Positions 1-64,000 of a stretch of DNA of 64,000 nucleotides are shown in pieces. Origin of the DNA: Coleophoma eucalyptorum. Its lineage: Eukaryota; Ascomycota; Leotiomycetes; Helotiales; Dermateaceae. The first letter of the stretch is position 1, and each line of letters begins with the position of its first letter. A program made the position numbers and the translations under genes. The notes below the pieces were generated by a model, which searched no databases, was not told the origin of the DNA, and saw nothing but the letters and a program-made list of their open reading frames with translations. The stretch is from contig JALRME010000055.1 of the NCBI GenBank assembly GCA_026120035.1, positions 81,169 through 145,168 of the forward strand, read 5' to 3'.

Positions 1-2
1 AC

Positions 3-101
3 GAGAAGGATGAGGAGAATAAGACTATCTCTATTATGAACCTACGCCCCGACATGACCGTGCAAGCCGCGTTGAAGTACCATACCGACCCAGGTACTTA
101 G
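3..101 (+). CDS. 3' end of an unidentified gene (partial)
   Basis: An open frame enters from the left edge and ends at TAG 99-101. The 32 visible residues are charged at first (EKDEENK), followed by an amphipathic stretch with NLRPDM and VQAALKYH. Composition looks like protein, and the other two forward frames stop within about 40 bases. I do not recognise the family. It could be the last exon of a gene left of the window or a chance frame. Confidence 0.35.
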   Translation, partial: EKDEENKTISIMNLRPDMTVQAALKYHTDPGT

Positions 102-899
102 TCAAACTCTATAAATCTTGTTTAGAAGGTAGCTTTGAATTAGAGAAGGCTTTGTGAAAAAGCGGTTGACTGCTAAAGAGGAATTAGGACAAGAAAGAAA
201 CTGTAGATTCGCGATAGCTAGCGGCTGTATTCGGACAGCTATCTCCTGATATAGCTGGATCTAAACGATAACTTGTAAAATGTGATATTAGTCAAATTTT
301 TCGATCTACGGGGTGGTCTCACCACATACAAATTTGTGATTGTAAGAAAAGGGCGGATGTCACATCCAAATAACAAACAGGCACCGAGAAACTTTCAATT
401 TGCTCAAAAATTTATGCATACATTCCTTGCCTAGCAATTTGGTAAGTATAATTGTTCCAAGCCAAGCTGTCGGTAAGGAGTATCGGTGAATAGGAGATTT
501 TTGCATCAACTACAAAGAGTGAACGATTTACCCTACAGTACAGTAGAAAGAATATAAGGAGAGCTTATGATGCTATTACATAATCTCAAATATCTTGAGT
601 GTAAGTTAATCAATTAATGTTCTGATGTGCGCCAGATTTAGAACAGTAGACTTATTCTAAGTTATTATGTTAGTCACAGACATCTGAAAGCAGATGTTGT
701 CGTTTTATATATCACTCAGTTCTAGTCGACACTAATTCGCCACTATGCAGCCATCGGAGGTTTAATTGGCACTTCGCTTGCCAGGCTGGCGGCGCAAGCG
801 TAGGACTAAGGAAGAGCCATGCCCTCCGTACCGGTAGAATAGTAGACGAAATGAGGTATAACGAGCACAAAAATCTTCTAATGACCATAGAGAAGGGAT
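102..899. other. Intergenic, with decayed NACHT sequence at its right end
   Basis: Bases 102 to about 720 are AT-rich with no supported gene. From about 730 to 899 the minus strand still resembles the NTPase region after the P-loop of fungal NACHT proteins (an LQKAR-like block, then a Leu-rich block), but it is split by stops and shifts. I read it as the eroded continuation of the NACHT gene at 900-2130. Confidence 0.5.
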
Positions 900-2130
900 C
901 TAGCGTGCCTTTTGCAGATCCAGGGATTGCATGCCCTGACCACCTGATTGAGACATGGCTGAGTTTGCTCGAGCAACACACTTAAACCAGAATAGGAAGC
1001 GAGTACATTTCAATGCCGTTACTGTGCGAGAGTTTTCGGAAATATATCTCATCAAAGTGGACTTTCCAGATCCTGCTTTGCCGTTGACCCAGTAACATTC
1101 TTCGCCATGCTTTAGCCACTGGGCGAAACTGTCCCAGGACTTCTCGCCAGACACGGGTTCTGAGTATATCCACTGGAAAGTCTGTTTGTAAGCTGAGGTG
1201 ATAGTAGCACGTCTGTCTGAGATTTTTCTGAAGTGGAGAGTATTTAGAATTCGAGGAAGTAGGGTCTTGACTTCTTCTCCCGTTTCCGCTCTGAATCCTG
1301 GCAGTACCTCGTGTGTATCTTTCGTCGAATCAATATCTGTACCCCAGTATGTTGTCACTGTTGGCACCGTCCCCGGGGCTCGTTGCTTTATGGATGTTTC
1401 AAAATGCTCATTGGGTGCTGTTATTGTTGTTGATGTACCGCCTCGGGTGGTGAAAATAGCAGCCAAAGTCTCTGCATGTCGTTTTTCTGCATCTTTCCTT
1501 TCTCCGTCCATCTTACCTGTCAAAATATCGCCTTGCTGTTTAAGACTGTCTTGCAATACAGTGCCATTAATTGAGACAACTTCGATAATATCATCATTCT
1601 TGTCGAGCACATCGAGCTTCTGGTTCTGTAGAAAACTATGAGAATTGAGTAGCAGTAACACCCTAAGTGTGAGTTGTTCCCGATAATCTTTCAATCTTGT
1701 TGAGAGGTCCTTGATACGGTCTTTGCTTAGAGTTGTTCTCAAAGCTGCCCAAATACTCTCCCATCGATCTTTCTTCTTCCCTTTACTAGTAACTTTATTT
1801 AGACAATCGATAAGCTCTTGAGCGACCATATTGCACTGCTCGGCCAGGTCAAACAAATCCTAATGCAAATCAGCCAGCATTCTCCCGGGCAACATCCTAA
1901 ATACTCACTTGATCCTCTTTTCCGACCCCAACGATGACGTTTCGGGACCTAACTTGCCGCTCCAAGGCGGAGTTGAAGCCTACCAAGTCGGTAGTGATGC
2001 GAGACAAATGCTCTATTGATACTGTAGAGCCCCCGTCTGATATTTCCTTCGTCTCACGAACCAATTTAGACCCAAAATCCAGAAATTGTACAACACAAGC
2101 CGCAAGGCTGAGGGCGGAGAGTGGATCCAT
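900..2130 (-). pseudogene. Truncated NACHT/STAND gene (fungal N-terminal domain + P-loop)
   Basis: Two exons on the minus strand: ATG at 2130, exon 1 to 1909, intron 1908-1860 (GTGAGT...TTAG, 49 bp), exon 2 from 1859 to TAG 902-900, 393 residues. The start (MDPLSALSLAACVVQFLDFG) is the N-terminal domain common to fungal STAND proteins. A helical/coiled region follows, then the linker that precedes NACHT domains and a Walker A motif, GKAGSGKST. Such proteins are cytosolic NTPase switches in non-self recognition. The frame stops about 45 residues after Walker A, and weak homology continues beyond the stop to about 730, so Walker B, sensor and repeat domain are lost. A truncated product could still be made. 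Family assignment is strong; pseudogene status is inferred. Confidence 0.75.
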
Positions 2131-2627
2131 ATTGGAACGGGCGTACTCAGAGAATACTACTGAGCTCGTGCACTTGCTGTCAACACTCTACAAAAAGTAG
2201 AAGCGTTTATATCGTTAATATTCTCCAAATGGATCTGTCGGGACATCCCGAGATCAGGCCTAAATGGTTTACCGATATATCTGCCGGGATGCAGCCCAAT
2301 CCGTACGGACCTCCCGAAAGGAAAAAGCAATTAACTTACAGAACTTGATACGGCCCGACGTACGCAAAAGCAAGGTGAAGAGAGGCCCGTACGAAGATAA
2401 GGGGTTAGTCTTATATAGAGAAAAAGGGGGTAACCTATATGTATTTAAGGAGTACAGATGCCCACTCTTAGAAGGGCAGACATCACAGACAACAGCCACA
2501 ATACACTTGGATTACCTTCAGAAGAAAGGGTGACCTGAGCGTGTGGCACGTCTATCGTCTCAACAATAGTATAGGTCCAGCGTGAACCTAATACCCTACG
2601 GAGTCGAGCTCGAACTCCCGGTGAACC
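2131..2627. other. Intergenic, no supported gene
   Basis: Only short frames, none with recognisable protein similarity. The right part (about 2520-2627) abuts the minus-strand LTR and may be internal sequence of the same decayed retroelement, but no gag/pol motif is visible. Confidence 0.4.
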
Positions 2628-2901
2628 GGATCTTAATCCGAGTACTCGAAAAGATCAAACAGCGTTCACCGTAGGGTGAACCAACAATAACCTTATATTG
2701 ATCGGAATCCTATAGGTCTCGTACGAAGGACACAAAAAAGATAAGAAGAAACAGAAGAAAGAAACCAATTTCCACGTCATGTCCCTCTTATATGCTTCCT
2801 GGGTCCGAAACCCCTCCGACTCTGGTCTTACTCGCTTATGTTGGTCATGGGTCACGTGACTCGATACTGGATAATCCAACTAAGTAGGGTAGGTTCTTAC
2901 A
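2628..2901 (-). repeat. LTR relic, family A (reverse orientation)
   Basis: On the minus strand the sequence starts TGTAAGAACCTACCC at 2901 and runs through a block containing the 15 bp CCGACTCTGGTC-type region, GGACATGACGTGGAAATTGG and GTACGAGACCTATAGG. This is the reverse complement of the solo LTR at 15294-15567, with high similarity over about 220 bp. The far end (about 2628-2680) has diverged and no clear target duplication is visible, so that boundary is approximate. Confidence 0.7.
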
Positions 2902-3798
2902 GTACCCTCAGAGGGTACCAAGTTTTCTACATATAGGCCTATGACATTCAAGTTCAAGCGACTAAAAATCTGCGAACTCAGAAAGATTTGTATTTATTTT
3001 TATTTCAGTCATACTATATATATAACTCTCCCAAATACTCCTGGCCTACCAATTCCGAAAATCATGACTACGTCGTCGCCGCCCCTTGAATTTACAGAAG
3101 GCCCTCCTTTGACACTAAAATAGACCCTTTGACTCGCAACACCACCATCAAGGTTTTCCATCTTTTAAACTCATAAAACGATTAAGTTAGATACATTATA
3201 GACATCCAGATTTTATCATAATACTAAAACAGTATTCTCAGAGTTGTGGCGGCCAGAGCGCGCATGTCATACGCCGTCGCCACATAGGCTGATACCTCCT
3301 CCAGTTAAGCGATCAGGATTCTGGTCAGCGGCGGTGTGGTTATAGTAATCTCGGTAAAATTGTAATAAAATCTGTGGCTGAGCGAGATCTTGCCGGAAAA
3401 TTCCGCTTCCAAACCCCTCCCCGAGCGGCGCAAAAAGTGCCCTATGCCTCATAACCGTCCTACAGTATCTTGCCACTCTTTGACTTTGGTGAAGCCGCAT
3501 AAGATCTGAAATGGCCTCCGCCATCTCAACAACAATGGACAACTTGCCCTAGAATTAATCTGTAGTATGTAAGGTTTCCGATAAAATGAAGCGTCCTTCG
3601 CGTTCTGTTTCCCTTCACCATGCAAGTGGCTGGCCAGGTTACGCCACGATACAGCCTCGTGGGCGTCTACGACCACGCCCGTATTTCCTTCTCACGCTGA
3701 GTTCTTCAACGTCTCAACCTTCAAATTGCACTGCTGTGCCAATTTGCCGAAGTAGTGATACGAGTCGCTTGCTATGAGAGCGCACACGAACCTGTAGC
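2902..3798. other. Upstream region of HET-1
   Basis: No gene is supported; the short frames here (e.g. 2941-3123, minus 3267-3542) lack homology. The last ~350 bases read on the minus strand resemble the 43.1-42.8 kb sequence upstream of HET-2, including a block with CGAGGCTGTATCGTGGCG (3641-3665 region) matching CAAGGCTGTATCGTGGCG near 42961. The promoter/5' region was therefore duplicated together with the gene. Confidence 0.5.
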
Positions 3799-6700
3799 AT
3801 GTCTTTTCTACGGCTCATGCAACGCAAACCCAACGGCGAGATCGTCTTTCGCGAACCTACCAGAGGCGAAGTCCCTGCCTACGCAATACTCTCTCACACC
3901 TGGGGAGAAGAGGAGGTCATCTATCAAGACTTGAAGAAGGGCAAGGACAAGAGTAAGACTGTGAACAAGGCTGGGTGGAGGAAGATACAGTTCTGCGCGA
4001 AGCAGGCCGCAGCAGATGGGCTTGAATACTTCTGGGTGGACACCTGTTGCATTGATAGGAAGAATGCGGTCGAGCTTGGCGCGGCGATCAATTCTGTGTT
4101 TCGGTGGTATCAGAACGCTGCGCGCTGCTACGTCTACCTGATAGATGTCTCTAAGCTAGACACTAGGGCGGATGACCAGCGCGTATGGGAAGAAGCCTTT
4201 AGGAAGAGTCGATGGTTTACTCGAGGCTGGACGCTGCAGGAGCTCATCGCACCAAGGCTGGTTAACTTCTTTAGCTCTGAGGGTACGCAACTTGGGAACA
4301 AGTTGTCGCTTGAGTCTATGATACATGAGATTACCGGCATCGCAAACAACGTTCTACGAGGCGATCCGTTATCGAATTTTAGTATTGAAGAGCGGAGATC
4401 TTGGGCAGAGCGCCGTCATACGACGATTGAAGAGGATGAAGCGTACTGTTTGATCGGGATCTTCGATGTGTCTTTGGTACCAAATTACGGGGAGGGAAGG
4501 GACCAAGCATTTAGGCGGCTAGAGGAAAACATCCACAGATCATATAAGGGTAAGCTTCCTATATATATGTTCTGATTGAAGCAACGAAACTAACTATTAC
4601 AGGTATTGATTTCGAACAATTTACTATCGAGCTTAACCTTGCGTCATTTCCTATAGCTGTACAGCTTGTTGCAAGAGAAAAGGAGCTATCGACAATACAC
4701 GAGCTACTTCAAGGTCATAGTAGTCGATCTTGTGTCGTCCTACATGGTCTTGGGGGTATAGGGAAGACCCAGCTAGCGATCACATATGCTAGACGACACA
4801 AGGAGAAGTATACGGCGATCTTCTGGTTAAACGCCAACGATGAGGAATCTCTCAAGCTAAGTTTTCAGGGTATCGCCCAGCAAGTACTTAGGCATCACCC
4901 GTCAACAAGTATATTATCAAACATAGACCAAGATAAGGATCTCGATCAAATTGTTATTGCGGTCAAGGCTTGGCTCGACCTACCGCAGAACACCAAATGG
5001 CTTATGATCTATGACAACCTTGACAACCCTAAGATACCTAACAATCCCGACAGCTTAGCAGTTGACATCCGTCGATTTCTTCCTCAATCTGATCACGGCT
5101 CGGTTATCATTACGACACGGTCGTCACAAATCGGGCAGGGCGAACGAATTCATATTCAGAAGCTACTATATATCAGAGACGGTCTGCAGATTTTCTCGAA
5201 TATGTTGAGACGTAAGGATATTGAACAGAGTATGTCTATATGATTCGGTAATGAAAGTAGAGATAATACTAATAAGATAGATCCTGATGCTATAGCACTT
5301 ATTAAAGAGCTAGACGGTTTACCACTTGCTATATCTACAGCAGCGGTATATCTCGAACACGTGATAATAAGCTTTTCGGATTATCTTCAACTCTACAAGA
5401 GATATTGGTTGAAGCTTCAGATGACAAGCCCCCTGTTGGATTCCTATGAAGATCGTATGTTACATACGACATGGCAGATCACTTTAGATCGGATCTAACA
5501 GCAGAATAGAGCATCAGCAGAACTACTCAAGCTATGGGCATATTTTGATCGACAGGACCTATGGTTTGACCTCCTTCAGCATACACACCCTTCAGATGAT
5601 GAATGGATACAGAAGCTTTCAAAGGACGAACTGAACTTTAATGAGGCTATTAGCCTACTCTATAGTTTTGGGCTAGTTGAAACAGATCAACTATTTCAAC
5701 AACAGTTTGGGTCTCGAGGGTATAGTGTACATAACTGTGTGCACTCATGGATAGTGTGTGTATTAAATAAAGAGTGGGATAAAAGTCTTGCACGGTTCGC
5801 ATTAACTTATGTCGCCTCAGAGATTCCGATGAAAGATGAGAGAAACTCATGGATCCTACAGCGGCGGTTGCTTCAGCATGCCAATAGGCAAGAGCAGTTT
5901 ATATTAGACGGCAGAGTGGATCTAGAGGGAATGGAATGGGCGATCAATAAACTAGGCATGCTCTACGCCGACCAAAACAAGCTAGCAGATGCAGAGGAAA
6001 TGTACATTCGAGCGCTAAATGGCTATGAGAGGGCACTTGGACCGGACCACCCGTCGGCACTCGATACGGTCCACAACCTAGGCACCCTCTATTCTAACCA
6101 AGATAAGTTAGTAGAGGCAGAGGCAATGTATAATCGAGCGCTAGAAGGCTATAAGAAGGCACTTGGACCAGATAATACGTCGACACTCTCGACAGTTAAC
6201 AACCTAGGTACTCTCTACAAAACCCAAGGCAAGCTATCAGAGGCAGAGGCAATGTACAATCGAGCGCTAGAAGGCTATAAGAAGGCACTTGGACCAGATA
6301 ATACGTCGACACTCTCGACAGTTAACAACCTAGGTACTCTCTACAAAACCCAAGGCANNNNNNNNNNNNNNNNNNNNNNNNNNNNNNNNNNNNNNNNNNN
6401 NNNNNNNNNNNNNNNNNNNNNNNNNNNNNNNNNNNNNNNNNNNNNNNNNNNNNNNNNNNNNNNNNNNNNNNNNNNNNNNNNNNNNNNNNNNNNNNNNNNN
6501 NNNNNNNNNNNNNNNNNNNNNNNNNNNNNNNNNNNNNNNNNNNNNNNNNNNNNNNNNNNNNNNNNNNNNNNNNNNNNNNNNNNNNNNNNNNNNNNNNNNN
6601 NNNNNNNNNNNNNNNNNNNNNNNNNNNNNNNNNNNNNNNNNNNNNNNNNNNNNNNNNNNNNNNNNNNNNNNNNNNNNNNNNNNNNNNNNNNNNNNNNNNN

Positions 6701-9268
6701 NNNNNNNNNNNNNNNNNNNNNNNNNNNNNNNNNNNNNNNNNNNNNNNNNNNNNNNNNNNNNNNNNNNNNNNNNNNNNNNNNNNNNNNNNNNNNNNNNNNN
6801 NNNNNNNNNNNNNNNNNNNNNNNNNNNNNNNNNNNNNNNNNNNNNNNNNNNNNTATGAGGAGGCACTTGGACCGGATAACACGTCGACACTCTCAATAGT
6901 TAACAACCTAGGTACTCTCTATTCTGACCAAGGCAAGTTAGAAGAGGCAGAGATGTTGTTCACTCGGACGCTGCAAGGCAGGGAAAAAGCACTTGGACCG
7001 AACCACAGATTAACACTCGACACGGTCAACAACCTAGGCAACCTGTACAAGAACCAAGGCAAGCTGGCGGAGGCAGAGGCGATGTTCACTCGGGCGCTAC
7101 AAGGCAAGGAGGAGGCGCCTACTCAAAATGGTCAAATTTCTAATGACGATTCTGGTTATGGCAGCCTAGAAGGCGGTTTATCTGCAGAGTCGAAAGCGGC
7201 CTTTCTTGTTGATAATGGACTAGACCTTTTCAAAGCTGGCGAATTGCTAGAGGACGATTCTGCTGATATCCAGTCAATTCTTTCCGTCCCAGATGATATA
7301 CAGTCACAAGTATCTACCTATCGAGCACAACAGGAGATTGCTGCGAGTGAGCAACTAGGGGAGCTCTTGGCACGGCATGAGGAGCTAAGCCCTCTATATG
7401 AGATTGCCCTTTCGAAAATAAGTAAAGAGCGATTTGTTGGGAATCTACGGAGGATGCTTAAGCAATACTACCTTGACCTTACTAGCACTGCCCAGACCAA
7501 TCTAGAGAAAGCTGCTGTCCAACTGGTACGCAGTCGCTGGGACAGGATCAGGATAGCACAGCAGATTACAGACATCATACATCCAGACACAGCCGACCAA
7601 GCAAAGCCAGAAATCTCAGGCATTCCAGACAAAAAGTCTTACCTCGAGTCTTAGCTTGCGAACAATCGTGGTTTTCGAGACTCTGATGGGACTCGGCCGG
7701 ATCCCCCTAAGTTCGACATTTCACTATATCACAAAGACGACCTCAGTTCCAATAGCTCAGGGACCGACAATGACGACAGCGATGATTCGGGTAGTGATGC
7801 GGGTGAACAGTACCGCAATATTAATCCTCTGGGGCTCTTTCCAAAGATTGCCGAGGTTGAGAGATTCTTTACAGGAGGTGACTCTTTTCAAAAACTGTCA
7901 ATGAATCTGCAGAGATTTCTTCTGCCAACCAGCACGTCTCCGCTGAATCAAATGCTGATGGCCGTTCCCAATGAAAACATCTGGTTCTCGGATGAGAACG
8001 ACAATTCGATCTTGAACTTATTCAAGATCGTGATTGAGGATCTCACAGAAGAGAACTGGCACTGGTGGCCTTTCAGGCCGAAAATGCGCATGCTACAAGA
8101 AAACGAGACCCGTGTTCACTGGCGATGTGTAAGTATCAAGATAAGAAAATTGATCCGCCGAAAGCTGACTATTTTCAAGCACTGTGGAACTCACTTATGG
8201 ACGGAGTTGTCGAAACCACATGCTGAGAGTTACAAGATGTTGCTAGCACGGAGAGTAAGAAATCCAGGACAAGAAATGTATATGTGCACATCCAGGAGCC
8301 GCAGAAATCTGGCAGAGGCATGGAAAGCATGGATAAGCCAGGCTGCTGGTTCCAGCGGATGGCCAAGCTCTAGAACTCAAGTATCCGAAGTACCTTTACA
8401 ACATCGTTCTCAAAATAACAGTCCACCAGCTCAGGCCAACAAGAACAATCCAGTAAAGGGCAACACTCCTGTAGGGAGTTCCTTATCAGCACCTTCTCCC
8501 ATACCAGCCACTGGTCAAAGCATTCAAATACCGATAACGTCCACAAACGATATGTTTGTATTCTTCACTGTGCAAGGGTCACGGCGTACTTTGGAACTTG
8601 CGCAGATCCAAGTGGGGCAGCAAGTTGACGACGAAACCTTCTTCGAGGAAGTCCGCATCCAATACAAGAGAAAGCGAGGATTTCTCAGATATTGGTTATC
8701 CGTATGGCAGCTTCAAGACTGTGAGTTGGTAAAGGTATGATTTTCTCCATGAATGAAAAACATGATTATCTAGGTTAATAAGAAATAGTTTGTGAAAGTC
8801 TGGGGAGATCGAGTCTTATACACTAAGAATGAACTGCCTATCGATCCTCTTTACGAGTACGCTCCAAAACCCCCAATGACAGAACTACCACACATCCATC
8901 CACACGAGTTCCAAATGGCACTGCTTCCTCATTGCAGAGAATCGTGCCTGCTCTCATCTTTCCACGATTGCGTGGAGCTTCGCAGTGGGACTACAATCTT
9001 GAGACGCATTCCCAAACGAAAGCAACCCTTGCACCTGAAAGTCAATGATATGGAGGAAGCTTGGGGTCTCAATGCTCACCATACTCCTCATCTTCTAAGA
9101 GTGTTCTTGTATCATTGTTTAGTGCTGGCTGGTACATTTGCATTTTGGACTTGGTGGCTAGTCACCCATCCGAACGACCTTCAAAATGCTTCAGTCCCCT
9201 TCACTTCCGCGGCTGCAATTATTGCTCTGTTCTGGAGTTCTTTGGCCACTCTCAAGGCACTTACATAG
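3799..9268 (+). pseudogene. HET-1: HET-NB-ARC-TPR STAND protein with C-terminal membrane module, two nonsense codons
   Basis: Exons 3799-4549, 4603-5229, 5281-8128, 8180-8734 and 8789-9268; introns of 51-54 bp with GT-AG ends. Domains in order: HET (about residues 1-250; AYAILSHTWG, YFWVDTCCIDR, WFTRGWTLQELIAP), NB-ARC with Walker A GLGGIGKTQLA, Walker B-like KWLMIYDN and GLPLA, then kinesin-light-chain-type TPRs of 42 residues broken by a 496-N gap. A linker follows, then a C-terminal module with WRCHCGTHLW and two hydrophobic helices (about 9100-9160 and 9205-9260). HET-STAND proteins trigger heterokaryon incompatibility and cell death. In-frame TAA at 5496-5498 (HET-2 has Gln here) and TAG at 7652-7654 interrupt the frame; both fit CpA to TpA change. 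Alternatively the part after 7654 is a separate gene, but the frame continues directly across the TAG. Confidence 0.8.
6358..6853. other. Assembly gap (496 N) inside the TPR array of HET-1
   Basis: The gap lies between near-identical 126 bp TPR units. The reading frames on its two sides do not agree with a 496-base length, so the true length differs. The number of repeat units is unknown. Confidence 0.98.
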
Positions 9269-9810
9269 ACATATGAGCCACCATGCAATGGCCTTGCGCC
9301 AAAACTTGACTGGCTCTGTCCATATTACCTTTTTTGATAGCGATATGGAAGGAGATGAGAGGACGCTCTCCTGCAGGCAACAGCCGCGCACCTGCCGATT
9401 GAATGTTGACAGATCCTTGCATTCTACGCATGATAATTTACACCAAAAATGCGACCGTAAACACACAACTATGGCATAAATCGTGGTGGAAATACGACAA
9501 TTCGACAATGCATCAGCCACGGCTTAGTCAGTAAATATCATGTATATAAGTCAAGTTTTTACCTACTTTTATATAGAATCTTCAGACAGTTTTTCCTGCT
9601 AACCCCTTGACCAGAAGAAGACTAGGATTCGTCAAATGTTCGAGAAACGTGTTCCTACGCCACATCCGTGACATTTTACGCCACGCATATGACCAGGCTT
9701 TAATATTCAAAAATACAGTAGTGGCTAAATAAGATATAGCGAACCCGGGCGTGAATATAGTATACTATAGTATACTAACTCGGCTTATACTAAGCACTGA
9801 AATATGTGAC
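9269..9810. other. Downstream flank of HET-1, no supported gene
   Basis: AT-rich sequence with short frames that are extensions or shadows of the last HET-1 exon. Bases 9756-9775 hold a small palindrome (TAGTATACTATAGTATACTA). Confidence 0.4.
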
Positions 9811-10173
9811 CCTCTATTCGCACCGGCGTAACTCCCGGACTTTATCATTTTCTCTCTGGAGATCTTCAAAACTTAGAACTATTTTCTTTTGGTATGAAAG
9901 CTTTCCCTAGGTGCTCCGAATCTTGAATACACCTTACTGGTCGCGTCTAAGTAGGGGGGGGAAGCCAAAGTGGCGATCAGTGGCGTGTTTGAAACGATCG
10001 ATAGCATGATCAGTAACAAGTCTTTTTCTTATTGCTAAGTGGTTATTGTTAGGAGAAATAGCTAAAGAAAATAACATATTAATAACAACTTCATAGACTT
10101 GCTAAGAAAAAATTTGTGATGCCAAAACTATAAATCTGTCTCGTGACACAGTGCGTCTCGGGACACAGGGAGT
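9811..10173 (+). repeat. Right arm and end of a pogo-like element (family X2)
   Basis: About 360 bp similar to 16391-16758: both contain a CGGTGTAACTC-like start, a GGGGAA-rich block, a conserved ACGATCGATAG(C/T)ATGATCA motif, and an end made of two related units (GTCTCG...ACACAGTGCG and TCTCGGGACACAGGGAG) followed by TTA. No matching left end was found upstream, so this is a fragment or its partner has decayed. Confidence 0.6.
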
Positions 10174-10520
10174 TACTAATATAAAATAGCATTAGTATTT
10201 GCGGATGTCGTCAAGATAATAGTGAGTCTTTGTATAAGAAGACGCAACAGGTCGATGTCTCTAATTTCAGATCAAATCTGTCCTCAAGTACCTGTCGCAT
10301 GGTCACAAAGCTTGATTTCAATATTGTGATTTAACTGGTGAAATGTGATAGCATTTCTAAACAATTATTGAGGCCGTTGAGGCCCTGGTAAATAGAACCT
10401 TCCGAGTGACTAATATAATGCTACTGTCTGAGGCTATGGGGTAACATATGCAACATCGAGGTTCCACAGATGTGGTTTGAGTTTTCTGGTTTCATGGCTT
10501 TTCTGGTTTTGATATGTAGT
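10174..10520. other. Intergenic, no gene seen
   Basis: AT-rich, no open frame of note and no repeat partner recognised in the window. Confidence 0.4.
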
Positions 10521-10686
10521 TGTTAGTTTATGTCAAGTAACGTAAGAATCCACTTGTAGGCCAACATGTGTAAAATTGGTTCATCGATGATCTATGTGAG
10601 GAATATAAATATCTCCCTCACAAAGTGTAACATAGGACTAGGTCTTGTGATTAACCTGATAATGACATTCCGACAGTCTATCAACA
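10521..10686 (+). repeat. Solo LTR, family B
   Basis: Starts TGTTAGTTTATG and ends CTATCAACA (166 bp). It contains the family core: AAAATTGGTT, a TATA-like AATATAAATATCTCCCTC block and ACTAGGTCTTGTGATTAACC. The same order occurs at 11257, 12837-12999 (reverse) and 32609-32789. No clear target duplication remains. Confidence 0.65.
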
Positions 10687-11256
10687 ACTAAATATTTTTC
10701 TTTTACCACTTGTCTCCTTTCTCCTTCCGCTTTCTCATATTATTTATATAAAAGTCCTTCACTATATGTCGTAAGCATCGTGGTAGAAGAGGATAAACCC
10801 CCCGAGTACACCGCATAATTACGCGATATACAAACCTGGTTTATCTTGTACTAGGTATATCGAATGAAACTCGAACATTTTCGGGTAGCATTTCTATGGT
10901 TATTATCTTTACTCTATGTCCAAAAGGATGTATAAATAGCCACATCGAAAATGCTTTGAAGAAAAGTCCGTCAGGCCACATGATAAATTTTGCTAGAGCT
11001 TTGGTCTCCGCTAAGACCTCGCTAGTAGTAAAGGACGAAATAGTGCTTTTCTAGTATACTTCAAAAGCTGCTAAATCCCGTGGCCATTTTTCTTCCGGTA
11101 CCTTTTTAAGTCCTATTGCTAGAATTGAGAATTCCTTATATACTGCTTTACCCTCGTAATTGTTTAACCTTCCATATACGTTCTCATACGAAGTAATTGA
11201 CGACCAATATATAGTTGCTACAATCCAAAGCTGCAATTCTAGATTATCGACGTTAG
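10687..11256. other. Intergenic, no gene seen
   Basis: AT-rich. A 61-residue minus-strand frame (11051-11236) has no recognisable features. Possible remains of the retroelement whose LTRs flank the stretch, but no gag/pol motif is visible. Confidence 0.35.
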
Positions 11257-11390
11257 TGTTGGTTTACGTAGAGTAACGTAGGTACTTGACTAGCGTGTCA
11301 AAACGTATGATATTCATAAAATTGGTTAAAGATGTTGATTGAAGAGAGTGTGAGGCAGAGAGGTATAAGTACCTCTCTCGCTCACTCACT
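11257..11390 (+). repeat. Partial LTR, family B
   Basis: Starts TGTTGGTTTACGTAG and includes ATAAAATTGGTTAAAGAT and GCAGAGAGGTATAAGTACCT, almost identical to 32609-32733. Similarity is lost after CTCTCTCGCT near 11385, so the 3' part is missing or replaced. Confidence 0.65.
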
Positions 11391-11734
11391 GGAAGGTACC
11401 TTACAATTGCATGATCCACTCTCATTAGCTCAGGCGCTCTACCGAGCTCCCTATTTAATGAGCAGTGCTCACACTATAGAAAATACAAGTTTACAATACT
11501 CAATGCTATGCTCTACTACTTAGTGTGTGACAAATAAGTATAACAAAACGCACAATCTTTACCCCAAACAGACTCTATCCACTTTATTCACCTGTCTGTA
11601 AATCTAGAAAGTCTTGTGGATGCGCACTTTTATACTTACAGGGTAACTTATTTCGGAATATTTTCATATGACTGGACTGGGCAGATCTATTACAACAGGC
11701 AAAGGTGTCTCTACAGAATGATAGCAAATTTTTA
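11391..11734. other. Intergenic / 3' flank of the next gene
   Basis: No gene seen. Bases 11420-11460 read on the minus strand resemble a tRNA D-arm (GAGCTCGGTAGAGCGC) but no complete cloverleaf follows. Confidence 0.35.
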
Positions 11735-12544
11735 TTAAGGCAGCTCATTGTTCTTCTCTTGATGTCCCTCCATGCGCCAGAGTAAGAGACTATGCCAGAT
11801 AAGCGGGAAAGCGAATACTCCTAGATAAATCGTGGTAATAATAATCGTGCTCTTCGCCGTGGTAGAAACCTCCCAGTAATGGACAGTGCCTACACTTATA
11901 AGGGTATTTCCCAGTCCAGTTATTGAATTGATAAATCCCGGTCTATTCTGTTAGTCAAGACTTGCCTACAATACATCAGACAATACGTACAGAAGTATTC
12001 TTTCAACAAGCCATATCGAATTTTTTTTCCATCTCCAACTGAGATAGATTAAAGCACATGATGACGCTCCACAAAATAGAATTCCCAATACAAACATAGG
12101 AATATTCTCAAACTTTGAAATTAAAACCTCTTCAGCAGTATTAAGTTTAACAGTTGTAAATGTTCCTGAGAATAGAACGAACCCGAATAAGAGAAACCAG
12201 AGACTGCCCGTGGCAGAAAGCTTGTACTTGAAAGGAATACAATACTCCTCATATACCATATCTTTATGTGTCTCAGAATTTTTAGGTTCGGATATGAGCA
12301 ATGCTTGAGATCGCTTTGCATTGTTAAGACTTTGAAGTGATTGTGTTAGGTTAGTGTCTAAACGAAGTTTTGAGCCACTGGGTACTTTCCCGCTTGTGGG
12401 TATCTGTCGCACAGCGGGAGAATGGTGAAACCATTCCTTTTTAACAACATGATCATGCAACGCTTGGCGTAAACCGAGGTCTTCTTCTTCTTCTTCTTCT
12501 TCTTCTTCTTCAATAAAGGCAAATCTATTACGAGAGGGTGGCAT
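11735..12544 (-). CDS. Small four-helix membrane protein with a Glu-rich N-terminus
   Basis: Two exons on the minus strand: 12544-11991 and 11942-11735, intron 11990-11943 (GTACGT...ATAG, 48 bp), 253 residues. I chose the ATG at 12544 (AAAATGCC context, MPPSRNRF) over the in-frame ATG at 12616. A run of about ten Glu is encoded by a CTT/GAA microsatellite (12481-12511 on the plus strand). Four hydrophobic segments follow: GSLWFLLFGFVLFSG, MFVLGILFCGASSCALIYL, a weaker one starting INSITGLG, and IIITTIYLGVFAFPLIW. The C-terminus is charged. The family is unknown; an integral membrane protein is inferred. It lies head-to-tail with another multi-pass membrane protein gene (13291-14183). The splice was chosen because it opens a continuous second exon with a further helix. 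Confidence 0.55.
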
Positions 12545-12836
12545 TTTACAATGTGACGGGATGAATACTGTGCACGGTATCCGGATGGACCTTGTTAAGT
12601 ATAGGGAGTGTATCAAAGAAAAATTCTAAGTACAAAATCTATTTTTGAAAGAAGATACCGTGTCATCAAAATTTAGTTCTAACCAGAATTGTATGCTATT
12701 TTTGTATCAATTGCGTGATGACAATTACTAAAATTATTGCAATTTCTGAACTCCTGCAAATTAGGTTAAACTCCGTAGGCGTGGGCCCGGTCTGGAAATC
12801 ATATTTGAGCTTTAATAACTTAGTGATTAAGCATAT

Positions 12837-12999
12837 TTGTTTATAGGGTCAATCACGAAACCTAGTCACATGTAACAGTATCTTTAGCAAGAGAGGTATT
12901 TATACCTCTCTCCCTTACACTCTCTTCAATACATCACTTATGAATGGATACAATTGTTGCTTATAAGTCGAATCATTACGTTATGGACGTCCATCAACA
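12837..12999 (-). repeat. Solo LTR, family B, with 5 bp target duplication
   Basis: On the minus strand it starts TGTTGATGG at 12999 and carries the family core (GAGAGAGGTATAAATACCTC, GACTAGGTTTCGTGATTGAC). CATAT occurs directly on both sides (12832-12836 and 13000-13004), a typical retroelement target duplication. Confidence 0.7.
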
Positions 13000-13290
13000 C
13001 ATATATAGAGATGCCTGGATATAAAACCTTGCATCAGTCTTCGGACACCGAAACTCTTTCAGTGGAAAGTTGTAAACAAACAGTGAAACATACAGATTAA
13101 AAGTTACGAGCTAGAAATCGTAGATGTGATTTAATTATGGTACAAACCAAAACCAAGCGTAAGCGTAGATTAACCCTTATAACCAAAGGAATGATAAGCA
13201 GGTGTTCCCTGAGTATAGTAGTAGAGCACCAGCTCATCATTATTTGGGGTCTACCGTAACGTAAGCGTGCTAAGAGGAGCACCATTTGCT

Positions 13291-14183
13291 CTATAGAGGT
13301 TCTGGCTTCGCTTTCAGTTGCACCCAAGTCAATACTGAAGATAACAAAACAACAACAGAGATCCGCTTCGCCACTCTCATATGCTCTGACCAGTAAAGCC
13401 AATCTCCACTCTCTTTATCCTTGATATTCTCGGTGCTTCGATGCTGAGGAAGATTCGGTATTCGGAGGAGATTCCATACTGCAATGCTAAGGAAAGGTGT
13501 CGAGCAGAGCAACCATTTCCAGTTGAGATCCGATTCTCGAATTGCGTGTCGAGCGAAGGGGAAATACCTTCGAATTTGGGGTAATATCCATTTCGTGACG
13601 GCTTTATGGATTGCTAAGCTATAAAGTACTGCAGCTACGGCAGAATATATCCAACGCAGCCACCAGCTGTTCCAGTCGAGTCTTTGGCGTCGAGGAGGTT
13701 GGACAGTGAGAGGCTTTTGCTGCAGAAAATAATATGGACCAGAAGTTGCTAGTATATTAACTAGCAACGAGCTGATGCTGGTGGAAGTGGATGCTGAAGC
13801 AAGTACATAGGTGATGGGAATATAGCACAGCAATGCAAGTGATGCAACTTCCGGACCTGTATGGCAATCTCAGTAAATATTAATGAACATGGATTCGTGT
13901 GTATTGTACCGGTGCAATCGAGCCACCACCCGATGCCAAATTCGGATGCTTTCCACAACATAATCGAGATATACTTCCATCGATTCTTCTTGTCTATTCC
14001 CATAAGGCTAGAGAGACCGTCCACGATTCGTTGTGTTGTGGTAAAATCACCCTGTGAGGTGATGAAGGCGCTGATCGCTACGAGAATACAAAATCTCCGC
14101 GCAAAATAGAGGTCAGGTAGACTACTGTCATTTTTGATAAGAAGTTTGCGAACTGAAGTCCAGCTAGGTGATGTAAGTGCCAT
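13291..14183 (-). CDS. Multi-pass membrane protein of unknown function
   Basis: Two exons on the minus strand: 14183-13910 and 13856-13291, intron 13909-13857 (GTACAA...ACAG, 53 bp), 279 residues. The splice joins ...WWLDCTG to PEVASLALLCYIPITYVLA and removes the frame break. Hydrophobic segments: FCILVAISAFI, LALLCYIPITYVLASA, IYSAVAAVLYSLAIH, WLLCSTPFLSIAVWNLL and ISVVVLLSSVLTWV, so about five helices. Basic loops lie between them, and the short C-terminal tail ends KAKPEPL. I do not recognise the family. Some fungal STAND loci encode helix-rich partners, but nothing here proves such a link. The start ATG (MALTSPSW) is the first in frame. Confidence 0.6.
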
Positions 14184-14599
14184 ATTAGAATAATGGTGGG
14201 GATAATCCTGCGAGAATTGTTGATTGAATTATTTTTGCAGGCAACGTCATCCGGTTTTTATCTTGAGTGCGTTCATATCTTTGAAGAATTGCTGACGAGT
14301 AAATCGGGCTGTCAAAAGGTCAGCGGATGATTTGTGGCAGTAACATAAAGGTGTGACTATGAATGTCTCTATTGCACAACGGCATGCTGACATTCATGCG
14401 GTTATCCTGACCACTAATCTTTTTGAAATGGTTAAGGTATGTCCCTGCATCGAGAGACGCAACCTGTGGCGAGACAAACCATCGGTACTTTGAATTCAGT
14501 TGATTCTAAATTTGTAAATCTATCGAAAATGCCCATATTATTGTGTCAGTCATATTGTGTGACTACTCCTGAACAGTTCAAATCCCGGCTGCTCTGAAG

Positions 14600-16220
14600 A
14601 TTACGGTCGCGTCGTCACTGGTCGGAAAGAACTAGGCTAAAAACTTTGTCCGACGATAACCAAGAATCCAGACACAAAAAACGCGTTCTTACGATAACCA
14701 GAGGGCACTCTGTGAGAATCCACGAAAAATTCAGGCTTGATTTGATCTCGTACGGAATTTTATCGCGAAATTTGGAATACGGGTCGAAGATATATACAAC
14801 TTTGACGAGACCGGGTTTCTGATAGGTATTCTTGGCCAAGCATAAACTAGTCTAGCCTAGTAATCGAGAATAGGTGACGGTTATTTAGGACGTTAATTCC
14901 CAAGGCTAGGCTGTTTCGCTATTCATTATATTTAAGGGCAAATACCACCTCTCTTCCTAGTATGAAAAACAGCATTTTCCGACCGGTTGGAGGATTGCTA
15001 TCTCTAAAAATGGCTAGACGACAAATGAAGTAACTCTAGAATAGCTTAAGCACTTTGAGAAGTTCACTTGTACGAAGATAGTAGGCACTTATCGTCTCCT
15101 AGTCCGAGATAGACATAAAAGTTACTACTCGGCCGAATTTGAGGAATACTATCGGACGAATAATATTCTTACTCTCTGTATACTACCTTATTCTTCTTAT
15201 CTACTTTAGCCTTTAGATATTAGATGTTTTGGGCCTTTAAAGAAGGCTTATAGTCGACAAATTGAGAATCTCGTCCGAACCCGAATTACTTATTGTAAGA
15301 ATCTGCCCTACCAGCCTACTTAGTTGGATTATCCAGTATCAAGTCACGTGACTCTATGATCAACATAAGCGAATATGACCAGAGTCGGAGGGGTTTCGGA
15401 CCCAGGAAGCATATAAGGGGGACATGACGTGGAAATTGGTTTCTTTCTTCTGTTTCTTCTTATATTTTTTGTGTCCTTCGTACGAGACCTATAGAATTCA
15501 GTCAATATAAGGTTATTGTGCTCCCAAACACCTCTATCCTGCCTTTGATCAAACCTGTGTCCTTACACTTATATAAGCAAGGAATCCTATATACCTACAT
15601 TTATAGAAGCATTTAAGGCTATTATAACCAAAGAAAACATCCATGGAGGTCTTAGAGGTGCTATACTTGTACCGTACGATCTAGAGGTAGTAATATCTAA
15701 GCTAGATATTATAGTATCGACTCTAACACCTGAAAATTCTCGTCTATCAATCTCTTACTCTTGGATCTCTAAAACCCTACAAACTACCAAGGACGCTAGC
15801 TCACAAACAACCCTTATTAAACAAAGGATTATACGATATCAGGATAGCTCTCTAACTCCTATTTTAGAGGCTATGGACCTATTTGCGAAAGGTATAGCTA
15901 AAGTTATACAAGAAGTTATACTTTTAAGAACAGAGCTTAAAAGGGCTCAAAAGGCTAATAATAAACGAAGCCGTCGTCGTAATACAAAATGAAAGTTAAT
16001 TTAGGAATGAGGATCCATAGATCTATAAGCTATCCAAGAGTTAGAGACTCAAAAGGATGTTCAAGACCAAATTGTTAAAGAAGAAGGCCAAAGTAGTAGG
16101 AATAAAAGACGGATAGAATCACATAATCGGCGCTGTGGAAGCTATGGACAGACTAGTCATAATAAACGAACCTGCCAGGCTAGTAGAGCTACTTCGTACG
16201 ATTCTGATAATGTATTATAG
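14600..16220 (+). pseudogene. Decayed pogo/Fot1-type DDE transposase
   Basis: The translation matches the order of pogo transposases but is cut by many TAG/TAA codons and shifts. It shows a CENP-B-type helix-turn-helix remnant (GKNxAKNF...RALCEN), first catalytic block IYNFDETGF (about 14785), LHL-S/SXWYE block, WTTNE..LEWLKHFEKF (15010-15060), the RLLVRDRHKS block and the LQPLDI block. The LTR insertion follows, then the C-terminal part (LTPILEAMDLFAKG) and a zinc-knuckle-like RRCGSYGQTSHNKRTC where the second Cys is Tyr. TAG codons sit where the family has Trp/Gln, as expected from RIP. Not functional. Confidence 0.8.
15294..15567 (+). repeat. Solo LTR, family A, inserted in the transposase relic
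   Basis: Begins TGTAAGAATCTG and ends TGTCCTTACA, a 274 bp unit with TGTAAG/CTTACA inverted tips. It is flanked by a perfect 5 bp direct repeat CTTAT (15289-15293 and 15568-15572). Removing it and one CTTAT restores the transposase sequence as seen in the copy at 36260-36290. The reverse copy is at 2628-2901. Confidence 0.9.
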
Positions 16221-16829
16221 AAGCTATTTGGAGTTCTAGTTATAAAGTTATTTGAAGTTTTATAATAGGGCGTTTGATAGGGTAGACCACTCGCTTGTAC
16301 CGTACGTTATTGTAAACTTAATCAAGCTAATTCATGCTACTTAACCCGAATCCGGAGGCTAAAATCGGAGTTTTTTATACCTATGCCGCTCTCCTCGCAC
16401 GGTGTAACTCTCGGACTTATGAATTTTCCTCCCTGAGTGTCTTCAAACTTTGGACCTATATTCTTTCGTCTGACTAGGACCTTTTCTAAGTGCTCCGAAA
16501 TTCGAACAAACTCTAGCGGCCGTTACTAGCAGAGGGGAACAGCTAGAACGGCGATCGACGTTATCAACGAAACGATCGATAGTATGATCAACCAATACAA
16601 TCCACTCGCATATTGGGTTCCTAAGGTACAAATAGCATGAGAATAGCGACATACCAATAAAACCCTCGTAGATTTGTAAATGAGAGACTTGGAATACTGA
16701 AATCGTAAGTTAAATTTGTCTCGCGACGGAGTGCGTCTCTTGACACAGGGATGGCCGTTAAAAACTTTTGTTGTGGTTAGTTTAACGATGACGTTGCTGG
16801 AGAAAATTTCGCGATCTCTGTGATCTCAT

Positions 16830-16876
16830 TGGCCGTTTTTGGCATACCGGGTTTTTCGCCACGCAGGGACGGAGGT
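16830..16876 (+). repeat. Isolated right terminal repeat of the X family
   Basis: GGCATACCGGGTTTTTCGCC followed by ACGCAGGGACGGAGGT and TA matches the right ends at 43672 and 63527 (two blocks of roughly TTTTCGGCACGCAGGG). It lies 118 bp beyond the end of the pogo element, so that element may sit inside an older X element. No left partner was found. Confidence 0.6.
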
Positions 16877-17220
16877 TACTATGTAAATTAATCAATACAC
16901 TTTCGCTTTATTTCAAATGCACCGGCATACTATCAATAATTGATAGCGCGGAGTAGGAATCATTCTAGATGCTCTATTCTAATCGCATCACCATTTGAAT
17001 ACAATCCACCTTGCATAACACACATAATCTGCTGAATATTTATATTCGAGAGTTGTTTCGTTTGCTGCCCTCTAATACTAGTAGTGTCAAATCTTAGATA
17101 CCATTTGCAACTCGATTTGATTAGTCTACGATCTCATCCATATCGCTGAATAAGGACCTGCGTTTTGGATGATAGTAACCTCCTCTTCGCTGAGAACGCA
17201 ATTACTAGTCGTCTCAAGCT
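16877..17220. other. Intergenic, no gene seen
   Basis: AT-rich 3' flank of the ferric-reductase-like gene; no frame or repeat recognised. Confidence 0.4.
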
Positions 17221-19662
17221 TCATTCCCGTCTTTTCTGATACCTTGTTTCCGCCTCCTGTATAGTCTGCCTCATATTCATATCCTGGTACCTTGTTTCTG
17301 CATCCTTATAGCCTGCCTTATATTCAAATCCGATAGTCTTCTCTTTATCTGCAGAATATTCTTTCCCAGGTATTCCCTGTTCTTGTTTCATTCTAGGCCA
17401 CCTCTCTGGGCGAAATTCGTGCTCATGTAGATGAAGACCTTTGGTAGCAACGATATTACGTATTGAATCTGCGAACGCTGGATTGGCACAGACTACACGA
17501 AATCAGCAAAAGTGTGATCTGTTATACTAGATACTCACCAGAAACCAAGACTCTACCCCTGCAGTTATCGTGCTGCAACTGGCTTTCTAAAGAAGCTTCA
17601 GGGCTAAGTCCGCAATATCGAGTTCGCAAAGTATCTGTGGTACTGTGATTATCTTCATCATTTTCGTCGAGTTCAAGTTCTACATTTTGAGGCTTATTTC
17701 TAACGTATCTCGTGCATCGAAACATCTTAAAATGGTTTAGCAACAGACTTGGGATAATTTAGATCAGAACTTACATAACCTTGTTCTGGTGGCGCTCCTT
17801 GCCAGCCGGATTTATACTTGAAAGTCGCCGCAGGATCTAGTCTTAGTCTAGAAAGCCGATCGCAGTCTTGTTGCAACAAGTCTTTTACCATCTGTTGTGC
17901 GGTATCGTTCTTCACAAAGTGCTTTTCATTTTCTGTGTCGTACCCAACAAACACGTCATCAACCTCCCAGAGGAGTGTTACGCGTTGTGTTTTAGCAGTA
18001 CCAGCTTCCCTACTTTCCAGCAAATGCTTGACAGTAGCAAGTTGTGCTCCGATCCCAATACCTGTGGCGTACAAGATAACTGTTCCATATTCTTCAACCC
18101 TGGGTGGCGATCCATAAGGTCCATCAATGTAAGCATTGAAACGGAGAGCTATTGGGGCAACAACTCCCTGAAATTTACTAGTCCACTGCTCCTGTAAGTC
18201 ATTGGCATTCACTGGCCAGTCTTTGATTCTATTAAGGAAGGTTTTAAAATTTCTTGAGATCATCGAGTTGTGTTCAATAAGCTTCTTCATTTCTGTCAAG
18301 TGTTCAGCATAAATTGGCTGGCCTTGAAGTTTGTATAAATAGTCATGGATCAGCTCTAACGTAGCGGGTTGTATGGCAAGCTCTCGGAGTTCTCTACTGA
18401 ATCGCTCCTGTAAGTCATCAGCGTTGATCGGCCAGTCATTGACACTATCAAGAAAAGCTTTGAAATTTCTTGAAATTGTTGACTTGTATTCGATGAGCTT
18501 CTCAAGTTTGCTCAAGTTCTTGAGGTAGATTGGCTGACCATGGAGCTTTTTGGTATAGTCATTGAAACATTTTAGGATGGCGGCTTCTGGGGACTGTGCA
18601 GCAAGCTCTTCGAGTTTATGCGTGAATCCCGCTCTGACATCAATCAGAAGCGTGACTTCTTTTGCCTTGCCGTTCTGCGTCTTCCCCCATGATGCGATTG
18701 TGAAAGGATGCGATTCAGCAAAAGACGTGTAGCTTGCTGACGGAATCCGCAACCAAATTTGTTGTCCGGCTCCAACGCGAATAGGCCTTGTCAGTTCTAT
18801 ATCGACTTTGAGAAGACCGTCCCCATGAAATATCGCGGCTTTTGCTCTCTGAAGTATGAGCATACCTGTTCTCATGCTAAACAGTAAGCAGTACATGAAT
18901 GCAGTGATAATAAATAAAATTGCTGAAGGCTTTGATACGCCGATAGGTGTCAAGTGGAGGAACCCACCTACAACGATGACAACTGCGAAGAAGACATGAC
19001 AGTAGCGGAATACTTCATAAAACGTTTGACGTACAGAAGAGAACGAAGACAGTGTAAGAACAACGAGGGCCGATGCAGCCTACGCCCATGGTGCTATCAG
19101 TAATATAAACCTGAAAAGGGAACAAGCTACAAACCGTGAAACCTGCGATACGTGGCACAGGAGATAGAATAGCTCCGCCAGTCTGGTATGGTACAAGTGC
19201 AATCACAGGGTGGATGATGCCAACAAAAAATACTACCCTTCCCAACCACCTGTGGAAAAATGCCTGGAATTCGTAGGAGATACCGAGGCTTTCAGAGAAT
19301 ATACTTTGTCTCCCACTTACAATCATGATACAAAGATTAAACGCAAAGACTCGTCCAGAGCGCCAAATCAGCAAATTACGGCTCTTCAACGACAGAGCCA
19401 AGACAACGACATTGAGAATCAACACTGCTGTCGCAAGTGCAATATAAAGAGGTGTAACAACGCCAGTTCCGCGTATGTTCACTGACAATTTCCTTCCACG
19501 GATACACCCTAGCCGCAGTTTGCGAGGAATCTGGGGGTTGAATATATATCTCCGTAAAATTACCACAGATTTTGGATAGGCTCTGGACAACAAGAACGAG
19601 AGGGGATTGTAGGCAATGAATGCTCCTAGGACGCCACAACAAGCCCAGATTGATGCATCCAT
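17221..19662 (-). CDS. Ferric-reductase/NADPH-oxidase-like flavocytochrome with duplicated insert
   Basis: Four exons on the minus strand: 19662-19135, 19079-17775, 17725-17539 and 17492-17221; introns of 55, 49 and 46 bp; 763 residues. It should move electrons from NAD(P)H via FAD and two b-haems across a membrane. The N-terminal half has several helices with haem-type histidine pairs (FHRWLGRVVFFVGIIHP and YCHVFFAVVIVVGGFLHL). Next come the FAD-binding motif SHPFTIASWG and the NAD-binding part with VILYATGIGIGAQL and LLWEVDD. Between the FAD and NAD motifs are two copies of a ~70-residue segment (GQPIYLKNLSKLEKLIEY...NDWPINADDLQE and GQPIYAEHLTEMKKLIEH...KDWPVNANDLQE), unusual for the family. 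The C-terminal tail is charged and carries a short DAETRYQ/EAETRYQ repeat. All splice joins are in frame, so the gene is probably functional. Confidence 0.8.
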
Positions 19663-20164
19663 ATTATGATGCGATTATGCGGTGAATGAGCAGAGGGCTT
19701 CAAAATTCAAGGAGCGTTACTAGAATTTTATTGTCGAAATGAGAGCCTTGATTTTAGTAGCGATAATAAAGTGCGCAAAAATACAGATGATAATAATAAT
19801 AGAAAAGATTCAGAAATGGCACAAATGATATAAAGATAGAAATAGGGTCTGGTCTGATGACTGGGAATTTGGAGTCCATTTGTGTTATTTTTGGAAGCAA
19901 TGTTCCTTCAGGAGAGGAAAGTTGGAGTTCAGAGAAAAATTGATGGTGGGAAATCTTGTCATACAGTACGTTATTGCAATGCCGGTACTTCAATGAAAAT
20001 TATGCAGTTCTTAAGTCCAAGTATAGTACTGTAGGAACTGTTTGAAAGAGAGTAGATTTATGTAATTCCGTGATCGTTGCGTTTGCCCATTGCAGCGACA
20101 ACTAGGCACGTCCACAATACCCACGTCCCTCCTGTCAGGTGCTTGCTGCTTGAGCTGGTTCACT
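19663..20164. other. Intergenic between two minus-strand genes
   Basis: AT-rich; short frames only. It includes the 5' region of the flavocytochrome gene and the 3' flank of the ankyrin gene. No motif stands out. Confidence 0.4.
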
Positions 20165-20713
20165 CTAGCTCTTATCTGTATCAAGCTCTCGTAGTAAACT
20201 CTGCATGCCAATCATATTTCCTTCGTTCGCAATATCCAAGGCCGTCTTGCCCTTCGAATCCGTCGCCTGCATGTTAAAGCCTAGTCTCTGCAGCAACAGG
20301 ACCACTGGTTCATCTCTTTGCTCTACTGCTATATGTAGCATCGTCTTTCCACTGTCATCCAACTTCGTTAGATCAGCACCGTTCCTCAAGAGCTCCTTGA
20401 TCAACGGTTTCCCACCCTTGTCTAACACCAATTTCCAGCATTTCTTGCCATCGATGATGATTTCGGCCGACTTTAAGTCCTCAACCAAGAACATTGGGAC
20501 TTCTTCGTAAGCTGGTGCTTGTCGATCATCCATGATCTCATTGGCATAGAACTCCAGTAAGCTTAAGATGAAGATATACTCGTCTAAACATTCGGAGCAG
20601 GGTATGGGTCCAATTAAATATTGTACAATTTCTGCAAGCTCGAGATAGCGTCGCCAGCAGATCGTCCGTTCTACCATGGAAATATTCCATGCTTTCATCA
20701 AAAATGAATACAT
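20165..20713 (-). CDS. Small ankyrin-repeat protein
   Basis: Single exon, 182 residues, ATG at 20713. The first ~85 residues are helical with no known domain. About three ankyrin repeats follow: GKPLIKELLRNGADLTKLDD, SGKTMLHIAVEQRDEPVVLL and KGKTALDIANEGNMIGMQSL. A protein-protein interaction role is expected from the repeats; the partner is unknown. It lacks a NACHT or other effector domain and is short for fungal ankyrin proteins, so it may be a stand-alone scaffold or a fragment of a larger STAND gene. An in-frame ATG at 20695 is an alternative start. Confidence 0.65.
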   Translation of the reverse strand: MYSFLMKAWNISMVERTICWRRYLELAEIVQYLIGPIPCSECLDEYIFILSLLEFYANEIMDDRQAPAYEEVPMFLVEDLKSAEIIIDGKKCWKLVLDKGGKPLIKELLRNGADLTKLDDSGKTMLHIAVEQRDEPVVLLLQRLGFNMQATDSKGKTALDIANEGNMIGMQSLLRELDTDKS

Positions 20714-21906
20714 GCAGATAAAAGTGATTGTGAGAATCTCAGAAATTTGGAAGATGTAGGATGTAAAGGTAGCTGAAAGTTTCTCTCAAGGAGGTTACTG
20801 CCAGCTTTATATATATTATGTTCTCTCGATCTCCTGAGCAGTACGTCGTTAGTGTGTCAAATTTGAGAGACTGCTTGCCGCTTTTCAACCTATGATCAAA
20901 TCTGTAGTCAAGCCCAGGGTCACGACATCTGGCAAATTCATGCACAAGCCCCTGAAGGCATCTAGCTCAAGTAGAGTTACAAACTATTTTCCCAGGTGCC
21001 TCTGAGATGGCTATGATCCCTGAGAAACGGATACAGATTAAAGTGGCTGTGAAGGTATTCGGGCAAAGGTTGACGGATGAAGGACCTTATGTAGCTTCAC
21101 TTCCGTCGACAATTTGAGCTCATGGATCTAGTTTACCATTACACAGTGCTCTGTCATAAACAGTATGTTCAGCTCGACAAGGATTACATCTATAGAATAT
21201 TGGGATTTGAGGTGATCTTATTTTACGGGGTGTGTTCTACCATGAAGCAGAATTGCCCCAGTTGAGAAGCACTCTGAGGGGCTCAGTACCATGCATCCGT
21301 ACGAAATATCTCGAAGTATCAACGGGCTGTGCTGAGGCTCTCTCCTTTCATACGCCAACTGTTCAGGGTTAAAAGGACAAGCCGAGGATAGCCAGCCACA
21401 GCCTCGTACTTACTCCGAGACTGTTTTTAACCAACTATAAATCTGCCTTGCCATCTGTGTTTCAATGTGCCTCAATCTATACCTGGAAGCACTATCACTC
21501 CTACTCCTACTAGCCCAGGCACCACAAATGGTATTATTATCCCAGAGAAGATAGCGCCCAGAGAGATTCAAATTTCGCACCAAGAATTCGATAATCTTGA
21601 GCAGACGACCGAAAGACCAGATCATATTCGCTTATGGCTGAACCACAGGCCTAAACACTTCTCTTGACGGAGAAGCTTTTAGTTCTTACTCCAGAATTTG
21701 CCAGACCTTGCGCTTCCTAGGCGTTGAGATCATCGAATATAACAAAGTGAGCCTTACAACTCCTGCTCTTAAACTCGGTCTGCGAGCGGAATAAGCTGCT
21801 AGCAATATCCAGAATAAGTCTATATAAGCCCGCGTCTTCACCTCTAGATCTGTTTCTGTTTCCTATACACCTACTTGCTACCTTCTACAGTCCTGAGTTG
21901 GCGAAT
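20714..21906. other. Intergenic, no supported gene
   Basis: Overlapping opposite frames at 21410-21667 have no recognisable family. The 21840-21900 stretch is pyrimidine-rich, as expected for a fungal 5' untranslated leader before the next gene. Confidence 0.35.
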
Positions 21907-22110
21907 ATGGATACTTTTCCAATTATTTTTCCAAGATTTAAAGACTTCCCTTTGGAAATACAAATTATGATCTGGAAGCTTGCAGCACAAGCACGGATTC
22001 AAGACCATCCCTGGAACGTGATACATATCGCCGATAAGCTCAATAAAATTGCTCCCTTACAAGGATTTGCCATACAGTCAGACTGGCTCACACTATTTAC
22101 ATCGTTTTGA
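21907..22110 (+). pseudogene. N-terminal fragment of a 2EXR-domain protein
   Basis: From ATG 21907 the frame gives 67 residues starting MDTFPIIFPRFKDFPLEIQI, then MIWKLAAQAR. This matches the opening of the fungal 2EXR domain (F-x-x-FP-x-LP-x-E-(I/L)R-x-x-IW-x-x-A, then a VI-x-I strand). Full proteins are usually 250-400 residues; here the frame stops at 22110 and a pogo element sits 260 bp downstream. A frame with protein-like composition continues beyond that element (24202-24415) and may be remote 3' sequence of the same gene. The function of the family is unknown. Confidence 0.55.
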
Positions 22111-22373
22111 GCTTCTTAAATACATACCATCGTCCATTATCGAAGACTGTGCCAGCTTGAAATCCTCGACCGCCAAGCGCTCTAACAGCGACTCAAAAAT
22201 AATTCCAAGACTCGAAATATTTTTCGGATTCAAAGTTTATACAAAGATGATTCAAAGGGTATCATGCTAGCGATACTTGCCAGGTTTGTATGTAGGATAT
22301 TCTCTGGAATCAGGATCACCCTTTGGGAAGGCTATGGAAAGAGTGATGGGTAAACTCTTTTACTAACTATATA

Positions 22374-24199
22374 ACGTATTTCCCAATCGAGTGGATCACC
22401 CAAGCGAGTTGAGTACCCCAATAGACCAAAACACCGATACGCGTCATAAAATCTACATCCTACAATACTACTACCAACACAAGTCTTATCCTCTGATCAA
22501 GGGGCTCGTATTCTATTAGCTACACAGGCACTTAGATTCCATCAAATTACAAGTATTCGAGCAGCTGCTAAAGCCTACGACGCGTCTTATACTACCCTTC
22601 GTAATCGATTGAACGGAATGTCTCCTCGACGCGATACTCCATCTAATACTTCAAGGCTTACCTCTCAAGAAGAGCTAACTATTGTACGATATATCCTCGA
22701 CCTAGATACGCGTGAATCTCCTCCTTGACCTCAAGCAGTTTAAGAAATGGCAGATCTACTCCTTGCCGAACGCGACGCACCTCCTGTAGGCAAGAATTGG
22801 ACTTCCAACTTTATTAAACGCCGTCCAGAGATTAAGACGAAATTTAGTCACAAATACGACTACAAGAGAGCTCTATGCGAAGATCAAGTTATTATTAGAG
22901 ACTGGTTTAGGCTTAACGTACTGTACAAGCGAATGTGCCATACAAGGGAATGTGCCAAAAATTCACGCTAGTACTACCTTCGTGTCTAATACACTATTTC
23001 TCTACAACCAAAGATGTTACCAATACACGAAGAAAGTAGACTGTTCTTAGCTATCCAAGATATCCAAAAAAAAAAGACCCCCTAAACGAAGCCTTCGAGC
23101 CACTGCTATGGTCTTTAAAGTAGGCCATCAAAAGCTAGGTCGACGTTTACACGATATTCCAGCCAAATCACGAAAGATGACTAGCCTAGAGGAATAAGTT
23201 CTTTTTGAAAGTATCCTTGGCCTCTGTGCCATTTCGAGAAGTATACAAGAGATCGTACAATTGGTGGTTATCGTCTCTTAGTCCTCGATGGCCACGAGAG
23301 CCACCATTCAGATAAATTCAAGGAGTATTGTAGAGAGAATAACATTATTACTCTCTGTATGCCTCCTCACTCTTCTCATCCACTTCAGCCACTAGTTGTT
23401 GGTTGTTTTAGCTCTCTTAAGAAGGCGTACGGTCGTCAAATCGAGGAAATGATGCGAGCTCATGTAATCCACATTACGAAGGACGACTTCTTTCCAGCCT
23501 TTCGAGCTGCACATCTTTCTTCAATGCCAAAGTAATGTTCTCGGGGGGTTCAGAGGTGTAGGACTTTATCCTTTCGATCCTGAAAAGGTTATATCTACCC
23601 TAGATCTTAAGTTACGAACACCAATACCTAGAAATCCGCGAAATACTACCCCTCAACCTTGGATCTCTCAGACACCTAGTCACCCAATAGAGGCATTATC
23701 ACAGGCAATCTTGATTAAAAATCAAGTTGCCCAGCATCAGAATAGCTCTCCAACTCCGATTAATGAAGCATTTGACCAGCTTGTTAAAGGAGCTCAAATT
23801 ATGATTCACTCGGCTACACTACTTAGAGCTGAAGTTAAGGCTTTACAAGAGGCAAATCAAGCTAAAAAGAGAAGAGAAAGAAAGCGAAAGAGGCGTATAT
23901 ACCAAGGTGGAAGTCTTACGGTCGAGGAAGGCCAGGAACTAGTACAAAATGCTCAAAATCAAGGAAATAGAGATATATAAGCCGAGGGCTCAAAGTGTCG
24001 ACAGCGACGATGTGGCTTATGTAATCAGACTGGGCATAATGCTCGTACATATAAATAACACCAAGAGTCAATTAGTATAGAATAGTTACGATTTTTTGGT
24101 AGTAGAATTACAAAATGTAGGTGTTATGACGCGTATCGGTGTTTTGGTCTATTGGGGTACTCAACTCGCTTGGGTGATCCACTCGATTGGGAAATACTT
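22374..24199 (+). mobile_element. Pogo-like transposon with ~70 bp terminal inverted repeats, internally rearranged
   Basis: The left end GTATTTCCCAATCGAGTGGA (from 22376), continuing through ...CACCGATACGCGTCATAA, is repeated inverted at 24127-24197 almost without mismatch. TA flanks the outside (22372-22373 and 24200-24201). The interior encodes a pogo transposase in pieces (helix-turn-helix at 22510-22930, DDE C-terminal half at 23250-23980). The central ~0.9 kb is replaced by about 320 bp from a different pogo family. Confidence 0.85.
22510..24057 (+). pseudogene. Chimeric, inactivated pogo transposase with C-terminal zinc knuckle
   Basis: The N-terminal CENP-B/Tc5-type DNA-binding region is clear (ERDAPPVGKNWTSNFIKRRP, 22780-22840) and the C-terminal half is open (SPTPINEAFDQLVKGAQIM, 23750-23800). 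The middle (22930-23250) instead carries the start of a different pogo protein (ESRLFLAIQDIQKKK, RSLRATAMVFKVGHQKLG) after an AATGTGCC repeat that looks like that element's own end. The catalytic block LQPLDV reads LQPLVV, so an acidic residue is lost. The C-terminus has RRCGLCNQTGHNARTY, a CCHC zinc knuckle whose last Cys has become Tyr. Several stops and shifts rule out activity. Confidence 0.8.
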
Positions 24200-24201
24200 T
24201 A

Positions 24202-25176
24202 GATAGAATATTTATACAAGATCCAGCAATTTTTGGTTATGAGGAGTTTATAGATTGAGCTCATTGTTGGAGGATGGATTACGAAAGCTTTGTTTGCGTT
24301 ACTAAAATGGCGAGAGAAGAGTTGGTTTTAGCTAAAGGAGAGAAACTCTGGCGATACAATCCGGTGGGTATGGCTTTTGTGTCAGAAAATCATCTCATAG
24401 GTCCTTCGACGAAGTGATTAAATACAACAAATTCAGCTAGTATATAAGATAATAAATCTATATAAATCCAAAGCTGATCCAACCACACTGAACTACCCTA
24501 CGGACTGAATGACCGAAATACTCACACTCTGCACTTATACTTGGGTTGGCCATAAGCTGAAATTCAGATGTAATACTTAATCCATCTGTCTTCTATGTGA
24601 GGCTAGGGCTTGAGGGGTGACTTTTTTGCGCATGGCTTGGGGATGGGGAGGAAGATGTCGGCCCCTTAATGGAATTATTAAGTTCTCACCTCCAAGGATA
24701 GCTTTTCAGCTTGCTTCTGCATGTAGGAGCTAAAGAACTGTACGGCGCATATCCCTTCTTTCGTTGCGCACTGCATCCTTAATTGGAAGGTGAATGGCCA
24801 CGGAGGTTCGATCTCTCGGGGCCAGAGTGCCTGGCTGAAGAATTATCCGCATATGCTGCAGTTAATCCTCGATTATTATGGGGCTAAATAGCACTATTAT
24901 CAGGTGCAAGTGAAGTCTTTATTTTGAAGACTCTTTCATGACTTCAGCTGATACAAGCTTTCCTATTAATAAATATAGAAGTGGGGAAAGGAGAAAGATC
25001 CAGGGAGAAAGATTCGAGACCTCGGTGAAAAGTAGATGCCCCCTGGACAATATAATAATAGTATAAGAAGCAACAATTCCCACTGCAACACTTCTTTTAT
25101 AATCTTCTAACTTCCTTATCTCCCCCTTCCCGACTTTTATTCTCTCGATCCACGCAATTGAAAGTCCATAAGCATT
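24202..25176. other. Intergenic with a gene-like relic at 24202-24415
   Basis: The first ~210 bp give a frame (DRIFIQDPAIFGYEEFI, one stop, MDYESFVCVTKMAREELVLA) in register with sequence left of the pogo element, so it may be the interrupted 2EXR gene. The rest is AT-rich without genes. Bases 25080-25176 are CT-rich like a fungal promoter/leader. Confidence 0.4.
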
Positions 25177-25390
25177 ATGGCCTCACTTACTACTGAGGAA
25201 TTCGACCTCTACGCTGAGCTAGTATGTTAATTATATACGCAATATTAGCCTATCTGAGTTGAAATGTTATTAGAGTTCTCTATCTTACCTTGGTCAGAGC
25301 GTACATGTCAGGCAACTACAAGGTCTATACATATCTCACCTACAACGACTGACAGATTTAGCATTGAGAGCGATGTTTGGAGAATGCTAG
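25177..25390 (+). CDS. Possible small two-exon gene (53 residues)
   Basis: ATG at 25177 (GCATTATGGCC) follows a CT-rich leader. Exon 1, 25177-25221, gives MASLTTEEFDLYAEL. An intron at 25222-25273 (GTATGT...TTAG, 52 bp) restores a frame reading SSLSYLGQSVHVRQLQGLYI, then SHLQRLTDLALRAMFGEC and TAG. No family is recognised. Codon content and splice signals are reasonable but the gene is very short; it may be a truncated 5' end. Confidence 0.3.
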
Positions 25391-26346
25391 AAATAAAACC
25401 CCCGACAGTAAATAGTGAGCGCCTTGGCTTTCTACTTCTTATGGCTGACGGTATCGTGGGCAAATAGTCCTTCAACGCTAATGGCTCAGAAGCTATTTCG
25501 TATTCGTAGACAATTGATGTATTGTACAACCAATTTGATATTCAAGAGGTCAAGCCGAGCGTGAAGTATCCATTAGGTTGTTTTCTGAAAATTCCTGGTC
25601 TTTCTTTGTTCAAACCGACTAGGGGACTGTAAGAGCTTCCCTTGCGGTCACTAGCTCTTACCTCCTATCCTGCCAATCAATTCCACCGCCTCCCACTTGA
25701 CTACACTTAAACAAGGCCGTAACTTCACTTCCAGCCAAAAACCACTTAACCCAAAACTACAAGTCGCCCCTGGCACAAGTCATCCAATCCCACCACCTGC
25801 CAACGAAGCAAGATGAGGTCTGGCCAAAGAACCGTCGAGCAAAAGTACCACCTAGTCCTGATGTAAAATCTATTTGTCCACTCCCCCGGCACTATCAGAA
25901 CAGAATAGTGGCCTTTCTACTGCTGCCGTCACTTTGGATCGGTTTGAGGGTCGTTCTCAGGTTGACGCAGCCTCTTTGTGGATTGCTTTGAGTGTTGTTC
26001 TTAAATATTTGCAACATCTCTCCCGACTTCGCGTTGCATCTTCTTTGAGGGTCACAATAAGTTTCCATCGTCTGTGGTTCCGTTCTTTAACCCCAGAGAA
26101 ATGCACATTTCACTGCTGCACAAACAGTCCTTTTCTCTTCCCTTCCAAAAGTCCCGACCATAGTCAGTAAGCAACCAGTCTCCTGAGTAAATAACTCGTG
26201 CAGCCACAGCAACCATTCTCCTCTTAAAACACACCGTCTTTTCGGTAAACGCCACATTAGCATTTTGGCAACTGTGGTGTTGATTTTCCCCCAGTCGTTC
26301 GATATATCGCGACAGTAGATAGCGCCTATCTTCCCCAGTTCCCGAT
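25391..26346. other. Intergenic, no supported gene
   Basis: Short overlapping frames on both strands (25874-26170 plus, 26052-26255 minus) have no recognisable similarity. Confidence 0.4.
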
Positions 26347-26823
26347 CTAGATATCTAGATCACCTCGTGTTATCTCAAAAGAATAGTCTGGTCCAGGCTC
26401 TTCGTTTTTAATATCGCCTGGTGACTCCCCTATATATTCGCATTTACGACAAAGGGGCTTTTGGCGCGTTTTAAAATCATCATTATCGTTCTTTCTAGAA
26501 AATGCCTTGAGTCCTTTTCTTTTAGCGCCGTCATCTACCACTTTCAGATCTATCCTATCACATATCTCGTAAACGCACTCGCAGGAGTCGCAGTCAAAGC
26601 ATTTTGTTGGAACCGAGAAGAGATGACAGATCTCACATTTTGGGGCATCCCTTGGAATGTCCATTGGATGCTGAAGATCTTTAGGCCAACCCTTAGGAGG
26701 TTTCCAACCACAAGATCGACTATCCCATGCTTTGGGGAAAGGGGGTGGTGGGTGGCTCTGATGCGCTTTCGTGCTACCTCCAAGTCGATCAACAGGTAGC
26801 GGAGATATTACAGGTCGCACCAT
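26347..26823 (-). CDS. Cys-rich, probably zinc-binding protein of unknown function
   Basis: Single exon, ATG at 26823, 158 residues. A Pro-rich N-terminus (HQSHPPPPFPKAWD) is followed by a cluster of paired cysteines: CEIC (residue ~62), CFDCDSCECVYEIC (~75-88), and CRKC (~133). The spacing suggests a zinc ribbon or degenerate RING-like fold, but no known domain pattern fits. A basic stretch (KRKGLKAFSRKND) lies between the last two clusters. The frame is long for this AT-rich region and the Cys pairs are unlikely by chance. Upstream exons cannot be excluded. Confidence 0.45.
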   Translation of the reverse strand: MVRPVISPLPVDRLGGSTKAHQSHPPPPFPKAWDSRSCGWKPPKGWPKDLQHPMDIPRDAPKCEICHLFSVPTKCFDCDSCECVYEICDRIDLKVVDDGAKRKGLKAFSRKNDNDDFKTRQKPLCRKCEYIGESPGDIKNEEPGPDYSFEITRGDLDI

Positions 26824-27007
26824 AGGCTCTTCTCGCGGGTGTAATTCTGAACGCCTAGTGTGGGCACATTAGGAGTACCTCTCCGAACTGGTATTCTCTC
26901 TTCCAGGAATCGATCCCGCGTGCGCGCTTTGACCACATAATCAACCGGGGCAAGGCGGGGAACACCAAAAGTATAGCTTTCACACGATGATGAACATAGT
27001 AAAGTAT

Positions 27008-27232
27008 TGTGGTGGGGAAAGTCCCATCAGAGCACATAGAGTTGCAGGACGTGGAATAGAGGGTAGTTCAGTAGAAGCACTACATTTCGCAGTTATCGTC
27101 AAGTTTTGGGTTGGTTAAAAAGGTATGTAAATTTGTTGTTTTTCTATAGTACAGCCCAGCTGCATTTATATATGCAAGATCCTCGTGACAGAATAGAGTT
27201 GAAATCAGGTGACAGCAAGTAACCCCGTCACA
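27008..27232 (+). repeat. Solo LTR, family C
   Basis: Starts TGTGGTGGGGAAAGTCCC and ends AACCCCGTCACA (225 bp). GTAT flanks it directly on both sides (27004-27007 and 27233-27236). It is about 93% identical by eye to 60306-60529. Confidence 0.85.
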
Positions 27233-27719
27233 GTATCATAGTATGAACACCATATTTCTACACTTTGTATGGCGACTTATTTGAGGTTGAATAGTCCGAT
27301 GTTCCACGATCTAAAGGCATTTGTAGCCGCAGGCCACCATTAATGGCTGTCGGGAAATGCTCCCTGAAGAACTTGATGCCGACAGAGTTTTACAGAGTTA
27401 TTTAAACACCGACGGTTAGCACCACATATGTAATAGTCTTAGGTAAATATGGGTTCAAAAAATGAGATCAGAGTGTTTTAAGTTGTGAAACTCGTTTCTC
27501 TACTTGCTTATTGTACAGTATCCTAAGCAATGTCTCTTGCAATTCTCATCAACTTTGCGCTCCATGGCTGACGTTCTAGGAAGAGAATGTTGCCGTACCT
27601 AATTTTTGCATGCTATTTTTAGACCGGATATATATTTAAAACTTCTTGATGACTATAAATGATAATATGTCGTCCTGAGAAGTCTAAAAAGTCACTGCAA
27701 ATTCTTTTGAGTATTCAAA
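27233..27719. other. Intergenic / promoter of the secreted protein gene
   Basis: No gene. A TATA-like stretch (GATATATATTTAAAAC, ~27626) lies about 90 bp before the ATG at 27720. Confidence 0.4.
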
Positions 27720-28293
27720 ATGCAATTCTTAATTGCTCTTCCTCTTATTTCTACGCTACTGATTTTGACCTCTCCCGCTTCTGCGCTTACTGCTTCGCAA
27801 AGAAACATTTTGCAGCAGACTGTCTCCGGCTTCGCGAACCAACTAAACGAAGATATCGCAGACACAACGCAATTTTTTGAAGCCTATCCGAGCCTTAGTA
27901 GACCAGCTTTAATTTCAGGAGCCAGTGCAGCACAGGCAGCCCTCCAGAGCGCAATAGGTAATGCAGGTAGCGTTATTTCGGAACTATCCGATGGAGTTAA
28001 TATTTCAATGGCGCAAGTAGTGAAGAGTGAGCTAATTGACAACGACTTTTTACTGGAAATATCTCTTCAGTTTCAAGATATTGCAGATGGTATGATTTTA
28101 TATTCGCTTGATTCTAGCCCCTTATTTACTTCTAAATATAGGCTCATCGACTGATTTTTCATTTTCTCAAACCCTTGGTCTTTATTGTTCCGATGCTATT
28201 CCTGAGATTAATACTCTTTTCCAAATTGTCGGAAGTTTCGTGAATGACGGTACCACTATCGTTGCTCTGTTGCCAAGTAATTGTCCAAGTTAA
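27720..28293 (+). CDS. Small secreted protein
   Basis: Two exons: 27720-28089 and 28142-28293, intron 28090-28141 (GTATGA...ATAG, 52 bp), 173 residues. The N-terminus, MQFLIALPLISTLLILTSPA, then SALT, is a typical signal peptide with likely cleavage after SPASA. The mature part is mostly helical, rich in Ser/Ala/Gln, with two Cys near the C-terminus (LYCSD and SNCPS) that could form one disulphide. No membrane anchor. Size and make-up recall hydrophobic-surface-binding or cell-wall-type secreted proteins, but I cannot assign a family. Extracellular location is inferred from the signal peptide. A gene-like frame, splice sites and a TATA-like element support a real gene. Confidence 0.7.
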
Positions 28294-31200
28294 ATAGAAT
28301 AACGAAAAACTTGTGGGAATTCCGAATTCTTTTCTTAGGATATTAAACGTCGTCGGAGGCAAAATATAGCGTAAAATGCACAAAGGGTTTTGACTTGCAA
28401 AGGGCAAGTGATAACATTAACAAGACATGAAATTGCTGTTGCAAAAGAAAATTTATACATGCCTCATGAACAATTCCATTTTCTCTCCCGCCTTGGGTTC
28501 TCTTGAAGCTTTTTCGTGTTCTAAGTTAAAATTCTCAATCCAATTATGTCGCCATGACCATGACCAAGCCCATTCCCACATACCCTTTGCATACTACACA
28601 GAGATCTTAAGCTCTCTCTGTAAAATGATAGAATGCTAAGAATATAGGAATTTGTACGATCACCAGCTGCTATTTCTCAAACTTCGTGTTCTTCATGTTG
28701 GTAGAAAGTGATGCTCACGTTGGCAGACGTGAGCATGGACCGAGGCCGGTTTCTGGTGACAGTTTCTCCTCAAAAGTTGCATTCACCTCCAATGTGTCAG
28801 CCAAGGTTGACAGAGCCGATCCATCAGATTGATGCTCAGAACGCAGGTTCTGCGTCTGTAACTAGAATGAGATGATTGTATCTATAAACCAACGCAAACC
28901 AACGCCTTACAGTACTTACCGCATACTTATTACGACACAATTATCCCCGAACTGGCAACGAAATCGATACAATGACAACTAATACCTTGCTCAAAAAGTT
29001 AGTTGATCGCGAAGATGGGAACTAGGGCGGCGTCCAACAAAACATAAAAGTCTTGTCTGCGATTCTACTTTGATTCTAGGAATCACGATAATGTTCTATC
29101 GGACTTCAAGAAAATCTATACTTTTAAGCTCGGGCTGCAGAGAGATCCCAAAAGTGCCAGTTGCATACTAGGTGTGCAGCATTTGATAGGATTCTTGTCA
29201 AGGCACCAAAAGTATCTATAACATTTAAGGTAAGGCTCTAAACGTTCGAATTCTTAATCTGATACGCTCGTAAACCAGTTCAAAATATGTCCAAAGTGCT
29301 GACCTATACAATAAGCAGCAGAAATATGACGGAACCTTTTGTCTAAATCTTTTCAGGACTTGACTGGTTGTCGTTACGTCACCAATTTGGGCAATATCTG
29401 TTCTGACCGATTTTCAACTGCCGCTCTCAACAGGCGATATGATAATGTACTTTTTAAAGAAAGCGTTCTGTGGAAAAGGCGCGATGCAGCTGCGTGGTAT
29501 TAGCGAAATGCAGATTCATCGTGAAGTGAGTGCACTATCAGGCCAAAAATTTACAGATCATGCAACAACGGTTATCCATGCTGAGTTAGAGAATGGATTG
29601 CTGTATTATATTAAGTAATAATGCGCAGTCTGCTCAAGTATAATGATAAAAGGCGAGCACAGGAGCAACTGCCTAGTTTCAAAATTTGGAGATGTTCTGG
29701 CCACAGAAGTATATCTTTTTCCACTGATGCGGGAGTTGATCTGGAAAATCGGGTTAAAGACACTGATGGGTCATGACTTTGTGACTTAAAGCCCGGAATT
29801 TCTTCGAGATCTTTGAGACTTAGACTTAAGAGTGTTTCAGTTGCTGCTTGGCGTGGAGAATCTGCCTCTTCCAAGATACCGCTCAGCTCGGGAACCACGC
29901 GATTGTGTCCTTCTTGCCGTCACCGAGCATCATCAAGCTTTGTTCGACAACTTAAGCAGCCGCAAAAAGGCTGAGCAGTATGGAGATCTTTCTGATGTAA
30001 GAGATATTTTCAAAACACGGCTGAAAGATTGGACCAGCGCAGGTATTACTATTGCTTCTTGCATAGGTCAAATACAGACTTTCTCTGGGCCGCAAATGTC
30101 AACTCGGCACGTGTGGCATTTTTTTTTGTTTGGTGTATCTTTCAGCACGGAGATAATCTTCAAGGGATACGCAGAGATATCAGGGACTATATCCGGTATG
30201 AGCAGAGCAGACAGAAAATGGAAGTCAACTTCAATTCGATGTTCAGTACTTAACGACTGTCGTCTCCTCAATGCCACTTATCTGGAAACCCTTTGGCTGG
30301 AAGCTCATACCTTCTCTTTCAAATTAGCCAAGGACGATTTTATCATCACCGAGGCTCCAGTTGATCGGACCTGCTCGAGTCAACGAGAAGCTATGCGCTA
30401 AGGAAGGGGGATTTGGTCTGTGTTTATCCGGCGCACATCAAACAGACGAAAGGAATTTTTTTAATGCACAATATTTTGATCCCTTTCGGTTTCTTAATGG
30501 AGATTAATCTACAAGAAAAAGCCAGGTCAGAATATGGAAAAATGTACGTATTTAGTGGTGGCAAAGGTGAGTGTAAGGGGACAATCTTCGCTAGATTAGA
30601 AATCCTCCTCTAGGTGGCTAGCTACTTGATACACTTCTGGGACATAGATCCTATAAACAACAATCTGGACTGGGACCAATCGAGAAGGATTTCTTTTAGT
30701 GGTGCTCATCTACTGCAAAATTATGCTAAAGTAAAAATGTTAAAAAGGGTTGACAGTGGGGAGGATATCTAGGTCCCCTGTGGAACACACCTAGACTGAA
30801 TCACGAAACGTTGCCCATCCTCGATTTTTTACAACACGACAAGCTACAAGGCCTACCACAAATTGATTCTTCTTGAAGCTAGACAATGCCCAATGTTTTT
30901 CTTTGCATCTTCAGACTGTCATGCACTCTTTAATTTATATTTGCCTGCACTTCTGTCTGCTTTTGGTATTGGTCCCTGGCACTATTATGCATTTCTTGGT
31001 CAATGTGAGATAAAGTTGTACATTTGCTCATTCTGCCTTCCCGTGCTTAGAGCCAGATTATGTCTCTGTCTTCCATCCGCATCGCTGCCACATAATATAG
31101 TCGATCTTTGCTATATTTATCTGCCTCCCGCGTTTATTCCTTTGTTATACACTCTTTCCTTTGAGCTGAGCCTCATCAATCTAACTTACCAGCTCTCTGT

Positions 31201-31847
31201 GTTTGCTCCTTGTACTCTCATCTGAGTGGCGTGGCTTGGAACCTTGTTCGATCTTTCTGTTATACAGGCCGTGTTCCAGGACTCAAGCCCAAGTGTTTTG
31301 TGGTTGGCTCTATATATATATATATATATATTGGACAAGGGCAACCATATACATCTACATTCAATCCATCTCTACTGTGAAAATGCAACAGTCAACGTTC
31401 TTACTTCCGAATTCCGATTGCAGTATACCCAGTCAGTATACCCAGTATCAAAAAACTCTATGAACAGCTTCGGCTGGATAACACAGACAAAAACTCGAAA
31501 AGGCAATTTTTTTATCGTCTCCACAGGTGGCGAAAGACATATAAAACTTCTGGCGGGAGAAAAGGACCAGCATTGATTTCTTGGAAAGACAGAGAAACCC
31601 AAGAGGCTTATCGGAATTGCTGGAACATTCTATGAAAGTAAAGAGAAATGTTTTGGAGCCGGCAGAACTTGACTACCCAATAAGTGACAGGTAAAATTTC
31701 TTGCTGGTTCAATACTCCATCACGCTGAACTTTATTTAGGATTAAAGCAATCTTAAAGTAAATCATTTGGAGACAAAATAAATATGCTGCTATCGATGAA
31801 AATAATCCTGTACGGGCATAAGACTTCTTGCAGCACCACAAAGTACA
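28294..31847. other. Long gene-poor stretch
   Basis: No convincing gene. On the minus strand 28740-28880 a frame reads QTQNLRSEHQSDGSALSTLA and may be a relic exon. A 570-base plus frame (29832-30401) lacks an early ATG, though part of it (ALFDNLSSRKKAEQYGDLSD) looks protein-like. A TA microsatellite lies at 31312-31331. The rest is AT-rich without repeats I can match. Confidence 0.4.
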
Positions 31848-32300
31848 GTGACGGAAGGTCACGACACCAAGGGGGAGACATCTCAATATACGCCATCGTC
31901 TAAACCGACAAAGACTTCCGCAGCATCACAGATTTCGACGTCACACTCGATAATTTCAAACACATCACGTCCCAATCTCCAATTTGAAGAAAGGATCTGG
32001 ATCGTAAAGTCTAAAACGCCGTACTTAAGCCACAAGCGATGGAAAGCCGTCTTGCTTAAAGACATAAATTTGGGATCTTTCACTCAGAAAGTTGATCTCA
32101 ACCACACAATTGTTCTCACTTCAAGGAGCTTAAATTTATACTCAAAACGCACAAGCTCGAGTTTACTGATTCGGTCTCCGAGAATGACGAAGAGGGTTTT
32201 TGTTGCCTTAAAGGAACGCATTGATGAGAAGATTGAAGTAGCTTTGAAAAGAGGCAAACGGTCGTATAGCATATTTGTTGAGCCAAGTGGCATAGAGTAG
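31848..32300 (+). CDS. Open frame of unknown function, possibly a terminal exon
   Basis: An open frame of about 150 codons ends at TAG 32298-32300 without an ATG near its start; a CACAAAG 3' splice-like site precedes it, so it could be a last exon. The product is Ser/Thr/Lys-rich at first, then includes WIVKSKTPYLSHKRWKAVLL and a basic end (KERIDEKIEVALKRGKRSYS). No domain recognised. Confidence 0.3.
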   Translation: MTEGHDTKGETSQYTPSSKPTKTSAASQISTSHSIISNTSRPNLQFEERIWIVKSKTPYLSHKRWKAVLLKDINLGSFTQKVDLNHTIVLTSRSLNLYSKRTSSSLLIRSPRMTKRVFVALKERIDEKIEVALKRGKRSYSIFVEPSGIE

Positions 32301-32608
32301 GGACTCAAGGACAAAGGCCTTGAGATGGAGGATGCAGAATTGCAAGACTTCTAATCAGATTGCTGAATACTAAGACAAGCACTGACGGAAAGCTATTGAT
32401 GGGTAGATCTTGCTTTTAACGCGTATATGTCCGATATATAATTATACTAGTATCTAAATCCAAGAGAAAGAAAAGAACCATAGTGAAAAGAAAGCGATAT
32501 GAAGCTTCGGAAATAAATCAGAATGATGTGGGATTTCGCCAAGTGCTCCAAGAAGTCCCAGAATACCATCACACATCAACGAGTACGATTTATAGCAACA
32601 AATTATAC

Positions 32609-32789
32609 TGTTGGTTTACGTTAGGTAACGTAGGATTTGACCTATGTGTCAAACAGGTGTAATGTTCATAAAATTGGTTAAAGATCTTGATTGGAGAGAG
32701 CGTGAGGCAGAGAGGTATAAGTACCTCTCTCGCTAAGAATACATATGACTAGGTCTCGTGATTGACCTGTTGTAAATAGCATTCTGACA
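32609..32789 (+). repeat. Solo LTR, family B, with 5 bp target duplication
   Basis: TGTTGGTTTACGTTAGG...GCATTCTGACA, 181 bp, flanked directly by TATAC (32604-32608 and 32790-32794). Core motifs GAGAGAGCGTGAGGCAGAGA and CTAGGTCTCGTGATTGACC match the other family B copies. Confidence 0.85.
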
Positions 32790-33099
32790 TATACCTTGTC
32801 CGAGCACTCTAGGATAAAACTGCTAATGTGGGACATTTAAGGTTCGCTAATGACTAACTTAAATCACTTATTACACTCAAAATGGCGGCTAATGGCAAGG
32901 TGAAGTCCAGTTGCCCGTGATTCGAGTATTGTACTTATACTCGTGATTCCTGAAATAGACCAAGATGATTTAATATTGACTAAATTACAAAGGAGAGGAG
33001 CTCCAGTGGCTGATACTTTAAAATTGCAAGTCCGAATTTGCCACGCTATTGTCGGCAGGTTGATAACACAAATAGATTGGTTTAAATGATTTCCCGGCT
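32790..33099. other. Intergenic, no gene seen
   Basis: 3' flank of the next minus-strand gene; no motif noted. Confidence 0.4.
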
Positions 33100-33996
33100 T
33101 CAAAAATTCCCTTCCATATTGCCCTGTGACCATTCATTCACTAAAACTACAAACTTTGGTCCCACTTTGAGCTTCACTAGTTTCTGAGGCAGACAATCTC
33201 TCTTGGTGTGATGCAAAACTTTGGTGATTCCTACTCTGGCTGGCTGGTGTCTGGTCCTTACACTCTTACTGGATTTTCTTCCGCGCGTATTTTGTCGTTT
33301 CGTCATCTGCTGAGATACATTAGCATTTTCTCCCATAGAAATGCAATTTGATCTACTAACCTTGTCGCCAGAAAGAAGTGTGTCATTTATTATGCTCCAT
33401 TCTACTAAACCCATACCTGATGCCGATGAAGCCACATGAGCCTCTGAGAGAATAACATCCAGTAACGGCTCGTCAATCCAAGTATTCGATTGTGCCTTTT
33501 CCAGGTCATAGTCTAACATAGAGTTCACAGTCCGATATCTGCAAAGACTATTAGAAGCTTTAGCATAATCCATTCCGAAAATTTCCTCATCTCCGTAGTA
33601 AAAAAGTCCATCCGTTGGCATCTGAACTGGCGGAAGACTTTCTTCTTGAAATTCGGCGAGATATTCTTCCCAGTATTCCCTTTCAACTGAGGATAATCCA
33701 CAATCTTCCCTGGAAACGTTGGCTTCTGTTTCTGTAATGTAGCACAAAGGTAATGAATCCCCTTCTGGTGCGATATCCTTCGTAGTAGTTTTCCCCAAGC
33801 TGTGGTCTTTTTCTTTGGAATTGTCATTTGAAAAGAAGATATCTAGGTCGATTTGTTGGATATCGAAGTTGTCGAGATTATCAGTGTAGTTGCTAGGCGA
33901 ATCGAACAGCACGTCAAGGTCGACAATGTGATCAGAGCTTGGTAAATCCAAGAGAGCCGCTGTTGCTGAGATATCTGTTGGTTTGAGTGAAGACAT
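33100..33996 (-). CDS. Acidic protein with basic C-terminus, unknown function
   Basis: Single exon, 298 residues from ATG 33996 (MSSLKPTD); the frame is open to 34014 but without an earlier ATG. The N-terminal two thirds are acidic and rich in Asp/Asn/Ser with repeats of a D-(I/L)-D-x-(L/I)-F type (VDLDVLFDSP, IDLDIFFSND). A middle block has EREYWEEYLAEFQEE. The last ~90 residues are strongly basic and contain RGRKSSKSVRTRHQ, which resembles an AT-hook/nuclear localisation segment. An acidic activation-like half plus a basic DNA-binding-like tail suggests a nuclear protein, but this is inference. No catalytic domain is visible. The long uninterrupted frame in AT-rich DNA supports a real gene. 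Confidence 0.6.
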   Translation of the reverse strand: MSSLKPTDISATAALLDLPSSDHIVDLDVLFDSPSNYTDNLDNFDIQQIDLDIFFSNDNSKEKDHSLGKTTTKDIAPEGDSLPLCYITETEANVSREDCGLSSVEREYWEEYLAEFQEESLPPVQMPTDGLFYYGDEEIFGMDYAKASNSLCRYRTVNSMLDYDLEKAQSNTWIDEPLLDVILSEAHVASSASGMGLVEWSIINDTLLSGDKVSRSNCISMGENANVSQQMTKRQNTRGRKSSKSVRTRHQPARVGITKVLHHTKRDCLPQKLVKLKVGPKFVVLVNEWSQGNMEGNF

Positions 33997-34184
33997 TTGG
34001 AGGTTTAATGCCAATAGCTGTGCTTTGAGAATTCTGGGAGGAGTTTAAGGAACTAGCACTAAGAATCTGGAATAGATGGAGGTGCGGAAGCTGGGAGGAC
34101 GGTCAATTTATGATAGTCGGACATGCTCTGGGGCCACATATCCAACCTCATGCATGAATTGCACTCCTGCTCAACCATGATGTC

Positions 34185-34817
34185 ATGTATTCCTTGCCCA
34201 CGCCACCTGCTTGGGCTAGAAGCACAGTTCGATCCGAGAGGCAAAAGGCTCCATTGCATGAAAACTACGGGGTTTTCAGCTTTTCGAGGCTCGGATCCAG
34301 GATCAATCTTGCCTCTCCCCCTGATCTCAAACGTGGCTTTGCTATCAGTCCTACGCGTAAGGCATACTTCCATATGAGTTACTACAAATTATATGGACAG
34401 ATCCAGCAGCCTGCCTTGAACTGGAGAGGCACTGATAATTTGCATGAAAGTCTGAGTGGGCAGTGTTCCACTGAAGCATCAGAACTTTGGTGGGATAGTT
34501 ACAGAAATAGACCGACGGCAGTCTGTTATTGTTCACGGCTCCCAGCCATTGATATCTTCCAGAGTCGGTCTCACCGATTCAGATCATCCCTCAAAGCCTT
34601 CTCAAAACTAACGAACATCTTAGCTACACCCGGAGCTTGGAATATCGATCGATCCTTGCATAAGCTCCTTGACCAAATTTTCATTGAGACATTCTTTTCC
34701 AAATCTTGGAGTGCAGAACGGAAATTCATCGACTTTCATTCTGTGGATGCACCTGTTTCTGGAGACAGAATATCCAAAGAGAACAGTTCTGGAATAGGGT
34801 ATTATGATGCATTATGA
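34185..34817 (+). CDS. Hypothetical open frame
   Basis: ATG-started frame of 210 codons ending at TGA 34815-34817. It contains ASELWWDSYRNRPTAVCYCS and a helical stretch (RSSLKAFSKLTNILATPGAW). No family recognised. A minus-strand frame of 104 codons overlaps its start, so strand is uncertain. Listed only because of its length. Confidence 0.25.
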   Translation: MYSLPTPPAWARSTVRSERQKAPLHENYGVFSFSRLGSRINLASPPDLKRGFAISPTRKAYFHMSYYKLYGQIQQPALNWRGTDNLHESLSGQCSTEASELWWDSYRNRPTAVCYCSRLPAIDIFQSRSHRFRSSLKAFSKLTNILATPGAWNIDRSLHKLLDQIFIETFFSKSWSAERKFIDFHSVDAPVSGDRISKENSSGIGYYDAL

Positions 34818-35404
34818 TGTTGTCGATAATTGGTCTTCCTGGAACAGAGGTCGTGGCTGTTTCATTGATTTCTTCGGCAAGACGAGAAGGGCTACTGTCT
34901 TCAATGGATCCATCCTAGTGTCCGTGCCTTTAGTCGGACAAGTTGCGAATACCTTCACGTCATGCCAATAGATGCGGATCCACAAGTAGAACGGGTTCTC
35001 TATCATGGCATGCCAAGGTGGTATCGCGATCATATCCGAAATGAACTAGCGAGAAATAGTATTTGGCCGTCAAACCGACAAGACAGCAGTTGGAGTAACG
35101 TATAAGATAAGTCCAAGGCCATCCTGCTTCTTAAAACAATTCTGATATACTCGTCAGCAAGTTTTGGTCATGATCAATCTTTTGGCCCGATTGCACCACC
35201 CATCTCAGCAACAAGTGTTCAACAAATTTTAGGAAGGACTTTTGTAAATCCAGCCCTATGTTTAGTTTTCCGTTACAGTACGAAAGGGATTGAAGAACTT
35301 TTACAAGACCATATTATACTTGTGTGAAGTAGCGTGAAGTTACTCGCTCGTGCTAGTACTTTCCCGGGCTCTGTTCTTAAGTTTTTAGATGGAAACATCA
35401 TCTT
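34818..35404. other. Intergenic, no supported gene
   Basis: A short plus frame after 34815 (NWSSWNRGRGCFIDFFGKTR) looks protein-like but is isolated. Confidence 0.35.
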
Positions 35405-36972
35405 TATAATCCCAATACTTCAAGGCTTACTTCCCAAGAAGAACTAGCTATTATAAACTATATTCTCGACTAAGATGCTCGTGGATTCCCTCCTCGACCT
35501 CAAGCTGTTCAAGAAATAGCAGATCTTCTCCTTGCCGAACGCGACGCGCCTCCTGTAGGAAAGAATTGGACCTCCAACTTTATCAAACGTCGTACAGAGA
35601 TTTAGACGAAATTCAGTCGCAAATACGACTACAAGAGAGCTCTCTGCGAAGATCTAGTCATTATTAGGGGCTGGTTTAAGCTCGTACGAAATACGATTAC
35701 AAAATATTGAATAGTAGAGGAGGATATATATAACTTCGATGAAGCTGGATTCCTTATAGGAGTTATTGCTACTGCCAAAGTGGTTACAAGCTCAGAGTCA
35801 AGGAGTCGGCCTAAGACTGTACAACCAGGGAATTGAGAATAGGTCTCTATTATAGAGGGTATTAACTCGTACGACTAGGCACTACCTCCATTTATTATTT
35901 TCAAAGGCCAGAACCACCTCTCGGCCTGGTATAAAGACTCTAATCTCCCACAGGATTTGGTAATAACACTAAGTGAAAATAGGTGGACTACAAACGAAAT
36001 TGGATTCCAGTGGATTCAGCACTTTGATAGGCACACAAGGAGTCGTACAACTGGGAAATACCGTCTCCTTATTCTAGATGGGCACGAGTCCTACTTATCA
36101 GCTCAATTCTAGCAATTCTATACGGAAAAAAATATTATTACACTTTGTATGCCTCCGCATTCCTCTCATTTACTTTAGCCTTTGGACGTAGGTTTTTTTA
36201 GTCCATTAAAGGCGCTCTATAGCAAGCAAGTCGAGAATCTCGTTCGAGTCCGTATTCACTATATTACTAAGCTTAAGTTCCTCTCTGTATTTAAGGAGGC
36301 ATTTAAAGCTACCTTTACAAAGCAGAATATTAAAAGTAGATTCCGTGCTAACTTACAGGCTTAGTTCTATACGATCCAAAGAATGTCCTCTCTTACCTCG
36401 ATCTCTAGTTACATACACCACCGCCACTACCTCCTATCTAAGAAGTAGATTGGACCTCAAAGACACTACAGAATACAGTAGAGCTTGAATTCCAGACCTC
36501 ACATATTAAGGAACGTATTACAAAACACTAGAACAGCTCTCCAACTCCAATTAGTAAGGCCTTTGACCGGCTTGTCAAAGGAGCTCAAATTATGATCTAT
36601 TCAGCTACGCTTCATAAGGCCGAGGTTAAAGCCTTACAAGAGGCAAACCAGGCTGAAAAAAGAAGGGAAAGAAAGCGAAAGAGGCGTATATACCAAGGTG
36701 GAAGTCTTACGGTCGAAGAAGGTCAAGAGCTTATTCAAAGTACTTAAAATCAAAAGGATAAAGGAAATAGTACTATTCAAGCCGAGGGCTCAAAAGGACG
36801 ACAGCGACGATATGGGTTATGTAACGAAACTGGACATAATAATCATATATGTAAGCAACCATAGGATTCGATTGATATAGAATAAGTAGTGTTTTATAAC
36901 TATGTTATAGTTATAATCAAGGTTAATACACGGATAGTATGTTTTAGTGTTCAACTCGCTTGGGAAATACGT
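35405..36972 (+). mobile_element. 5'-truncated, RIP-damaged pogo element
   Basis: Same family as 22374-24199, with the DDE core retained. Homology starts near 35410 (AATACTTCAAGGCTTAC) and ends in a right terminus GTGTTCAACTCGCTTGGGAAATACGT followed by TA. The left inverted repeat is missing. Recognisable blocks: NFDEAGFLIGV (about 35730), WTTNEIGFQWIQHFDRHT, LLILDGHES, LQPLDV-like (the Gln and preceding codons now TAG), SPTPISKAFDRLVKGAQIMI. TAG/TAA replace Trp and Gln codons at many sites (e.g. 35471, 35517, 36109, 36177), consistent with RIP. The knuckle near 36815 reads RRYGLCNETGHNNHIC. Confidence 0.85.
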
Positions 36973-37724
36973 TAATAAATGGGTCAAATGTTTGGAAGCT
37001 GAGTGCGATTTACTCTCTATGATCGAGAAGATGAGAGTGGATGCCGAAAGTGAAAAAATGTCGAGGTCGAATGATGACAAGTGTTGAGGAAGTGTCGATG
37101 GTGACAATGATGATGGTGACGAGGGGAGGGTGACGTTAACTGCGGCGGGATATGGCTATCCCGGCCCCGCGCATGTATATAACCCCAGATCTCAGGCCAC
37201 AAGATGCACCCCCTTTTTAGCCGAGCGAAGGACGTGGTAGCCTACTGAACTCAAGGAATTGGATAGTACCTAACTTAAGTATTGAGGAATAATTTGATTG
37301 TGCTAACCAAGCATTATATTTGGCATATAGGGGCTTCCCAGGTATCCGTAGTTTCCTAAGAAACTGATTACTTCATCCACCGTTCTAAGTTCCTCCTTTA
37401 AGCACTATACTTGACAAAGCGTAACCCCAAACTCGTGATTGGCGACAAGATGGGTGGTGTCAAACAAGCATGATAATTAACGAAAGCAAACTACAAGCAG
37501 GTTAATCAGGATGACTTCATTTATCTAACACTAACGACTACAGTAGTCTATACCCTTAAAATCTAGGCTTGTAGCATACATTGTCGCCCAACTTCTACCA
37601 GCATCTCTATCGTCTTTAGCACGCAACCGACGTCTTTATCCGAGTTTTCATGGCACCTGCCGAGTTCAACCGCGAGTCCCCTTAATTCCTTCAGTAAGTT
37701 AGTGGGCGACCAGCATAATAGGAA
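36973..37724. other. Intergenic, low-complexity in part
   Basis: Bases 37040-37130 are rich in GATG/GACAATGATG units; no gene recognised. The remainder to 37724 has no open frame or repeat partner that I can see. Confidence 0.4.
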
Positions 37725-38310
37725 TTAAGGGGTTTGGATGATATTTACTTCGCTTATCTCGCTAGGATCTATCCACTCATACCAGATCTTCAGGTCGATT
37801 TCGTCATTTTCGTCGTCACCAATGAAGACCTCAATCCATGACGGATCATCCTGATCAAGAAAACCAAGCATTTGCTGCCATTTCCCATTGGTACCGTTTC
37901 TATACGCGGTACACTCTGTGCCATCAGAGGTCCTATCTAAAGTTAAGTGATTTGATTTCAACGATATCAAAATGCGCGATGCAGAAATTGAAGAAGCTTT
38001 CCATATTCATCTTGAGTACCTGCCATGACAAAGGGCGCGTACTCTTGTGGCATCTTAGAAACATAAATCTTCGAATTGCTCCGATGAACGGGAATTTGGA
38101 CTGAAATCGAATCGCTTTGGTCATTTTGATAAGCGTGCCGTGGTCTTATTGCTTGCTTCGGAGTACTCATATTCTGAATCTCCATCCACAGAACTTTCAT
38201 TTTCGAGATTCTCAGGAGTATAGTTCTCAATACAAGAATTGTCTGGTCTCTGGCGCTTCTGCCGCCTTGATATCAGCACGAAGTAAAATTCATTCCAGTA
38301 TCATTTGAGT
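37725..38310 (-). pseudogene. Frameshifted gene fragment, unknown family
   Basis: Three protein-like minus-strand segments lie in series but in different frames: 38290-38130 (KRQRPDNSCIENYTPENLEN), 38140-37970 (SKIYVSKMPQEYAPFVMAGT) and 37967-37725 (GKWQQMLGFLDQDDPSWIEV, ending VNIIQTP). No GT-AG introns of normal size join them, so frameshifts are likely. No known domain. Confidence 0.35.
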
Positions 38311-38904
38311 CTTATATTTCTTGGCTGCGTCTCGCACTTGATGTTATACTCGGTCTCATCTGTCGATGCTCATCCCCAATTTCATCGCAATCGTCCATTT
38401 TGAGTCAGTAGGTAGGTGATAATTGGGCTATTCACGTATAGGAAATTCTAAACTGAAGCGCTCTAGGATATCAGTGCTGGTTACTGCGGGAAAATAAAAG
38501 TTTTGGGTGGTTGTGTCGACAGATCTGAAGCGTTGAACTGAATTTATGCTTCTTTGCTATGGAACCATTTTTTCCCGATACGTCACTTCTCTACCGTTCA
38601 CCCTTTCATTGAGTCACGGCCAGGCCATGACCATGCCTTGCCGTAGCAGAAAGGCGCTGTTCAGCATTGGATTGCTTTAATAATATTTTGTTCGTGCAAG
38701 ACAAGTTGCATGGATAAATCATGGCCCATCATGGTCCAACAGCCTTCATTTGTGTATTTCAGGGACCTTTTTCAGGAGTTTTTGGGACAACTGGGACAGT
38801 TGATGGAGGTCGTTTTCAGCCGTGTTTCTAGAGTTTGGGTTTTATTGATTGAAAGAGCCTCATCTAATACAAGACTCGTCAACTATCAATTTAACAAAAC
38901 TAAA
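38311..38904. other. Intergenic, no supported gene
   Basis: One 68-codon frame (38710-38916) without recognisable features. Confidence 0.35.
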
Positions 38905-39310
38905 CTCTACCATTGATACATGGAGGTTGTATTCGATGGGTTAGAGCGTCGTGGATAGTCACAGACCCTGTGGATTCCAGGTCTCTCATTTTTCAACCCT
39001 GACAAGCATTGTCACAGCTTCAACCCATGACACAGGACTTTATGCAAAGGAATTAGTTGACAGAGAACTTTTTCCGTAGATAGGGGACTGGAGAAACTTA
39101 TTAAATCAGGTTAAAGTATATCAGTCACTGATCTGAGCCTCGTTCTATCTAGTTTATCCACACCATTCTAAATCACCAAGGCCAAGTCCGTGCGAGTCTC
39201 TTTTTATCTCGGAACTCTCTGATGGCTAATTCTGCATATATTTTCTTTGAAATGGTTAACATCTGGCTATCAGGGAAATATTGGGAAGATCTGCTCAAAC
39301 ATCGAGAGAA
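38905..39310 (+). repeat. Left half of repeat Y (split by the HET-2 element)
   Basis: Matches 46087-46370: ACTCTACCATTGATAC, TTCTAAATCAC.AAGGCC, AAATGGTTAACATCTGGC. The match stops exactly at the TA (39311-39312) where the HET-2 element begins. Confidence 0.7.
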
Positions 39311-39312
39311 TA

Positions 39313-39835
39313 ACGTCTATCCCTGCGTAGCGAAAAGCCCGCTGTGCCGAAAAAAAAAACCTTGGTACTTTGACTTTAAATATATCCAAACCTATACACA
39401 CATCGAAATCTTCTATACTTGTGTATAGGTTGTGTTATATACCTATCCCTGAACATCTTAAACACCTTTTTGAACATAATTTTATTGATGCCGTTGCCTA
39501 CGCGGCTGGTTTACAAATGGTCTTTATTTATGCTAAAACAGAGCTCCTCGACTCTAGCTCTACCATCAAGCTCTTATTACTTCGGATATTTTAAAAATGG
39601 ATCTACTAGAGCTTTAGAGCATTATCCTATACTAGATTATTTATCAGCCTTCGTGGGTTTTGTGGCGAGCAGGACTTATATGAGATCGCCACGCCGATCA
39701 GTACTTCCAATGGAAGAACTAGCCACTTATAGCTAGAGCAGGAATACGCCACCCACTTAAATATTTTTTGGTAAAATACAGCAGACATTGGCTTATATAA
39801 TCAACATCACGTGCAGCTATGGCTGATACAAACCT
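39313..39835 (+). repeat. Left arm (repeat L) of the X-family element
   Basis: About 520 bp shared with 60016-60305 plus 60534-60757, which is interrupted by a solo LTR. Shared blocks include GGTACTTT GACTTTAAAT, AAACAGAGCTC, GCCGATCAGTACTTCCAA and CTAGCCACTTATAGCTAGAGC. No convincing coding potential. Confidence 0.8.
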
Positions 39836-39964
39836 GACTTTGAAATTTCAACTGCTGACACTATCACCTTTCGTCTGGTCAGCTGGCACTATTAAAATGG
39901 ATCGATTCTTGTTCATTCATAGAAGCCTTCGCCCTTATAACTTATTTAATATTTAGCTGCCTTA

Positions 39965-42800
39965 CTAGCTTGCAGGATTTAGCTTAAATGACGATTTTGT
40001 TACATTTGACTCAGCAGGCGCAGCTTGCAACGCTTGAAGCCGATCTTCAAGTTGCTTACACCATTTCGAGGAAGGCCCTTGAACGGTTGTATATCCAGAC
40101 AATGCCCGATCGAACATCCCCTTCGCTATGTCTTTTCGACCTGTTTGTGAAAAGAGATCGCCAAACGCGAAGATAGTATTCAATGCCGGCAAATACGATG
40201 CCACAAGTTGAGGGCCAAGAGCATCCTCGTAGCCTTGCAGCGCCCGACTGTACATTGCCTCCGCTTCCGCCAGCTTGCCTTGGTTCTTGTAGAGGTTACC
40301 TAGGTTGTTGACCGTACGGAGGGTCGACGTATGCTTCGGTCCAAGTGCTTCCTCGTAGCCTTGTAGCGCCCGACTGTACATTGCCTCCGCTTCCGCCAGC
40401 TTGCCTTGGTTCTTGTAGAGGTTACCTAGGTTGTTGACCGTACGGAGGGTCGACGTATGCTTCGGTNNNNNNNNNNNNNNNNNNNNNNNNNNNNNNNNNN
40501 NNNNNNNNNNNNNNNNNNNNNNNNNNNNNNNNNNNNNNNNNNNNNNNNNNNNNNNNNNNNNTAGGTCCAAGTGCTTCCTCCCTGCCTTGCAGCGCCCGAC
40601 TGTACATTGCCTCCGCCTCCGCCAGCTTGCCTTGGTCGGCGTAGAGCAAGCCTAGGTTGTGCAAAGCCCAATCCATTCCCTCCATGTCCACCTTGTCTTC
40701 AAGTATGGCTTGCTCTTGCCTAACAGCATGCTGAAGCAACCGCCGTTGTAATACCCATGAGTCTGTTTCATTTCTCATAGGAACCTTCGAGGCGACGCAT
40801 TCTAAGGCCAGTTGTGCAAGACCTTTGTCCCACTCTTTATTAAGCACAAATACCGTCCAGCAATGTACACAGCTATGCACGCTATACCCTCCAGACCCAA
40901 AATGCTGTTTAAGAGCCCTATCTGGATCAACCAACCCGAAGCTACATAATAGAGCAACGGCTTCATTAAAGTTCAGTTCATCTTTCGTAAGCTCCTGTAT
41001 CCATTGATCGTTTGGGGAGTCTGTATGTCGAAAGAGTTCGAACCATATATCCTGTCGCCCAAAATATGCCCATAGCTTGAGCAGGCTTGCCGACGCCGGG
41101 TTCTGTTGTTGGATCTGATCAAATGTAATCTGCCATGTCGTATACAATGAGCGATCTTCATAGGAGTTTAGTTGTGGGCTTGTGGTCTGGAGCTTCAACC
41201 ACGACGCTTTATAGAGCCGAAGATAATTCGAGGAGGCCATCGATACGTGCTCTAGGTATGCACCTGCCGTGGATAGAGCAAGAGGTAGGCTGTCTAGTTC
41301 TTTAACAAGCTCTACGGCGCCAGGGTCTATCTTGTTAGTGTCATCTGAAAAGTTATATAACAAATGATATACCTTCTACAATATTCTTACGACCTGACGT
41401 CTTTGACAGGATCTCCAAGCCCTCTTTAACATCTAGCAACTTCTGAACATGGACGCGATAACCTTGACTGATTCGCGAAGATCGCGTTGTAATGATAATT
41501 GAGCCCTGGTCAGACTGGGGGAGGAATTGGCGTATATCAACTGCTGAACGGTCGAGGTTGCTAGGTATTTTGGGGTTATCATAATTGTCATAGATCATCA
41601 GCCAGCGTGTGTTCTTCTGTAGATCAAGCCAGGCCTTGACCGCGTATATCACTTGATCGAGGTTGTTTAAGTCTATGCTAGTAAGTAGACTAGTCGAAGG
41701 ATGATGCTTCAACACCTGCTGAGCGACGTCTCGAAAGCTAAGCTTGAGAGAGTCCTGATCGTTCGCATTCAACCAGAATACCGCTGTGTATTTCTCCTTG
41801 TGTCGTCTGATGTATTCGATCGCCAGTTGAGTCTTTCCGATTCCACCGAGGCCATACAGGACGATACAGGTTCGATTACTATGGCCGTGAAGCAGTTCGT
41901 GCATATTTGATAATTCCTTCTCTCTAGCAACAAACTGTGCAGCTTCAGGAAGTGACGTGAGGTTAAGCCCTACGGCAAACTGTTCGAAATCGATGCCTGT
42001 GCTGGTCAATTCTATTGCCTTAAGCAGGAATATCTAGATAGGAATTTACCCTTGTACAATTTATGGATCTCTTCCTCCAGCCGCCTAAATGCTTGGTCCC
42101 TTCTCTCGCCGTAGTTCGGCACCATAGAAACATCGAAGATCCCGATTAAACAGTAAGCTTCATCCTCTTCAATCATAGTATTACGGTGCTCTGCCCAGGA
42201 ACGCCGCTCTTTGATACTGAAATTCGGTAATGCGTCGCCTCGGAGAGCATTCTTCGCGATACCTGTAATCTCATATATCATAGACTCAAGCGACAACTTG
42301 TTCCCAAGTGGCATACCCTCTAAGCTGAAAAAGTCAATCAGCCTCGGCGCAATAAGCTCTTGAAGCGTCCAACCTCGAGTAAACCATCGACTCTTCCTAA
42401 AGGCCTCTTCCCATATCCCCTGGTCATCTGCTTCCGTGTCAGATTTGGAGACATCCGAAAGATAGGCGTAGCAGTGCGCTGCGTTCTGATACCATCTGAA
42501 CATAGAATTAATCGCCGCGCCGAGCTCAACCGCATTCTTCTTATCGATACAGCAGGTATCTACCCAGAAGTATTGTAAACCATCGGCTGCAGCCTGCTTT
42601 GCGCAGAACTGTATCTTCCTCCACCCGACCTTGCTCACGGTCTTGCTTATATCCGCGCCGGCTTCTATATCCTGAAAGCTGACCTCCTCTTGTCCCCAGG
42701 TATGAGAGAGTATTGCGTAGGCAGGGATATTGCCGCTCGTAGGTTCGCGAAAAACGATCTCGCCGTCGGGTTTATACTGCAAGAGGCGTATGAGAGCCAT
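39965..42800 (-). CDS. HET-2: HET-NB-ARC-TPR STAND (NLR-like) protein, apparently intact
   Basis: Three exons on the minus strand: 42800-42050, 41996-41373 and 41326-39965; introns 42049-41997 (53 bp) and 41372-41327 (46 bp). HET domain: residues ~1-250 (AYAILSHTWG, YFWVDTCCIDK, WFTRGWTLQELIAP). NB-ARC: ~255-560, with Walker A LYGLGGIGKTQLA, Walker B-like RWLMIYDN, GSIIITTRS and LPLALSTAGAYLE. The TPR array has 42-residue units (NNLGNLYKNQGKLAEAEAMY) and a degenerate last unit. The ~912-codon total includes a 95-N gap. No nonsense codon is seen, and both introns are conserved in HET-1. Such proteins act as cytosolic non-self receptors whose HET domain triggers cell death on oligomerisation. 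Unlike HET-1 it ends shortly after the TPRs, without the membrane module. It lies inside a TIR-bounded element. Confidence 0.85.
40467..40561. other. Assembly gap (95 N) in the TPR array of HET-2
   Basis: The frames on either side disagree by one base with a 95-base gap, so its length is approximate. It sits between TPR units that are identical at DNA level. Confidence 0.98.
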
Positions 42801-43379
42801 AGGTGAGGTTCGCGAGCGATCTCAAGGCAAACGCGATTTATTCGATTCGCGAGACTTGTTCAGTATGTCAAGGCAAGGTGTGCGAAGCTGACAGAATAGA
42901 AGCAGACATCGAAGGGCTGATCGTGGGAAAGTTACGCAGTGGTAGTCGTAGGTGTTGCGCACAAGGCTGTATCGTGGCGCAGGCGGCCTGGTCTATACTT
43001 GAAAAGGGAGACAAGCATGAGACATTCCATACCTCTTGTTCAATCGACGGTCTTTCTATTGCGAATTTGCGAAACTGCATTAATTATCACTATAGCCGTC
43101 GTAAAGCCACACGAAGAACTCTTGAGCAATTCCAAGGTTGCTACCACCAGGCCTAGCTACCATAAAAGTGGCACTTACACGCCAGCAACGCCACACCTCA
43201 CGTGCACTTATATAACACTTAACTACAACTAGCGTTATTGTAAAAATATGGTATCATATACAAGCCACTTCTTCGTTTCTTAGGATTTGTGGTGTTGTGC
43301 ATACCTCCCACTTTATCCGTATAAATTCGGCATAGGCATTCCTCTTTCTCTATAGCTTCAAAGTTTTTTAGCTTTACGT
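42801..43379 (-). promoter_or_regulatory. 5' region of HET-2
   Basis: The first ~350 bases resemble the HET-1 upstream region. Bases 43185-43266 (CGCCACACCTCACGTGCACT, TATATAACACTTAACTAC, TTATTGTAAAAATATGGTA) are repeated at 63608-63676. TATATAA at 43210 suits a promoter on either strand. No transcript start can be fixed from sequence. Confidence 0.4.
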
Positions 43380-43674
43380 CTTCTTGATAGGAGATTCACT
43401 CTATTGTCCCGAAAGCTTATTATAGGCCGATAGTCAAGTTAAAGCAGGGGGGGAACAGACTAAGTGAACTTCAATGCCAGCGACAAAACGATCGGTAGAA
43501 TCACTACATTTGTGATATATTCCTATTGAGTGCTATAAACTTGCAGAGAGATAGCTAAGGAACAATAGTAAGCTAACTATAACTTAATATATTTGCGTGG
43601 TTAATTTTTCAGACCCCAAAACCGTGAACCTTTTTCGGCACGCAGGGTTTTTCGGCACGCAGGGACGGACGTTA

Positions 43675-43860
43675 CGAGGTCTTGGATTTGGCACTTTCTA
43701 TGACAGCAAGACAGACAGGATATGGTGGTTATCTATCTTGCGGTCAGTATCAACTATTGAAGCATGAAATTTGCCATTAGGCGAACTTGGCCTTGAACCA
43801 ACCTCAAATATCTCTCGACTGCCATGTTTCTTTCAAATAATATGTCATTGGTAGACCCTA
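43675..43860 (+). repeat. Right half of repeat Y
   Basis: Starts immediately after the HET-2 element (CGAGGTCTTGGATTTGGCAC). It matches 46366-46520 (CGAGGTTTTGAGTTTCGCAC ... CTTTCTTCAAATGACAT). Joined to 38905-39310 it gives one continuous Y copy. Confidence 0.7.
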
Positions 43861-46086
43861 GGAAGAAAAATTTTCTAGCATCGTCGCATGAATGAAGAGA
43901 TCATGGCCAAGAGAGTTTCAGGGACTAAAGGAAGCTGTGGTCTCAGCTATCAGGAGGTATACTAACTGCTAGCAAAGCCATGTTATGCGAAATCTCGAAA
44001 CTTGGAATCCATTCTAGACACCTGAAGGATAGCCACCATGCTGTTAGCGGAGAATTAGATTGGAGGCCATAGCTTCAACATGAGCCAGGAGGAGCCCTTG
44101 TTCAGGAGATATGCATTCGGACCTGCCGTCTTCCCATATTCCGGATTAATCGGTGAAAGCCTGATTTAGTCACAAAATCCGAGAATCTGAGGGAGCCTTA
44201 CCAAGGAGGAATGGCACAATTCGGCCCAGAAATCATGCTGATTAATGGGAAAGAATCTTGTAGACCGCTTCTAAGCTTCGAAGCTGTCACTCCGGGAACT
44301 ATGGTTATAAGTTCTATACAACTAAATAACGGACTCTTCATCACAACTTCAAATCATCATTTTGCCAGCCTCAAATCGAAGTTTTGCAACTTGGCCCCTA
44401 TAGCGGAGCCAAAATTCACGGACGAGACTTTTCAGAGACTCTTCAATTTCTTCCGTATTTTCCCGACAACGCAAACGGCCTTCTCAGCGCCGTGAAGAAT
44501 TCCTTGAGTCCCATGGCCAAAGAAATCGTTCAGTTTTATTGGCACATTCAAGACGATCCCGAGATGTCCTTTTGCCAAGGCACCAAAAGAATGTTTTTGT
44601 GAACAGGGGGTACCGTTGTAGTTATTTCAGTCGACGTTGGCTCCAAAAACATTACTTTCGAAGGTTATCTCTGTCCACCCCTGAGCTGTTTCAAGCTAAG
44701 GTTTCTCTAGGCATATAGAGACTGAGTATGCAAGCAATTTCAGCTCCCAGATGTAATCTCCACTCCGAGACCCGCGCAGCTCCTTACTGCGCTGCCGGAA
44801 ACTGTTTTCTATTCCAAAGCCAAAGAAGATGCACACAGACAAAAGGCATAAAACTGTCAGCGAAATGGCAACTCTGCACTATCGACGGCGAATGTAGAAC
44901 AGGATAAAGAAAGCGAAGGAGTTTTAGACATAGTCACTCCCCACAATAACAATATCCACGAGCGAGACAAAATACCATTCGAGTTCAAGAAATTTATCAG
45001 TGACTTTTACTTGCCAGGCGAGGCGATCCAACGTATGACGAGACAGCTGAGCTTTTTATTATTGTGGATTCAATGGGTTCGGGTTCAAATTCATAGAAAC
45101 TACAACCATTGTCTGTATCTTCTGCGGCAAGAAAAATCAAAAGACATTGTTTCTCAGGCGAGCAGCAAGACAGTTTACTTAAGGATACATGGAGAAATTA
45201 TAAATTTTTTTGATTGTTCATCAATATCAAATGGTGGGAAATGTGAGGATAAATAAGTCTTTAGAGCCAATTATCTGATAAATAATTAGGCTGAATCGGT
45301 TCAATTAGACTGTCTAACTTTTGTATATAAAAACTTAGACTGAATATAAGTTAACTTATAGAAAATTTGAAACCTGGATCTAGTATGATCAACGAGTATA
45401 ACTCCCAGATAAATATATCCTGCCAAAATCCATTATCCTGATTGCCGTGTGTGAAACGGATGGTGGATTGAGCATCAGAGCTGGTAATCCTGTCTAGGTG
45501 ATACATAATCAAGTCTGGGAACTTGAAAGCAGGTTGAGCTTGTGAGGCATTGGGGCCAGAACTAAATGCTCTGTAATACCATCTTGCTTGTCGAGAAGGA
45601 CCCACTGGGTCGGCTCCCGCTTAGACACAGTCGTTGCTGTGATCCTTGAAGGACTCAGTTTTCCTCGAACGATTTGAAAAGGAAGCTTAGAATGGCTACT
45701 AACCGTACAGCTAATCCAGAGTTCACTGCAGTACGCAACGGAGAAGTGAACATTGTGTATTTGAAAGTTAAGCATTATATCATTTCACAAAACACATTAT
45801 CCCTATCTATTGTGTTCGATATCTAGTACAGAGCTTGGCGACGCAAATACTGAACAGGAAAGAACGCAATACTTGTAAAAAAGGTATAATGTGGACACTC
45901 AAAAATACAGCGAGACACGAATTGGTAAGAGGCATATAAGTGAAGTGGTACAGCGATACTTGACTAGAATAGGGGTTGACAATTAACTTTCCCAGATATC
46001 CAACGAAGCTGGAATCCCGGTCAGGCGTACTATTCCAGCTGCGTGTTCTATTGGTAATTGGAGGAGAAACTGCTGCGCTCGAGGCT
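43861..46086. other. Gene relics, no intact gene supported
   Basis: At 44211-44602 two overlapping plus frames (PEIMLINGKESCRPLLSFEA; then DNANGLLSAVKNSLSPMAKE) look like one protein with a frameshift near 44400. At 44880-45256 a frame contains IPFEFKKFISDFYLPGEAIQ. On the minus strand 45775-45351 and 46097-45807 carry short frames; the latter starts within repeat Y. I recognise no family for any of them. Confidence 0.35.
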
Positions 46087-46520
46087 AACTCTACCATTGA
46101 TACTTGAGGGCCGTATTTGATTGGTTAGGCTTCTCACTATTATATATTTCAGCAAGCATTGCCACATGGAGAGAGCTGGGCCACATTTTAGATTGATTTT
46201 AATGCAAAGACCCTTCTAAATCACTGAGGCCTAGTCTTTGTGAGACTGTCCTTGTCTCGAAACCCTATGGTTGCTGATGCTACGTTGATTTTCATCTAAA
46301 ATGGTTAGCATCTGGCCAGTGGGGTACCTTGGCAAGATATGTTCAAGGATCAAGACCACGAGGTTTTGAGTTTCGCACTTTCCATTGACGGCAAGGCAGA
46401 CAGCCCATGGCTGCATTGCGGCCAATCCCAACCTCTGGAGTATGGGATCTGCCACCAGACATGGAATCAACCTTAAAATTCCTTGACTGCCATCTTTCTT
46501 CAAATGACATTTCTTTCACA
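46087..46520 (+). repeat. Uninterrupted copy of repeat Y
   Basis: About 430 bp matching both 38905-39310 and 43675-43860. It ends 70 bp before the FHA-RBR start codon. The minus strand is open over 46503-46231 (WAVCLAVNGKCETQNLVVLI), so Y may derive from a gene or from the upstream region of a duplicated gene. Confidence 0.65.
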
Positions 46521-46589
46521 AACCCTCGTCAACCAGCACTTTTACTGCTCTAGACTTCATTGGTCACACGTGGGCATATTCATAACAGC

Positions 46590-48372
46590 ATGTTAGGCTC
46601 CAGCGTAGCGGCAGGTACGTCCAAATCCGCCGTGATTGTCTAATTGCGTGATGCGATATATCCCCACCTCTCATATCTTCTCCAGATCATATTGTGGTCA
46701 AATACCATTACTGAAGTCTATATAGCAACCATCTCCTTGACGGTCATTGACCCACCTCCTGAAGAGTTGATTACGCAGCGAACCATAACCATAAATTTGT
46801 CTCCAACCTCAGATGCCGTCCGTATGGGAAGACATGCCAGCTCTACTTCAAGACACAACGCCTTGTTTAGGTGTGCAGTGATGTCCAAATATCATGCTGA
46901 GTTTTCAGTGAATAAGACGACAAATGTAAGTCAAGTAGAACCTGGCGTTCTCAAATGAAACTAATTGTTTTATAGTCAATTGTTATTCGCGACTTGAACC
47001 CAACTAATGGGACCACTATAAATGGAAAGAGCCTTGGCTCTGAAGTATGGACGCCTTTGTATATGAATGATAAAGTAGTCTTTGGAAAGCTAGTTCAGTC
47101 GGTCTCACCATGTACTGTCCAAATTAACAGCATTGAATTGAGGTACATCTTCATCTATGTTTCCAAAATAAGCTAACAGTTACCAGTTTCATCGGCGATG
47201 CAATTGAATATCCAATATGCGTTGAAAGTGATGATTCAGGTAGCCACGATGCTACCCCTGGTGATGACTCAATTGCAGAGAAAAACTTGCCGAATTATCG
47301 TGTTATAGTTTCGAGGCGCAGGAAAATATGCGAAAAGGGACCAAATGTGGACCTTGGAACGATCAGTGGCGACGTTCAATCTAACAAGCGGAAGACTAGT
47401 CGACCAGGCTCCGTGGAGGAAGATATGGCTTCTCGCAAACAGTCAATATCCTTCCAGTCAGATGGTGATCCTATACCCCCAACCAAAAGGAGGCGACAAC
47501 AGAAACTTCAATCAAAACTACATGTTAGTGATTCCGAAGGGATTCAGTCTTCTGTCCCTCAGCTGCATGATATTTTACAGCGTTACGACTGCGACGTATG
47601 TCTAGAAAATCCGGACTCAACATCGTTTTACAACTGGAAACTCGAAATGCGCTGTGGTCACTTGAAACGAGTATGTGTTAATTGTGCACAAAATTGGATA
47701 TCTTCTACCCTAGAAACCAATGGTCCTCTAAGTATCCGTTGTCCGCTTTGCCCAAAGGAGATGACTTACGACAACATCCGTTCATTGGCAACGAATGACA
47801 CATTCACGAGGTACATTACTTCCACTTCTTCGTCGACAATGTTAATTCTGTGGTGCTAGATATGATATATTGCTTGCTAAACGTGCGATACTGACGCAAC
47901 CCAATTTTCAACCATGCACTCACGCCGGCTGTGATTCTGGTCAAATTCATGAAACAGGTCACGATCAGCCAATAATGACGTGCACAAGTTGTCATAAACT
48001 CACGTGCTTTACACATAAGCAACCGTGGCATACTGGAATGACTTGTACGGACTTCGACTCCTCTTCGACACGTTTAGCAGCAGATCAAGAGCTTGAAACT
48101 CTCAAAATCATTGATTCGACAACGAAGAAGTGTCCGGGTTGTGAAGTCCGCATACAAAAGAACAATGGATGCGACCATATGACATGTATGACCCCTTACC
48201 CTCTTCTGCTGAGATGTTGGCTAACACTGCATGAACAGGCTCACGCTGTCATCATGAGTTCTGTTGGCAGTGCTCTGCCAACTACCAGATGGTCCGGCAG
48301 CAAGGGAATGCAGCACATACTTCTGAGTGCCCATACCATAGCTTGCGTCTGCCAAGGATTGCTCCAGTCTAA
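46590..48372 (+). CDS. FHA-domain RBR (RING-IBR-RING) E3 ubiquitin ligase
   Basis: Six exons: 46590-46614, 46726-46925, 46976-47142, 47187-47810, 47860-48185 and 48239-48372; 491 residues; every join keeps frame. The 8-codon first exon is the least certain. FHA domain, residues ~8-130: VRMGRHASSTSRHN, SKYHAEF, RDLNPTNGTTING, the phosphothreonine-binding core. A basic/Ser-rich linker follows. RING1: CDVCLENPDSTSFYN to CPLC; IBR: CTHAGC...CTSCHKLTCFTHKQPWH; RING2: CPGCEVRIQKNNGCDHMTC, then CSRCHHEFCWQC. The Cys of NNGC is the expected thioester-forming residue. It should move ubiquitin from an E2 through that Cys to substrates, perhaps phospho-proteins bound by FHA. FHA with RBR is an unusual pairing; FHA-RING ligases (Dma1/CHFR type) are the known relatives in design. 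No damage seen. Confidence 0.85.
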
Positions 48373-49647
48373 CCCCATCGCTATTTGCGTCGCGAAGTTC
48401 TTTAGTACACGTTGATTGATGGGAATAAATAAATTGCCAGTTACCACAAATTTCAATTCCACAATGTTCGCTTCAATTCGGACCTGCCTTAGCTAGAAAT
48501 CAAATTTCAAATAATGGAAATCTATGAAATCCCCCAGGAGATCTGTGTTACGTACGCCACCTTGCCGGGGAGAGCTCACAGATCCGCTCCCACTTAGACG
48601 CCGCCGTGGCTGTGGAGGACTCAAGCTCCAGGTCACCCCCGTTGTTCAAGGAAACCGTGGCCGACGGGGACGACAGGGCGAGGCAGAAATTGCTGCACTC
48701 ACCGAGGGTCAAGAAACTGGCAGGAACCTTTGGAAGTCCCCTTAGCTCAAGTTGGAGAGCGGCATTGTCGAACGATCATGAGAGCCACATAGCATCTACC
48801 GCCCTGGGATCCACTGGCGATGATAGTGTTGAGGAGCCCGAAAGAACTTCTTCAAGGAGAGTAACAGTGGCCTAAGCCATGGTGACTATAGGTAGGTCGC
48901 GCACGGCAATCTTAGGAAAGAAAACCCTGCTGCACCGTCGTCCGCAACTTCCCTGAACAGCTGAGTTGGTAGCGGTGTAGAATCCGGGTCTCTGTATATC
49001 GCCTTCCCACAGGTCGTATTCGCAGGTCGTATTCATTCAGTGGCTGCTCCTCCTTTATAGTGGCGGTACCCCCCCCCCCCCCCCACGGGCATCATGTGCT
49101 TTTCGGTGCTGTCTAAATGTCATCTACTACGGACACTGAAGAAGATATCCATCTCTAAACAAGGGTGATGAGAGACTAGCCAGCGCCCAGACTTATCCCG
49201 GTACTGGTCAAGTCTATCTGGACCGATATCACCAATACCTGCCTACGATGTTCGCGAGCCATCCGCACGAAGTGAAGATTATGCGAGCCCAGTAAACTTA
49301 GATTACGGCGCAATTGCGAGAAGTTGAGTCAAGCCGGTTTCCAGTATGCGACAGATTTTCACAGTCGCGGGTATGGTTTAAGTGCTGACACGAGCCACTT
49401 AATTCTGTGTGTGATGACCGATGACATTTATACATATCCACCAAAAAGATAAAGTCTCATGAAGTTATATAATATGATTTATGAAACATATTCACTGTTT
49501 TATTGTACTGTATTGTACAATAAGATCTTGCACCAATACGAGTTTCAATTTTGATCAACATCTCACTTATTTTAAGTCGACCAAATCTTAACTAAATCTT
49601 AATATTCTGTCCCCTTTCTATCCCAACGGAACCACTAAGGATTAGTG
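48373..49647. other. Intergenic with a GC-rich island
   Basis: Bases 48520-48900 are clearly GC-richer than the surroundings and open in two frames (e.g. 48606-48875, VKKLAGTFGSPLSSSWRAAL). No domain is recognised and no clear start exists. A poly-C run lies at 49069-49084. The rest is AT-rich promoter-like sequence. Confidence 0.35.
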
Positions 49648-50190
49648 ATGACTGACAATATTGATGAATATTTTAATGGCTTAGAAGTAATAAAATTGCT
49701 TGCAGCTATTTTGAACAACAAATACGAAGTGGAGAAGCTGCTTCAAACTGGCGTTAATGTAAATGAGAAAAACGCTCTAGGAGCGACTCCGCTCTCCTGG
49801 GCAGCCTGTATTGGAAATTTAGACTGCATATCAAAATTATTGGACCTGGGAGCTGATATTGGAGCAACCACCTTGAAGGGGGAGACAGCCCTCCATTTTG
49901 CAGCTAAGTGCGGCCAAGCGGAAGCCGTACTACTTCTGCTCAGCCGGGGTGCCGACGTACAAGCGGCAGACTTGAGAGAGAAGACAGTACTTCATGCCGC
50001 TATTGAGGAGGGAGAAGACAACTACGAGGTTGTGTCATTACTTATAGAGAGGGGTGCAGATGTCCTTGCAATGGATGTTGACGGACATACAGCTCTGGAA
50101 TATACGCAGGGATCAAAACAACAAAACATTGCCACTCTGCTCAAATTGAAGCGGCCATTGTTATCGTCCTCGCTCAAGCATAGTACCTAA
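49648..50190 (+). CDS. Ankyrin-repeat protein
   Basis: Single exon, ATG 49648, 180 residues. After a short helical start (EVIKLLAAILNNKYEVEKLL) there are about four canonical ankyrin repeats: GATPLSWAACIGNLDCISKL, GETALHFAAKCGQAEAVLLL, EKTVLHAAIEEGEDNYEVVS and GHTALEYTQGSKQQNIATLL. Consensus T-P/A-L and G-A-D positions are well kept, unlike the smaller protein at 20165. No effector or NTPase domain. A binding scaffold role is likely. It is flanked by relics of a SET-domain gene; no link is evident. Confidence 0.75.
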   Translation: MTDNIDEYFNGLEVIKLLAAILNNKYEVEKLLQTGVNVNEKNALGATPLSWAACIGNLDCISKLLDLGADIGATTLKGETALHFAAKCGQAEAVLLLLSRGADVQAADLREKTVLHAAIEEGEDNYEVVSLLIERGADVLAMDVDGHTALEYTQGSKQQNIATLLKLKRPLLSSSLKHST

Positions 50191-50195
50191 AGTGA

Positions 50196-51464
50196 CTACA
50201 GCAACAAAAGTCGTTTCCACCTCAACCTACGTGTGAGCTGGGAACAACGACAGTATCGACCCGCAAACTTGGGGCAGGAGAACACGCGGTGGGGTTCTAG
50301 CTCAGTAGAGTCTGATTTTGGCCGGCAGAGAGCCGTGGTTGAGGAAAACGACGTCAGTTTCAAGACAGACTGTTTGTGGGGTAGTGAATTATAGAACGGC
50401 CTCTTATTATCTCCACTGGCCCGCTGAGTCTTCGGCCACTGATTTCCATATAGTTGACGGTGACGCACATCTCTGGGGGAGGGGCATGTAACTAGAGGAG
50501 AAGCCAGAGCATAAAAACCAGGATCTTGTGTAAATCTTGATTGATCATCTCTCTTCACGCGCTTTGCCAAGGGTTCGTTCTGAAGATTGCTGGAATTCTC
50601 TGAGATCCGCCCCTGGCTCTTTTGCAATTCGACATAGTATTGGAGCCACAATTTTGCTGAGGCTGGATATCATGACAGCTAGCTCGCAAGTTTCGCAAAG
50701 ACAGTCTTTATTGTTGGGTCCAAATAGTCGTCAGTGTAGAAGGAGGTGATCTCCTGATCGGCTTCAATGTCCTTGATGGCCGGTACCTTTGCTGACGAAG
50801 AACCTTGTAGATCAAGCCGAGCATTAGGCTCACATTCATGGTTTACGAAACGTATGGGTCCAAGCAAACCCGAGGTCATGTTTTGCCTGCTCGATTCCAC
50901 GATACTGAAGTCGCTCCCATCCTGAGCTAGCAGAGCTGCCTCTTCTTTGTGCAAGGGCGCTGTAGTTCTACAGAGTAACTAATAATGACATGGTCTTACA
51001 GCCTGCCTTCACAGAGATTCCTGATCCGCTAACAGCAACTATTGTCTGGCTCGATTTTAATAGCTTTACCAATTGCTGTAAATTTGGTTGAAGAATAGGA
51101 TCTTCAAGTACTATCTAGTTGTCTGTCTTTCAGTTAGCAAAGGTCAGATAAGGGTCCAAAAAGACTCACTGTAGGCTCCAGTTTGACAAAACAACTCCGG
51201 CTTACAAGAGAGATCAATGGGGTTCTCCATGGTCGCGCCAGGTTCACTCTTGGCCATCAAAGGTGCCGGCTCGGTTGATGACATGATTTCAGCGACTCGA
51301 TCCATATTTTGTGAAGGTTGGATGGTGAGGAAGGTGCTTTTATAGTCGAACAACGCAACCTTAATGTTGGCTCTCAGCTCCAGCGTAGTAGTGTTCGGGG
51401 GCTGGGATGGCAACTCCTTCGACCATACCGGTGAACCGGGCATCGCACTCTGGTGTGTTTCCAT
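50196..51464 (-). pseudogene. SET-domain gene relic
   Basis: On the minus strand 50954-50679 reads GPIRFVNHECEPNARLDLQG followed by EITSFYTDDYLD. This is the C-terminal SET core (R-F-x-NH-x-C-x-PN for S-adenosylmethionine/lysine binding, then the Tyr-containing EIT-x-x-Y block) as in histone lysine methyltransferases. Downstream 50651-50196 stays open with a basic stretch (LAKRVKRDDQ), and upstream 51464-51144 gives a Pro/Ser-rich N-terminal-like exon (MDRVAEIMSSTEPAPLMAKS). Joining them needs several introns, not all with good signals, and the first half of the SET domain is not found. Sequence to about 52260 on the same strand may include further exons. Likely a degraded or mis-assembled gene. 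Confidence 0.5.
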
Positions 51465-52485
51465 GCAGGAGTGTACAATGTTACCGCAATCCGATCCATA
51501 TGTTTAACTTTCCAACTTTACAGCACTGGATTAGGGGGGCGATGTGGATAGCCAACCCTTAAAGGGATTAAATGACTTGACCCATGAGTCAATCATCAGC
51601 CGCGGTATCTGGTTTTCATCAATAGCAAACTCACAGATAAGATGAACAGGTCAAATACACAGCTTGGTTATGTGCCAACTTTTACGAGTTTCTCCTTTTA
51701 ACCCTCCACCTCTTACAACTTATGAACATTATGATTTATTGCTGAGAATGACAGACAAAGCTTCTCAGATCGAAGAGGCAAAAACAGACCCTCCGCATGT
51801 TCTGGAATCATTCGAAATCAGAACTTACTATTTACCTTGACGTCAATGGAAAGTAGAAGGTACCAAATTTTGAGACAGCGTCTTGTCTCCCCATCCGAAT
51901 ATCATCCCGAGAGAATTCCCTCCTGGCCAAGCATCAGCCACCATACAGGTTCTGAGGCAAGGTAAGACATGCACAGACTTGAATTCAGTCATTAAAAAGG
52001 GTCTTTGCATGGACGAGAACGAGGCTGAGATCGGAGGCTGATTTACCTTAGCCCGGATCTGGCAGTTGCTCCATTTCATCCTCCACTTGGAAGTCTGTTA
52101 TCTGGTTTCCATTACATGAAATTCCGTGCCAGGGGGTTGAAGCTGTAAAGTTTTAACCAGGATTCAACAATGTGAGACGGAAAACTCACTGGATCTGTGT
52201 CTATTCTTGGCATTCCGAGGTCTTCCCCTTGTTGAATATAACCTCGTTGCTTAGATTTCTAGAAATTCACACCGTGGGTAAGGCAGAATGTCAAGACAGA
52301 ACCCTGCCACCTGAGTATGAATGAGCCTGTAGACAAGGATTCCTGTGGCCATATAAACTCAATAGTTCTCTACAATTAGAGACCTACCATCATCAATCTG
52401 CAAAATTTTGAAAGTACCTGAGATTCTTCTCAGCACCACTTCAGATATCTCTATATCGCTCACAGACACGAATCACAATTTAATT
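51465..52485. other. Mostly non-coding; possible exons of the SET relic on the minus strand
   Basis: Minus frames at 52079-51843 (WPGGNSLGMIFGWGDKTLSQ) and 52260-52170 (QRGYIQQGEDLGMPRIDTDP, then a GTGAGT donor) look exon-like but cannot be assembled with confidence. Confidence 0.35.
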
Positions 52486-53319
52486 ATGCCAACCCTTGCA
52501 GCAGAATATTGTCACTTTAACACATCTTCCCATGAAGGATCTGACTTCAATAACAATAGCAACACAGCACCGGGATTCCTTCTCGCGGACTCATTGCCGA
52601 CGCAGCGACGAGACGGTTTCGTGAGTTACTGGTCGACAGAATCGCTTCAGTCAACAAGCCTATATGGACAGCTACCGTGTCACGAGCCTGAAATTCGCTA
52701 TCTTGATCCACAGCTTGTTACTTACAGCCCATATATTGGATTATGGTCTCCTTTTGAATCCTGCACTAAGTTACCTTTCCTAATCGAGCAAGCCACTACA
52801 TTATACCTCCATCGGAGAGTTTTGTCACGTGATGTATTGTCGAAGCGAACCCCTTCTCGTGTCCTCGCTGGTCTTTCGTAGGTTAGCTTTGTCTCTTGAC
52901 TCAAGGCTGAGACGTCGTCGACGAAGATGCGAGAAAACTGAGCGTCTAAGTTATACAAGTGTGGCTGGATGGGTTGCGGAAAGGCTTATGGAACATTGAG
53001 TCACTTAAATACTCATATAAAAGAGCAATCATATGGGTCGAAGCGCAAACAGGAAGAGATATGTGCTGGGGTACCCAGATAGGCATAGATACATATACTT
53101 AGAAGTCATCTGGATAATCACCAACATATAAACGCTACAGAGTTCATGGAAATGCGAAAAATGTAGAAAGCGCGCCAAAGAGAGAAGGAAACTACTGCCA
53201 GAACAAACCAAGACGATATTGAGGTTATGGAGTGCAACGAGTTTCAAGCAGTTAGACAGACTCCTGGATTCTTCAACCACTTCTCGGGCAAGAGGGTGAG
53301 AGTGCATGATTTCAGTTTT
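52486..53319 (+). pseudogene. C2H2 zinc-finger gene, probably broken
   Basis: A 131-codon frame from ATG 52486 (MPTLAAEYCHFN) to 52881 has a low-complexity, Ser/Tyr-rich N-terminus typical of fungal C2H2 factors. About 80 bp on, another frame gives KLYKCGWMGCGKAYGTLSHL, then NTHIKEQSYGSKRKQEE (52950-53060). This matches the fungal finger C-x4-C-GKAYGTL-x-HL-x-H-x4-H/Y followed by GSKR-x-EE; the final His reads Tyr. A later frame (EFMEMRKM, stop, KARQREKE, 53141-53180) matches the usual EF-K-E-R-K-x-W-K-A-R tail with TAG in place of Trp. No splice pattern joins the parts without stops, so I call it a pseudogene of a DNA-binding protein. Confidence 0.5.
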
Positions 53320-53518
53320 CGGTGAGGGTCTTAAATGGTCTTGGCTTACGGGTAAGTTAACTTACACTATATAATAGTTGTAAAACACTTCAAATTGGGG
53401 AAAGACGTTTTTTCCTCATAATATAAATCATAGCATAGCACGAGAATAAACTATCAACAACGGAACTCATAGATATCTCATTTTAGCTCCTCTGAATTTC
53501 ATATGCTCCATCGTCAAT

Positions 53519-56500
53519 CTATGCTCTGACTCGTTTCGATACCGTGAATTTTTCGTCCGCAGCGTTTCTCTTCAGCGACAAATTTTCTACGTAAAACGTT
53601 GCATCGTCGATTACCGGAGGGTCTGTTAGGCATTTTTGCCATTCGTGGAAATTATTGAAACCAAGTGTAACTGGAATTCCGTTTCTTTTGCACAAGACGC
53701 GGTAATTATCGGACACTTTTTTCAAGTTGTTAAACTCGGCATGAAGATCTTTCAGAGGAATCCTCCTCGGTGTTTGAGAAATAATTTTCTTTGTCATAGG
53801 ATGTCTTTCATAAAAGAGAGCTTCGCCCTCTTTCAATCCAAGAAGGTTATACCTTATGGTCGTAAGCCTTTTCTCCAAGGCCAATATTGACACCTTTCGT
53901 AACTTAATTTCTGTTTGCAGTTGTCTATGCTTGAGTTTCTGTGCGTCATATTTAGTAGTATCTTCTCTGGCTTTGTTCTTGTTCATCAGTTCCAGACTTT
54001 TGCTGATCCATTTAATTTGCTCTTCGATCGATTTAGATTTTTGAGTTTCACTATTGATTTCCTCGATTAGCTTCTCAATCTGCTGCTCAAGGTCCTTTTC
54101 CATTCCTCTTCTATCTTCAGCCGTTTGTGTTGGATGCCGTACGTCAACTCGCTCCTGCCCACTGCTTTCTTTCGCAGGGAGGCTTTCTTGTATCGATGCC
54201 AGTTTTTCAGTTTTCGTATGAATTTCTTTTTGCAAGAGTTTTATTTGCTCCTCTTGGCTGCGTAGCTTTTCCCTCAACTTGTGGTCTGTATCAGCGAGAA
54301 CCCCTACTTCTTCAAGACGCTCCTCCAGGCTGTTTATATAAGTTTCCTTGTCCGCCATCTGATTCCTCACCGCGTGTATTTCTTGTATCTCCTTTTGCGT
54401 TAAATCTAGCTGTTCATTTTTCGAATCGAATTCTTTTTGCAACTGTTGCAGCTGTTCCGCTTGGCTATGAAGATTTTCTTTTGATTTTTTGTTTTCTTCC
54501 CCCGCGAGGAATTCTGCCTCTTTTAGACGCTTCTTCAGCTCTTCTATTTCTGCTTCTTTCTCAGCTGCCTGATTCATCACAGCTTGCACTCGTTGCTCCT
54601 TTTTTCTGTGTTCATCATGTAGCCTACTTGTCTGTTCTTCGAGTTCTTGAATTCTTTTGAGTTGAACTTCCTCCTTTGTTGAACGTATATTCTCATCCCT
54701 TTTAGACAGTTTCGTGATCATATCTTTGTCCGCCTTAGCCTGAAGCACTAAGTTGTCGATGTGAGCCAATTTCTTTTCATTATCCTTGCGTAGTTCTCCT
54801 AGCTCTCTGTGACTCTGCGACATTTCCGAGGTGTATTGGTCAATTTGCTCCTTTTGTAGTCCAAGCTGACTCTCGAGATGTTCAATGTGATTATGAGCCG
54901 TGTGTAGGTCTTCCCTCACACTTCTGTTCTCTTGCTCTTCCCTCAACCTCCATTCGTCTGCAATACCGTCGTCAGAGTACATGGATGAATTTTCCAGAGA
55001 TTCTACTTCGAGGTTATTAATCTTCACCATTCCCACTTCGCTGAAATCTCCGACTTCTATTCGAACAGGATCCCAGAACCGCCGAAAAAATTCCATCCTT
55101 ACGAAGGTGCTTGTAACTCCGGATGGCTCGGTCACTGCGCTGCTCAGATGCCTAAGAAACAAGTTGCGGGTGCTTCCGTCTAAGACTGCAGTTATCGGCC
55201 TACCAAAACGCTGGCTCAATCTCACTTCCGAATCATCCTGTACCTCATTTACCTGACTTTTTGTTTTCAATCCGTGCTGGACGCGACAGTGGCCATCTAC
55301 CACATGTGCCATATCATATTCCCAGAGATCCTGCGGTTTTAATTTTTTCACAAAGTTTTCACAATCTTGCCGCAGAGCTTCATTTGGCGTCATCATGTAC
55401 TGTACAGAGCGAAAGCCGAGGGTACGAGCTGTCTCAGCAAAGCGGTGAAGGTCCGTTATTGTCGGTTTCTCGGGCTGCACCTTTGTCTCTCCAGATATAG
55501 CTTTGGGCGAAAAACTGCCTAACTTGGTATAGTTCCGCATGACGTGAAGCACTAAACTCTGTAGCTGTATCTCAAAAATGTCTACTGTTCGAGATGTGAC
55601 CGTTAATTTTGAAAATACCCCGTCTTCGAGGTCTTCAACGAGCACGGCACTGCCTGTCTCTGGTTCTTCCCAAATATCCCTCAGGGCTGACCTTATATTA
55701 CGAGGACCGACTTTAAAGTCGTCGGCACTTAGAAGCAATCTTAAAATAGTTCCAAGCTCACGAAGATGAAGCGTATCCCAAGAGTAAGTTTTCAAGGTTG
55801 GGATCAAAGTTCTGATCGATAATAATCTGGCCTTAAGTCGTTCTCGTGTAGGGACATCCGTTTCTGCTGGGAAAAGTAGCTTGTTTTCTATTTGCTCTAT
55901 GATGTACTGCCTGTCTGTTGCGGATCGTCCTGGCACCCTGCCACCTAGATTTTCTACAGTCTCAGCATCTACGTCAATGAAGCGATGACCGTCTCTCAAT
56001 ATTGGCAGCCATTTGATGTAGACGTCTTTGAGACCATGCGTATTTTCCTAAATAATTATGAGCTTAGATCTCATTTACGATCGCCAGAACACTTACATAG
56101 TCCCAACCGAGCAGGCTTGTCCGATTAAGGCCCCCTTTTAGTGCAACCCACAAACCTGGAATTTCCTTCAGAGCTACCAGCGCTTTATCTAGATCTGATC
56201 GAGTCCTAATCGCTTTCAGCCCTTTTCGATTGCTTGTGGATAAGCTTAATTCGATTTGACTGGCTTCCGCCTGGCCAACCTGCGCACTCAGATTCAGGTA
56301 ATTTCTGATCTCAACTCCCGTTGGATTAGCCGTTGAGCGACTATTGCGGTATATTTGGGATAAAAGGTAACCCTGCCCGATATCTATCCCTTTAGCTTGA
56401 CATTTGACAAAAGACTGCTGAAACTTACCTTGATCATAGAGGTTCACCACCCACCAGTGCTCTTTTTGGTTACGGCGAAAGCGCGTATTACAAGCCTGGA

Positions 56501-56840
56501 CCCGTGAAAATCCATCACCGTAAGATAGCTTAATACCAGCGGGAATATTGACAAGAGAAGATGGCTGAGGAACCTGCCGCCAGGCACCGAAATGTTGGGA
56601 TGAGTTGCGATCATCCGAACGCATTGATTCAAATATTTCTCTGCTTACGACAGCATTGATGAAATTGTCTGGATCGGTTCGATTACAGCCTTCCTTGAAG
56701 ATAAAATGCAACTTATTAATCTTGTCTTTCTTCTCTCTGCGGTCAGGTCTTCCATCGTAGCTCAAACTGGATAGGCTAACTCTGACGCACGCAAGAAAGT
56801 AGTCGCTGTAGTGAGGTCTTGCCTCCATGCCGCCGTTCAT
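53519..56840 (-). CDS. DUF3723-type protein with long coiled coil
   Basis: Two exons on the minus strand: 56840-56097 and 56047-53519, intron 56096-56048 (GTAAGT...TTAG, 49 bp), 1,090 residues. The start is ATG 56840 (MNGGMEARPH); ATG 56828 or an upstream exon are alternatives. The first ~500 residues follow the fungal DUF3723 pattern: KEGCNRTDPDNFINAVVS, HWWVVNLYDQGKFQQSF, EIPGLWVALKGG, VENLGGRVPGRSATDRQYI and LLSIRTLIPTLKTY. Residues ~600-950 form a Glu/Lys/Gln-rich heptad coiled coil. The C-terminal ~120 residues are globular (RNGIPVTLGFNNFHEWQKCL) and end in a basic tail (VSKRVRA). The molecular role of the family is not known to me. It is transcribed away from the pseudokinase gene with 195 bp between start codons. 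Intact. Confidence 0.8.
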
Positions 56841-57035
56841 CTCATAGACTTCTGATACGGAATATAAAAAGGCGCTCTGCAAATAGTGGAACTTGGAGAT
56901 GCCACAGCGACAGTTTTACCGCGGTATCAGTCATCGAAAAACTTGAGGGTCATCAATGGTTAGCTGAGTGCTTTAAAGCTAACTATGATATTCAGCCAAG
57001 TACTGCGACATAATTTCCCGAGAATCTTCACACAA
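56841..57035. promoter_or_regulatory. Shared divergent promoter region
   Basis: 195 bp separates the start codons of the DUF3723 gene (-) and the pseudokinase gene (+). If both starts are right, regulation is likely coordinated. No specific factor site is evident. Confidence 0.5.
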
Positions 57036-58113
57036 ATGGACGCTCCTAATTCTAAACAGCAGCTGCTACAACGGCGCAGGACTGCCGTAGGGACGGCAGG
57101 TGTGGTATGGCCACCTCAAAAAGTTTTAACGAAGCTGGCAAATGTGAACCAAATTGTACACAAGACACCCTTCAAGTACAAGTATACAATGTGGGTCGGA
57201 AAGAACAAAGGATATTTGCTCGGGCGCACTAATGGGACAGGATATTTTGAGTGGAAGCCAACCATTAGCAAGAGGAGGTATGACTTGTTGCTCCAGTTGA
57301 AGCATCCAGATCCGCACCCAAACATCGTCACCATTGATGAGGGAGAATGGAAGTATTCCATTGATGATGATGACTTGCCGCTGGATTGTCTCTTTCGGAT
57401 TTCGAACCCGATAGGAAACCGAACAACTTCTATAGAGGGTGGTTTGATTGACTTGCACCGAATGTCTGTTGACGACGTCATTAATTCGGAAGGCAAAATG
57501 TTGATCTCAGACACATATCATATGTGCAAAAACGTAAGAAATCGGTAAATGTGTTGTGTATTTACAATTTTAAAAATCAAATTTGTTTCAGATTTTATCG
57601 GCGCTAGACTTTCTATCTCATCAAGACTTGGTGATGGGAGCGTTTTCGGCAGAGGACATTGCATATACTGCTGCAGGCTACAAGATTAGTAGGTATCATA
57701 TCTCCACTCGCATTCGTCCTAATTTAGGTTTAGTGAATGTGGATAGGTCCGAAATTGCAGATGGAAGCACTGAGTTTGTAGATCTCCGATCGGTTGGCGC
57801 TGTGATGATAAAAATGCTTACAAGAACGGAAATCAGCGACGCGGAGCCACTAATACTGCCAAGTAATAAACTTGATGCACTAGAGGACTATATAGGCTGT
57901 GAGAGGTTTCTAGAGATTGCAGAGAATGCATCTAAAAAGAAGACAGATCTTCGAAGTTTCCGCAAGCGACTCCTGCTCTTAAAAGATGTACAACTAGCGA
58001 CTTGGCATTGGCGTAACATGCCCTCAGAGAAGGACCAGTTAGAGAAAGAACAATTAGAAAGGTGTCGCAGGTTGAGTTTGGAAGTCGGTCAAGAGCAGCC
58101 GAATATTATATAA
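57036..58113 (+). CDS. Degenerate protein-kinase-like (pseudokinase) protein
   Basis: Two exons: 57036-57533 and 57592-58113, intron 57534-57591 (GTAAGA...TCAG, 58 bp), 339 residues from MDAPNSKQ. The layout is that of a kinase fold: an N-lobe with a small strand region, YDLLLQLKHPDPHPNIVTID (helix C/beta-4 block), hinge-like DCLFRISNP, then ILSALDFLSHQDLVMGAFSA at the catalytic-loop position. There the HRD-x-K-x-x-N motif is replaced (VMGAFSAEDIA), and no DFG is seen where YKISRYHIS follows. This predicts a catalytically dead kinase used for binding or regulation. A C-terminal Lys/Glu helix (EKDQLEKEQLERCRRLS) is present. It is divergent to, and close beside, the DUF3723 gene, suggesting a joint role. 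Intact frame. Confidence 0.65.
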
Positions 58114-59044
58114 GAATTAATGCTGCCTCGTCAAAAGAATTGAAAAATTTAGCATACAGTACAGGTACTGTAAGGAATTAAGTATATTTCTCTCTAGTCT
58201 TACGAACACCTTTTTCATCTCCCGAAAAAAGGGTGAAAAAAGGCTGAACATTTACTGACTTTGGAAGGAGGTGCACTTTAACCCTACTGAGTTATACGAT
58301 AATAAATGCTCTCTTTTCTCTATGATTTTGAGATAGAAGACAACAATAAATATGTCATCATATCCAAAACACATAATTAATGTTATCAGCTATTGCTCCC
58401 AAATGTACCATGCGCTCTCCTGACCTTTCTTTTCATGCGCTCTTTCGTCTTGCTTCATTCTCAGCCTGCGTTTGAGGTGCTAAAGCACCATGCACAGCAC
58501 ACGATGGTTGATTAAAATGGTTTCTATGCGCTAATAAACTCGGCTGTAAGTTGTTAAGTAAGAGAGTTGCAGAAGAGGAAAGTTGATCATCTATTAAAAC
58601 TTGATCGCATTTAAGCTGTGATAACCATGGTCCTCGTAAATCTACCGCAACATTAGCGGTAAGAAGCCCTTTCCCAAAGAGAATCAGGTCGGGCGAGCCT
58701 TGGCATTCCGAGAGTTGATAAGCAAATGGTTTATCAATTCCTCTTTGCCCAAAAGCCACCCTAATTTATTATTCGACAATGACTCTGGACGTCTCAAACT
58801 TGCATATAAGCTTGCCAAAACAGTGTTCTTCGTCAATTATTCTTGATTAAACCTTGTAAAACGCTACGTATTCACATGTTATGAGATTTCAACGGCCAAG
58901 CATACCCAACAGGAGACGGAACCTGAAAAATATTGCGAACCAAGCGTTAGCCAAAACGGGAGTAGCTGGGGAAGTAAATATATAACTTAGAGGCTATATA
59001 AATATTTATAGAGAGTGAATATTAATATAGAGGAAACAATTATG
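58114..59044. other. Intergenic, one uncertain minus frame
   Basis: A minus frame at 58759-58433 (MAFGQRGIDKPFAYQLSECQ, 108 codons) has no recognisable domain; it may be a relic. Otherwise AT-rich. Confidence 0.35.
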
Positions 59045-59239
59045 GAGGATAAACATTTCTGGAAGATAAAGGCTTCTAGAGGATAAACATTTCTAGAGGG
59101 TAAACATTTCTACAGAGTGAATATTTCCAGCGAGTGAATATTTTCCGCAAGTGAATATTTCCAGCGAGTGAATATTCCCAGTGAGTGAATATTCCTAGAG
59201 GGTAAACATTTCCAGAGAAGAATGTTTTCCAGAGAGTGA
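59045..59239 (+). repeat. Minisatellite of ~18-21 bp units
   Basis: About ten tandem, imperfect copies alternating between GAGTGAATATTTCCAGC and AGGATAAACATTTCTAG types; unit length varies. It is non-coding in all frames because of repeated TAA/TGA. Confidence 0.85.
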
Positions 59240-60013
59240 CCCAGCGGTGGTCATCATAATCTTCGTCATCTTAGCAAATGCTAAATAAGAATATCAGAAC
59301 TACATGGAACCATTAAGATTCCCGCTTTAGTCTTTAGTATTATATATACATGGAGTACTTTGAAGTGAAAGGTAGGTTACATTGCTGAAAACAGTACCTT
59401 TGTTGGGGCCTACTGCCTGCACCTCACTTGCCAGCACTTGCCAGGCGCTAGCGTGAGCTCTCTTTCCCTGTTGTATTCCTCCTTGACTTAGCTTTTCTTC
59501 TCTCGTTATCGAGATTGAGTAATGAGGCTGCTGCTGACTATAAGAACTTTGTATAGATTTGTCGTAGTCTTGGGGAACACCGGCTGTTATATCGTTGCCG
59601 GGAACTATGTTGTGTATCAAATCGGCTCTGTTGGAGAGAGCTCACTTAGATTTAGACGCAAATGATAAGACAATTCCAAAATTCGAGGTAGAAAGTGAGG
59701 ATAAATAGAATATATCGAGGGGGTATTATTCGAGCGTCATTCAAAATTGAGAATCCGCCGGCGTGAATCTTTAGAGGGTAGTGTTCTGTGAGGGACGCTC
59801 AGGCACCGTGCCGCATTGCATCATATAATAATAGAAGCATAACACAACCGCAACTTTTTGATGCATTTATACCGTGCCATGTTTTGATCTGCTCGCAAGA
59901 TAGGATAAGAATAACCGTGAGCCTCCGAAGTGGACGAAAGTTAAGGATGAAGGAGGCATATGAAACCACTGGCGGTAACCAAAGCCACAAGCCAGAGCAT
60001 TCTACTCGTTTTT
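59240..60013. other. Intergenic, possible relic exon on the minus strand
   Basis: The minus frame 59620-59327 (NIVPGNDITAGVPQDYDKSI; followed by a GTACTG donor-like site) could be an exon, without recognised family. Confidence 0.35.
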
Positions 60014-60305
60014 TAACGTCTATCCCTGCGTAACGAAAAACCCACCGTGTCGAAAAAAAAACTAAGTACTTTGACTTTAAATGTCCCAAAACATGTACAC
60101 GCATCGAAATCTTCTATAACTGTGTATAAGTTATGTTACATACCTACCTTGAATATCCCAAGCACCTTCTCTGATAATATTTTATTGATGTTGTCGCCCA
60201 CGCGGTTGGTTTACGAAAGATCTTTATTTACACTAAAACAGAGCTCGTCCACTCTAGCTCTACATCAAGTTCTCATTACTTCAGATATTTTAAAAATGGT
60301 TTTAC

Positions 60306-60529
60306 TGTGGTGGGGAAAGTCCCATCAGAGCACATAGAGTTGCAGGACGTGGAATAGAGGGTAGGTCAGTAGCAGCACTACATTTCGCAGTTATCGTCAA
60401 ATGTTGGGTTGGCTAAAAAGGTATGTAAATTGTTGTTTTTCTGTAGTACAGCCCAGCTGCATTTATATATGCATGATCCTTGTGACAGAATAGAGTTGAA
60501 ATAAGGTGACAGAAGGTAACCCCGTCATA
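60306..60529 (+). repeat. Solo LTR, family C, nested in repeat L
   Basis: TGTGGTGGGGAAAGTCCC...AACCCCGTCATA, 224 bp, with TTAC directly repeated on both sides (60302-60305, 60530-60533). Removing it restores the L sequence seen at 39594-39615. Confidence 0.9.
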
Positions 60530-60757
60530 TTACCTGAGCTTTAAAGCATTATCCCCATACTAGACTATTCATCAGCCTTTGTGGGTGTTATGGCGAGTAG
60601 GGTTTATGTAAATCGCCAGGCCGATCAGTACTTCCAATCGAAAGAACTAGCCACTTATAGCTAGAGCAGGAATACGCCACCCGCTCATTTCTGTAATATT
60701 TTTGGTAAAAGACGATGCGGATTAGCTTATATAATCACTAACAATTGTAGCTGTGGC

Positions 60758-61569
60758 TGACATCTTTTGCAAAGTCGAGATGTGGCAATCTAGCATGTTT
60801 TCCACCTTACCTTTTAATTTCCCTCAAGTGGTATCCGAGAAGACCCTCTTTCACCCAGTTGTTCATCATGGCCATTCATTATATCTTGTTGTGCTGATAA
60901 ATTATGTCGCAGTATATACTAGGTCTTCTGGAATCAGCAGCAAATATGACCACACCTTTAGTCGCTTCCTTGATTGGCGATCAGAAACGAAACTGTGACT
61001 TATGGAAACAAAGCCCTTATCCGGAAACAGAATTTCCTTTTGCCTTTATATTATTCTGTGTCTTAGAGCCTGGTTTTATTCCTTCTGAGATAGCAGGTGG
61101 AAATATCTTAGTAGCCCTGGGAAAGGAGAGTGGGGGGAGGGTTGTCAAAAATTCGCTCTTCACTCGTAATGATGTTCGGTGTTGTGGATATTGCATTGCC
61201 TCTGGTGCTAAAACTTCTCAAGATTCATATCCGCCTTCGTTATGACAAGTGACAGGAGTCTTTGCGCTGTTCAGCTTATATAACTCTTCTATTAAGGGCC
61301 TGTTCCAATCTATGTACATGACGCGCGCTCGTTTGTTAATCAAACTCTTGGTAATAATCTCCTAGCACATATCCAATCCTTGAAATCTAGTTGTGAGGAC
61401 GTCGAAAGAAGGAGAAGTGGTTCTTTTAGAGTAAGCTATAATTTGGCTATGAGTTTTAGACAAGCCAGCGGATGCTCTACATAGTCCTTCCTCTCCTTCC
61501 CCAAATTGCGTTGATGCATCTACTTATTATTATATTACCAAGCTAGAGAAATAGGGGCTACCTCATGAA
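60758..61569. other. Interior of the second element, no supported gene
   Basis: Plus frames at 60753-60998 and 60904-61245 overlap and have no recognised domain. From about 61500 the plus strand begins to resemble the C-terminal part of a NACHT domain. Confidence 0.35.
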
Positions 61570-63341
61570 GTTTGTGGTGCTAGTTCACGGAATATATCGA
61601 GCATCGAACAGGGGTTTGAGGAGAGCTTAAAGCTAGCGATCCGTGCTAGCGAAGAGGATGTACGAAGATAGCTAGATGCCCATATGGTCCAGCTTCCAAG
61701 ATTCGTGGCTCGGAGTCTTGAGCTCCAAGAGAAAATCAAGACGGACATTGTTAATGCTATAGATGGGATGCATGTTGTTCATTTTGAGTACTTATTTAAT
61801 CACGCTAACTCTACTAGGTTTCTACTTGCACAGCTCCATCTCGATTCCTTAACCGGGAAGAGATCGCCAAAAGCAGTCCAAATCGCTTTGAAGAATTTGG
61901 TTAAAGGATCTGCGGCATATGAGGAGGCTATGGGATGCATCAATGGCCAAATCAAAGACCAAGAAGAGCTTGCTAAACAATTTTTGTTATGGATTACCTG
62001 TGCGAAGAGACCACTCGCTGCAATAGAGCTTCAGCATGCGCTCGGTGTTGAAGTTGGCGAGTCCCAGCTTGACGAAGCCAATATCCCAGAAATCGAAGAC
62101 ATGGTTTCTGTATGTGCTGGATTAGTTACAACCGATGAAGGAAATGGGATTATTCGATTAGTCCATTATACAGCACAGGAATACTTCAATCGAACACAAA
62201 AGCAATGGTTTCCGGATGCGCAAGTTAATATCATACAAACTTGCGTTACCTATCTCTCATTTAACGATTTCGAGAGAGGAATTTGTCAGAACGACAACGA
62301 GTTCGAACAACGGCTTCAATTGAATAAGTTCTACGACTATGCAGCACATAACTGGGGTCATCATGCACGAGAGGCTTCGACTTCCTGTCACAGTGTTATG
62401 GACTTTCTTCGGAAACAAGCTCACGTCGAGGCATCAAGTCAAGTACTAATGGCTTCTAAGCGATACCCCGATAAGGTGAAATATAGTCAAAAAGGTCCAA
62501 AGCAAATGACTGGGCTTCAGCTTGCAGCATTCTTCGGAGTTGGCAACGCGGTACTAGGCCTGCTTAATAGCAATCATCCTGATTTGAAAGATAGTTATGG
62601 TCGGACACCGCTGTCGTGGGCTGCTAAGAATTTGCACCACGTAGTTGTCCAACTCTTGCTTGAGGCAGGAGCCGATACCAACGCGCGAGGGGAAGAATAC
62701 GGCGAGTCGGCACTACATTTGGCTGCTGGTATCGGGAATAAAGCAATGGTATACCAACTACTCGAGGCTGGAGCGGAGGTGAATACCAGGGCAGGTATTT
62801 GGCTATCAAACGCAAGTACTCTGCACATGGCACCTACTAGAGGGCATGACGAGGTAGTGGGGTTGCTACTCAAAGCAAAAGCAGATGTTAGAGCTAAGAA
62901 CTATTTTGGTTGGACGGCATTGCATCGGGCGGCCAACGCGGGGCACGAAAAGGTGGTAAAACTATTACTCGAAGCGGATGTGGCAATAGTCAATGACAAG
63001 AATGAATGTGAAGCAACAGCACTACACCTAGCGGCCGGAATGGGAATAACGCTGTCGTGGAGCAATTGATTGAGGGGAATGCTGACGTTAAAGCTCGATG
63101 TTGCGATGGGTGGACGCCGTTGCACTGGGCTGCTGAACACACCCAAAAGTCAACATTGCGGTTTCTTTTTAAGACTAAGGCTGATATTGAGGCGAAGTCT
63201 CTCATTCTTGAAGCACCAAGCCAGATATCAAAATCTACGAGCTATGATCTGGACAAATTAATGGCTAGCCTGAAAGCAGATGTTAAGGGCGAGAACCCTT
63301 CTTGGTTTAGTACACGATACGCCAGCTGGGAACCTATCTAA
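61570..63341 (+). pseudogene. NACHT (C-terminal part)-ankyrin STAND gene, truncated and frameshifted
   Basis: Homology starts mid-gene: GFEESLKLAIRASEEDVRR (61614-61668), a TAG where family members have Tyr, then the winged-helix region (LLWITCAKRPLAAIELQHAL, CAGLVTTDEGNGIIRLVHYT), conserved YDYAAHNWGHHAREAS, and ankyrin repeats (TGLQLAAFFGVGNAVLGLLN, GRTPLSWAAKNLHHVVVQLL, GWTALHRAANAGHEKVVKLL). The N-terminal recognition domain, P-loop and Walker B are missing. A stretch at 61768-61815 that interrupts DGM/FLLAQLH is an intron by position and branch site (GCTAACTCT...CTAG), but its donor is GC, so it also reads through in frame. A one-base loss near 63044 ends the long frame at 63069; the next repeats (VVEQLIEGNADVKARCCDGW) continue in another frame to 63341. 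Confidence 0.75.
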
Positions 63342-63529
63342 ACAAAACATTTATAAAGCGGACACGATTCAATTGCTTTGCTGTTAAGAAGTAAATTTCG
63401 GAATGCAAAGAACTCAACATGAAGTATGAATAAATTGGTTAGCGAGCTAGTGGCACGAGGCTTAAGACCTCTAAATAGTAAATTCGTCTTAGCACGTAGG
63501 GTCTCTCGGCACGCAGGGCACGGACGTTA

Positions 63530-63674
63530 CTGAGGATAGGATTGGGATGTTTGAATGGAGACACGTAACGTGACTGCTCTGGGAGGTTCTAGAGGAATGC
63601 CTAGTGCGCCACACCTCACGTTCGCTTGTATAAGATCCTATTCTAACTACGACTAGCTTTATTGTAAAATATGG
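63530..63674 (+). repeat. Copy of the HET-2 upstream block
   Basis: 63608-63676 (GCGCCACACCTCACGTTCGC, ACTAGCTTTATTGTAAAATA, TGGTA) matches 43185-43266. The match stops at the TA (63675-63676) where the next pogo element begins, so that element inserted into it. Confidence 0.6.
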
Positions 63675-63676
63675 TA

Positions 63677-64000
63677 ACGTGATTTATAAGTGAGTGGGCC
63701 ACTTTCTATAACTCTATAACCTTTATATTCAATTTAACGTTACCAACACTACTAATTAGCTATAACTATATTTGAAATAGCTAAATCAGATGATTCTATA
63801 GCCTCTTGACAGGTACGCGCATTATGGCCAGGCTTACTACAGATACCACAACATCGTACCTTCGGAAGCGCCCCTCTAATTCGACTACTATTCTGGTGTA
63901 TTTCTTGCTCTACCTGCTTATTTATATCCCTCTGATCTAGTAGGTCATTTGCATCTTGTATACTAAGGGCCCCTCCAAGCTGTATACGTGTTTTTGGAGC
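63677..64000 (-). mobile_element. 3' part of a pogo element (runs off the window)
   Basis: The outer end ACGTGATTTATAAGTGAGTG begins after TA 63675-63676. On the minus strand 64000-63752 is open for 82 codons with no stop: IQLGGALSIQDANDLLDQ, then CGICSKPGHNARTCQ, a complete CCHC zinc knuckle, and TAG at 63754-63752. Unlike the other copies it shows no RIP-type stops in the visible part, so it may be younger. Confidence 0.85.

Follow-up and report, generated by a model that had tools for sequence, protein, structure and literature searches.

A HET-NB-ARC-TPR receptor gene in a probable member of a non-autonomous, TA-targeting transposon family of Coleophoma eucalyptorum

The receptor gene and its shells

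The window analysed here is the whole stretch of 64,000 nt; coordinates without a contig prefix are window positions, and C-numbers denote other contigs. The NLR-carrying element occupies 39311-43674 (4,364 bp) and comprises the following features:

39311..39354, + strand: left terminal inverted repeat, TA followed by ACGT, the first two bases being the TA target site
39311..39921, + strand: left shell, a non-coding end module delimited by its matches to L053 and L061
39968..42800, − strand: NLR gene HET-NB-ARC-TPR (domain scan of successive frames)
42800-42050 (exon 1), 41996-41391 (exon 2) and from 41344 (exon 3), − strand: exons of the NLR gene
40467..40561, no strand: run of 95 N in the TPR array, leaving repeat number and frame uncertain
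43179..43674, + strand: right shell, a non-coding end module (extent from match to L060)
43631..43674, − strand: right terminal inverted repeat, the last two bases being TA

HET, NB-ARC and TPR are combined in one gene, which is the architecture of a fungal NLR. Botrytis, Sclerotinia, Rutstroemia, and Cadophora are among the sources of the best NLR matches. After two introns (53 bp after exon 1 and 46 bp after exon 2), the frame is continuous as far as the run of N, and it ends approximately 47 bp from the left shell. An earlier note on this DNA had described an intact gene with its own promoter. The three domains are real, but the copy cannot be called intact because the 95 N lie inside the TPR array; a putative promoter would lie in the 380-390 bp that separate the start codon (42800) from the right shell.

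The arms of the element are imperfect inverted repeats of 44 nt, 82% complementary and each opening with TA followed by ACGT, in agreement with the imperfect inverted ends of about 42 bp with TA on both sides noticed before. The right repeat contains two perfect 17-bp units (43631-43664). A transposase is not carried inside the element. Over 538 aligned nt, the left shell is 91.6% identical to the corresponding half of a 1,074-bp element without cargo (C65:64451-65524), and over 547 aligned nt it is 91.0% identical to the left shell of an NLR element on C65 (gaps uncounted in both cases); the right shell matches the other half of that cargo-free element at 90.7% over 482 aligned nt.

These matches bear on a passive arrangement, in which two separate MITEs would have come to lie on either side of NLRs that are numerous in repeat-rich regions. 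NLRs and small family elements do occur together on C52, C65, and C72, and genes of other kinds (PrpF-like and DUF7587) are also found between such ends. However, of the cargo-free element, the left half alone is present at the left and the right half alone at the right, and this half-shell structure already contradicts a passive arrangement, which we regard as extremely improbable.

A family of ends with differing cargo

The end motif of the window element has 111 matches in the genome, compared with three for the reversed control motif, which excludes chance for these ends. Among 44 ends inspected, which had been selected for resembling those of the window element, 38 start with TAACGT. The inverted repeats of the family are approximately 44 bp long and consist of TA, ACGTCYRT, and two 17-bp units. 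Some ends show a clear 17-bp periodicity (raw self-match 0.65-0.74), which is weak in others, namely the window left end and L066 (raw self-match 0.52).

The members range from 0.2 to 8 kb, cargo-free shells included. HET-NB-ARC-TPR cargo is present in the window and C65 elements, and the related C72 element was scanned for HET and TPR parts. The C34 element carries a NACHT-ankyrin frame of 1031 aa, the C46 element two NACHT frames plus ankyrin, and C52:20000-26278 a HET gene; HET counts are lower bounds, since 150 of 254 candidates were scored in the HET census. NCBIfam names proposed for the ankyrin cargo scored far below the cut-offs and were ignored. These HET-NB-ARC-TPR, NACHT-ankyrin, and HET proteins are presumably recognition and cell-death receptors. 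Other members carry a PrpF-like gene (C31) or DUF7587 (C49), and some have no recognised gene between their ends. The shells are common to members with unrelated host cargo, as in Pack-TYPE-like elements. Two further elements lie in the window:

60014..63529, no strand: second element with a like left shell, carrying part of a winged-helix-ankyrin NLR (61672-63066, +)
2947..10171, no strand: decayed element of a second end-variant, with an unrecognisable left inverted repeat

The left shell of the former is 83% identical to that of the window element and 86% identical to that of the C65 element (approximately 297 nt each). The latter carries a further HET-NB-ARC-TPR gene from 3799 (+), which shares 85% amino acid identity with the C65 gene over exons 1-2; a run of N (6358-6853) interrupts its TPR array.

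Taken as a whole, 39311-43674 is very probably a member of a non-autonomous, TA-targeting DNA transposon family with gene-carrying shells.

Movement, insertion sites and capture history

A sister HET-NB-ARC-TPR element is found at two places, C65:81932-86650 and C72:57259-63190. The copies are 97.8% identical end to end (102 mismatches in 4,719 aligned nt), and the match starts and stops at the inverted repeats; the flanks (332 and 350 bp versus 359 and 310 bp) do not match each other. One NLR gene is thus nearly unchanged at two unrelated sites, so receptors have moved as transposon cargo, and the past mobility of this element together with its NLR gene is supported. This end-to-end duplication also counts against the passive arrangement of separate MITEs. 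The C65 copy reads through as a frame of 893 aa. Two nonsense codons interrupt exons 1-2 of the C72 copy, which shows that part of the cargo is dead. The TPR arrays of the two copies differ by eight units, which indicates that the number of receptor repeats shifts at about the time of movement or later. Thus, of the earlier transposon reading, the non-autonomous inverted-repeat element with a TA target and a fungal NLR stands, and past mobility is seen at the sister element; a present ability of the window copy to move does not follow.

The mobility might instead be that of a giant Starship, with the NLR as one of its accessory genes and the shells as later, irrelevant insertions. Starship accessory genes include NLRs, PLPs, FREs, and DUF3723 proteins, according to the available parts of PMC12506042, and the window holds such kinds, namely a ferric reductase (17727-19662), DUF3723 (53519-56882; also on C72), and further NLR sequence. 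However, homology between the C65 and C72 copies extends no further than the small inverted repeats, and what borders the window NLR is a single left half and a single right half of a cargo-free element, with no complete element beside it. No DUF3435 captain was found among the window frames scanned, and the 4.4-kb element has inverted repeats and TA, with no DUF3435 tyrosine recombinase gene found in it. We therefore consider a Starship origin of the mobility very unlikely. A shell unit could be nested inside a Starship, which would not compete with the transposon reading.

The insertion site of the window element has an uninterrupted relative nearby:

46173..46526, + strand: uninterrupted, diverged paralogue of the window insertion site (alignment of joined flanks)

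When the flanks of the window element are joined with one TA, they match this paralogue across the junction (68% over 375 columns, with a total of 28 gap positions that includes a 2-nt gap at the junction), and a further 40 nt match 46089-46128 at 83%. This bears out the claim that the flanks together match one uninterrupted repeat copy. In the same genome, where the earlier note proposed to look for further copies and empty sites, there are a multi-copy family with differing cargo and this empty-site paralogue.

TA duplication is observed at the sister elements C72 and inner C49 in comparison with uninterrupted relatives, but the junction TA is missing in the window element's own paralogue (0 of 1 alignments). 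For the C65 element, it is absent in four of five alignments and present in one. When the C72 flanks are joined so that a single TA is kept, they align with uninterrupted shells, and TA occupies the junction point in eight of nine alignments (two of the nine being the same place); the match to the L053 shell is gapless over 194 nt (86%), and that to L051 has one gap, away from the junction. The inner C49 element is inserted in a shell as well; identities there are lower (61-76%), and 13 of the 19 alignments have TA at the junction.

NACHT or NB-ARC domains lie inside five of the ten end pairs of at least 3 kb. Same-contig shuffling gave a mean of 0.84 NLR-holding pairs and reached five in 46 of 100,000 trials, a further point against the passive arrangement. 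For this count, 24 of 27 rows were kept, ten of them of at least 3 kb (hand count), and C52:53081-58205, C49:91755-98854, and C72:68190-68629 were dropped because another end lay between. C46:546616-554530 and the window element at 60014-63529 stand outside the ten pairs despite their NLR cargo, as one end of each is beyond the listed motif matches. The shuffles assumed lengths of 537000 for C26 and 780500 for C15 (actual lengths 537399 and 819623). Ends within 5 kb of NLRs point inward in 15 cases and outward in four (two-sided p 0.019; hand count, sides not independent). In an MFS_1 control only 9 of 1068 candidates were scored, so specificity for NLRs is judged from the positional shuffles. 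Most NLRs of the genome are not seen moving by shells, because 116 of 121 clustered NLR loci are not flanked on each side by a listed inward end at a distance of up to 12 kb.

The shells of the window and C65 elements are 91% identical, yet their NLR genes have diverged to dS 1.26 and dN 0.129 and lie in opposite orientation within the shells. Because of this divergence and inversion, NLR capture probably happened more than once. Alternatively, an NLR and a shell were joined once and descended together, an internal inversion and gene conversion between shells accounting for the differences. The recurrence of the HET-NB-ARC-TPR family in three shell contexts would fit this history; the dS of 1.26 between genes in such similar shells and the quite different NLR types in other members argue against it, and we consider it unlikely, though less so than a Starship origin. 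It is a variant of the preferred explanation, with the same element and another history, and the probabilities of the two overlap. The shells might also look more recently related than they are if gene conversion has acted between them. The locus C8:410119-412301 (79% amino acid identity over query 249-692, on a contig without a listed end) is too distant to be called a donor gene.

Pack-TYPE transposons of plants consist of non-autonomous ends round captured host sequence, mostly fragments of genes; they are reportedly treated by Gisby and Catoni in 2022. In the present family, at least two of the NLR frames carried (C65 and C34) are long and without stops. By analogy with these elements, NLR genes may have been captured repeatedly into existing shells.

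Transposase, precedents and meaning

No intact transposase with family ends was found among the end matches listed (all but 11 of 111). A cognate DDE_1 transposase would have ends of its own that match CCCTGCGTGCCGAAAAA. "Pogo-type" denotes the Pfam DDE_1 domain and not the TcMar-Pogo family of PMC4188875. One such fragment is present in the window:

14433..16761, no strand: second-variant end pair round a decayed pogo-type (DDE_1) transposase fragment, apparently 5'-truncated

The DDE_1 pieces between such ends, here and at C26:531450-536999, contain seven TAG stops each. TA, ACGT, and two 17-bp units also make up the ends of DDE_1 elements on C78 and C87. The piece at 14433-16761 was rejected as the autonomous partner, since its best matches (C87, C59, and C11) are 76-80% identical, the end motif of the C87 element is different, and its own 5' part seems to be missing. 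A Tc1 (DDE_3) transposase inside C52:20000-26278 was rejected as the driver because it has its own 29-nt ends (L055 5871-7222). Each gene-carrying member is made of two non-coding shells round host DNA. We infer a cut-and-paste movement: a pogo-type transposase (Pfam DDE_1), supplied in trans, would bind the 17-bp units and cut at ACGT, and the whole unit would be reinserted at a TA.

The nearest precedents are ToxTA and NLR-carrying Starships. According to the available parts of PMC12506042, ToxTA (formerly ToxhAT) occurs in Bipolaris, Pyrenophora, and Parastagonospora and shares with the window family a non-autonomous nature, long inverted repeats (74 bp in ToxTA), TA duplication, an empty site that retains a single TA, cargo useful to its fungal host, nested Tc1 inserts, and possibly a location within larger mobile DNA. 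However, ToxTA is a single element of approximately 14 kb with one effector gene, whereas here many members carry various NLRs and cargo-free shells occur. Starships are likewise fungal mobile DNA carrying NLR genes, but they are large (143 kb; 170-196 kb) and use a tyrosine recombinase, in contrast to the small TA elements described here (available parts of PMC9594970, PMC12134995, and PMC12506042). The Tc1-Mariner elements "Mariner-n_SS" of Sclerotinia have HTH_psq/HTH_Tnp_Tc5/DDE transposases, and MITEs also occur; direct repeats inside their inverted repeats are named as transposase sites (available parts of PMC4188875). They resemble the present family in their ACGT termini (found in all Sclerotinia families except one named TcMar-Pogo), TA duplication, and inverted repeats of 36-70 bp, but are transposase elements of 1.4-2.3 kb or MITEs, and the word NLR is absent from the main text as available (PMC4188875). 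Features of the Sclerotinia Mariner_SS kind in the present family are TA duplication (C72 and inner C49), terminal ACGT, and 44-bp inverted repeats with direct 17-bp units. In the titles and opening parts of abstracts among the matches listed, subscription papers and preprints lying outside, no description was found of inverted-repeat TA elements that carry NLR genes.

Genome defences against repeats should conflict with NLR duplication (available parts of PMC12258605), and it is an open question by what means NLR and het genes are acquired and lost in fungi despite such defences. Tentatively, and at somewhat less than even odds, the shells may form an NLR-shuttling system whose ends repeatedly pick up and redistribute complete receptor genes of several classes (HET-NB-ARC-TPR, NACHT-ankyrin, and HET). 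TPR arrays would differ in length from copy to copy, and transposition would make the allorecognition or immune repertoire diversified and variable in presence and absence. If this is true, small multi-copy transposons with whole NLR cargo would be a concrete route for such gain and loss, and a second vehicle beside Starships.

Ends, gene and insertion site of the window element

Window 39311-43674: element with 44-nt inverted ends, 82% complementary, TA|ACGT at the start of each

The inverted ends with TA on both sides, reported in the earlier note, were recovered, and so was its sole gene: a single minus-strand gene was found between the ends, with HET, NB-ARC and TPR domains in successive frames. 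The gene starts at ATG 42800, has introns of 53 and 46 bp and stays open as far as 95 consecutive N within the TPR array; it is thus complete as far as it is readable. The earlier description as intact is supported for this copy from the ATG to that run. The flanks, said to match one uninterrupted repeat copy, do so: joined with one TA, they align through the junction with the paralogous copy 46173-46526, at 68% over 375 columns and with a gap of 2 nt at the junction. Two separate NLR genes have N runs (6358-6853 and 40467-40561) inside their TPR arrays, possibly collapsed tandem repeats.

A family with varied cargo

Copies with different cargo, envisaged earlier, were found. With at most three mismatches allowed, the end motif TAACGTCYRTCCCTGYGTNNCGA has 111 matches in the genome of 45.26 Mb (reversed control motif: 3), and the cargo comprises NLR, HET, PrpF-like and DUF7587 genes (C numbers denote contigs of this genome, C52 carrying the window; L numbers denote extracted stretches with their own numbering).

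C65:81932-86650: HET-NB-ARC-TPR
C72:57259-63190: HET-NB-ARC-TPR
C34:108502-115585: NACHT_N-NACHT-winged helix-ankyrin, single 1031-aa frame
C46:546616-554530: two NACHT frames and ankyrin
Window 60014-63529: winged helix-ankyrin only
C65:72885-79203: NACHT and HET sequence, assigned from coordinates
C91:4931-8548: decayed NLR cargo
Window 2947-10171: decayed element, HET-NB-ARC-TPR gene
C31:346536-349084: PrpF-like, 395-aa frame (L066 698-1885, minus), variant-2 ends, without NLR
C52:20000: HET, 540-aa frame
C91 pair: HET exon of the window in two pieces (89 and 93%)
C49 pair: DUF7587 gene

End variant 1 (CGAAAAACCC...) is found in the window element, C65:81932, C72:57259, C34 and the cargo-free C65:64451. 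Variant 2 (CGAGACGCACC... or close) is found in C52:20000, C31, the inner C49 element, C65:72885, C26, C15 and window 14433; window 2947-10171 was placed here by shell similarity, a shell being the non-coding end module (left 39311-39921 and right 43179-43674 in the window element).

The two ends also recur together elsewhere in the genome. The 100 listed of the 111 motif places, on which the pair and NLR-locus counts rest, give 27 inward pairs; 24 have no other end inside, and 10 of these 24 are at least 3 kb long. A NACHT or NB-ARC domain is present within five of these 10, against 0.14 expected under a uniform model and a mean of 0.84 after same-contig shuffling (5 reached in 46 of 100,000 trials). 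HET sequence lies in three further pairs (C52:20000, C26, C91); contents were looked at in nine of the 10, all except C15. The PrpF-like metabolic gene between variant-2 ends makes the cargo wider than NLRs, and the smallest members (220-240 bp) are too short for an NLR. Only five of 121 clustered NLR loci are flanked on both sides by listed ends within 12 kb, so for most NLRs the element route is not seen.

In window 7116-8740, 3' of the NLR that starts at 3799 in element 2947-10171, the frames 6953-7654 (233 aa) and 7901-8740 (279 aa) matched nothing in Pfam outside the TPR part; they are possibly a further domain or a second gene of that element.

Movement with cargo and probable repeated capture

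The alignment of the C65 and C72 HET-NB-ARC-TPR elements covers all 4,719 nt of the former with 102 mismatches. Homology is bounded at the inverted repeats on both sides, and the flanks, compared over 310-359 bp each side, showed no match between the two places. Apart from 1,008 bp of 126-bp TPR units, an insertion of 192 bp and six small gaps (1-3 bp), the elements are 97.8% identical. The units number 3.5 (L046 1354-1789) versus 11.4 copies (L049 1384-2825); because the gap is exactly eight units, the frame is kept. The C65 copy is open for 893 aa; in the C72 copy, exons 1-2 contain two nonsense codons. For the time since these copies separated, the count is 6.0 synonymous changes against 7.0 nonsynonymous ones, too few for further conclusions.

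The C72 element is inserted in the left shell of another member. When its flanks are joined, keeping a single TA, they match L053 without gaps (194 nt, 86%); the matches to L051, L050 and L046 reach 87-89% and have one gap, which lies outside the junction. Of nine alignments of uninterrupted relatives, in which one place appears twice, eight show TA at the junction point. Insertion into a shell is also seen for the inner C49 element, where 13 of 19 alignments, at 61-76% identity, have the TA. For the C65 flanks, joined likewise, repeat copies align in L064, L065, L059 and the window; here the junction has indels, and one of five alignments shows TA. The feature is genuine, and so is its mobility in the past. 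The earlier proposal of an element relocating an NLR is upheld for the past movement of these sisters, by their end-to-end match and unmatched flanks, though not for an intact window copy.

The cargo-free C65:64451-65524 amounts to the window element's left shell (91.6%, 538 nt) joined to its right shell (90.7%, 482 nt). The left shells of the window and C65 NLR elements are 91.0% identical over 547 nt (87.4% by BLAST, counting gaps), and their NLRs are oppositely oriented. In NLR exons 1-2, dS is 1.26 and dN 0.129 (451 codons); synonymous sites are therefore far more diverged than the shells. The simplest reading of these comparisons is separate NLR captures by the two shells; alternatively, the shells may have been homogenised by gene conversion. 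The low dN/dS over these codons means that the protein has been under selection in the past, without dating that selection.

Transposase source and genomic context

None of the carrier elements described here encodes a transposase for its own ends. DDE_1 genes and fragments give 104 matches in the genome, and the DDE_1 elements on C78 and C87, with both ends seen, have TA, ACGT and two 17-bp units (shift-17 self-match 0.74 and 0.65, respectively, best among shifts 5-24). In the window element, this value is 0.74 at the right end and only 0.52 at the left. According to PMC4188875, Sclerotinia elements except the TcMar-Pogo family have ACGT ends, TA duplication, 36-70 bp repeats and HTH_psq/HTH_Tnp_Tc5/DDE transposases, and direct repeats within the ends of Sclerotinia elements are named as transposase sites. 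Given these elements and the C78 and C87 ends of the same plan, a DDE_1-type transposase likely moves the shells in trans. No intact transposase bearing the CCCTGCGTGCCGAAAAA unit was found.

A repeat of about 275 bp (window 15293-15567) in the decayed pogo-type DDE_1 fragment within 14433-16761 occurs in 39 other places among 65 matches (hand count). In decayed DDE_1 copies genome-wide, stops are often TAG, as expected from repeat-induced point mutation.

Window 17727-19662, minus: ferric reductase, FAD_binding_8 and Ferric_reduct domains, two frames
Window 53519-56882, minus: DUF3723 gene, two frames (826 and 272 aa)
C72, L060 8788-9900: further DUF3723 frame

Further NLR sequences are also present in the window. 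Among the best 120 of 7,927 protein matches, those of at least 77% identity come from genera such as Botrytis, Sclerotinia, Rutstroemia, Clarireedia, Cadophora, Lachnellula, Hyaloscypha and Tricladium, which are Leotiomycetes; the host, too, probably belongs to this class. Ferric reductase, DUF3723 and NLR genes are Starship accessory kinds in PMC12506042; the ferric reductase, being of this type, suggests a possible Starship remnant in the surrounding part of C52. No Starship captain was found in the frames scanned. The same source describes ToxTA as nested in the Starships Horizon and Sanctuary, and by analogy the shell elements may likewise be nested in Starship remains.

TA elements with cargo are known from ToxTA and, separately, mobile NLRs from Starships. 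No description of a multi-copy family of small TA-targeting shells with several NLR classes was found in the open-access journal literature searched.
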